Virus record (IMG/VR): IMGVR_UViG_3300022602_000249
Coordinates: 1-35,369 of that record
Length of the DNA stretch: 35,369 nucleotides
Source: a virus
Strand: one strand, 5' to 3'
Positions 1 through 35,369 of the stretch are shown here, piece by piece. The notes under the pieces were generated by a model that was not told the origin of the DNA, did not search any database, and was given only the letters and a program-made list of their open reading frames with translations. Position 1 is the stretch's first letter; every line of letters starts with the position of its first letter. A program made the position numbers and the translations under genes.

Positions 1-908
1 ATATCAGGTAGTTCGTCAGCTGGATTTACTTCAGCAGGTGGAGCTTCTGCACCCATTCCTGCATCCATGCCGTCTTGTCCAGGAACCATGGGTGCTTGTC
101 CAGTCACAACACCAAGAGCCTGTTCTAGTTGTTGTTTGGCACCTTGCAAGTTTTGTAACAGTCCAGCCAATGCAGCAGTTGCATCTGTGTTGAATTGCAT
201 AGCTTGGTCAACACCAACTTGGTCTTTGATCTGTTGAACCAATGCAGGCAAATCTTTAAATTGCATGCTGCTAACTTGCTCGGACATTTTTTGAACTTCG
301 TCGACCATGTCTTGACTGGCCAATACCACTTGAGCTTGTTGGATTTCACTTTCGCGCAGTGTGCGATACAACCTCTTGCGCAAACGGTTTTCACTGGCCA
401 TTGTAGCACCGCCGCCGGCCATGGCGGCATTTGCAACCAATTGTTGCTCACCTGGATTCAAAGTTTGTCCAGCAATTGATTTTTTCATTGCGGCTTGTAA
501 CTTGGGATCTTTGATTTTGGTAAGCATGTTCATCTGAGCAGATTTGGCCGCTGCAGCTGCTTGTGGGTTAGCAGATACAGTTGGCGCACTAGTAGCACCA
601 GCAGACGGTGCAGTTGCAGTTGCAGTACCGCCTGATGGTTGTCCTACTTGTATAGTAGAAGCTTCGCGCAGTTTGGTTCTTAGACCTTGCTCCATCATTA
701 CTAATTTTAAGTAAGATGGATTTTGTTCGCTACGGTGAAATTCAGGTTGACGACGGTGTTCCGTAATCAATGATCTCACGCGATTAAGCATATGGCGAGC
801 TTGTGTGCGAGTAAGTTGCTCAAAAGCAACTTTGCCGCCGAAGTAACTTTCCATTACTTTAGCGACTTGTTTTGTTCGTTGTGGCGCGGCCAGTTCTTGC
901 AGTTTCAT
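1..908 (-). CDS. Unknown phage protein, possibly virion or scaffold related (C-terminus cut by window edge)
   Basis: An open frame of 302 codons runs from the ATG at 906-908 off the left edge, so the C-terminus is missing. A GAGGA ribosome site lies about 9 bases upstream of the ATG, supporting this start although it sits 50 bases inside the upstream gene. Residues 1-80 are basic and helical-looking. Residues 85-125 form an Ala/Thr/Ser/Pro-rich linker. After that come Gln/Ala-rich helices, then an acidic Pro/Gly/Met-rich segment. There are no catalytic motifs. I do not recognise a function. The composition and position among small, probably structural genes fit a head-core or other virion-associated protein, but this is inference. 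Confidence 0.75.
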   Translation of the reverse strand, partial: MKLQELAAPQRTKQVAKVMESYFGGKVAFEQLTRTQARHMLNRVRSLITEHRRQPEFHRSEQNPSYLKLVMMEQGLRTKLREASTIQVGQPSGGTATATAPSAGATSAPTVSANPQAAAAAKSAQMNMLTKIKDPKLQAAMKKSIAGQTLNPGEQQLVANAAMAGGGATMASENRLRKRLYRTLRESEIQQAQVVLASQDMVDEVQKMSEQVSSMQFKDLPALVQQIKDQVGVDQAMQFNTDATAALAGLLQNLQGAKQQLEQALGVVTGQAPMVPGQDGMDAGMGAEAPPAEVNPADELPD

Positions 909-1359
909 TTATGAATCCTCGTTGTTGTCTATATTTAGCCCAATTCACACATTTTGAGAGTTCTATTTCTAGTGCTTTTTTATATATGATCTTGGTTTCT
1001 AGTTTGGTTCCAATATCTTCTCTAAATTGTGCTTTTTTGCTTTTGTCTGCTATAGCAGATCTTACAAAAATATCATTCTTTAGTAATTCTAATTTGGTGT
1101 CTATTGTTAATAGCGATTGTGCTAGTGAGTGATTGTTATACTTGTCTGCAATACACCAACTCAGCGCAGTTTTTTTACTATGAAATACACCAACAAATGT
1201 ATCATAATAATAAACCTTGTATTCTGGTTTGGTAGGAACTATTTTGTATTTTCCAAATAGTTCGTATTCTCCGTTGTCGTTTTGCCAAACCAAATTGGAT
1301 TTAAGATCCGTGAACTCATCGAGGACCATTTGTTCAAAATCTTTGTCTTTGATTGTCAT
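859..1359 (-). CDS. Conserved-looking hypothetical protein, 166 aa
   Basis: The gene starts at an ATG that overlaps the stop of the upstream membrane-protein gene (ATGA), so the two are probably translationally coupled. Its last 50 bases overlap the next gene. The protein begins with an acidic helix. A middle part rich in Tyr, Phe and Val (residues 25-65, with VYYYDTFVGVFHSKKTALSW) looks like a small beta-alpha domain. The tail is Lys/Arg rich. No family is recognised and no catalytic residues stand out. The central segment could fold as a small domain that reads or modifies a ligand, but nothing in the sequence proves this. Confidence 0.75.
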   Translation of the reverse strand: MTIKDKDFEQMVLDEFTDLKSNLVWQNDNGEYELFGKYKIVPTKPEYKVYYYDTFVGVFHSKKTALSWCIADKYNNHSLAQSLLTIDTKLELLKNDIFVRSAIADKSKKAQFREDIGTKLETKIIYKKALEIELSKCVNWAKYRQQRGFINETARTGRATTNKTSR

Positions 1360-1619
1360 TTAAGAATATAATGTGTAGTTACATAGCCAAGTGCAGCAAC
1401 AAGAAACCCAATGATACCCAGTCCCCATGATAGTATCTGATCATTGCGTTTTTCGGCCATCTTAGACACAGTTTGTTTAACTTCAACCACCATTTCACAA
1501 AGATGATTGATATTCTCAGCCATGACTGTCATTTTGTCTTCCAATGAATTGTATCGTTCAGCACATAATTCCACATGTGCTTCTAGACTTTTCTTTTCAA
1601 TTTCGGTGGTTTCTAGCAT
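1356..1619 (-). CDS. Small coiled-coil protein with C-terminal membrane anchor, 87 aa
   Basis: Residues 1-58 form a long charged amphipathic helix with regular hydrophobic spacing, which suggests a coiled coil. Residues 62-84 form one hydrophobic segment (WGLGIIGFLVAALGYVTTHY), typical of a single tail-anchored transmembrane helix. No signal peptide is visible, so the N-terminus probably stays in the cytoplasm. The stop overlaps the next start as ATGA. A late-promoter-like CATAAATA lies about 20 bases upstream of the ATG. Phage proteins with this layout are often called holin accessory or membrane-anchored proteins, but no specific role can be assigned. Confidence 0.75.
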   Translation of the reverse strand: MLETTEIEKKSLEAHVELCAERYNSLEDKMTVMAENINHLCEMVVEVKQTVSKMAEKRNDQILSWGLGIIGFLVAALGYVTTHYILK

Positions 1620-1638
1620 TATTTTTTCCCAGACTTAT

Positions 1639-1646
1639 TATTTATG
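1639..1646 (-). promoter_or_regulatory. T4-late-type promoter element
   Basis: On the minus strand this reads CATAAATA, which differs at one position from the T4 late element TATAAATA recognised by the phage sigma factor gp55. It overlaps the stop codon of the gene at 1642-2055 and lies about 20 bases before the ATG at 1619. Short AT-rich elements arise by chance in such DNA, so support comes from its placement and from similar elements before other probable virion genes here. Confidence 0.4.
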
Positions 1647-2055
1647 GTAACACATAAAACCAAATGTTTTGATCCAGGCCTTGAGTTGTTAACACCGGAA
1701 GTATGTTAGAGTTGTTTGTGAGATCTACCAACATAGGAACACCTTCCGCATCTTCTCGCAGTACTCGGGTAGGATCGTCGGGCAATCCAAATATTCCGTC
1801 AGACTCTACTGCAAACTCAAATGTCCATACTAAATTTTCTTGTGAAGGAGCAGTTAAATCAAACAACTGCGCTCGCATACCTACAATTTGTGTAAGTGTT
1901 TCCCAATTGCGTTGTTGATTTCTAGAGTGTGTCCATTGCTGGAAGTTTTGAACTGGTTGACCAACTTGGTCATTAAACGGAAGTCGTGCGGATTTGAAAT
2001 GTCCAGTCACACCAGTGGGAGTGATATCAAAAAGTGTTTGGCAGGTGTATCTCAT
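1642..2055 (-). CDS. Hypothetical protein, 137 aa, probable structural or accessory
   Basis: The ATG at 2055 is preceded by an AT-rich segment with ATTAAATA on the minus strand at 2067-2074. The protein is beta-rich. It contains an FDITxTGVTGHFK-like start, an RNQQRNWETLTQIVGMR helix in the centre and a tail of hydrophobic strands. There is no signal peptide, membrane helix or catalytic motif. I have an impression of similar short proteins in aquatic T4-like phages, always without function. Its place next to the small membrane protein and the probable virion protein at 2130-2546 suggests late expression. Confidence 0.75.
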   Translation of the reverse strand: MRYTCQTLFDITPTGVTGHFKSARLPFNDQVGQPVQNFQQWTHSRNQQRNWETLTQIVGMRAQLFDLTAPSQENLVWTFEFAVESDGIFGLPDDPTRVLREDAEGVPMLVDLTNNSNILPVLTTQGLDQNIWFYVLP

Positions 2056-2082
2056 CTATATAGATGTATTTAATGCCAATAA

Positions 2083-2110
2083 AAAACCCCAGGTTTTATT
2101 CTGGGGTTTT
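2083..2110 (-). terminator. Rho-independent terminator after the gene at 2130-2546
   Basis: A perfect 10-base inverted repeat (AAAACCCCAG and CTGGGGTTTT, arms at 2083-2092 and 2101-2110) encloses an 8-base loop. On the minus strand the descending arm ends in a run of Ts, giving the usual stem plus T-tract. It lies 20 bases past the stop of the upstream gene and before the next start at 2055, so it should separate two transcription units. Confidence 0.8.
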
Positions 2111-2129
2111 GTTTACGCTAGTAAATTAA

Positions 2130-2546
2130 TTACTGAGTAACGAATGTTGCAGAAGCTGTCACATTGCCAGTTGAAATACCAATGTTCAACCCACCTGTTG
2201 CATTAGCAGTTTGAGCCGCAGTAACAATAGTTGTTGTATTAGCTGCACCTGTTGGATACACAGCAATATTCAAAATCTGTGGATTTGTTGGGTTAACTTG
2301 ATACATAGCAATTGTAGTTGTTTGTTGGATAGCCATCAATATGTTAGAAACATAACCATAAGCATTACCTGCACCTGCTACTCCCAAAGAACTGTTGGCA
2401 GTCAATGAGAAGAAGTCAAGTTTAGGACCTTGAAAGTTTGTTACGCTTGCGTTGGCAAGATTTGCGCTCTGAGCTACTGAACCATTCAATACATCAGTTG
2501 CAAATACTGGTTGTGCACCACCGGATACTGGGGTAATATAAGCCAT
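2130..2546 (-). CDS. Probable virion structural protein, 138 aa
   Basis: The start is well supported by AAGGAGA seven bases upstream of the ATG. The protein is rich in Ala, Thr, Asn, Gly and Val with almost no charged residues. Alternating beta-prone stretches (for example TTTIVTAAQTANATGGLNIG) resemble small head-decoration or fibre-type phage proteins. No enzyme motif is present. It has its own late-promoter-like element (GGTAAATA, minus strand, 2587-2594) and a strong terminator right after the stop, so it is probably a separately and abundantly expressed late gene. The structural role is inferred from composition and context, not from a recognised family. Confidence 0.75.
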   Translation of the reverse strand: MAYITPVSGGAQPVFATDVLNGSVAQSANLANASVTNFQGPKLDFFSLTANSSLGVAGAGNAYGYVSNILMAIQQTTTIAMYQVNPTNPQILNIAVYPTGAANTTTIVTAAQTANATGGLNIGISTGNVTASATFVTQ

Positions 2547-2586
2547 TTTAAAATCTCCTTAATAGATAGGCATGAAGCCTTACTTT

Positions 2587-2594
2587 TATTTACC
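2587..2594 (-). promoter_or_regulatory. Possible T4-late-type promoter for the 138-aa virion gene
   Basis: The minus strand reads GGTAAATA, matching the TAAATA core of the T4 late element with mismatches in the first two positions. It sits about 40 bases upstream of the ATG at 2546, leaving room for a short leader with a strong ribosome site. It fills the 69-base gap between genes, which otherwise holds nothing obvious. Confidence 0.35.
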
Positions 2595-2615
2595 TTATGA
2601 TTTAAAAAACAAGGT

Positions 2616-4469
2616 TTAGGAGATCAATTCTGGGTTATTTAAAGCGCGATTACCTGCAGAGAATCCAAATCTATTGACCAGTTTAGCACGGCCTGCTGGT
2701 GTAGCTAGTACCCAACCTTCTTGCCCAGGCTGTTGACGATCTAGTTGTTGTAGTAAATCACTCTTGAGATCATGCAATCCCAGGAACGCAGTAAATGCAG
2801 CACTGATGCCTTCCATGTTGGATCTTGGACTTTGCAGATATTCCACAATGTTGGCAAACTTTCTTGGCGTGACATGATTGCGTAACCATTCACCAAACCC
2901 TGGCAACAGATTGTCAAAATTGCTAGTAATTCTACTGTTGATATAACGCTTGCACAGAGCTGGCAAATCAGTTATACCATGTGCACGAAGATCCTGTGGA
3001 CTAAACAATTGATCAATGGCAGGACCTTTGGCTCTAACTAATTGCTTGAGTTCTTTCACTAACTTGGCATTGGGTTTGATATTTTGTATTTCTTTGACGC
3101 TGGGTTCAATCAATAACAAACCAGGCACAGGTTTAAAATTAACATCACCCAGTGGCTCTGCTGGACTCATTGGATCAGCAATCTTGGTATGTATAGCAAT
3201 GCCTACTTCGCTTTGACCAATGCGTTGTCCTAGATTACTGGCAGCTGGAATTTTGTATTCGATAAAGTTGGGCTTGAACACATATGCGCCAGCAACTTCA
3301 GGCGGAGTGTTAGTGTATAGCAAATCGCCTTGAATATAGCCACGATAGGACGCAGGCACTGCAGCACTCAACATGGGCCAAAGCTTGACATAGATAGCAA
3401 TTAGATCTCCACGCTCGCCACCACGCTGGTTCATGATCCTGGCAATCTGTTCTGGACTTGTGGCAAGACCATCGTATCCTTTGGCCAAGAAGCCTGACTT
3501 GTCAGTGAGCACAAACTCACCTGTGGGCTTGCGACCAAATATAATAGCAGGTTTGCCGTCCCATTTGACTGTGGTTGTTTTGGCAGTGTCTGCAGCAGCC
3601 GCATCAATGATAGCCAAGGCTTCGTGTATACCTTTGGAACCTTTTTCAAACACTAGATCTTCAAGATGTTCAATACGCACATCCTTGGCAGATTCTACCA
3701 AGGGACGCATGCCTTGGTTAACAATACGGTCTCTGAGTCTGGCCATAAAGTTAGTGTCTGACTCACCACGGGTTTCGAAGAAGGGCACACCTTCTCTGGC
3801 AAAATGTTCTCTGGCATCGGCCAGCTTGGCATCTCGTTTGGGATCGTTGGCCAAGGCTTGTATAATTGTTTCCACACTGTACAGATCATCTCTAGTGGCC
3901 TTGTTGTTCAACAGCAACTTAGCAACCTTGTCTGGATCATCTGTAATAACTTGATTTGTGGCTCGATCAGCAATACCAGCAATTTGATTCAACTTGTAGC
4001 CCATTGACTTGGCAATAGAGTTCATCAACACATTACGGTCAACACCTTTGTACTCACTATTAGCAGGAGCAGTCAGCACAAACTTTGACCAAGGAACATT
4101 CTTTAAAAACATAAAGTCTGTTTGTACAAATCCTTTGTTGGGGTTACCTACAATAGGAGTTTTGAAGTGTACTGCTGTGCCAGTTTTCTTTATGTACTGT
4201 TCAGGCTTGAGTCCGTGACTAGTGACCCACTGTGTTAATCGTGCAACCAATTGTTCTTTGGTAACTAGATTTGAATCAACTGCTACATCCAGATCGCCAG
4301 ATGTGGGTTTGAGTCCGGTGCTGCCTAGTGTGTTGTTTTGTAGATCAAGTCCGGGCAACATCAAATCCAACCATGCAAGTGTTGGTTTGACATCAGTTTG
4401 ATTGATGCGTTGTGTGAGGGCGCGGCCGTCGCCATCTTTGAATACATTGCCGCCTTCAAATATGTTCAT
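2616..4469 (-). CDS. Putative two-domain nucleotidyltransferase / ligase-like protein, 617 aa
   Basis: Two nucleotidyl-transfer signatures are visible. Near the N-terminus LGSTGLKPTSGDLDVAVD (residues 48-65) has the GS...DxD pattern of polymerase-beta-type nucleotidyltransferases, and a third carboxylate candidate lies in VQTDFMF (Asp118). Further on, VKWDGKPAIIFGR (301-313) matches motif I (KxDG, with Lys302 as the possible adenylated lysine) of the ATP-dependent DNA/RNA ligase and capping superfamily. GYIQGDLLY (377-385) resembles ligase motif III. The remaining third looks helical. The start overlaps the stop of the upstream gene (ATGA). Function is not established: nucleic acid repair or end modification fits the motifs, but the substrate is unknown and the ligase assignment rests on short motifs. 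Confidence 0.7.
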   Translation of the reverse strand: MNIFEGGNVFKDGDGRALTQRINQTDVKPTLAWLDLMLPGLDLQNNTLGSTGLKPTSGDLDVAVDSNLVTKEQLVARLTQWVTSHGLKPEQYIKKTGTAVHFKTPIVGNPNKGFVQTDFMFLKNVPWSKFVLTAPANSEYKGVDRNVLMNSIAKSMGYKLNQIAGIADRATNQVITDDPDKVAKLLLNNKATRDDLYSVETIIQALANDPKRDAKLADAREHFAREGVPFFETRGESDTNFMARLRDRIVNQGMRPLVESAKDVRIEHLEDLVFEKGSKGIHEALAIIDAAAADTAKTTTVKWDGKPAIIFGRKPTGEFVLTDKSGFLAKGYDGLATSPEQIARIMNQRGGERGDLIAIYVKLWPMLSAAVPASYRGYIQGDLLYTNTPPEVAGAYVFKPNFIEYKIPAASNLGQRIGQSEVGIAIHTKIADPMSPAEPLGDVNFKPVPGLLLIEPSVKEIQNIKPNAKLVKELKQLVRAKGPAIDQLFSPQDLRAHGITDLPALCKRYINSRITSNFDNLLPGFGEWLRNHVTPRKFANIVEYLQSPRSNMEGISAAFTAFLGLHDLKSDLLQQLDRQQPGQEGWVLATPAGRAKLVNRFGFSAGNRALNNPELIS

Positions 4470-5725
4470 TCTGGTCTCAATCCCATTGCTAGTAATAGTG
4501 CATCAGCTTGAACATTTCCTGTTGAATGGAAATTGGCATTGCCTCCTACACGCAATATTTGTCCTACTTGATCCAGTGCCTTGTCGGTGATTCCTGCTGC
4601 TCTAAGTTTTTGTTTTAGTTGTGCCTGTGCAGCTCCTGTTCCAGGTGCTACACCTTGTTGTTTTTTGTTTTTGTTCATCTGGCCCAGTGCTTGCATACCA
4701 GCAGTTGCTAGCATGGCATATTTTTCAACAAACTGAAGTTGTTGTGGTGTCCCACGAGTTTTTATTATGTTATTCAAAGTATCGTCTAACTGTGCTTTCA
4801 TACCAGGCAACCCTCTGACCATGTCCATGGTCAATGTTTCATAGGTAGTAGGGTCTTTGGATTTGAATTTGTTATCAGACCATTGCCTAAATGATACTGC
4901 ATAGTCTTCAGCTTTGGGTCCTATTGTTGTCATTGCCTCTGACACTGTTGTTGGCGGTTGATTCGTTAACGCTGCCTGTATTCGTTGATTGAGTATGTCT
5001 TGTTCAGCTGGAGTAGGTGCACCTGGTTGAGCTTGTGCAATCTTTGGCAATCCAGCTGGTCTTCTTGCACTAGGATTTCTTCCAGGTGTAGTCGAAGCTG
5101 GAGCAACAGTTGGTGTTGCACTATCCACTGTGATACCTTGCTTTTTTAATTCGGTTGCGATGGTGCGTAATGCACTGCTTTTGTCTGTGGTATTGCTCCA
5201 TATAGTAGGAGAATTCTTAGCCAGGTATTGTCCAATTTGTGCTGAGGTCACAGTGTTATTGTTCCGTTGAGCAAACGAAGTAATCAACGGTAGAACTTTT
5301 TCTATTGTCATGTAGTCATCTAGTCCCACAGTTGGACTAGTAGCAGTTTGTTCCTGCTTGGCCCATCCAGATGCAATAGATGCGGCCCACTGTTTAATAG
5401 CAGGATTGGTTTCAATCTGTTTGAGTTTATCTTCCCATTTGGCACTGGGTGGTTGGTACTGGGTACCAAATCCTTTTTTCTCCATGTCCTGTGCAATTTT
5501 AGCAGCTGATCCAGAATAATCGCCAGTCATTTGTTGCAAGGCCGCGGGCATTTTGGCATGCATTCGTTGGTTCCAGGCCATTGGATCTTTTACTGCAGAA
5601 CTAACCGAACTGGCAGCATTTTTAATTGCAGGCCCAACTGTGCCCAATGCGTTTTTGCCAGCAGATTTAAGAGTATCCATGAACCCTTCATTTAGTTGTG
5701 TTTGTGTTAGTTCATGTATTTGCAT
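4466..5725 (-). CDS. Hypothetical Gln/Ala/Pro-rich phage protein, 419 aa
   Basis: The protein begins MQIHELTQTQLNEGFMDTLK, followed by an Ala/Ser/Val-rich amphipathic helix (residues 20-46). It then has helical blocks separated by Thr/Pro/Ala-rich linkers (about residues 205-240) and a Gln/Gly/Ala-rich region near 360-385. There is no signal peptide, membrane span or catalytic motif. The stop overlaps the start of the nucleotidyltransferase/ligase-like gene (ATGA) and the start overlaps the small upstream gene by 14 bases, so the three are coupled. Linker-rich helical proteins like this in T4-like phages are often virion or scaffold associated. It could instead be a partner of the downstream enzyme. 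Confidence 0.7.
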   Translation of the reverse strand: MQIHELTQTQLNEGFMDTLKSAGKNALGTVGPAIKNAASSVSSAVKDPMAWNQRMHAKMPAALQQMTGDYSGSAAKIAQDMEKKGFGTQYQPPSAKWEDKLKQIETNPAIKQWAASIASGWAKQEQTATSPTVGLDDYMTIEKVLPLITSFAQRNNNTVTSAQIGQYLAKNSPTIWSNTTDKSSALRTIATELKKQGITVDSATPTVAPASTTPGRNPSARRPAGLPKIAQAQPGAPTPAEQDILNQRIQAALTNQPPTTVSEAMTTIGPKAEDYAVSFRQWSDNKFKSKDPTTYETLTMDMVRGLPGMKAQLDDTLNNIIKTRGTPQQLQFVEKYAMLATAGMQALGQMNKNKKQQGVAPGTGAAQAQLKQKLRAAGITDKALDQVGQILRVGGNANFHSTGNVQADALLLAMGLRPE

Positions 5726-5960
5726 CTGTTTTTCTCACTGTACGGGTAAATTTTCCAGGGTCTCTGAGTTTGATAGCATTTAGTAATTTGCGTTGCAGAT
5801 TATCAGCTTGTTCAGGTGTGTAACTAGCGTCTATTTGCTCTAGCAAGCGAATAGCACTGGAGATAATGTTAGATGCGCGACTTTCTATAACATGGCGCTG
5901 ATCGCGCTCGTTATGCAAAGCATCTAATTCTTCAAGTAAACTACGAGTTTTTTTCTGCAT
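5712..5960 (-). CDS. Small helical hypothetical protein, 82 aa
   Basis: A short, highly charged, mostly alpha-helical protein (RSLLEELDALHNERDQRHV) with no Cys, signal peptide or membrane segment. It starts at an ATG about 23 bases after a late-promoter-like AATAAATA on the minus strand. An AAAAAGG ribosome-site-like stretch lies further upstream than usual. The 3' end overlaps the next gene by 14 bases. It is probably the first gene of the unit running to 2616. No function is recognised. Confidence 0.7.
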   Translation of the reverse strand: MQKKTRSLLEELDALHNERDQRHVIESRASNIISSAIRLLEQIDASYTPEQADNLQRKLLNAIKLRDPGKFTRTVRKTDANT

Positions 5961-5982
5961 TTTGGTTTCAGGACCTTTTTAT

Positions 5983-5990
5983 TATTTATT
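5983..5990 (-). promoter_or_regulatory. T4-late-type promoter element before the 82-aa gene
   Basis: The minus strand reads AATAAATA, one mismatch to TATAAATA, in the 50-base gap between the helicase stop and the ATG at 5960. The position suits a late promoter for the three-gene unit 5960-2616. Confidence 0.4.
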
Positions 5991-6010
5991 GGTTTTTGCA
6001 GTTTAGGGAA

Positions 6011-7411
6011 TTATGTTGTTTTGAGTTGACCCAGTAGTTGTTTGAGTTTGTTGCTTTGCACATCAGCCGTTACCTTGCCAATTTCTCCTGTGTCTGAGTC
6101 TACTTTTTCACTTACTTTACTTTGTGCTTTGATACTGTCGTAGATACTGGGCTTTTTAACAAACCCCGATGATTCTTCTCCGCTTTCGCCAGCATCTGTG
6201 ATACGCATGGTTTCGATATTGTACTCTAGATCAATCTTCTGACCAACGCCAGTTGAACTTCGAGATTTCATACATTGTATTTGGTACTTGCCACGCTCTT
6301 TCATTGCCCTACTGGTAAAAATACCAAACACATTGTCAGCAGTGTTGATCTTTGAAATACCACCTGAAATATGGCTGTGATCAAATTCCACTTCTTCAAC
6401 TGCACTACGATTCAACTGTGATGCAGTTACCATTAACATGCCTAGTTCTTTGGCCAAGTTACGCAGTTCTTCACTCACATACTTGTCTTTGACAAACAAG
6501 TCATTGGGACTTACTTTGGCACTAACTGGCATCAACAAGTCCAAGTAATCAATCATTACAAAGTCCACACGCTTGCCTGTTTGTATTTGATACTCTTTCA
6601 AGTAAGCTCTGATATCATTGATGTTGCTTTGCGCCGGCAAACCTTTGACTTGATAGTCACCGGACTTCTTGGACACAAGTTTGACCTTGAGTTCAGTGGT
6701 GTCTATGTCTTTGCGAATATCCTTGGTACTCATGTTGGTCAACATAGCATCAGTACGCAAACTTGTTAGTTCTTCACTAAGTTCTAGTGTGATATAAACA
6801 CCACTTAATCCTTGTTGCAACCAGTTAAGTGCAATGTTCATCATAACCAATGATTTGCCTGAACCAGATCCACCAGCAAAGATGTTGAGTTCTCCACGAC
6901 TAAATCCGCCATACAACAATCGATCCAGTTGCGGCCATCCTGTTGATACTTGTCCGCCTGAGTTAAAATACTTTTCAATCCTGGCTTTGGGATCAGCAAA
7001 ATAGTCTGTGCCCATGTCCTTGGTCAAACTAATTTGTACTGCATCCTTGATCAGTTTTTCCACTGGATCGTAGTCACCCTTTTCCAACAAGTCCGCGGCT
7101 TTTAAAATTGCACGCTCTAGTTCTTGTCTGCGGGTAAACTGTTCAAACTCAGTCATGAACCACTCAAAGTGTCCTTCATTTAAGTCCGGAACCTGTGTGA
7201 GTTTGACTCCTGTTGCCGCTGATATTTGATCAGCAGTGGGCAATGTTTTAAAATCGTCACTGTGTTTTTTAATAAACTCTGCCGCTGGTCTTAGACTACG
7301 ATCAAAGTTTTCTGTGTTGAAAATGTTCTGTACACGCACATAACTAGATGCATCCTGCAACATCATTTCTAAAAACAAGCGTTGGATATCAAGTCCGTAT
7401 TCTTTTAACAA
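6011..7411 (-). CDS. 41: Replicative DNA helicase (T4 gp41 / DnaB family)
   Basis: The 466-residue protein is close to the usual size of T4 gp41 (about 475). The N-terminal third is a helical domain typical of DnaB-type helicases. The RecA-like motor follows: Walker A GGSGSGKS (residues 180-187), a strand ending in the probable catalytic Glu (ITLELSEE, near 210), Walker B FVMIDYLDLL (284-293) and the sensor segment TASQLN. In T4 the hexamer unwinds the lagging strand at the fork and recruits gp61 primase, whose gene lies one gene upstream. No ATG fits the start. A TTG at 7409-7411 with AAGGAA six bases upstream is the best choice, and no stop separates it from the body of the protein. Confidence 0.93.
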   Translation of the reverse strand: MLKEYGLDIQRLFLEMMLQDASSYVRVQNIFNTENFDRSLRPAAEFIKKHSDDFKTLPTADQISAATGVKLTQVPDLNEGHFEWFMTEFEQFTRRQELERAILKAADLLEKGDYDPVEKLIKDAVQISLTKDMGTDYFADPKARIEKYFNSGGQVSTGWPQLDRLLYGGFSRGELNIFAGGSGSGKSLVMMNIALNWLQQGLSGVYITLELSEELTSLRTDAMLTNMSTKDIRKDIDTTELKVKLVSKKSGDYQVKGLPAQSNINDIRAYLKEYQIQTGKRVDFVMIDYLDLLMPVSAKVSPNDLFVKDKYVSEELRNLAKELGMLMVTASQLNRSAVEEVEFDHSHISGGISKINTADNVFGIFTSRAMKERGKYQIQCMKSRSSTGVGQKIDLEYNIETMRITDAGESGEESSGFVKKPSIYDSIKAQSKVSEKVDSDTGEIGKVTADVQSNKLKQLLGQLKTT

Positions 7412-7420
7412 TGTGTTTCC

Positions 7421-8149
7421 TTATATTAAATTGCATTTTTGCAGTTGTGGTAATAGTGACTTTTCAAAGAAATGTTTATTACCAACTGGGCCGTGATGCC
7501 CGGTCCACCCAAATTGATCAAAGTCAGCTGGTTTATTAATATTCAAATTAACGCCATGATAGGTATTTTCAAATAAAATACATCTAGGATGATTTACTGC
7601 ATATGGCAGTACAAATTCACTTGGGCCCCATAGATTATCAATGTCAAGATCTTTGCTTAAATTTATAATCATGTAGTTAGCATTGTTTGAATCAAGCCAT
7701 GCAGTTAATAAGAATATATTTCTTAGTACTTGTGTTTCCAGCCATGACCGGTCAGAGTGTATGACCAATGTTTTGTCTGTGCCATAATTTTGCAATCCTA
7801 CTAGGCCATGATGAGAATTAATCCGGAAACTAGTATCACTCCAGGTAGCTGTGTCAATTTCGTGACCGAGGTATTCAGTGTCTTTAAAATCATCAAAGAC
7901 AGTGACACGCTCCAACGGCGGAATTCCAATTAAAAATAAATCACGATTCCAATTGTATTGTTGTTGCATACTTATTAAGAGGTGATTTACACTGTCGAAA
8001 CTGTTGACTTCGCGAGAACAATTAAGTATGGTAGGTATGTTACAATGTTCAGCAACTAATCCCCAAAATGAATCTTTAGGATCTACACATACTCCTGGAG
8101 TTGTGTAGCTGTCTCCAACTACCCAAAGTTTATTGTATTCTTTTGACAA
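7421..8149 (-). CDS. SGNH/GDSL hydrolase-like protein, 242 aa
   Basis: Residues 8-17 (LWVVGDSYTT) carry the GDS block I motif with Ser14 as the predicted nucleophile. A C-terminal segment (GWTGHHGPVGNKHF, about 214-227) supplies candidate catalytic His218 or His219 in a block V-like setting. The central LFLIGIPPLER may stand in for block III. SGNH enzymes are usually esterases, such as deacetylases of polysaccharides or lipases. The start is a TTG at 8147-8149, with AAGGAAG a few bases upstream and no ATG before the GDS motif. The gene overlaps the primase by 20 bases and is followed at once by the helicase. There is no signal peptide, so the protein acts in the cytoplasm or travels in the virion. 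The substrate is unknown. Confidence 0.75.
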   Translation of the reverse strand: MSKEYNKLWVVGDSYTTPGVCVDPKDSFWGLVAEHCNIPTILNCSREVNSFDSVNHLLISMQQQYNWNRDLFLIGIPPLERVTVFDDFKDTEYLGHEIDTATWSDTSFRINSHHGLVGLQNYGTDKTLVIHSDRSWLETQVLRNIFLLTAWLDSNNANYMIINLSKDLDIDNLWGPSEFVLPYAVNHPRCILFENTYHGVNLNINKPADFDQFGWTGHHGPVGNKHFFEKSLLPQLQKCNLI

Positions 8150-9098
8150 GTTGTTTCTTCCTTAGTTCTATTTTTAATCTACTGGTTTCTCTTGCTTGAA
8201 ATATAGTCAGCATAGTTGCTAACTTGCCCATTTTTACCACTGCATCATTGACATCTTTGATGCTAGTGGGCCATCGTGGCATGCTTACTGCCCACCCTAG
8301 CTCTATTGCACGATCAACCAGTTCCATACCTGCTGTGTCGCGATCAGGTATTACTGTGATTTCTTTGCCTAAATTTCTTATCAGTCTGGCCTGCGCATCA
8401 CTGACCGTGTTGTGCATCAATGCCAGTCCGCCGATGCTCAGTGCATCAAATATACCTTCCATGACCAACACATGTTGCCAGTTGGGCCGTTGTAGATCCG
8501 TGCCAAACACATAGCCGGGTTGACTGTGATTGATGTACTTGGGACCACTACCACTCAACATTCTGGCACACCAACCTACCATGGTGTTGTTGTAGGTAAA
8601 CGGGATAATCACATGCGGTCTGGTCCAGTGAACTCCGTCATTTTGCATTTGTACCATGATAGGATAATCTTCTGGTACACATCTAGATCTCACATAGTCC
8701 CAAAATTCCGTATGTTCCTGTGTGAGCAATTCCACATGCGGTGGAAGATCATCATGCTCTTCGAATCGTATGTCACTGAGTGTGTTGAGTACTTGACTAC
8801 GCTCATCCAAGATGCCTTCAATGCTTCTGTGTTTGAGACTTTCGAGATTGAGCATGTCAATGTCACGCTCAGGAACATTGAACAATCCCAATAGTTTACG
8901 AGCTTTGAACCCTACTGTACGACCCAAAATAAAGCTGGCAGTAAATTGGCAATTAAAGCAATGATAGCTCCAGCCTTTGTCACTGACTTTCAGGCCGCCT
9001 CTTTGTCGTTTGTCTGCGCAACAGGGTGCATTAAAACTTATCCACCCGCTGGGAGTTTGCTTTCGTTTAGCAGGTAGGTATTGAAGGATGTCTAGCAT
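8130..9098 (-). CDS. 61: DNA primase (T4 gp61-like, zinc finger plus Toprim)
   Basis: At 322 residues it is near the 342 of T4 gp61. The N-terminal zinc domain is seen as Cys26/Cys27 and the pair Cys47-x2-Cys50 (WSYHCFNCQF). The Toprim catalytic core follows: VLVMEGIFDAL with Glu214, then ITVIPDRDTAG with Asp252 and Asp254, the acidic residues that bind metal. It makes the RNA primers for lagging-strand synthesis and works with gp41. The ATG at 9096-9098 comes two bases after the stop of the upstream SGNH-like gene. The gene lies between two SGNH-like genes, which is unusual for a primosome operon. Confidence 0.92.
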   Translation of the reverse strand: MLDILQYLPAKRKQTPSGWISFNAPCCADKRQRGGLKVSDKGWSYHCFNCQFTASFILGRTVGFKARKLLGLFNVPERDIDMLNLESLKHRSIEGILDERSQVLNTLSDIRFEEHDDLPPHVELLTQEHTEFWDYVRSRCVPEDYPIMVQMQNDGVHWTRPHVIIPFTYNNTMVGWCARMLSGSGPKYINHSQPGYVFGTDLQRPNWQHVLVMEGIFDALSIGGLALMHNTVSDAQARLIRNLGKEITVIPDRDTAGMELVDRAIELGWAVSMPRWPTSIKDVNDAVVKMGKLATMLTIFQARETSRLKIELRKKQLVKRIQ

Positions 9099-9100
9099 CC

Positions 9101-9802
9101 TTATATTATACTAGATTCAATCTCAGAAATCAAGCGATCCGCTATGAATTTATGGCCTAATACACTAGGATGTGTCCATAGTTGTAAACTTTTATCTGGA
9201 TTATCAAAAATCATATCGTAGAGATTGGTGTTTGGCCATATCAGGGTTGGTATGTTTTTTGGTTTCTTAATATTTGTGTCTTTGAAAATATCAAATTGCA
9301 ATAATTGTATATTGTTTCTGGCAGCAACGCCATCAAAAAATAAAACTGCCTGTTGATAATTTAAGTTACTGAGTTGTCTTGACCCAGTTAACACAACATA
9401 TTGTTTCATAAAATCCCAAAATTCAGTGGAGTGAACTCTTGCACCGTCCCAGGTACTGTGAACAAATTGATCCCAGGTTGGCTGGTCTGGAGTTGATTTA
9501 TGGCTGTTATTATAAAAACTATTTCTGTAGGATTCAGTCAGGCCGACCAACACCAAGCAATCTGACAGGTCTAGTGTTTCATTTTCCAACCACCAAAGTC
9601 CAGTCCAAATAGTGCTTTGAAGACTCCCGCCAGAAATACCAAAGTTTTCCACAGGAACATTATAGTGCGCACCTAATTGACCTAAGAAGCAGTTGGCTTC
9701 TCTATAAACCTTGTGGTCTGTAGGATCAGTTGAATCAGGATCTCTAAGATCATGTCCGTAGATCCAACTGTCTCCAAAACCTACTATTTTTTTAAACTTC
9801 AT
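9101..9802 (-). CDS. SGNH/GDSL hydrolase-like protein, 233 aa
   Basis: Several SGNH blocks are visible: GFGDSWIYG (residues 8-16, nucleophile Ser12), NFGISGGS (53-60, block II Gly), VLVGLTESYR (84-93, where GTE replaces the usual GND) and LWTHPSVLGHKFIADRL near the end with His211 as catalytic candidate. The Asp normally three residues before that His is absent, so activity could use another acid or be lost. The start overlaps the stop of the virion gene upstream as ATGA, and the primase follows after two bases. Possible roles are removal of acyl groups from host or phage glycans. It shares only the general fold motifs with the gene at 7421-8149. Confidence 0.8.
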   Translation of the reverse strand: MKFKKIVGFGDSWIYGHDLRDPDSTDPTDHKVYREANCFLGQLGAHYNVPVENFGISGGSLQSTIWTGLWWLENETLDLSDCLVLVGLTESYRNSFYNNSHKSTPDQPTWDQFVHSTWDGARVHSTEFWDFMKQYVVLTGSRQLSNLNYQQAVLFFDGVAARNNIQLLQFDIFKDTNIKKPKNIPTLIWPNTNLYDMIFDNPDKSLQLWTHPSVLGHKFIADRLISEIESSII

Positions 9803-10983
9803 CTATAGAACAAATCAACCACATATCCTGTACTAATAACAACTAGTGCACCTTGATTGTTTGGTGGCACTGGGTAGTTAGGAGTGTTTACTCCTGCATT
9901 GGGTACCACCCAATATCCAGAACCGCCGTTGGTCACAGTAATACCAGTGACCTGACCTTCTTCATTTATTGTAGCTTCTGCAGTGGCACCGGCACCATCG
10001 CCAATGATATCAATTTTAGGTGGTGCAAGGTATCCACTGCCTGGATTGAGTATGTTGATACTTGTGACCACACCATCTACACAATAAGCATATGCCTGTG
10101 CTGGAATACCTGGCTGGTTAGGTGTAGCAAATACACTGTTATTGAATGCCAATCTCATCAACGGCCACCACCCAATGATATTCATATAGATAGTACCTGT
10201 GTGATTGAGGTAGGTAACACTTTCAGTTCCGCTAGGGTTATCAATGGTTGTTCCCAAAGGCACATTGAATGGTATTGCTTCGTAGTCTTCGGCGGCCTGA
10301 GCTTTGATTGTCCCTGTGTAACCTACCAAGGTCATTTGCACTGTGGTAATAGATTGTTTTGGTTCAATGAAACTGCTAAAGAATTCTGTATTTAAGAAAC
10401 TGTTCCAGTAGTTTGCACCATTGGGGTTTCCACTCCAGTACCAACTGCTGCTGGGATAGTTGGCAAAGCTTGCACCATCAAAACTACCTTGTGCGGATAG
10501 TTTGGTAGTGGGAATTGTAAGAGGTGCGCTGGGCACGAATCTTGGCAATGCAGAATCTACTATGTTCACAGGTGCTCTTGCGCCCGACTGTGCATCAGTA
10601 AAAACTGCTTCGGTTAAGTTTCCGCTGGTGCGGGTTATACTGTAATTTGCTGGTTCAGCAAGTACTTCTAATAGATCTGGGGCAGCGAGTGTTACTTTGG
10701 CGCGACCAAGTGTTGCGTTGAGTATGACCATGGGTTGTTCGATCAATAGCGCAGTTCCCGCAGTGTTCATCACACGGAACATAAAGCTGCTACCAGTAAT
10801 GTTGACAGGCTTTTGTTCTTGATTGATAAACTCAAACAACAACACATTGTCAACGCCTTTGTTAATTGTTAATTGTTTTGCGTACACAGGGTTATACCTA
10901 TAAGTGAAAGTTTCGCCACCATCAGTGTCTATCAATAATACTTGAGTGATTTGTTGATATAAATACGCCGTGGTTGAATACAT
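9799..10983 (-). CDS. Probable tail or baseplate-associated virion protein with GSGY repeats
   Basis: The ATG at 10981-10983 has GGAG seven bases upstream and is preferred over in-frame TTG codons further out, giving 394 residues. The first 110 residues resemble N-terminal domains of baseplate upper-protein type (strands such as QLTINKGVDNVLLFEF, then VNITGSSFMFRVMN). The C-terminal part has two copies of a beta repeat: NPGSGYLAPPKIDIIGDG and TNGGSGYWVVPNAG, around the phrase GATAEATI. This GSGY repeat is common in phage fibre and structural proteins. No enzyme motif is seen. The stop overlaps the SGNH-like start (ATGA). It is probably a host-contacting or baseplate component, but its exact position in the virion is inferred. 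Confidence 0.75.
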   Translation of the reverse strand: MYSTTAYLYQQITQVLLIDTDGGETFTYRYNPVYAKQLTINKGVDNVLLFEFINQEQKPVNITGSSFMFRVMNTAGTALLIEQPMVILNATLGRAKVTLAAPDLLEVLAEPANYSITRTSGNLTEAVFTDAQSGARAPVNIVDSALPRFVPSAPLTIPTTKLSAQGSFDGASFANYPSSSWYWSGNPNGANYWNSFLNTEFFSSFIEPKQSITTVQMTLVGYTGTIKAQAAEDYEAIPFNVPLGTTIDNPSGTESVTYLNHTGTIYMNIIGWWPLMRLAFNNSVFATPNQPGIPAQAYAYCVDGVVTSINILNPGSGYLAPPKIDIIGDGAGATAEATINEEGQVTGITVTNGGSGYWVVPNAGVNTPNYPVPPNNQGALVVISTGYVVDLFYR

Positions 10984-10998
10984 AAGGATCTCCAACAA

Positions 10999-11006
10999 TA
11001 TTTATG
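10999..11006 (-). promoter_or_regulatory. T4-late-type element between divergent genes
   Basis: The minus strand reads CATAAATA, one mismatch from TATAAATA, 16 bases before the ATG of the virion gene at 10983. It overlaps the plus-strand ATG at 11004-11006 of the divergent gene. The distance to the minus-strand ATG is very short for a promoter, so it could be coincidental. Confidence 0.3.
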
Positions 11007-11381
11007 GGCAATGACTTGTTTGCAAAATTAGCTGAAAAATACCCTTTTATAACACTCTGTGTTTACGCCTCTGCGGAATATGTAGGTATTGTACAAAATC
11101 AAGACGATGCAATAACTACAATTTACGACTTTGGTAGCATACAAGATATAGACCAAAAACGGTTATTTTTAGAACTAGCCAATGTTTGGTGGTGGGAAAG
11201 TAACCGTAGCATACCCATTAATATCTTTTTAAAATCCGAATGGGATCCGTTCAAAGTCTACCTAAAAACATTCAGCAACAAAGATCTTGTGGTCTTACAC
11301 GGGCCTGTATGCAGTTTGACAGAAATGGCCCGTAAAAAAAGCAAAAGAAAATCAATCACCCTGGTTCGTCGACTTGATTGA
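11004..11381 (+). CDS. Hypothetical protein, 125 aa, only plus-strand gene
   Basis: This is the one convincing gene on the plus strand. It encodes a mixed alpha/beta protein with a regular start (DLFAKLAEKYPFITLCVYASAEYVGIVQNQDD), an aromatic WWWESNRSIP segment near residues 67-77 and a basic tail (ARKKSKRKSITLVRRLD). The composition looks coding and no opposite-strand frame explains this interval. I believe close relatives occur in other aquatic T4-like phages without assigned function. The ribosome site is weak (AAGGA, about 15 bases upstream). Its last 26 bases overlap the end of the convergent DnaE-like gene. The basic tail hints at nucleic acid contact, which is speculative. Confidence 0.75.
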   Translation: MGNDLFAKLAEKYPFITLCVYASAEYVGIVQNQDDAITTIYDFGSIQDIDQKRLFLELANVWWWESNRSIPINIFLKSEWDPFKVYLKTFSNKDLVVLHGPVCSLTEMARKKSKRKSITLVRRLD

Positions 11382-11934
11382 GCAAATTCATGTGTAGCGC
11401 AACCAACGCCGCATAGCTCAGAGCATGTGCTTTTTTAAATGTATATCCTCTACTGTCATCTCCATCCCATACACTGGCAAACACATCTTTCCAAGATCGA
11501 TTTTGCAAGTGAGCTTTTCCGGGTCTAATAATACTGATAAATGCAGCCATTCTAGGAATACTATCAGGACGCATGATTTTTAGCAATTCTGTGTAGTTGC
11601 CTATGTGTGCCAGTTGGCTGGCCCAGGTAGAGTCTTGCCATAATCTTGCCCAAGGCGGTGTGGCAGTCAGCATTTCTTCATAGTGTTCTGGACTGGTAAT
11701 CAGCTGATACACCCCCATGTTCAAAAAGTCAATCTTGAAGTATCCTCTTTGTTCAGCCTGTTCGTAGTCTATGGCCGCACAACCATTAACAGGATCGTAG
11801 GGAATGTCAGTAACATACACACCCGAGTTGTGTCGTCGAGCTTGTCCATTTACTATTTGTCTTGCTGGTATGTGTTGAACAAGTTTGAGTATTTGTTCTC
11901 TGTCAGCAAAATCAATATCAATATCTGCACTCAT
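11356..11934 (-). CDS. Miniature DnaE-like (DNA polymerase III alpha) protein, 192 aa
   Basis: The ATG at 11932-11934 overlaps the upstream stop (ATGA) and is preferred to an in-frame start 15 bases earlier. The short protein carries, in the right order, segments like the signature motifs of bacterial DnaE: ADIDIDFADREQ (residues 3-14, matching the PDxDxDF catalytic aspartates), RRHNSGVYV (33-41, like the HxxGVV segment), YFKIDFLNM (65-73, matching KFDFLGL with the third catalytic Asp at 69), IIRPGKAHL (135-143, like the RPGP segment) and YTFKKAHALSYA (164-175, like FxKSHAxaY). The PHP, thumb, most of the fingers, beta-binding and OB parts are absent; DnaE is over 1000 residues. Whether it polymerises DNA, binds nucleotides or acts as a regulator is unknown. 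Confidence 0.75.
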   Translation of the reverse strand: MSADIDIDFADREQILKLVQHIPARQIVNGQARRHNSGVYVTDIPYDPVNGCAAIDYEQAEQRGYFKIDFLNMGVYQLITSPEHYEEMLTATPPWARLWQDSTWASQLAHIGNYTELLKIMRPDSIPRMAAFISIIRPGKAHLQNRSWKDVFASVWDGDDSRGYTFKKAHALSYAALVALHMNLLNQVDEPG

Positions 11935-12833
11935 TGAAAGTAATCCCATCCCAGCATGGCATTGATATATGCTTCTTCTAGTAGATCTACCTGAGGTATC
12001 TCAGTGTTGTTTTTTATTTGCATTAAAATATTATCACATTTTTGTTTTGAATCCTTGTAGGGTTGTCTTGACAAGAATTCTTCGTGTATTTTGATTATTC
12101 GATCTTTACAAGTATACTGCAAGTCGGCCCAGACTGCAACCTTTTCGAGTTCTAGTAGGAATTGATCCTGATTGTAAAAACATCCAAACGGAAAAAAATG
12201 CACATCCATTTGATTGTAATCTGCTTTGTTTTGTTCTACTATAAATCCTGACTGCTCAGGATTTGCAAATCCAATTTTGAAAAATTCACGCAATATGTGT
12301 CTCGGGCAGTTGGGATTGTTTTCTGACAACTCATATATTTGTAAACGATGTTGTTCTACACATTCTTGTTTGATTGAATCGGGCAATTGATCAAACTCTT
12401 GTGCAGAAGTAATGCTGGGCCATGACGGATCTTTTATCTTGTTGTATCCGTCTACAACTTGATCAACAAAAAAACTGTTTATTATATTGTCTAGCACCCA
12501 TCTGTATGAGTCGTTGTTAAATTTATTGTAAGTGTCAATTTCAAGTTGATCGTTGTTGTATGTTTGATCGCCTGCTCGTAATAAACTTATTTGTTGAAGT
12601 GGCAATAAATCATCATTGGCAATTTTAATACTAATAACTTTGTTAGAGGTGTAGGGTAACTTATAAAATGAATAGTGTCTGGCTGAAAATATTTTTGGAG
12701 TCGTATAACTTTGTTTGTGGGAGGCACCTAATTTATTAAATGGTGTACCACTAACTCCTACGCCAGCTATAACATTGCATATGTATTCTAAATAGTTACC
12801 GTGTGCACCTGCAAGAAAGTCAATGTGTATCAC
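11931..12833 (-). CDS. Hypothetical protein with glycine-rich N-terminal loop, 300 aa
   Basis: The start is a GTG directly after the stop of the zinc-finger gene (TAAGTG), with GGGTGG as a weak ribosome site. The N-terminus MIHIDFLAGAHGNYLEYICN looks like a strand, glycine loop and helix, a pattern seen in P-loop-like sulfotransferase or kinase folds, although a classic Walker A is absent. The middle has a possible receptor-like charged stretch (ISIKIANDDLLPL) and the C-terminal part is helical. The protein at 15038-15622 begins with the same GxxGN[YF] arrangement at the same positions, so the two may be paralogues. The stop overlaps the DnaE-like start (ATGA). No function is assigned. Confidence 0.75.
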   Translation of the reverse strand: MIHIDFLAGAHGNYLEYICNVIAGVGVSGTPFNKLGASHKQSYTTPKIFSARHYSFYKLPYTSNKVISIKIANDDLLPLQQISLLRAGDQTYNNDQLEIDTYNKFNNDSYRWVLDNIINSFFVDQVVDGYNKIKDPSWPSITSAQEFDQLPDSIKQECVEQHRLQIYELSENNPNCPRHILREFFKIGFANPEQSGFIVEQNKADYNQMDVHFFPFGCFYNQDQFLLELEKVAVWADLQYTCKDRIIKIHEEFLSRQPYKDSKQKCDNILMQIKNNTEIPQVDLLEEAYINAMLGWDYFQ

Positions 12834-13508
12834 TTACCACCCTGCTTTCTTTAAAATATCTTTGGCATATTCTTGATCCGCACTATAGTCTCGAAATTTC
12901 TTCATCCAAAAATCAGCATCAATGTAGGGCCAAATCATTGCAACTTGTTCAGTTGATAGTTCATTTAAAAACTTTTGACCGCTTTCTGAATTGTATATCA
13001 CCCAAGGACTAATGCGGCCTGTGGTAATTGCATAACACATAGCGTTTGAGTTGCCGTATCTTAAACAATCATGTGCAGGGTTACTGGTCTTTTCTTCCCA
13101 ATCCATGCCAAACTCGATTGCTCTTGCTAGTGCATCATTGATGTGTTCCACACGGAGATAGTCCAACAAGTACTCTGTGTAGATGCTGTCTCTACACCAG
13201 TGGTCAATCTTTTTGTTTTGTTTCAATACCCATTCAATGAATCTTGCAGGGTTTATAGCTCTGATGTCCACACAGTAGCGACCAAACTTCACAAAGGCCC
13301 GGTAATAAGGTGAATCAGCAAAGTCATCATAGGTTTTTAGTCGTGCAGAACCTTGTGTAAGTTCATAAAATTTTATGTATGCTTGAAATCCTAGTTGGAC
13401 TCCACGCTCGTCTTTTTCCTGTCTGCGACGACGCGGCTCGCAACTGTGTACTGCAAGACTGGATTCTTTGACAAAGTTTTTCTTACAATACTGACAGGTA
13501 TAAGTCAT
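12834..13508 (-). CDS. Zinc-finger hypothetical protein, 224 aa
   Basis: The N-terminus has a C2HC zinc-finger pattern: Cys5 and Cys8, then His21 and Cys23, within TCQYCKKNFVKESSLAVHSC. A basic stretch follows (EPRRRRQEKDER), suggesting DNA or RNA contact. The rest is helical and rich in aromatic residues, with no catalytic motif. The start overlaps the stop of the upstream gene as ATGA, and the next gene starts directly at its stop. Lying among replication and repair genes, it may be a nucleic-acid-binding accessory factor. I recall unnamed relatives in aquatic T4-like phages, but I cannot match it to a named T4 protein. Confidence 0.8.
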   Translation of the reverse strand: MTYTCQYCKKNFVKESSLAVHSCEPRRRRQEKDERGVQLGFQAYIKFYELTQGSARLKTYDDFADSPYYRAFVKFGRYCVDIRAINPARFIEWVLKQNKKIDHWCRDSIYTEYLLDYLRVEHINDALARAIEFGMDWEEKTSNPAHDCLRYGNSNAMCYAITTGRISPWVIYNSESGQKFLNELSTEQVAMIWPYIDADFWMKKFRDYSADQEYAKDILKKAGW

Positions 13509-13948
13509 TTTTCTCTTACCAATGCATGAAGATATGCATCTAATTCTTTTTTGGTTGTAATCTCAGCCAAGAGTTCTATATCGTCCATTTTCATATTAGG
13601 GAACAAGTCTGCCAGTTGTTTCTTTGAACTGCCTGCACTGGCTTCTTTTTTCTTGGGAGCAATCCACTGATGCCGGAACTTTCCCCACCCTGGACTTACC
13701 GCAGTTGCACACAACCATTGTAGTTTAGGATGTTTGTTTATGGCAAAGAAGTTTTTGTTTAAGTTTTCGTTGGTGCTCAACAGGTACACAGACTGTTCAA
13801 GAGGGTTACCTTGCACACTACTACCCCATCGAATCATAAGAAAGTTACTGAACTTTTTCTTTTCTTCATCAGTTAGGTCGTCATAGAAGTCTCTGTTCTT
13901 GGTGTCGAACTGTGCCATTTCATTGGCAATGTTTAGTTTGTCACTCAT
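13505..13948 (-). CDS. Possible clamp-loader small subunit (T4 gp62-like), 147 aa
   Basis: This helical protein has a central segment (FSNFLMIRWGSS through WLCATAVSPGWGKFRHQWI) that loosely resembles the middle of T4 gp62, where FMVENALSQFP and later RGKRYGKW occur. T4 gp62 is 187 residues and forms the sliding-clamp loader with gp44. The similarity is short and judged by eye, so the call is tentative; it could be an unrelated replication accessory protein. Neither gp44 nor the clamp gp45 is adjacent, which weakens the call. It overlaps the upstream gene by 8 bases and the zinc-finger gene by 4 (ATGA), within a tightly coupled operon. Confidence 0.6.
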   Translation of the reverse strand: MSDKLNIANEMAQFDTKNRDFYDDLTDEEKKKFSNFLMIRWGSSVQGNPLEQSVYLLSTNENLNKNFFAINKHPKLQWLCATAVSPGWGKFRHQWIAPKKKEASAGSSKKQLADLFPNMKMDDIELLAEITTKKELDAYLHALVREK

Positions 13949-14210
13949 CGGGTTTGCTCAGGTTATAGATTATTATAGCACGATCCAGCGCATCTTGCAA
14001 TGCAGGATTGTTCTTTGCAGCACGGCGAATTCTTCCCCATAACTGATCTTCTTTTACATGCTCGTGCAGTGGGCGCCCATCTGATGTTCTGGTGTCAAGA
14101 TCTCGACCAATTTCAAATCGGTCCGAGTGTGGTGCTCCTAGCTCTCTGGCATATGTTACACCATCAGCCTTTTCGTAAATGTATTTCACACCAGGCTTGA
14201 GTTGTCCCAT
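13941..14210 (-). CDS. Small hypothetical protein, 89 aa
   Basis: The protein has a short beta-like N-terminal part (GVKYIYEKADGVTYARE) and a helical C-terminal half (LWGRIRRAAKNNPALQDALDRAIIIYNL). It starts one base after the cupin stop and overlaps the next gene by 8 bases, so it belongs to the same coupled operon. It has no cysteines, membrane span or catalytic motif. No family is recognised. Confidence 0.75.
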   Translation of the reverse strand: MGQLKPGVKYIYEKADGVTYARELGAPHSDRFEIGRDLDTRTSDGRPLHEHVKEDQLWGRIRRAAKNNPALQDALDRAIIIYNLSKPDE

Positions 14211-14555
14211 TCAATGATTACGCTTTCCATCAAACACACAATTGAAGATCAAGTGCATGTCACCGTTGTTGATAACTCTGTGAAATGCGCCGTCTGGAAT
14301 CAACACAATGTCTCCGGCGCTGACAGGAAATGGTTCATCGGTTTCTTCACCAACAATCATCATTCCTGTGCCCATGACAAAGAAATAAACTTCTTCTTGT
14401 CCTGCATGTCTATGTCCTCTGGTTTGCTTTCCTTTACGCAAGGTAGTAGAGCTTAGTACAAGATTTTTTAATTCTTTGTTATCTCGGAGCAGGTAAGTTT
14501 CGTCATCTTTGATTGTTTCTCCACCTATGTCATGTGCGTTGTATTTCTGTTGCAT
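14211..14555 (-). CDS. Cupin-fold protein, 114 aa
   Basis: Both cupin motifs are nearly ideal. Motif 1 is GHRHAGQEEVYFFVMGTG (residues 47-64) with His48, His50 and Glu55 as metal ligands. Motif 2 is GDIVLIPDGAFHRVINNG (81-98) with His92 as the fourth ligand. Single-domain cupins include sugar epimerases and isomerases, dioxygenases and small-molecule sensors, so the fold is clear but the reaction is not. The gene starts two bases after the neighbouring stop and is followed directly by the 89-residue gene. Its presence in a phage rich in sugar and group-transfer genes suggests a role in carbohydrate or small-molecule chemistry. Confidence 0.88.
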   Translation of the reverse strand: MQQKYNAHDIGGETIKDDETYLLRDNKELKNLVLSSTTLRKGKQTRGHRHAGQEEVYFFVMGTGMMIVGEETDEPFPVSAGDIVLIPDGAFHRVINNGDMHLIFNCVFDGKRNH

Positions 14556-14556
14556 A

Positions 14557-15057
14557 TCACCATGCCTTGTTATAATCCACTATTTCACAGTTACGGCTAA
14601 TGTCTTTGACAAAATAAACACACTCTGGTTTAGGGCCTTCTGTGACAGGTACACATAGCATTTGTCCATTTTTTAGTTTAGGAGCATACCATGCAACCTC
14701 TTGGTAAACATCTATAATTTCGATGTCAGGAAAACTGGGTCTAAAACTGCTCAACGGATTGAATTGAAATACTTTGAATCCTCGATCATTGATACTGGTC
14801 AATGGCAGCACTTCTAAGTCGCCCATGTCTGGTTCGCCAATTAAGATTTGCCAATCCACTGGCATTTTAATAACATGCTCTCCAATGCGTAGTACAAGTG
14901 CAGGACTGTTAAAGCTTTCTAAAAAGATCAGTGGTATGTAGTGGTAATCAGGATCTTGCGGAGTTGAATTGTCCAGTATAGCAAAACGCATATCATCAAC
15001 TTCTTCAGGAAGATGATCTAGTTCAAAAGGTGTGTTGTCAAGTGTTAGTATTCTCAT
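14557..15057 (-). CDS. Hypothetical protein, 166 aa
   Basis: The protein is beta-rich with long hydrophobic strands (HYIPLIFLESF, PALVLRIGEHVIKMP, WQILIGEPDMGDLEVLPLTSIND) and ends YNKAW. No cysteine pattern, membrane span or known motif is seen. It overlaps the upstream gene by 20 bases and is separated from the cupin gene by one base. Proteins with the phrase GDLEVLPLTSINDRGF seem familiar from related phages, still without function. It may be a core but uncharacterised component of this phage group, because it sits next to uvsW and other core genes. Confidence 0.78.
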   Translation of the reverse strand: MRILTLDNTPFELDHLPEEVDDMRFAILDNSTPQDPDYHYIPLIFLESFNSPALVLRIGEHVIKMPVDWQILIGEPDMGDLEVLPLTSINDRGFKVFQFNPLSSFRPSFPDIEIIDVYQEVAWYAPKLKNGQMLCVPVTEGPKPECVYFVKDISRNCEIVDYNKAW

Positions 15058-15622
15058 ATAATATATTGTATAGATTTATCGGCGAATAGTCAAGGCCTAA
15101 TTGTGAAAAATAGTCTAATACCTTGGTACTATTCTGATCATAGTATTTTTTAGTGCCTTGTTTCCAAAGCTGGTGTATGTGTTTGATCTTTACTGGGTCA
15201 ACATTTGTATTGCGTTGTTGACAAAACTCAAATAATTTGTTTGAATCTCCAAGCAACTCATCTATTACCACATGTGGTAATTGTTTTAATCTTGTTTCTA
15301 GCTTTTGATTGTAGCCTACAACTGCTCGTGTGCGAAGAACTATGTTGTCTGTTAGATGATTTATTGTGATGTTTTTGAGAATGTAGTGAAAACTAGTGTC
15401 TAAAGAGTTGTTCCATACTAAATTTATACCACTGGCATTGATAATGTCATGTACCAGCACATATTGTTCATCGTTGCGTATGGCCCATTCTTGGCTGACA
15501 TAAGTTTCGTCAACTTTTAAATTGGTATAAAATTCAACAGTTTTATCATAGGTAGTGTCACAGGTAAGGCATTGTTTTATAAAATTACCACACCCACCCC
15601 AGGCAAACTGTATTACTTCCAT
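15038..15622 (-). CDS. Hypothetical protein with GxxGN N-terminal loop, 194 aa
   Basis: The ATG at 15620-15622 lies inside the last codons of uvsW and gives the N-terminus MEVIQFAWGGCGNFIKQCLT. A longer in-frame form would overlap uvsW by 94 bases and is less likely. The strand, glycine loop and helix at the start align position by position with the 300-residue protein at 11931-12833 (Gly9, Gly12, Asn13, aromatic 14). The remainder is alpha/beta with many Asn, Asp and Lys residues. This could be a divergent nucleotide- or sulfate-donor-binding fold, but no diagnostic motif supports a specific enzyme. Confidence 0.7.
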   Translation of the reverse strand: MEVIQFAWGGCGNFIKQCLTCDTTYDKTVEFYTNLKVDETYVSQEWAIRNDEQYVLVHDIINASGINLVWNNSLDTSFHYILKNITINHLTDNIVLRTRAVVGYNQKLETRLKQLPHVVIDELLGDSNKLFEFCQQRNTNVDPVKIKHIHQLWKQGTKKYYDQNSTKVLDYFSQLGLDYSPINLYNILYENTNT

Positions 15623-17070
15623 TCTAGTTTTTCTTGTGTAAATGGATAGTTGGCATCCTTGTAAAAAGTCTTGCGCTTGGTCAAGTGTCTCTTCGCAAAT
15701 TTGCAAGTACTTGTGATGTCCCAGATTTGTACAAAGTCCTTGTCCTCCGCCTTCCTAATACCTCGCCCAATTGATTGTATAACCCTGACAAAGCTCTTTC
15801 CGGGCTCCACAAGAACCAAATTAAAAATACGAGGAATATTAATACCCACAGCGGCCACACCGTAAGTCGCCACAATAATCTTATCACTACTAACTGCAAC
15901 TTCGTCATACTCACTTTGTCTATCTCCTGCTTTGGTTGATCCTGATACAAATACTGCATTTTCTAACTGTGCTACCAGGGCCTGGCCTGGTGCAATACGA
16001 TCCACCAACACCAAGGTATTGCCTGTGAGATTTACTTGTCGTACAAGATTAGCAATGGTTTTGAGTCGGTCTTCTTCTTCAAGAAGATATTTTAATTCGC
16101 TTTGGTAGTTAGAAAACTCTGCGTGGTCAACTAACTGCACAATATTCACATGACATTGTGCCAGTACTCCACGATCTTGAAGTTCACTGGCGGCTAGTTG
16201 ACTTATAACTGGACCAATACTTACCAGTAACGCTTGGCTTTCAAACTTTTCTTTGGGTATGGTTCCTGTGAGTCCCCAACGAATTGGAATATGACTCATT
16301 ACTCCTGTGAGCAATGCTTTAAGTGCATCTGCTTTGGCCATGTGTACTTCGTCGACCATGATGCAAACAACATCTTCAATGAAGTCCTGTATTGTGACTT
16401 CAGCCATTGAATTTTTTGTATTTTTCAACAACACATTCAAACTCTGCCAGGTGCATATGGTATGTGTCTTACCAAACTCCTTGCGGTCTCCGAAGTACAC
16501 ACCAACATCCAGTCCTAGATTACGATAGTCTGCTTCTGTTTGTGTCACTAGACTTTTGTTGGGCACAACAACAATGCTACGACCATAGGGTTCAATGCTG
16601 TGACTCAATGCCGCAGTCATGATTGTTTTACCTGCTCCTGTAGCAACTTCTTGCATACATTGTGGGTTGGCTAAGAAATTATTAACAATCTCAACTTGAT
16701 AGTCGCGAAGCATGATAGGCTCGCCTGCTCGGGGATGTCCTTTGGGCCACACTTTATGTGCAAATGTGTTTTCAGTTACTGTTGCAAAATCAAATGTTGT
16801 GCGATAGGATCTTTGATCATCAAGCTCTATGTCGTAGTTGAACTTTTCCAATATAGGAATGATCTCTGGCAACAGGTTAACATAAGTGCTACCACCCATT
16901 TGAAAATAACTCACTTTGCCATCCCAGCGTCCTAGTCTGACCGCAGGAAGATATCTTGCATAAGGAACATCATATTTAAATGCATTGACCAATGACCGTC
17001 GTGCGTCAAGTTCTAATCCATCTATTTTGATGTTTACTTCATCTTTGATTGTGATTGTAGCGGTTCTCAT
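15613..17070 (-). CDS. uvsW: UvsW-like DNA/RNA helicase (superfamily 2)
   Basis: The 485-residue protein has the expected size (T4 UvsW about 500) and all main SF2 motifs: LRDYQVEIV (Q-like, 121-129), GAGKT Walker A (145-149), VDEVH Walker B (239-243, DEVH box), GLTGTIP motif III (267-272 region) and QSIGRGIRK motif VI near residue 433. The N-terminal 100 residues form the small nucleic-acid-binding domain typical of UvsW. UvsW unwinds R-loops and branched recombination intermediates, and in T4 it helps shift replication from origin- to recombination-dependent mode. Its first 32 bases overlap the end of the oxygenase-like gene. Confidence 0.93.
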   Translation of the reverse strand: MRTATITIKDEVNIKIDGLELDARRSLVNAFKYDVPYARYLPAVRLGRWDGKVSYFQMGGSTYVNLLPEIIPILEKFNYDIELDDQRSYRTTFDFATVTENTFAHKVWPKGHPRAGEPIMLRDYQVEIVNNFLANPQCMQEVATGAGKTIMTAALSHSIEPYGRSIVVVPNKSLVTQTEADYRNLGLDVGVYFGDRKEFGKTHTICTWQSLNVLLKNTKNSMAEVTIQDFIEDVVCIMVDEVHMAKADALKALLTGVMSHIPIRWGLTGTIPKEKFESQALLVSIGPVISQLAASELQDRGVLAQCHVNIVQLVDHAEFSNYQSELKYLLEEEDRLKTIANLVRQVNLTGNTLVLVDRIAPGQALVAQLENAVFVSGSTKAGDRQSEYDEVAVSSDKIIVATYGVAAVGINIPRIFNLVLVEPGKSFVRVIQSIGRGIRKAEDKDFVQIWDITSTCKFAKRHLTKRKTFYKDANYPFTQEKLEWK

Positions 17071-17761
17071 TAATAGTATTATACAGTTTTTTATAAGAAT
17101 TTACAACCATGTTTTGAAATTCTATGTTGTCAAAGTCTTGGTGAATGATTATATGCCAGCGATGTTCTGAGCTATCATTAAACACAGTATGTCTATTGGA
17201 TATGTCTAACCAAAATGCAGAACCAGGCTCAAACGGAACTGTGCCGTGTTTTTCCATTACAAAATTACAATCGGCTGGTTGAGTAATCGCAATATTAATT
17301 GCGGTTAACTCTGCGTGGTCAGTGTCTCGATGGATACTCACATATCCTCCGGGTTCTAACAACATAACTCTAACACGATTAAAACTCACACTAGGCCATT
17401 GCGTTGAAAAATAGTCAACAGTGTTGGGCATAAGTTTTGTTGCTTCTGGTGTCCAAATGTATGGGCGGGAATCATTGTAATAACTGTCTTCTCTAGTAGC
17501 ATCGTAGCTTTTGCCGTGTATACAAAAACTTTTCCATCCCTGGTGCTCACCATACTCTTCTCTGTGCTCTTGCAACAACGATTGAATATTTGAAATTTCT
17601 GCTAGTATTGCCTGGTACGGAATATCAATTTCTAATTTCAACCATGGCAACCCAGATTTGGTTTTAATCCAATCAAAGTCAGCCGTTGGGTTGTACTCAG
17701 GCAATTCAAATTTGTGATTGATATATCTATTGAGCATCAACTGACTTATTTTATTTTTCAT
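17039..17761 (-). CDS. Aspartyl/asparaginyl beta-hydroxylase-like 2-oxoglutarate/Fe(II) oxygenase
   Basis: The C-terminal half shows the double-stranded beta-helix metal site: VSIHRDTDH with His144 and Asp146, then ISNRHTVFNDS with His191, and Arg201 in EHRWHIIIH as a probable 2-oxoglutarate contact. The order and spacing match the Asp/Asn hydroxylase family, which hydroxylates side chains using oxygen and 2-oxoglutarate; phage homologues also act on unknown substrates. The N-terminal 100 residues are family specific. The start overlaps the upstream gene as ATGA and the 3' end overlaps uvsW by 32 bases. The neighbours offer no obvious substrate, so the target (protein, lipid or small molecule) is unknown. 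Confidence 0.82.
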   Translation of the reverse strand: MKNKISQLMLNRYINHKFELPEYNPTADFDWIKTKSGLPWLKLEIDIPYQAILAEISNIQSLLQEHREEYGEHQGWKSFCIHGKSYDATREDSYYNDSRPYIWTPEATKLMPNTVDYFSTQWPSVSFNRVRVMLLEPGGYVSIHRDTDHAELTAINIAITQPADCNFVMEKHGTVPFEPGSAFWLDISNRHTVFNDSSEHRWHIIIHQDFDNIEFQNMVVNSYKKLYNTINENRYNHNQR

Positions 17762-18903
17762 TTTATTTTTGATTGAAAATTTTTATATTCGTCAACAGTT
17801 GTGTGCAACAATGTCCATTTGTATTTTAAAATGTTCGAAGTCCATATATGGTCGTAGTCACTTACATCGTTGTTTAGTACCCAAGTTATCAGGTTGTCAT
17901 TGCAAAAATCAACAGTTTTTGTTGCTCGGGCCAGGCACCATTGATGTGAGAAATCATTGCTAACTATGTTGTTGAATGTAGTATTAACATACTCAATGAA
18001 TCTTGTTTTGCCTTTTAACTTTAATTTTTCCAAGGGACTCAACCGCGGGTTATCTAGTTCATAATGTATTAATTTGTTTTCATTTATGAATTGCCAAACA
18101 AACCCGCCATAGTCAATGCCGTCCCAAGTATGCCAAAGTGCCTGACAGAATTTAACTTGCACTCTACTTATATCAACTATTTGTATTTTGGTTGTAGCAG
18201 GGTCAACTATGTTTAACATCCAATATAGACCTGACCCAGGAGATACTAATTTTTCTTTTCCGACTATGGAGATTGATTCATTGTTGAACACCCATAACTG
18301 ATTCTCGGCAACATCTTTGTATTCTTGAAACAGGGATAGATCTAACACATTATCATACAAAAATAATTTTAAATCTCTTGCAGAATTGTTCCAATTAACC
18401 ACTGCACGATTATTGTTTAATTGCCTAGCAACAAGACCTTGTCCAAAATTGGTAACATCATATTCTACACCAGTGCCCGGTATTGGCTTGACCCATAATG
18501 GTGTATAGTCATCGTGTAAATTTTGATTGCTGCGAACTGCAGAAGGATAGCTAACTCTAGTCGCAGTAAAGTCAGTAGGCTCAAAATATCTGATATCCAT
18601 AAACCAACATTGATCATTGATATACATTTGGTCGCCTGGGTGCCAAATCAAATGGGCAATCAATCCTGTGTGAGGATAGTATTCAATCAACTGTTGGAGC
18701 CGGTGCCAATCCAGTACAATAGTGCCACTGTTGACAAATAATACGCAAGTGTGATTATTTTCCTTGGCCCAATTGAATCCGTCCAACCATTCATCGCATA
18801 TGAAAATATTTTGTGAGATGCTGTTACCAAATTTATCAAACTGTATTCCACTTAGTGTTTGATTTAAATTTGCACCATTTTTAATAACTATTGGCCAGTT
18901 CAT
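17758..18903 (-). CDS. Hypothetical protein, 381 aa, possible glycosyltransferase-like N-terminus
   Basis: The first third has alternating strands and helices with phrases such as TCVLFVNSGTIVLDWHRLQQLI and GLIAHLIWHPGDQMYINDQCWFMDIRYF, which recall GT-A glycosyltransferase folds. A clear DxD metal motif is missing, so this is only a hint. The remainder is rich in aromatic residues and Asn and has no known motif. It is coupled on both sides by ATGA overlaps with the 268-residue unknown upstream and the oxygenase downstream, so these three probably act in one process. Confidence 0.75.
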   Translation of the reverse strand: MNWPIVIKNGANLNQTLSGIQFDKFGNSISQNIFICDEWLDGFNWAKENNHTCVLFVNSGTIVLDWHRLQQLIEYYPHTGLIAHLIWHPGDQMYINDQCWFMDIRYFEPTDFTATRVSYPSAVRSNQNLHDDYTPLWVKPIPGTGVEYDVTNFGQGLVARQLNNNRAVVNWNNSARDLKLFLYDNVLDLSLFQEYKDVAENQLWVFNNESISIVGKEKLVSPGSGLYWMLNIVDPATTKIQIVDISRVQVKFCQALWHTWDGIDYGGFVWQFINENKLIHYELDNPRLSPLEKLKLKGKTRFIEYVNTTFNNIVSNDFSHQWCLARATKTVDFCNDNLITWVLNNDVSDYDHIWTSNILKYKWTLLHTTVDEYKNFQSKIK

Positions 18904-19706
18904 TCTAGTAAAATTCTAATAGGAGTTGTGTTATTTTTTAACAAGGTAGTCAACAAATCTAGTTGTGCGGTCTTACCAATTACATTAACTGCAAATATGT
19001 CGTGTGTGGTCCAGTCAGTTAGTCTCCAATGTTGTAACCATGTCGCTTTGTGTTGTGACCACCAGTCTTCAAATTCAGCAATCTTTACATCTTGTAATCT
19101 ATCAATATCAGTCAGTGCAATTTTAATTTTTGGTATTAGTTTGAGCCAGGGTTTAGACAAAGTGCACATTCTTTTTATGTCCACTGGCTCATTGTCTCTC
19201 CAATAAGTGTAGGGAGTTTTTCCTAGTTCTTCCCATTTTACAAACATATCACCTGCTCGAATATTCGTTGTAGTAGTTTTTAACCAGTTTAAGTCAAATT
19301 TCTTTTCCAGCAGACCCATTTTTTCTCGATAATCTATACTAAATTCTTCTGTGGACTGTGCATAATAGTTTTCGCACATATGGATATGTTCGTGATAACT
19401 TAGCCATCCTGCACTGCCATCGTAGTTGTCTTCGTAGATCTTGTGTATGGTGTTGAAGTATGATTGGTCCTGGGCTAAACACAAATCTCTGTCTATAGAA
19501 ATTGATAATTCTTCGGCGTATGTTATTAACTTATCAACAAGTTCTGTATAACTAACCTTGTCTTTGTAATAGTAAGGATTATCCCAAGGACTAAAAGGAA
19601 TTGGTATCTGGGACAAGTGCCTGTATGTTTTTTGATAAATTTTCCCAATGGGAGAGTTGTCTATAGTTAACTCTACAGTTTCGTTGTTTGAAAACAGTAT
19701 TTTCAT
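18900..19706 (-). CDS. Hypothetical protein, 268 aa
   Basis: This is the first gene of the coupled operon running to 11356. The N-terminus is beta-like (MKILFSNNETVELTIDNS) and the rest is helical with many Trp and His residues. YHEHIHMCENYY near residues 103-114 holds clustered His residues that could bind metal, though without a family match this is only an observation. The stop overlaps the next start (ATGA). A CTTAAATA element lies just before the ATG but too close to be a convincing promoter. No function is recognised. Confidence 0.75.
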   Translation of the reverse strand: MKILFSNNETVELTIDNSPIGKIYQKTYRHLSQIPIPFSPWDNPYYYKDKVSYTELVDKLITYAEELSISIDRDLCLAQDQSYFNTIHKIYEDNYDGSAGWLSYHEHIHMCENYYAQSTEEFSIDYREKMGLLEKKFDLNWLKTTTTNIRAGDMFVKWEELGKTPYTYWRDNEPVDIKRMCTLSKPWLKLIPKIKIALTDIDRLQDVKIAEFEDWWSQHKATWLQHWRLTDWTTHDIFAVNVIGKTAQLDLLTTLLKNNTTPIRILLE

Positions 19707-19741
19707 GTGTTATTTAAGAACTGTATTTTAGAATACAAAAA

Positions 19742-19763
19742 AACAGGCACCTAAGTGCCTGTT
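19742..19763 (-). terminator. Rho-independent terminator after the AAA+ ATPase gene
   Basis: The inverted repeat AACAGGCAC / GTGCCTGTT (arms 19742-19750 and 19755-19763) encloses a 4-base loop. On the minus strand it runs into seven Ts (complement of 19737-19743). It lies 43 bases beyond the ATPase stop and before the next gene at 19706. Confidence 0.85.
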
Positions 19764-19768
19764 ATAAA

Positions 19769-19790
19769 AGAACTGTATGTCTACAGTTCT
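19769..19790 (-). other. Second hairpin just upstream of the terminator
   Basis: A perfect 8-base inverted repeat, AGAACTGT and ACAGTTCT, encloses a 6-base loop between the ATPase stop and the terminator. It has no T-tract of its own. Its left arm is part of an 11-base direct repeat, AAGAACTGTAT, also present at 19716-19726 on the other side of the terminator. It may stabilise the 3' end of the transcript or support termination. Confidence 0.5.
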
Positions 19791-19805
19791 GGAGCTAACT
19801 GTCAA

Positions 19806-20840
19806 TTATGCATTCTTCATGCAAGTTGTTTCTGCCATGAGTCTCCATTTTGCTGGAAAGCTCTTGACCAAATCTGCAATCTTAAGAGCCATACGCAGAC
19901 TCATTTCACGCAAGCGATTTTGATTTGTATTCATAAACTCAATGATGTCGTCTTGCACACACTCTTCAAAATCGTAGTCTTGAAACAAAATGCCATCTTT
20001 GGCAATTTGCTTGATACGCAAAATCTTGTCACGCATTGTGTCTAGTGTCAAGTCAAGATAGTGGCAACGACTCTGCAGTGCATCCAAGTGATCACGCAAC
20101 TTTTGCGATTTCATCTGATCAAATTTCAAATTCGTAATAAAGATAACACTACCTTTGAACTCAAAACTGTCTGGAATGCCTTCTCTACGCAGAGTGCTAG
20201 ACTCACTCAACCATGAAATCTTGCGCTTCTTGCCTGAGTCCAATGCACCTTTGAGCAAGTTAAGAGCAACATCATCTACCAAAATACTGTCACAGTCATC
20301 AAACACCAATACACAATTAGAGTCTGAATACTTGTACAATGTTTGATACAAACCAATGGGTGTTGCCGAACCTTTAACTACCTCGGCACGAAGTTTCTTG
20401 CCAGCAATCTTGTCAAACAAACAAGCTTTCTCAACTTCTTGTTCTACACCATAGCTCTTGCCAACTCCGGGTGGACCTGACACAATCATTGCACGAATGT
20501 CGCCTGCGGTAGCAGCCTTTGTCATTTCTGTCAAAATCTCAAAGCGATCTCGAATACGAGCCATTGCTTGTTCTTCAGTTTCTTTTACTACAGATTGTAC
20601 TGGCTTGAATTCTACAACTTCTGACATACTCTCTCCTTGAGTTACGAACTCATAGTCGTGAGTTCCTGTTACATTTACACGAATAGTTTCGGGCATGTTT
20701 GGAAACTGCCCATTGTTTCTTACCTTGACAAAACTGTTTTTGCCTGTGGTAGTTAATTGTTCTACAAGTTCAAAACACATACCTGCCACGCTTTTGTTGC
20801 GATATGTACCTGACACTACACGAATATAACTGTTTGACAT
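19806..20840 (-). CDS. AAA+ ATPase of unknown role, 344 aa
   Basis: The C-terminal two thirds carry Walker A SGPPGVGKS (121-129), Walker B VLVFDDCDS (177-185) and sensor 1 VIFITN (232-237), all typical of AAA+ proteins. The N-terminal 80 residues are a separate beta-rich domain (IRVVSGTYRNKSVAGMCFEL). AAA+ proteins remodel proteins or nucleic acids. This one lacks the features expected of the T4 clamp loader gp44, so I do not assign a T4 name. AAAAAGGAGC gives a strong ribosome site. Two perfect sigma70 promoters lie just upstream and a terminator downstream, making it an early, strongly expressed single-gene unit. Confidence 0.88.
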   Translation of the reverse strand: MSNSYIRVVSGTYRNKSVAGMCFELVEQLTTTGKNSFVKVRNNGQFPNMPETIRVNVTGTHDYEFVTQGESMSEVVEFKPVQSVVKETEEQAMARIRDRFEILTEMTKAATAGDIRAMIVSGPPGVGKSYGVEQEVEKACLFDKIAGKKLRAEVVKGSATPIGLYQTLYKYSDSNCVLVFDDCDSILVDDVALNLLKGALDSGKKRKISWLSESSTLRREGIPDSFEFKGSVIFITNLKFDQMKSQKLRDHLDALQSRCHYLDLTLDTMRDKILRIKQIAKDGILFQDYDFEECVQDDIIEFMNTNQNRLREMSLRMALKIADLVKSFPAKWRLMAETTCMKNA

Positions 20841-20868
20841 TGTTAGCTCCTTTTTAGTTTATACAAGT

Positions 20869-20897
20869 ATTATAACAAACTGGGAATTTTGTGTCAA
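20869..20897 (-). promoter_or_regulatory. Sigma70 promoter P1 for the AAA+ ATPase
   Basis: On the minus strand TTGACA (20892-20897) and TATAAT (20869-20874) are separated by exactly 17 bases, a perfect consensus for the host housekeeping sigma factor. Transcription should begin near 20862, giving a short leader that contains the AAGGAG ribosome site before the ATG at 20840. Confidence 0.92.
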
Positions 20898-20958
20898 ATT
20901 GTGGTGTTGTTTTTGTGCAACACTGTTTGATCTTGTTGTTTTTACTGTCTATGCTGTT

Positions 20959-20987
20959 ATTATAGCAAAATGGCATTTAGGTGTCAA
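20959..20987 (-). promoter_or_regulatory. Sigma70 promoter P2
   Basis: The minus strand again has perfect TTGACA (20982-20987), a 17-base spacer and TATAAT (20959-20964). It lies 90 bases upstream of P1 in the same direction. Its -35 element overlaps the stop codon of the small gene at 20984-21133. Confidence 0.92.
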
Positions 20988-21133
20988 TCTGCCAACAGTT
21001 GAGCACGATGTTTAGTGTTGCGTTGATACAACACACGATTCTGCTCAGTTCGTGGACGAAACGGCAAGTCGCGATCAAACAACACACGATGTGCTCTGGG
21101 TTGTGGATTAAGAGTGCGCTTGGGTGCTTTCAT
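20984..21133 (-). CDS. Basic 49-aa small protein
   Basis: Reading from the ATG at 21131-21133 gives MKAPKRTLNPQPRAHRVLFD and on to a TGA at 20984-20986, 49 residues in all. It is strongly basic with many Arg residues and contains a repeated motif, HRVLFDR and NRVLYQR, encoded by an identical 12-base stretch. It lies directly behind a strong promoter, only 9 bases from the -10 box, so the message would have almost no leader and no Shine-Dalgarno site. Its boundaries fit neatly between promoters P3 and P2. The composition suggests a nucleic-acid-binding or host-takeover peptide. Translation is not proven; an untranslated leader is the alternative. Confidence 0.6.
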   Translation of the reverse strand: MKAPKRTLNPQPRAHRVLFDRDLPFRPRTEQNRVLYQRNTKHRAQLLAD

Positions 21134-21142
21134 AGTGCTGTA

Positions 21143-21171
21143 ATTATACAAAAAACACTATTTCTAGTCAA
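21143..21171 (-). promoter_or_regulatory. Sigma70 promoter P3 before the 49-aa gene
   Basis: TTGACT (21166-21171), a 17-base spacer and TATAAT (21143-21148) on the minus strand make a near-perfect promoter immediately after the terminator of the upstream gene. The predicted start of transcription is within a few bases of the ATG at 21133. Confidence 0.88.
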
Positions 21172-21181
21172 GTCATAAAAA

Positions 21182-21200
21182 ACCCTACATCATGTAGGGT
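21182..21200 (-). terminator. Terminator after the 242-aa virion gene
   Basis: The inverted repeat ACCCTAC / GTAGGGT (21182-21188 and 21194-21200) has a 5-base loop. On the minus strand the stem is followed by a run of six Ts (complement of 21177-21182). It ends the transcript from the gene at 21226-21954 and isolates it from promoter P3. Confidence 0.8.
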
Positions 21201-21225
21201 CTTTAGTAAAAAGTACTACTTTTTA

Positions 21226-21954
21226 TTACGATGAAGCAGGAGTGCCAGCAGATACAGTAAACTGATAAGAAATTGTGCTGCCTGACGGAACTGTCCAAGT
21301 CCATGTACGATCTATTGATTTTGGCAATGGAGGAACTTGTTGATGCCCGTCGATTTGTACACTGCTACGAAAATCCGGAGTGCCTTCTGAATTAGCAGGA
21401 GTTCCTTTGTAACAAGTTCTAAATATATTTGACATGCCAAGACTTCTACGGCCAAATAGAATATCGCCACTGTAGGTTAAACTATTTGTTATTACCCAGG
21501 TATTTGCGCTATCGTCGCCTAGTTTAGAAGATATACATGTCACAGGTGGAAAATCTTTGACTATTAATTGCAGTTTAGGTATTATAGTCCCAGATCGTAA
21601 TGTTCCTATTGTAAGAGTAGTACCACTAATTGTGCAATTTTCTGCGTATGCTTCATTTTGAACAAAAGGCATCCAATTAGATTGTACATCTGAAAATACT
21701 GCGCCGTATCCATTGGTAACTTGTATACTCATTGGGTACGAACCACCAAAATCGCTAGGAAATAATGAACAATCTTCTAAAGTAAATAATAATTGATCAA
21801 CTTCAATTGATCCATCAGTTGGAATTGGGGTATTGATAGTAGGTACTTCACCTTCAAATACAGTTGTGCCGTTTATTACTGCTTTTAAGGTTACTGCGGT
21901 TTCGCCGTATGCAGACCCATAAAATTTAAGTGTCTTGTTATTTACTGTTGCCAT
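21226..21954 (-). CDS. Probable virion structural protein, 242 aa
   Basis: The protein is beta-rich, high in Thr, Ser, Gly, Val and Ile, low in charge, and lacks enzyme motifs. Phrases such as TCTISGTTLTIGTLRSG-like alternation and the tail TWTWTVPSGSTISYQFTVSAG are typical of phage fibre or decoration proteins. The ATG has TAGGAGA about 9 bases upstream. A late-type GATAAATA lies 20 bases before that, and a terminator follows the stop, so it is an isolated late gene set among replication genes. Virion function is inferred from composition and regulation. Confidence 0.75.
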   Translation of the reverse strand: MATVNNKTLKFYGSAYGETAVTLKAVINGTTVFEGEVPTINTPIPTDGSIEVDQLLFTLEDCSLFPSDFGGSYPMSIQVTNGYGAVFSDVQSNWMPFVQNEAYAENCTISGTTLTIGTLRSGTIIPKLQLIVKDFPPVTCISSKLGDDSANTWVITNSLTYSGDILFGRRSLGMSNIFRTCYKGTPANSEGTPDFRSSVQIDGHQQVPPLPKSIDRTWTWTVPSGSTISYQFTVSAGTPASS

Positions 21955-21973
21955 GTGTGATATCTCCTATAGT

Positions 21974-21981
21974 TATTTATC
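21974..21981 (-). promoter_or_regulatory. T4-late-type promoter for the 242-aa virion gene
   Basis: The minus strand reads GATAAATA, one mismatch to TATAAATA, in the 33-base gap before the ATG at 21954. The spacing leaves room for the TAGGAG ribosome site. This is the best placed late element in the window. Confidence 0.55.
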
Positions 21982-21987
21982 ATTAAA

Positions 21988-22680
21988 TCAGTGATTTTTT
22001 GCAAATCGTTGCTGGCAGTATTCAGTTAGTATTCTTTCACGGTGCCATTCTTCGGACTGCGGAGTATTTGCAAACTCTTCAAAACACGGTGTGCCCAGTG
22101 TATAATGCAACAATTTGGCGTTGAAATTAACACCGTATTCATCAGGCAGCCAATTCCACTCCAGCGGTAATGTGCCAATAGCTGCGTCATCTAGCCAGGA
22201 AAATCTATGTAAAAATGACCCAGATGATTGTTGTACAAATTCTGGTGTTAGTTGCCGGTTGTGTGGGCTATTGCAATTCCATAATATTACACTACTCCAG
22301 TTTTTTCTTGGGTAATCTTCGTTTTTTGAATCAAGATACTTGACGGGCATGCGAGTTTTGTAGTTGTGCTTTACTACCATGACATCTTTGTCGGGTTGTC
22401 TAAGATTCCATAAGTTAGCAATATCATCACGCAAGATCATGTCACCATCGATGAAAATTGCCCAACCTTGGAATCCCATTAGATGCGGCACAAGAAATCT
22501 AGTATAGATAAACTGATTACTACCGTCAGTGTGAGTTTCTTTGTAGTCTTGAAATAGATTCAAAGACATAGGAGTAATTGCAACTGGCTGGTTAGCGTGC
22601 CGTATAATGCTGTTTACACATGTATGATATGCAATTGCTTCTCTTGGATCATACCCGATAAAAATCGGAATTGAGTTCAT
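21988..22680 (-). CDS. GT8-like glycosyltransferase, 230 aa
   Basis: The N-terminus IPIFIGYDPREAIAYHTCVNSI is typical of family 8-type and related GT-A glycosyltransferases. WAIFIDGDMIL (73-83) supplies the DxD metal and sugar-nucleotide site (Asp78, Asp80). SVILWNC near residue 130 and a WLDDAAIG segment near 162 are also in keeping with the fold. It transfers a sugar from a nucleotide donor to an unknown acceptor in the cytoplasm. Its start overlaps the stop of the sugar-nucleotide/cupin fusion gene (ATGA), suggesting the two act in one pathway, for example modification of the phage surface, phage DNA or host envelope. Confidence 0.85.
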   Translation of the reverse strand: MNSIPIFIGYDPREAIAYHTCVNSIIRHANQPVAITPMSLNLFQDYKETHTDGSNQFIYTRFLVPHLMGFQGWAIFIDGDMILRDDIANLWNLRQPDKDVMVVKHNYKTRMPVKYLDSKNEDYPRKNWSSVILWNCNSPHNRQLTPEFVQQSSGSFLHRFSWLDDAAIGTLPLEWNWLPDEYGVNFNAKLLHYTLGTPCFEEFANTPQSEEWHRERILTEYCQQRFAKNH

Positions 22681-23441
22681 AGTCGTTCTATGTCTTCTTC
22701 AACACAATTTTTGCCGTATTGTATTTCCACAACTTTGAGTGGCTGATCAGTTTCATTACAAAGCTGATGCCACTCTTCTCTATTGATGTGTATGTATTGG
22801 TGCTGAGCAAATTCGCCCAGAAGTTCTGCATCTGAACTTCGATTTATAGTATAAACTGTCGCAGTTCCTTCTGCAACAAACCAATGTTCAGCACGATCTT
22901 GATGTCGTTGCATACTAAGCATCTTGCCAGGTTCAACTGTTAGTTCTTTGACTTTGACTTCTTGTCCTAGTTCGTGCAGCACACGATAGTATCCCCAGGC
23001 TCTGGGAGTTTTAGGCTTCTTCCAATTTTCTAATATCCAACTGCTGGAGTTCTTTTTATCTTTGCCGCCAACGCCAAATACAAAACTTAGCCTTGGATCT
23101 TGTATTTTCATTTCTGGAATGTTATCAGCGTTGCGGTCGCCACCATTGGCAAATATGATTTCAGAATCTGAAAATAATTCTAAGGTTTCTTTGATAAATG
23201 TAGAACAACTGCCATCTGGGTCATCTGCAACCATTACTGTTTGATCTACCATTTTTAATGAACGAACAATGGTATCTCTTTCCCATATTGGCATAAAAGA
23301 TTGACCTTTTTTACGAACTAGCCAGTCATCGCTATTAAGACCAACTACTAACCAGTCTCCTAATTTTTTAGCGGCTTTAAAGTATTCTATATGACCGCTA
23401 TGTAGCGGATCAAACCCACCAGTTACTATTACAATTTTCAT
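22677..23441 (-). CDS. Cytidylyltransferase-like / mannose-6-phosphate-isomerase-type cupin fusion, 254 aa
   Basis: Residues 1-140 form an HIGH-type nucleotidyltransferase domain: VTGGFDPLHSGHIEY (6-20) holds the GGFDxLHxGH signature of TagD, RfaE and related enzymes that join a sugar or polyol phosphate to CTP or ATP. Residues 148-254 match the C-terminal cupin of type II phosphomannose isomerases (AlgA/ManC): WGYYRVLHE, then PGKMLSMQRHQDRAEHWFVA with the RAEHW signature, and EIQYGKNCVEEDIERL at the end. This pairing is unusual, since the cupin is normally joined to a mannose-1-phosphate guanylyltransferase. It probably activates a sugar for the coupled glycosyltransferase downstream. The exact sugar is not evident. 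Confidence 0.88.
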   Translation of the reverse strand: MKIVIVTGGFDPLHSGHIEYFKAAKKLGDWLVVGLNSDDWLVRKKGQSFMPIWERDTIVRSLKMVDQTVMVADDPDGSCSTFIKETLELFSDSEIIFANGGDRNADNIPEMKIQDPRLSFVFGVGGKDKKNSSSWILENWKKPKTPRAWGYYRVLHELGQEVKVKELTVEPGKMLSMQRHQDRAEHWFVAEGTATVYTINRSSDAELLGEFAQHQYIHINREEWHQLCNETDQPLKVVEIQYGKNCVEEDIERL

Positions 23442-23470
23442 AGCGATATTTACACCTTGATCCAGCGGTG

Positions 23471-24229
23471 TTATACTTTTCCCATGGGATTTAAACTGAG
23501 ATCAAGCCAGGGCAACAATAGGTCTTCTTGTTGTAAGAATCCGTGCTTTAGTATTCCGGCACTGGCAGTTTCTGGCAGTAATCCAGAATCTACTAGATCA
23601 TACCATGTTGTTGTTTTGGGATTTCTAGGTTCTTGATTGCTTTTGTAAACCACTGCATGTATAAATGGATCCATGGCGTTGTCAAGAAAAAATCCTGATT
23701 TGCAATCCCATCCAGTTACTGCCAACATGTGTATGAGACTGGTAATACTGTAATGGTAATAGTGCCCATTGGGCTGAACATATTTTAACTGTCTGTGTCG
23801 AATATCAATGGTTTTCGGCACAATTAAAATCATCATACCGCTTTCGCTGGTAATGTTTCTCCACTGGATCAAGGTATCAATAGGACTAATACAATATTGA
23901 AATGCGTCATGACACCATAACACATCGTAAGTTCTATTTCCGGTCAGTGGGATTTCTGATTCAAAGTCTCTTTTTTGATATGTAACATTTGGATACTTTC
24001 TTGCCATTGGAAAGCTGTCAAGCAGATCAACACCAACACATTGTATGTTCAATGGTTTGGGATTGTCATCTCTGGTGGTTCTTGTGGCCCACCATTCAAT
24101 ATCTAATCCAGCTCCACAGCCCATATCCGCTAGTGTACCTATGCTGGCCATAAAGTCATCATATTCGTACAACATGTTTAAAGTTTGTAAACTATGATCG
24201 TGACTTTGATCTAAATTAGTAAATGCCAT
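23471..24229 (-). CDS. SAM-dependent methyltransferase (class I), 252 aa
   Basis: The ATG at 24227-24229 overlaps the stop of uvsY (TAATG) and gives MAFTNLDQSHDHSLQTLNML; a longer version would overlap uvsY by about 100 bases. The Rossmann motif I is LADMGCGAGLDIEWW (33-47), followed by the acidic loop VGVDLLDSFP and a motif IV-like YDVLWCHDAFQY. These features define a class I S-adenosylmethionine methyltransferase. No target-recognition motif for DNA bases (such as DPPY or NPPY) is seen, so the target is more likely a small molecule, sugar or protein. It lies just before the sugar-nucleotide genes. Confidence 0.83.
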   Translation of the reverse strand: MAFTNLDQSHDHSLQTLNMLYEYDDFMASIGTLADMGCGAGLDIEWWATRTTRDDNPKPLNIQCVGVDLLDSFPMARKYPNVTYQKRDFESEIPLTGNRTYDVLWCHDAFQYCISPIDTLIQWRNITSESGMMILIVPKTIDIRHRQLKYVQPNGHYYHYSITSLIHMLAVTGWDCKSGFFLDNAMDPFIHAVVYKSNQEPRNPKTTTWYDLVDSGLLPETASAGILKHGFLQQEDLLLPWLDLSLNPMGKV

Positions 24230-24681
24230 TATATTGTTATGTCTTCCATGCCAGCAGTACGCAACCGCACAATATGACCCATTTGCCATTGTTTGGTATC
24301 TAGGCCTTTCATAATACCCAACCACTTGTTGCGTAGTAGTGCAACTTCGTTGATAATGGTTTCAAAGTCAATTACTTCATCCTCGCCGTCTACATATTTT
24401 TCTGCATCTCTGCTAGTCAATGCTCGTGCATATCCTTCAAGATACTTTTGAAAGTGCTTGCGGCGTATTTTACGCAACTGTATATTGAGATAATTCAATA
24501 CTGCTTCAATTTCTTGTAATTGATTGAATCGTTGCTCAGTGATGCCAGGAAGTGCGGCGATATGTTTTTCAATAACACCGCTGATCTTGCAGTCACGCTT
24601 GGCAACATCTAGCTCTTGTTCGTAGTGAGCAATAAAATCTGGAATGTCACCAAGATTGGCAGTTATGCGGCTGTACCACAT
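24229..24681 (-). CDS. uvsY: UvsY-like recombination mediator, 150 aa
   Basis: The ATG at 24679-24681 overlaps the upstream stop (TAATG) and has GGGAGGA a few bases upstream, so it is preferred to an in-frame start 12 bases earlier. The protein is helical and basic in the middle (LRKIRRKHFQKYLEGYARAL). The C-terminal part (LLRNKWLGIMKGLDTKQWQM, then HIVRLRTAGM) resembles the end of T4 UvsY, which loads UvsX onto gp32-coated DNA. T4 UvsY is 137 residues. The identification also leans on its position one gene after uvsX, as in related phages. Confidence 0.75.
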   Translation of the reverse strand: MWYSRITANLGDIPDFIAHYEQELDVAKRDCKISGVIEKHIAALPGITEQRFNQLQEIEAVLNYLNIQLRKIRRKHFQKYLEGYARALTSRDAEKYVDGEDEVIDFETIINEVALLRNKWLGIMKGLDTKQWQMGHIVRLRTAGMEDITI

Positions 24682-24944
24682 TAATCCTCCCATTCATCGG
24701 ATTCGAATTCTTCCTCTTCTTCAAATTCTTCGTCATCTTCAGAATAATCATTGTCATTGTCAAGATATACTGTGAGTGCTCGTTTGATATCTGCATCGCC
24801 TTTGAACGCATCTCTAATATCTTCAACATCACTGTCATGATCAATCAATATTGACACAATAGTTTCGGCAGCATCTGCACGATCTACTGTGTTAACATAA
24901 CGCTTGAGCTCGCTCCATATTTCGCTTGCTACTATTTCACTCAT
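24681..24944 (-). CDS. Acidic hypothetical protein between uvsX and uvsY, 87 aa
   Basis: Residues 1-65 are helical (SEIWSELKRYVNTVDRADAA). The C-terminal 25 residues are almost wholly Asp and Glu, ending ESDEWED. Such a tail could mimic DNA or bind basic protein surfaces. It overlaps uvsX by 4 bases (ATGA) and uvsY by a TAATG junction, so all three are made together. A partner role in recombination is inferred from position. No family is recognised. Confidence 0.8.
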   Translation of the reverse strand: MSEIVASEIWSELKRYVNTVDRADAAETIVSILIDHDSDVEDIRDAFKGDADIKRALTVYLDNDNDYSEDDEEFEEEEEFESDEWED

Positions 24945-25996
24945 TCTGTGTCCTCCTCGACTGTACTTACCTCAGCGTTCTGATTTTGGAAGTCCTTCAT
25001 TACTACATCCAAGCAACCATCATCATTGCGTTCCCACCCCTTGCGGAACTTCTTGATGATTTCGCCATCACTGGTAGTGAACACAAGACTGTTGCCTTCT
25101 TTCTTGAGCAGGCCTTTTTTCTCAATCAAATCAGTGAGACCTGAGTATGGACTCATTCCAGTTTCATAAGGAATCTTAACTTGCACGCCTTCAAATGGTT
25201 TTGCATAACGAGTTTTCATTACTTTACAAGCAGCGCGAATACCATTTACTTCGCTTACTTTGTTACCATCTTCGTCTTCTTTCAACTTCAACTTCTTCAT
25301 TGCAACCACAATACTACTTGCATAGATAAAGCCTTGACCACCTGAGATCTTGTCATCAGGATCAAACATATCTTGACTTGCATAGGTATGGTTAGTACAT
25401 ACCAACCCTACATTGTAGCTACCAAACATGTTGACACAATTGCGAACAAGTGCGGTAAGTGCTTTGGGCTTGCGACCTAGGTCACCTTTCATTTCACCTG
25501 CGTCAAATTGATTGACATCAGTGGGTGTCAACAACATACCTAAACTGTCAATCACAAACATGACTTTAGGACGCTCCCCATCGGGCAGGGCTTTGTAGTC
25601 ACTCATGAATGTTGAAATAGTTTTAGCAACATCGTCGATCATGGCCATTGACAATTTAAGCAATTTGCTATCGCTGGTATCCACGCCCAAGGCTTTGAGC
25701 CAATCCTCATCTAGTGCGTTTTCGCTATCAATCAACACAACAAAGATACCTTGCTCTTGTGCGTTTTTAATAATGTTACCTGAACAGATGTAACTTTTGC
25801 CTGCACCAGAATCTCCGGCAAACACAGTTACTTTACCAAGTGGAATACCTCTGAGAAAGTCCCCGCTGATAAGATAGTTCAAGGCATAGTTGCCTGTGGA
25901 GATCCAGTCAGTTGGATCATTGAATCCAATTGAAAGTCCATCAATGCTTTTGGTTAGATCCTTGCGGAATTTTGAAATGTCAAACGGCTTTCCCAT
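24941..25996 (-). CDS. uvsX: UvsX RecA-like recombinase, 351 aa
   Basis: A RecA-fold core is evident: Walker A FAGDSGAGKSYI (59-70), Walker B KVMFVIDSLGMLL and the LVCTNH segment expected of RecA/UvsX. T4 UvsX is 391 residues, so this is a slightly shorter form. It forms filaments on single-stranded DNA and carries out strand exchange for recombination-dependent replication and repair. AAAGGA sits about 9 bases before the ATG, inside the end of the radical SAM gene. The acidic protein and uvsY follow by overlap. Confidence 0.94.
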   Translation of the reverse strand: MGKPFDISKFRKDLTKSIDGLSIGFNDPTDWISTGNYALNYLISGDFLRGIPLGKVTVFAGDSGAGKSYICSGNIIKNAQEQGIFVVLIDSENALDEDWLKALGVDTSDSKLLKLSMAMIDDVAKTISTFMSDYKALPDGERPKVMFVIDSLGMLLTPTDVNQFDAGEMKGDLGRKPKALTALVRNCVNMFGSYNVGLVCTNHTYASQDMFDPDDKISGGQGFIYASSIVVAMKKLKLKEDEDGNKVSEVNGIRAACKVMKTRYAKPFEGVQVKIPYETGMSPYSGLTDLIEKKGLLKKEGNSLVFTTSDGEIIKKFRKGWERNDDGCLDVVMKDFQNQNAEVSTVEEDTE

Positions 25997-25997
25997 G

Positions 25998-27152
25998 TTA
26001 TTGTCCTTTGTTAAGTTTGTATAAGTTTTTAAATATTTTACTACTATCTAGTCCTCGGCGTTGATCCATAATTGCCAACTGTGCAAAAGAATTTGGTAAA
26101 TCTTTTTCAATTGGTTGTGTTATGTAGCTCAACATGTTTCGATAACTATCTTCAAGTAGGTATCCTGGTTTTTGATTGATTTTGTCTGATAATGTTACTT
26201 TGAGTAAGTTTAACACATCGTCAGGCAAATGTCTAATGTTTAGGTAATCTGGAGATAATAATGCACCAATCACAAAACTATTGTTATGGAATCCCAGACT
26301 CTTCAAGTAATCCACACAGTCAAATACACTTTGATAATTCAACAAGAAGTGCAACATGTTGAAAGATATCTTGTGATCAAGTGTTCTAACTCTGTTTAAA
26401 TTGTCTAAAAAGTCTGTCCACTTCCCGCCATATCGTATATATTCAAATTCGTCTTCTATTGTTTCTACACTGATTGTCCAGTGTACATTTTTGAATTCGC
26501 AGATACGATCAAATATCTGAGTGTCTACTTTGCTAAGGTTTGTGTTGATTCTAAGATTAACTCCAGGATTCTTTTGTTGTAGAATTTCCAATAGTTCTAA
26601 ATTTTCTTTCATCAACAACGGCTCACCACCGGCCATGTACACATGTTTTAGTTGGTGTGCATGATCAAAGATGTATTGTTTAAAATTGTCAAGTTGAGTA
26701 GTGTCAGGTTTGGCATGGTATATTTTGAGTTCATCTGCCCATTTGCTGCTGAATGTTGGTCCGCAATAAACACACCCAAAGTTACACAAGTTACTCCAAC
26801 GCACATCTATGGTCTGCAGATCGTGTTGACCTTGAGTGTATGTGTCTAACGGAACATGTTTGAGTTCTCTAATGTAAAAGATCCTGTCGCTGATTATTTC
26901 AAATCCCTTTTTATCAGCTTCGAGATCGTAGCATGTGTAACAGGATCGTCCGGGTTGATTGGACAACATTCTCTGTTGTGTGTCTGCGTTGACCGGACCT
27001 GTGAGAATTTCTTCTATAGAATTATGTTTGATGTTGCCAATTGTGCCGGCACTGCGAATACAATTTTTCACTGTACCATCAAAGTTATACATAAGTCCAG
27101 TCCAAGGCACAGGACAGAAATTACGATTTGTCAGCACATCTTTGGGTGTCAT
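25998..27152 (-). CDS. Radical SAM protein with additional N-terminal Cys cluster, 384 aa
   Basis: The radical SAM cluster motif is SNLCNFGCVYC (Cys123, Cys127, Cys130), spaced CX3CX2C, followed by a strand with AGGEPLL that binds SAM. An N-terminal SPASM/twitch-like set of cysteines (Cys13, Cys31, Cys71, Cys74, in CPVPW and CYTCY) could hold a second iron-sulfur cluster. Such enzymes often modify peptides, for example in making RiPP natural products, but no precursor peptide is recognised here. The gene overlaps the SDR gene (ATGA) and ends just before uvsX. It shares the segment TNLS...FEYIRYGGKW with the truncated radical SAM gene at the right end. Confidence 0.88.
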   Translation of the reverse strand: MTPKDVLTNRNFCPVPWTGLMYNFDGTVKNCIRSAGTIGNIKHNSIEEILTGPVNADTQQRMLSNQPGRSCYTCYDLEADKKGFEIISDRIFYIRELKHVPLDTYTQGQHDLQTIDVRWSNLCNFGCVYCGPTFSSKWADELKIYHAKPDTTQLDNFKQYIFDHAHQLKHVYMAGGEPLLMKENLELLEILQQKNPGVNLRINTNLSKVDTQIFDRICEFKNVHWTISVETIEDEFEYIRYGGKWTDFLDNLNRVRTLDHKISFNMLHFLLNYQSVFDCVDYLKSLGFHNNSFVIGALLSPDYLNIRHLPDDVLNLLKVTLSDKINQKPGYLLEDSYRNMLSYITQPIEKDLPNSFAQLAIMDQRRGLDSSKIFKNLYKLNKGQ

Positions 27153-27682
27153 GCTGGCCCTAAACTGATGTCTGGCACAGTCAAGTTGTTGGCACCTGCT
27201 ATACGAAAAATGTTGACCAGAGCTCTAGCCCATGTGTTTACTTCAGCAGCTGGCGGCACTGTTTTGTCTGCGCTGGTAGCAATGTTTCCCGGGCGCACTA
27301 TGGTAAACTTGATGCCAAGTCTACGATATCTAAGTTGATGCACTGCTTCTTCAAGTGCAACCTTTTGCACACGGTATGCATCCATGTCAAGACCTGGCAA
27401 GCAACTCATTGGATCTTGTGCCATGATTGTACTGATCACTATGATGTGTTTGTTGGTACCAGGCCAACGACGGGCCATTTCAAACAACAATTCAGTCTGT
27501 GCAAATCCTGCTTGTGCATTGTTGATAAACATATCACACGGTTCAATTTGATCGCAGATCTTGGGAATGTTGCGTATGTTGTTGCCATCACGCCGACTAA
27601 GGCCGATTATTTCATGCCCTTCGTAGGCGTCTGCTAATGCTCTACCAATGCCAGCAGTGTGTCCAGTGATTGCTATTTTCAT
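27149..27682 (-). CDS. Short-chain dehydrogenase/reductase, 177 aa
   Basis: The N-terminus has the nucleotide-binding TGHTAGIG (6-13). NNA is at 54-56, the catalytic Ser is probably Ser84 (VISTIM), and the YxxxK pair is Tyr103 and Lys107 (AYRVQK). At 177 residues it is shorter than the usual 250, having lost part of the C-terminal substrate region, so substrate range may be altered. SDRs use NAD(P)H to reduce or oxidise alcohols and ketones, including sugar nucleotides. ATGA overlaps link it to radical SAM genes on both sides. Confidence 0.88.
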   Translation of the reverse strand: MKIAITGHTAGIGRALADAYEGHEIIGLSRRDGNNIRNIPKICDQIEPCDMFINNAQAGFAQTELLFEMARRWPGTNKHIIVISTIMAQDPMSCLPGLDMDAYRVQKVALEEAVHQLRYRRLGIKFTIVRPGNIATSADKTVPPAAEVNTWARALVNIFRIAGANNLTVPDISLGPA

Positions 27683-28653
27683 AGATAGTTGTTGATGTTG
27701 ATATTCCTCAATGCATCCTGCTCAGCAATGTAGGCATCCATAGCCGATTGATTGTTTTCTTTTATGGCCACACGATCAGCAATCGCACGATTTAGTAATT
27801 TTTCTTTGGCAGGAATAGTAAACGAGTTTGCGTACTCAACATTGAGTTGGCTTGGATGATTTAAAAACGCCCAAGAATGATCAAAGCCATTCTGTTGCAC
27901 AAACTCAAATATTTCATTTAAGTTGCCTATGTTCAATGCACTGACTGTGGTCCAAAGATTTAGATTCACAGGCATTGTTTTGTATATCATCAAATTCTTT
28001 AAGAATTTATCCCAAAGAATTGGCCAACGCACATAGTCGTGAACTTGACCCACACCATCGAAACTCACTGTAACAGTGACATCTATTCCTCGCTCAACAA
28101 TGTCAAGTAGCTCTACCATTACTGTACTACAATTGGTATTGAGTCTAATGGACTGTACATTTTTAGGTAATTTGGATAAAATCTGTTTGTAGTTTTTACT
28201 AGCACTGGGTTCGCCACCATTGATATCCAGGTGCACTATACGATCCTGTGGTAGGTTCCAAAAATTACTGGTGTTGTCTATTGTGATATATTGTTTTGAT
28301 TTTAAACTGCCAATTTTTGTACTTAGATGCTCACCACATGTTTGGCAAGCACTATTACACACATTGTCTAGTACTCCACCAACCGTGAGGTAGTCTTGTA
28401 CGGTTTGCTTTTTATCAAACTCAATGGCGTTTAGTCTGATACTTGTGCCGTTTACTTCTTCAGTCTGGCGACATCTAGTGCACTCGTTGGGCCATTGATC
28501 TTTGGCAAATTTATTTTTAACATATTCAAGCCAAGAACTGTTGTCAAGTTGCGACAATGAACTGTATTGAGTAGGAGTGACCATGTGACCGCAACGACTA
28601 ACGGTGCCGTTGGGATTAAAACGAACAAAATGATCAAGTCTTGGACAATGCAT
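27679..28653 (-). CDS. Radical SAM protein, 324 aa
   Basis: The ATG at 28651-28653 gives MHCPRLDHFVRFNPNGTVSR. An in-frame TTG 12 bases earlier is less likely. The cluster motif VCNSACQTC (Cys99, Cys103, Cys106) has CX3CX2C spacing, followed by LDINGGEPS. Auxiliary cysteines Cys3, Cys21, Cys58 and Cys61 precede it, again twitch-like. The protein is homologous in layout to the one at 25998-27152 but clearly diverged. Its start lies inside the sulfotransferase gene (20-base overlap) and its stop overlaps the SDR start (ATGA). Peptide or small-molecule modification is likely; the substrate is unknown. Confidence 0.86.
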   Translation of the reverse strand: MHCPRLDHFVRFNPNGTVSRCGHMVTPTQYSSLSQLDNSSWLEYVKNKFAKDQWPNECTRCRQTEEVNGTSIRLNAIEFDKKQTVQDYLTVGGVLDNVCNSACQTCGEHLSTKIGSLKSKQYITIDNTSNFWNLPQDRIVHLDINGGEPSASKNYKQILSKLPKNVQSIRLNTNCSTVMVELLDIVERGIDVTVTVSFDGVGQVHDYVRWPILWDKFLKNLMIYKTMPVNLNLWTTVSALNIGNLNEIFEFVQQNGFDHSWAFLNHPSQLNVEYANSFTIPAKEKLLNRAIADRVAIKENNQSAMDAYIAEQDALRNININNYL

Positions 28654-29302
28654 AAATGGGCTCAATTATTCTTTGACTACGATTAATTACCCAATTGTAA
28701 GCATCTGAATCTTTGTTGCGTAGTAGATCAAGCAACTGAGCAAAAGTAAAATCTTGCCCTATGCAGTGATTTACAATAACTTGATCAAGTCTTTGATACA
28801 TTTCGCAATGTTTCAATATAGATAATCGATTAAACAATTCGTAATCAATGGGTTTAACATCAAATGGTGGTTTATGTAAACTTGTGATAGAACCTACATC
28901 GTCCATTGAAAGAAAATGCATGGTAGTTGTCGGCGACATGTATCTAGCCAAATTCACAATCCACATAAACTGGGTTGCATAGTGTCTATTCAAATACAAA
29001 TAGTTTTCAGCAAACCAGATTACTGTTTCTCTGTCTAATTCAGGATTATCTCTAATAGTGAATTGAACAAATGTATTAATTCCAGAAATCAGTCTTTCCG
29101 TTGGGTCTCTTAGTACAATATCAATGCGATCAAGTTTGCGAATTTGTTCATTGATTTTTATTTTCCAATTTGATTTTGTTGCTTCTCGTTGTATGCTACT
29201 AGAGGCATTTTTAAAAATTGGATAGAAATACCGCTGTGACGGTATAATTTCTATAACTTCACAGCGGTCTGGAAAGATAATGCAATCTAAATTAGATAAC
29301 AT
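28634..29302 (-). CDS. Sulfotransferase-family protein, 222 aa
   Basis: YFYPIFKNASSSIQ (25-38) matches the 5'-phosphosulfate-binding loop of carbohydrate-type sulfotransferases (PxxKxASSS). IDIVLRDPTERLISGI (60-75) matches the 3'-phosphate-binding segment RDPxxRxxS. These enzymes move sulfate from PAPS to hydroxyls of sugars or other acceptors. It starts a few bases after the gp32 stop and overlaps the radical SAM gene, so it heads a coupled set of four accessory genes. A kinase of similar fold is possible but less likely. Confidence 0.8.
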   Translation of the reverse strand: MLSNLDCIIFPDRCEVIEIIPSQRYFYPIFKNASSSIQREATKSNWKIKINEQIRKLDRIDIVLRDPTERLISGINTFVQFTIRDNPELDRETVIWFAENYLYLNRHYATQFMWIVNLARYMSPTTTMHFLSMDDVGSITSLHKPPFDVKPIDYELFNRLSILKHCEMYQRLDQVIVNHCIGQDFTFAQLLDLLRNKDSDAYNWVINRSQRIIEPIYALSKT

Positions 29303-29305
29303 TAT

Positions 29306-30289
29306 TTACTTTTGTTGACGAGCCCTAATCAACGCCAAAATGTCTTCGGCTTTTTGTACTGGCTTGGCAGCTGCCACCGGTGCAGTTGGTGCTGGCACAT
29401 CGTCTTCATCATCAAAGCTTGATGCCACAGGTGCTGGTTTAGCAACTGGTGCAGGTGCTGGAGTGTCTTCATCCACTGCTGGTGCAGCAGATCCAGCTGG
29501 TGCTTGTACACCTGCAGGACGGAAGTATTGTCCCCAACGCTCTGTGTCGTAGGCTTGACCATCTACTGATGCTTCAAACATTTCTTTGATCACTTTCATT
29601 TCAACATCTGTTGGTTTCTTTGGCAAGAATGTTGAAAGATCAAACAAACCATGTTTTTCAATTGCGGCTTGTTCTTCTTCTGTCAATGCAGATTCCTTAC
29701 GAGCCCATTTAGAACTGTTGTAGTCAGCAAAGCCACCTTTGGATGTTTTGGTAATACGGAAGTCCAAACCTTTTAACATGTCTGTTGGCAATTCTTCCAA
29801 CTCAGGATCCATCAATGCACCTTTGATCAAGGTAAAGATTTGTGGACCAATGATGAATCTACGAATAGGATTCTCTGGAGTTTTGTCATCACTGAGTGGA
29901 TTCTCACGCACAAAGCCTTGGAAAATATAACTGCGTTTCTTCCAATACTTACGACCCATGTCCTCAAGACTCTTGTCCTTGAACCATGTTCTTACTTCTG
30001 CTAGCACTGGGCAAGACTCACCCCACATTTCAACACAAGGTACTTGTACAAATACTTGTTTGGATTCCATTTCGCCTTTGATGCCGTTGAATGGTAAACG
30101 AATCATTGCTCGTTCTGCCCAGAAGAATGTGTTTTTTGGATTTGCGTCTGGTAGGAAGCGTAGTGTAGCTGATTGCCCTTCTTCCATATTCCAGTGTGGG
30201 TAAATTGAATTGTCTCCCCCACCTTGTTGTTGAGAACCTTTGTTCTCGCTTGCTGCCAATCTTGCTCTAATTTCTGCTAATGATGCCAT
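29306..30289 (-). CDS. 32: Single-stranded DNA-binding protein (T4 gp32-like), 327 aa
   Basis: Length, layout and phrases match gp32: a basic N-terminal cooperativity domain (SLAEIRARLAASENKG), an OB-fold core (SIYPHWNMEEGQSATLRFLPD, WKKRSYIFQGFV) and a long acidic, Ala/Pro-rich C-terminal tail for protein contacts. It coats single-stranded DNA during replication and recombination. In T4 the core holds a zinc (one His, three Cys). Here only Cys85 and Cys93 appear in the corresponding area, so the zinc site may be missing or changed. A strong sigma70 promoter, AAAGG ribosome site and repeat-rich leader lie upstream. Confidence 0.92.
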   Translation of the reverse strand: MASLAEIRARLAASENKGSQQQGGGDNSIYPHWNMEEGQSATLRFLPDANPKNTFFWAERAMIRLPFNGIKGEMESKQVFVQVPCVEMWGESCPVLAEVRTWFKDKSLEDMGRKYWKKRSYIFQGFVRENPLSDDKTPENPIRRFIIGPQIFTLIKGALMDPELEELPTDMLKGLDFRITKTSKGGFADYNSSKWARKESALTEEEQAAIEKHGLFDLSTFLPKKPTDVEMKVIKEMFEASVDGQAYDTERWGQYFRPAGVQAPAGSAAPAVDEDTPAPAPVAKPAPVASSFDDEDDVPAPTAPVAAAKPVQKAEDILALIRARQQK

Positions 30290-30294
30290 ATTAT

Positions 30295-30349
30295 GTTGCC
30301 TTTCTAAAGTTGTTAATATGTTGCCTATCTAAGATAGTAGTTGTTGCCT
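30295..30349 (-). repeat. Three AGGCAAC repeats in the gp32 leader
   Basis: GTTGCCT occurs at 30295-30301, 30320-30326 and 30343-30349, so the message reads AGGCAAC three times at 23 to 25 base spacing. The one nearest the gene serves as part of its ribosome site. Between the second and third lies an imperfect palindrome, CTATCT A AGATAG (30325-30337). T4 gp32 represses its own translation by binding its leader, so these may be an operator; this is inference. Confidence 0.55.
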
Positions 30350-30377
30350 GTGATACTGAGTAGTTGCACATACTAGT

Positions 30378-30406
30378 AGTATACGCAGTTGCTGTCTCAA
30401 TGTCAA
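30378..30406 (-). promoter_or_regulatory. Sigma70 promoter for gp32
   Basis: The minus strand shows TTGACA (30401-30406), a 17-base spacer and TATACT (30378-30383), a nearly perfect housekeeping promoter. Transcription should start near 30371 and give a leader of about 80 bases containing all three AGGCAAC repeats. Confidence 0.88.
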
Positions 30407-30409
30407 CAG

Positions 30410-30417
30410 TATTTATG
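30410..30417 (-). promoter_or_regulatory. Possible T4-late-type element upstream of gp32
   Basis: CATAAATA on the minus strand, one mismatch to TATAAATA, lies just upstream of the sigma70 -35 box. It could add late transcription of gp32, but the distance to the gene is over 100 bases. Confidence 0.3.
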
Positions 30418-30428
30418 ATCTGTTTGTT

Positions 30429-31256
30429 CTATTTAGAAATATTGACAATGTTGTTCCAGAGATTGTCAGGTACTGTAATACCTTTTTGTTTCCACCAATC
30501 TCTTGTGTAGGCACTGTCTGTGGCAAAGCAGGTGGAACAGTAATTGAGAAATCCTTTGTTTACTTCGCCAATTGGGTTGGTTGGATAGTAAACCAACGGA
30601 ACATTTTCTTTGAGTACTGTGTGTTGAAAACTGGCTATCAACTCCCATTCAGACAATGAGTAGTCAGCATCCATCAACAGATCTGTCAAAGAAGTTTTGT
30701 GCAGTTGCTCTATATGTTGCCGCAATTTGATCAATGTTTCTACTTGCATTGTTCTAAATGGAGGATTGCTTACACAAACCTGATGCCGTCGTGTTCCAGG
30801 TTGCCAATTCATATCTGGATGTTCGGCCCAAACGCCTGGATTGGCGATACCTAATAGTTTGGCCACACATGCATTTTGTTGGTCTTGTATGTTACCACCT
30901 CGGGTAATTACATAAGGAATCGAGTTGTGTGGTGCGGGATAGTGATATTCAACATCACCGTCGGTGAAGAACCAAATATCATAAGGCAACACTTGATCTA
31001 GATATAACTTTACAATCTGTTGCCTAATCCAACCAGAATTAAATTGAGTTGCTACCGAAATAGAAGAAACAGGTATTACCTTGGAGTCATACAACCATTG
31101 ACAATCTTTGATGTAGGAGTCCCAACTTGACTCACTTAGATCGTCAGCTATTACTGTAATTGGAACTAAAGGATGATGTTGGAAATAACTTTGAATAGTC
31201 AAAGCCGTTAGCAAAAAATGACCAGGGTAGGTCATAACCACTAACGGCTGATTCAT
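30429..31256 (-). CDS. Glycosyltransferase-like (GT-A) protein, 275 aa
   Basis: The fold signature is seen as MTYPGHFLLTALTIQSYFQH at the start, PITVIADDL as the second strand, and WFFTDGDVEYHYP (95-107) with the DxD metal site at Asp99 and Asp101. The C-terminal half has SLSEWELIASFQH, a stretch of the kind seen in glycosyltransferases that read a sugar acceptor. No membrane segment or signal peptide is present. It starts directly after the stop of the 649-residue gene. Likely roles are glycosylation of virion proteins, DNA or a metabolite; acceptor and donor are not evident. Confidence 0.75.
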   Translation of the reverse strand: MNQPLVVMTYPGHFLLTALTIQSYFQHHPLVPITVIADDLSESSWDSYIKDCQWLYDSKVIPVSSISVATQFNSGWIRQQIVKLYLDQVLPYDIWFFTDGDVEYHYPAPHNSIPYVITRGGNIQDQQNACVAKLLGIANPGVWAEHPDMNWQPGTRRHQVCVSNPPFRTMQVETLIKLRQHIEQLHKTSLTDLLMDADYSLSEWELIASFQHTVLKENVPLVYYPTNPIGEVNKGFLNYCSTCFATDSAYTRDWWKQKGITVPDNLWNNIVNISK

Positions 31257-33206
31257 TTACTTGATCATGAATCCAGCGAGTTGTTGCATACGCACCAACC
31301 CAAGGTCTGGAATTTCTACATTTTCTAAAGTAGGCACAATTGTTGGTGTGGCACTGGCAGGTGCTCCCCAACATTCTTCTAGGCCGTGTACAGGACATGC
31401 TTGTCCAGCTTCGGTCATGTTGCAAGTTGAATCATCTTGTAGTAGATCCAACAATGGATTGCTCATTCCGCCGTCCACATTGTGCATAGCATCATCTTCT
31501 TGAGCATAGTCTGTGCCGGTTTCTTCAATGCCTGGAGCAGTAGTAACCATACACTCATCTAGCCCTAGGTCGGCTGCAAAACGATTTCCAATCCACTCAT
31601 AAGGATCTCCGTCTCTAGCTTTTTTTGTACCATACGGCATGTCATCAAAATAATAATCATACAACACATCATATAAGGCATTGGTCAATTCGCCGTTGGC
31701 TTCAAAGTCTTTGACATCGCGTTTGAATGTATTCAAAATATGTTGAAATGTGTTGCCATTTTCGTCTAGTGTAACATTCTCGTTAAGGCCAGCTGCACGA
31801 CGAATTGATTCCAAAATATCTTCTTCAACTGGACGCAATTCTTCTTGGTCTTCTTCACCTGGTACAGAATTTTTCCACTCGTCAACTTCTTGTTCTTGCT
31901 CTCCTTGCTCAACATCAGCAGGATTAGTTGCTTCTGGAGGATTCATTGCATAGTCAGCATCGACATCCAAACGATTAACAACTTCTGACACATCCGGATG
32001 ATCGCTTAGTTCTTGCATACGCAAAAATACCAGTTCACGACAATCAGCATTGGCATCGCGGTCAGCAAGATTGTGCAACTGATCAAACAACACATCGTCG
32101 CCTAGCAAGTCGTACAATTCTTCTGTAGCGTTGGTAGCATCTGCACCCACTGGCAATTCTTTGCTCATTAATTCAATTAATTCTTCTTTCTTTTCAGGAG
32201 TATCTGGTACTGACCAAGTTCCTTCTACTAGGCGATTTGCCCAGGCTTCAAATATGTTTGCTTCTTTCATAGCTTGTCCTTGTTGTTGTATACGGGCCAG
32301 CAGTGGTAATGCTTGCTCAATTCTTGAATCTATGCTTTGTTCAACAAATAGATTCTTTAATCCTTCGATAACTAAATCTTGCTCGTTGACTTCTGCAGGC
32401 TCCCAACTTTCAAAATAGTTGGAATATCCTGTTCCTGCTCCGAGACCTTTTAATACTTTTTGTAAATTTTCGTAGTAACGATTGGTTTCTTCAACCAACT
32501 GTCCTGTGTCGCCTTCAAAAATCTTGTTGTGATTGGCTCTGCGGAAACGACTCAATACATTTATTTCTTCTACTATGCCCACAATGTGTTGTCCGCGTAG
32601 GTCGTAGGGCTTGCCGCCTTGGCGCACATGTTCTAGCATGGCACGGCCACCGGATAGTTTAGTAAATGGTAGTTTAAAACGCTCGCCATCTGCAGTTTCA
32701 ATGTAAAGACTTTCTACATATCTAAAACGAGCATCGTTTTCGCCCAAAGGACGCTTGTGTTTGACCATGAGTCTTGCATCTGTGGGTTGTCCTAACCAGC
32801 TGGTAGTACGATTGCCTGACCAGGATTCAAACAGGCCTTCTTTGATGGCAGCTTGTCCTTGCATACTGTAACGCAGTTTGTTGATGTTCTTTACACCAAA
32901 ACTCAAAAAATTTCTAATTGCAAATTCTTTTAGTTGTTGCAGGAAAGCAAACCAATCTGACTTGTCTTCACCTTCCATGGTGCGCCCAACATTGTCGGCA
33001 CAGAATACTTCCATTTCGCCTTCTTGTCCCATCATAATAACGACAGTACCGTAATCTTTACCAGATTGGGCTTGGAATTCAAAGCTGAACAAATCTGCAT
33101 CTGCAGGATCTGGTGCTGGTTTGCCTGTGACATCTAACATGTCAGGCTCAAAATCTCTACTTAATAATAGATCAAAAAGTTTTTTTGATGATGTTTGCTG
33201 GCTCAT
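31257..33206 (-). CDS. Large hypothetical protein next to terminase, 649 aa
   Basis: The first 300 residues look like a folded alpha/beta domain (SLYIETADGERFKLPFTKLSGG). Residues 280-500 are helical and acidic with long Glu/Asp runs, and the C-terminal part is again mixed. Near the end CNMTEAGQACPVHGLEEC has three Cys and a His that could bind metal. No named family is recognised. The ATG at 33204-33206 lacks a clear ribosome site; ACTAAATA, a weak late-type element, lies just upstream at 33214-33221. A virion, packaging or DNA-processing role is possible from its position after gp17. Confidence 0.78.
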   Translation of the reverse strand: MSQQTSSKKLFDLLLSRDFEPDMLDVTGKPAPDPADADLFSFEFQAQSGKDYGTVVIMMGQEGEMEVFCADNVGRTMEGEDKSDWFAFLQQLKEFAIRNFLSFGVKNINKLRYSMQGQAAIKEGLFESWSGNRTTSWLGQPTDARLMVKHKRPLGENDARFRYVESLYIETADGERFKLPFTKLSGGRAMLEHVRQGGKPYDLRGQHIVGIVEEINVLSRFRRANHNKIFEGDTGQLVEETNRYYENLQKVLKGLGAGTGYSNYFESWEPAEVNEQDLVIEGLKNLFVEQSIDSRIEQALPLLARIQQQGQAMKEANIFEAWANRLVEGTWSVPDTPEKKEELIELMSKELPVGADATNATEELYDLLGDDVLFDQLHNLADRDANADCRELVFLRMQELSDHPDVSEVVNRLDVDADYAMNPPEATNPADVEQGEQEQEVDEWKNSVPGEEDQEELRPVEEDILESIRRAAGLNENVTLDENGNTFQHILNTFKRDVKDFEANGELTNALYDVLYDYYFDDMPYGTKKARDGDPYEWIGNRFAADLGLDECMVTTAPGIEETGTDYAQEDDAMHNVDGGMSNPLLDLLQDDSTCNMTEAGQACPVHGLEECWGAPASATPTIVPTLENVEIPDLGLVRMQQLAGFMIK

Positions 33207-33223
33207 AGTAGTGTATTTAGTCG

Positions 33224-34789
33224 TTAACGCATAACACTGATAAAGGGCATGGGCGATATTATAATGTCCCCATGGTCACGCATCTGTGCGTCCATTTCAG
33301 TGTGATATGTTTGTAGCAGTTGCATCATGCGCACTGCTAGCAACGAAGCCATTACTAAATCGTCAGTTTCGCCAGGTTTAGCCGCATATGTTACTCCATG
33401 TGCTACAAAGGTTTTGAGCTCAGAAATCAGTGGTACGCTTCGTATTTTCATGCGCCCGGACTCTATCAGTGTTTTAAATTTGTTACAAGCAGCCAGTTTA
33501 GGCTTTTGTGTAGTATTAAATCCTTTGCGATATCTACGGCCACTACCACCACTGTTAGGGTCACTTAGGAAATAGCCTTCGATGTTTTCTTCACCGTATT
33601 CTGCAATGGAAATCAGGGCAGCTTCACCAATGGTATTGTTTTCAATACTGTAGTAGATCTTTTGCGGATCCTTTACAACTTCGTTTATGTGTTTACATAT
33701 ATCAGCTAGAATTCGAACTTGGGTAGGAATATCAGTTCTATTGTGTCGCCATTCGCCGATTTGTTCTGTGCTGTTGGCTTCAAATATTTGTATGGCAGCA
33801 GGATCGCCACCTGTGCCCAAACTTGGATCTAGGGCCACAACATAGATACGGTCTGGTTTGGGTTTTTGGTACCAGCGGACTTGTCCTGTGCGATACGCAG
33901 GTTCAATACCATACAACTCAATGAGTTTGGATGGTGCTATCAATGTTTCGTCATTGATAATAAATTCGCAGTCCATTTCTCGTCGGAAACGATCTTCACC
34001 CAGTTGTGCTCGTTGTTCCTCGGCCCACTTTTGATCACGGTCTGGATGTTCATTCCAATAACTGCGATATGCTTTGAATCCATTGATACCAACAATAGTA
34101 GGATTACCATAGCTGTCTTCGCAACGGTTGGCACCTTTCCACAGCAAAGCAAATTGATCCTCGTCGGAGTTTGGGGTTGATGTAATAATTGCTTTACCAC
34201 CAGTTGCCAAGGTAGGTGATATGGATGTCCAGAATTCTTTGGCAATGCCAGGTCGCACAAACGCAAACTCATCAGCATACAGTAGTGATATAGACATACC
34301 ACGACCTGTGTTTTCTGTGGTTGTTGCACTTACTATGCGACTTCCATTTTCAAAGTCTAGGTTACCTTTGTTGTAACTGGTACAACCAGCGCGAATATGA
34401 TCCGGGCACAGTTCGTATGCATAGCGTATGCGTTGCATGATCTCTTGTGAGCCTGTGTATTTGTGCGCAGCAATCAGAATTGTTGAGTCTGGCACAAACA
34501 TTGCATACCATAACAAGTAGCCAGCGGCACTGGTACTTTTACCCGTTTGCCTGGGCATCATTGATATACTAAAACGATGATTGTGATAAGTTTCAATCAA
34601 TCGCTTTTGATAGTCAAATGGATGATACAACATTTTTCCTTTGGTAGGATGTTGTATGTGAAAATAATGATCCATAAAATACATAGGTCCTGTGATAGGA
34701 TCTGCACATTTTATAAAGTCGTCTAACTGTTCTTCAGTGTAACTTTGGCGCTTGTGTGGCGCCTTGACTAGTACTGCTTCTGCGGCCAT
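33224..34789 (-). CDS. 17: Terminase large subunit (T4 gp17-like), 521 aa
   Basis: The ATG at 34787-34789 with TTTGGAGAT upstream is preferred over an in-frame TTG 24 bases earlier. The ATPase domain has Walker A SMMPRQTGKST (76-86), Walker B SLLYADEFAFV (168-178) and the coupling motif IITSTPNS (201-208). The nuclease domain begins with VVALDPSLGTGGDPAA, where Asp321 is the first metal ligand, and further acidic residues occur in SIENNTIGEA and GETDDLVMAS. It drives DNA into the prohead and cuts the concatemer. T4 gp17 is about 610 residues, so this is a shorter version. It overlaps the radical SAM gene by 22 bases. Confidence 0.95.
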   Translation of the reverse strand: MAAEAVLVKAPHKRQSYTEEQLDDFIKCADPITGPMYFMDHYFHIQHPTKGKMLYHPFDYQKRLIETYHNHRFSISMMPRQTGKSTSAAGYLLWYAMFVPDSTILIAAHKYTGSQEIMQRIRYAYELCPDHIRAGCTSYNKGNLDFENGSRIVSATTTENTGRGMSISLLYADEFAFVRPGIAKEFWTSISPTLATGGKAIITSTPNSDEDQFALLWKGANRCEDSYGNPTIVGINGFKAYRSYWNEHPDRDQKWAEEQRAQLGEDRFRREMDCEFIINDETLIAPSKLIELYGIEPAYRTGQVRWYQKPKPDRIYVVALDPSLGTGGDPAAIQIFEANSTEQIGEWRHNRTDIPTQVRILADICKHINEVVKDPQKIYYSIENNTIGEAALISIAEYGEENIEGYFLSDPNSGGSGRRYRKGFNTTQKPKLAACNKFKTLIESGRMKIRSVPLISELKTFVAHGVTYAAKPGETDDLVMASLLAVRMMQLLQTYHTEMDAQMRDHGDIIISPMPFISVMR

Positions 34790-35369
34790 AATAGATCTCC
34801 AAATTCTGGCCAAAGCCTAGCAAATTCGCCGGCCTTGTCAGGATGATATTTAGTTTCAATATCCGTGACAAATGTTTTCAATTTTTCCAATATATGGTTG
34901 TCTGATTCTGTTTTTGTTTGGCAATGTGCTATCACTGATTCAAACAATTCTTTTTCTTGTTCATCAACTTCGCAATTGTCAAGCACGCGCCGAGTTTCTT
35001 GTATGACCAATGATGCTATTTCTTTTCCATGGCTTCTGGGATCTAGCTCGGACCATTGTCCGATATTTTGCCATCTAATAACTAATCCTCGATCTGCAGC
35101 AAATGTTTTGAATTCGTGTAATCTAGTAGCGTTGTACAAATTATACACCGCATGTATACCGCCCCAATGACCATTGTTTTTCATTAGATCTTGTACCAGG
35201 TCAAGGTTGTGTAACATAGTTTTCCATTTGGCACCATAGCGTACATATTCAAATCTATCACCTATGTTGTCAAAACTAATACTCCATCCCACTTTGTTTC
35301 TTGCACTTAGCTTTTGAAATACACGATTGTCTTCCAGTGAGTTGCTTAGATTAGTGATAATTGTAACTA
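34768..35369 (-). CDS. Radical SAM protein, 5' part cut by window edge
   Basis: An open frame enters from the right edge and ends at 34768, giving 200 residues of the C-terminal part. There is no start in the window and the cluster cysteines must lie outside. It is recognised by similarity to the protein at 25998-27152: both have TNLS, then a strand ending WSISFDN or WTISVET, then FEYVRYGAKW or FEYIRYGGKW, followed by a helix with NLDLVQ or NLNRVR. The remainder is helical and acidic. It immediately precedes gp17, whose start lies inside this gene's 3' end. Confidence 0.8.
   Translation of the reverse strand, partial: VTIITNLSNSLEDNRVFQKLSARNKVGWSISFDNIGDRFEYVRYGAKWKTMLHNLDLVQDLMKNNGHWGGIHAVYNLYNATRLHEFKTFAADRGLVIRWQNIGQWSELDPRSHGKEIASLVIQETRRVLDNCEVDEQEKELFESVIAHCQTKTESDNHILEKLKTFVTDIETKYHPDKAGEFARLWPEFGDLLWPQKQY

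Follow-up and report, generated by a model that had tools for sequence, protein, structure and literature searches.

A 192-residue protein encoded in the 35,369-nucleotide stretch of viral DNA analyzed here (hereafter the window) is probably the C-terminal subunit of a minimal, two-gene nucleotidyltransferase of the C family found in T4-like jumbo phages, in which the pair would act as an accessory polymerase before the family B polymerase takes over. We refer to this protein as the C-half and to its partner, which is encoded elsewhere in related genomes, as the N-half. The C-half is homologous to the palm and fingers of bacterial DNA polymerase III alpha (Pol III alpha), is predicted with high confidence to share their fold, and retains the catalytic residues without exception among its relatives.

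The C-half gene and its active-site motifs

The C-half gene (Table 1) begins with an ATG at position 11934 on the minus strand and ends with the stop codon at 11356-11358. A second ATG at 11949 would give a protein of 197 residues; we favour the 192-residue start as its ATG shares the sequence ATGA with the stop codon of the upstream gene. The open reading frame named in the original prediction is a real one, although its strand had been left unstated, and the five DnaE motifs that were read in it are all present in the native order and are conserved in 170 homologues. Alignment anchored on these motifs equates D4, D6, D69, and H170 of the C-half with D401, D403, D555, and H760 of Escherichia coli DnaE. 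In the E. coli enzyme D401, D403, and D555 are active-site residues, and H760 is a proposed steric gate, described as invariant across all pol III alpha (PMC8485763). The catalytic set was originally given as Asp6, Asp8, and Asp69, of which D6 and D69 hold, while D8 must be replaced by D4 according to the alignment; D8, which is also invariant, corresponds to E. coli D405. Following the DxDxD motif, D11 and R12 (the latter 98% conserved) align with the D-R pair of mycobacterial DnaE1, which is located next to the template backbone (PMC12641269). The lysine K140, next to the RPG motif at the start of the fingers, is an invariant residue specific to the C-half family.

Table 1. Coordinates in the window of the C-half gene, its motifs, and its conserved neighbours
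Feature	Position	Strand	Remarks
C-half gene	11356..11934	minus	C-terminal metal/template-binding half of split minimal Pol III alpha; 192 aa; phrog_11778
D4-I-D6-I-D8	11911..11925	minus	palm strand; D4 and D6 = E. coli DnaE catalytic D401 and D403, by alignment
H35-N-S-G38-V	11818..11832	minus	= E. coli H511-A-G-G-V; palm re-entry after the thumb (thumb absent in the C-half)
K67-I-D69-F-L	11722..11736	minus	= E. coli K553-F-D555-F-L; D69 = third catalytic aspartate
I136-R-P-G-K140	11515..11529	minus	= E. coli F638-R-P-G-P; start of the fingers
F166-K-K-A-H170	11425..11439	minus	= E. coli F756-N-K-S-H760
phrog_11637 gene	11004..11381	plus	convergent; 125 aa; function not assigned; 26-base overlap with the 3' end of the C-half gene
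phrog_11058 gene	12834..13508	minus	conserved upstream neighbour
phrog_11758 gene	13505..13948	minus	conserved upstream neighbour
gp61-type DNA primase	8130..9098	minus	conserved downstream neighbour
gp41-type (DnaB-like) replicative helicase	6011..7411	minus	conserved downstream neighbour

Homology and predicted fold of the C-half

A Pfam scan with the single C-half sequence from the window gave no match even at E = 1, and a PDB search with the same sequence returned chance matches only, so that family profiles were needed. Pfam PF17657 (Pol III fingers) matched 8 of 14 C-halves, with a best E of 6e-5, and a PDB search with the C-half family profile yielded eight matches, seven of which were Pol III alpha (best E = 0.004). 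The alignment behind these PDB matches passes in order through 'MPDIDIDFDDR', a K-x-D block, an RPG block, and 'FNKSHAAGY'. Comparison with a gammaproteobacterial DnaE profile using hhalign was limited to one local block (residues 113-139 against 615-641, E = 1.5e-4) because large deletions interrupt the alignment. The profile search that had been proposed as a check thus places the C-half with Pol III alpha.

The structural check that had been proposed alongside it gave the same answer. An AF2 model of the C-half built from 71 sequences (pLDDT 94.0, pTM 0.81) has a palm and finger fold and superposes, for almost its full length, on DnaE and PolC only. Using VIA-align 2, the top 14 chains were all DnaE or PolC (Z 6.4-10.1 over 183-191 of the 192 residues, rmsd 3.2-3.8 Å), the highest Z of 10.1 extending over 189 residues, and the next unrelated entry had a Z of 3.5. 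Glyoxalase/FosA-like matches to the model, with Z up to 3.5, were set aside as a chance resemblance between beta-sheets. In Foldseek the best 14 matches were the same DnaE/PolC set with weak E values of 0.003-0.15, and every match with a probability above 0.1 was DnaE or PolC.

The model covers residues 398-779 of 4jom (E. coli DnaE, 1160 residues), to which the C-half is approximately 20% identical. Judged from the spacing of the anchors, 26 residues occupy the position of the thumb, compared with 105 in E. coli. The distal fingers are reduced to 25 residues versus 113, and the LRRAMGKKK segment (E. coli 708-716) is absent. The part of DnaE that precedes the DxD strand, with the GRGS loop (E. 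coli 361-364), is missing in its entirety, and with 192 residues and a match confined to E. coli 398-780 the chain has no PHP, OB, clamp-binding, or tau-binding domain. The clamp- and tau-binding regions lie in the C-terminal part of DnaE. Loss of the thumb and of most of the distal part of the fingers may have altered or abolished polymerase activity.

Relatives of the C-half and conservation of the catalytic residues

The C-half matches phrog_11778, annotated 'DNA polymerase', with E = 1.2e-52, and gives a weak match to the DnaE-type phrog_405 (E = 2.8e-4). Relatives are encoded in 63 phage records, mostly of jumbo myophages, when tblastn matches over at least 80% of the protein are counted. 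Carriers include Sinorhizobium phage Phosso, PA5oct and its kin, Atu_ph07, 121Q/PBECO4, RaK2, CBB, GAP32, SCTP-2, and XacN1, as well as the 141-kb phage Slicko01, and at least 583 stretches in IMG/VR encode relatives. The names under which these proteins are deposited run from 'DnaE-like DNA polymerase III alpha' (Phosso) through 'putative membrane protein'. The window protein has the features of this family, being a stand-alone protein of approximately 190-200 residues that matches phrog_11778 and carries the DxDxD, HxxG, K-x-D, RPxK, and K-x-x-H motifs.

All 170 aligned C-halves are identical at D4, D6, D8, H35, G38, P45, K67, D69, L71, W95, P123, I136, R137, P138, K140, and H170. Identity to the window protein falls to about 35-40% in some of these homologues, and distant C-halves from named phages, which are approximately 35-53% identical to the PA5oct protein, keep the same invariant set. 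The order of the motifs is beyond chance and the catalytic residues are under strong selection. The original prediction had taken the retention of the catalytic residues as an argument against simple decay, and the identity of D4, D6, and D69 in 170 of 170 homologues bears this out. An identity to DnaE of only some 20% might have pointed to a decaying remnant of a captured host dnaE, or to a chance order of motifs, but hundreds of intact homologues, the invariant active site, the conserved neighbourhood, and the confident DnaE-like fold make this explanation exceedingly improbable, and conservation across the 170 homologues refutes it for practical purposes.

In relatives a second gene encodes the GRGS half of the palm

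A search with PF07733 yields a short open reading frame of approximately 170-180 residues in each of the nine named genomes as well as in three large contigs from IMG/VR. These N-halves, 12 of 12 of which match PF07733, also belong to phrog_11127. The nucleotide-binding motif GRGS is invariant among them, and they end at the equivalent of E. coli ERFLN393. A comparison of the N-half with DnaE in hhalign gave E = 1.8e-8, and every match of the N-half profile in the PDB was Pol III alpha, the alignment running over E. coli residues 319-392 (E = 6e-7). In the AF2 model of the N-half (pLDDT 83.6) only DnaE and PolC were found above Z 3 (Z 7.4-12.0), with residues 279-393 of 4jom covered at Z 10.9; N-half residues 1 to approximately 72 fall outside the structural and profile matches. 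In the N-half an invariant glutamate takes the place of E. coli R390. The models of the two halves are separate single-chain predictions, and they cover complementary parts of the same 4jom structure, the N-half ending at E. coli 393 and the C-half starting at 398, with a gap of 4-5 residues between them.

The two halves are inherited together. Of the 60 phage records listed with a C-half, 59 also carry an N-half (58 in the N-half list, plus Slicko01 by HMM), the exception being the 109-kb record PP728206. Both halves are present in 9/9 named genomes examined and in 10/10 IMG/VR contigs with a length of at least about 300 kb. The N-half gene lies 10-220 kb from the C-half gene in relatives, and at such distances evidence from a shared operon for assembly of the two chains is absent. 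As stated in the original prediction, the polymerase of T4-like phages belongs to the unrelated family B, and relatives have both enzymes: a T4-type family B polymerase was found in 12 of 14 related records, the remaining two being fragments of 133 kb and 64 kb. Within the window we found no family B polymerase and no significant match to the N-half (best E = 0.02), as expected for a 35-kb fragment. Downstream of N-half genes (L094-L105) there is often a small gene encoding a conserved 'NARGD' segment, and after it one for a small beta-rich protein that by eye resembles a GroES/gp31 co-chaperonin.

The existence of the N-half bears on two ideas contained in the original prediction. The C-half had been proposed to be a minimal polymerase-derived enzyme. 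Its derivation from a polymerase stands, as it consists of a palm and a finger remnant, but a stand-alone minimal polymerase is rejected since the palm half with the GRGS loop is encoded by another gene. The second idea was a decoy of host replication. A decoy or inhibitor of host Pol III would be in keeping with the small size of the C-half, its resemblance to the host catalytic core, and the finding that mutant forms of DnaE can exert a dominant-negative effect in cells (PMC12641269). We nevertheless judge it very improbable, as the match stops at residue 780 of 1160 in E. coli, so that the clamp- and tau-binding part is absent, as a decoy would need neither the invariant aspartate triad nor the steric-gate histidine nor a GRGS partner, and as strict co-inheritance with the N-half argues for a paired enzyme.

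The C-half gene lies in a core replication neighbourhood

The locus of the C-half is a core replication neighbourhood, the window also encoding proteins of the UvsW, UvsX, gp32, gp41, and gp61 types. Counting only loci with enough flanking sequence, the phrog_11637 gene is antisense to the C-half gene in 153 of 159 (72/73 close relatives, 74/77 distant relatives, and 7/9 named genomes); convergent overlap of this kind is unusual, and it is strongly conserved. Upstream, phrog_11058 is present in 64/64 close, 72/76 distant, and 7/9 named loci, and phrog_11758 in 64/64, 57/76, and 4/9, respectively. By eye the latter loosely resembles a clamp-loader small subunit of the T4 gp62 type, without profile support. 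Downstream of phrog_11637 in close relatives follow a structural-type protein, gp61, and gp41, each in 44 of 44 loci.

This fixed place beside the primase and helicase genes, together with the presence of a phage family B polymerase, would also suit a non-catalytic structural or regulatory subunit of the replisome in which the palm fold was kept as a binding module. Binding modules usually lose their catalytic aspartates, however, and those of the C-half are identical in 170/170 homologues, down to approximately 35% identity, which makes a non-catalytic role distinctly improbable.

Several other genes in the window were noted. An aspartyl/asparaginyl beta-hydroxylase-like protein (PF05118, E = 8.5e-12) is encoded at 17039-17761 (minus strand), inside the phage replication region. 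At 22677-23441 (minus) a cytidylyltransferase-like domain (PF01467) is fused to a mannose-6-phosphate-isomerase-type cupin (PF01050), a possible sugar-nucleotide gene that adjoins a family 8 glycosyltransferase at 21988-22680. The gene at 25998-27152 (minus) encodes a radical SAM/SPASM protein (PF04055, PF13186), and two genes on, at 27679-28665 (minus), lies a second radical-SAM-like protein that falls below the Pfam cut-off.

A model for the two-chain enzyme

We propose that D4, D6, and D69 of the C-half would bind two catalytic metals, that the shrunken finger remnant (R137, K140, K167, and H170) would meet the incoming dNTP and the template, and that the N-half, a protein of approximately 170 residues, would contribute the GRGS loop and the palm half that the C-half lacks, the two chains together rebuilding one active site. 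Such rebuilding appears feasible because the split falls in a short loop just before the catalytic DxD strand. Catalysis by the putative reassembled pair is likely, and as the thumb and distal fingers are missing, the enzyme may be slow, distributive, or dependent on a partner, or its reaction may have changed. Lacking the thumb and the PHP, OB, and clamp-binding domains, it would probably be a distributive accessory polymerase, for instance one that extends primers or fills gaps beside the primase and helicase and then hands over to the phage family B polymerase. Primer extension is suggested by the gene neighbourhood and by analogy with Bacillus subtilis DnaE, which extends primers briefly before PolC takes over (PMC5627055).

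The same two chains might instead assemble, with the same metal site, into a related nucleotidyltransferase (e.g. one that adds to 3' ends) or a sensor of dNTPs or primer ends. With the thumb and the LRRAMGKK segment, most elements that grip DNA and part of those that grip the dNTP are gone, and the metal site, GRGS loop, and steric-gate histidine are still invariant, both of which are compatible with such a function. The histidine and the D11-R12 pair, the counterpart of which lies on the template side in mycobacterial DnaE1 (PMC12641269), suggest chemistry on a template-paired dNTP, and we regard a non-polymerase function as unlikely. Whichever the reaction, a C-family active site divided between a GRGS half and a DxD half, with invariant catalytic residues, calls for a function, and the divided enzyme, which we prefer to read as an accessory polymerase, has persisted throughout a group of giant phages, both large and diverse, whose genomes already encode a family B polymerase. 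Clear tests in laboratory-grown phages, 121Q, RaK2, and PA5oct among them, can build on where the split falls, on the loss of the thumb, and on the steric-gate histidine.

Comparison with known systems

Iyer et al. 2021 (Viruses 13:63; PMC7824862) described a minimal Pol III alpha in split form from group 2.2 jumbo phages, and the C-half of the window is a new member of this published family and not a new kind of protein. As in that system, it is the C-terminal Mg/template-binding protein, relatives encode the NTP-binding N-terminal protein at a distant locus, and a T4-type family B polymerase coexists with the pair in relatives. It differs in coming from an uncultivated phage, with no partner gene or polB in the 35-kb fragment. 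New here are the split point (E. coli 393/398), the corrected catalytic aspartates, the loss of the thumb and of the distal fingers, the steric-gate histidine, and the conservation of the neighbourhood. We found no experiments on the family in the open-access literature, subscription papers and preprints being outside the scope of the search. A survey of marine jumbo phages identified PF07733 as the only gene that is unique to cluster PGC_A and occurs in half or more of the phages there (51.9%; PMC9123017), and this gene could well correspond to the N-half. An ancestral, pre-cellular origin was also put forward by Iyer et al. 2021 (PMC7824862); that the two-chain, thumb-less core is a relic of such a form of family C, still working as a two-subunit primer-extending polymerase beside the family B replicase, seems to us quite unlikely.

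With bacterial DnaE (E. coli, Thermus, and Mycobacterium tuberculosis) and PolC the C-half shares the palm residues equivalent to D401, D403, D555, and K553, the proximal fingers (RPG), and the O-helix (H760), in the same order and the same predicted fold. In contrast to them, its chain contains neither the first half of the palm nor the domains and segments listed above. T4 gp43, the replication polymerase of the same phages, is a family B enzyme with an unrelated fold, encoded by a separate gene in the same genomes.

Single-chain C-family polymerases that lack a PHP domain were also found in two related phage contigs, at 1750-3423 (minus strand, 557 residues) of L347 and at 2927-4582 (plus strand, 551 residues) of L348, the latter gene directly following a gp41-type helicase. 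Both contain PF07733 and PF17657 and match phrog_405 strongly (E = 9e-60 and 7e-68, respectively), and the 337-kb contig of L347 carries both split halves as well. Like the split pair, these proteins have the C-family core with PF07733 and PF17657 and no PHP domain, whereas they consist of one chain of approximately 550 residues that retains a larger segment at the thumb position and a WRRAFAKK segment.
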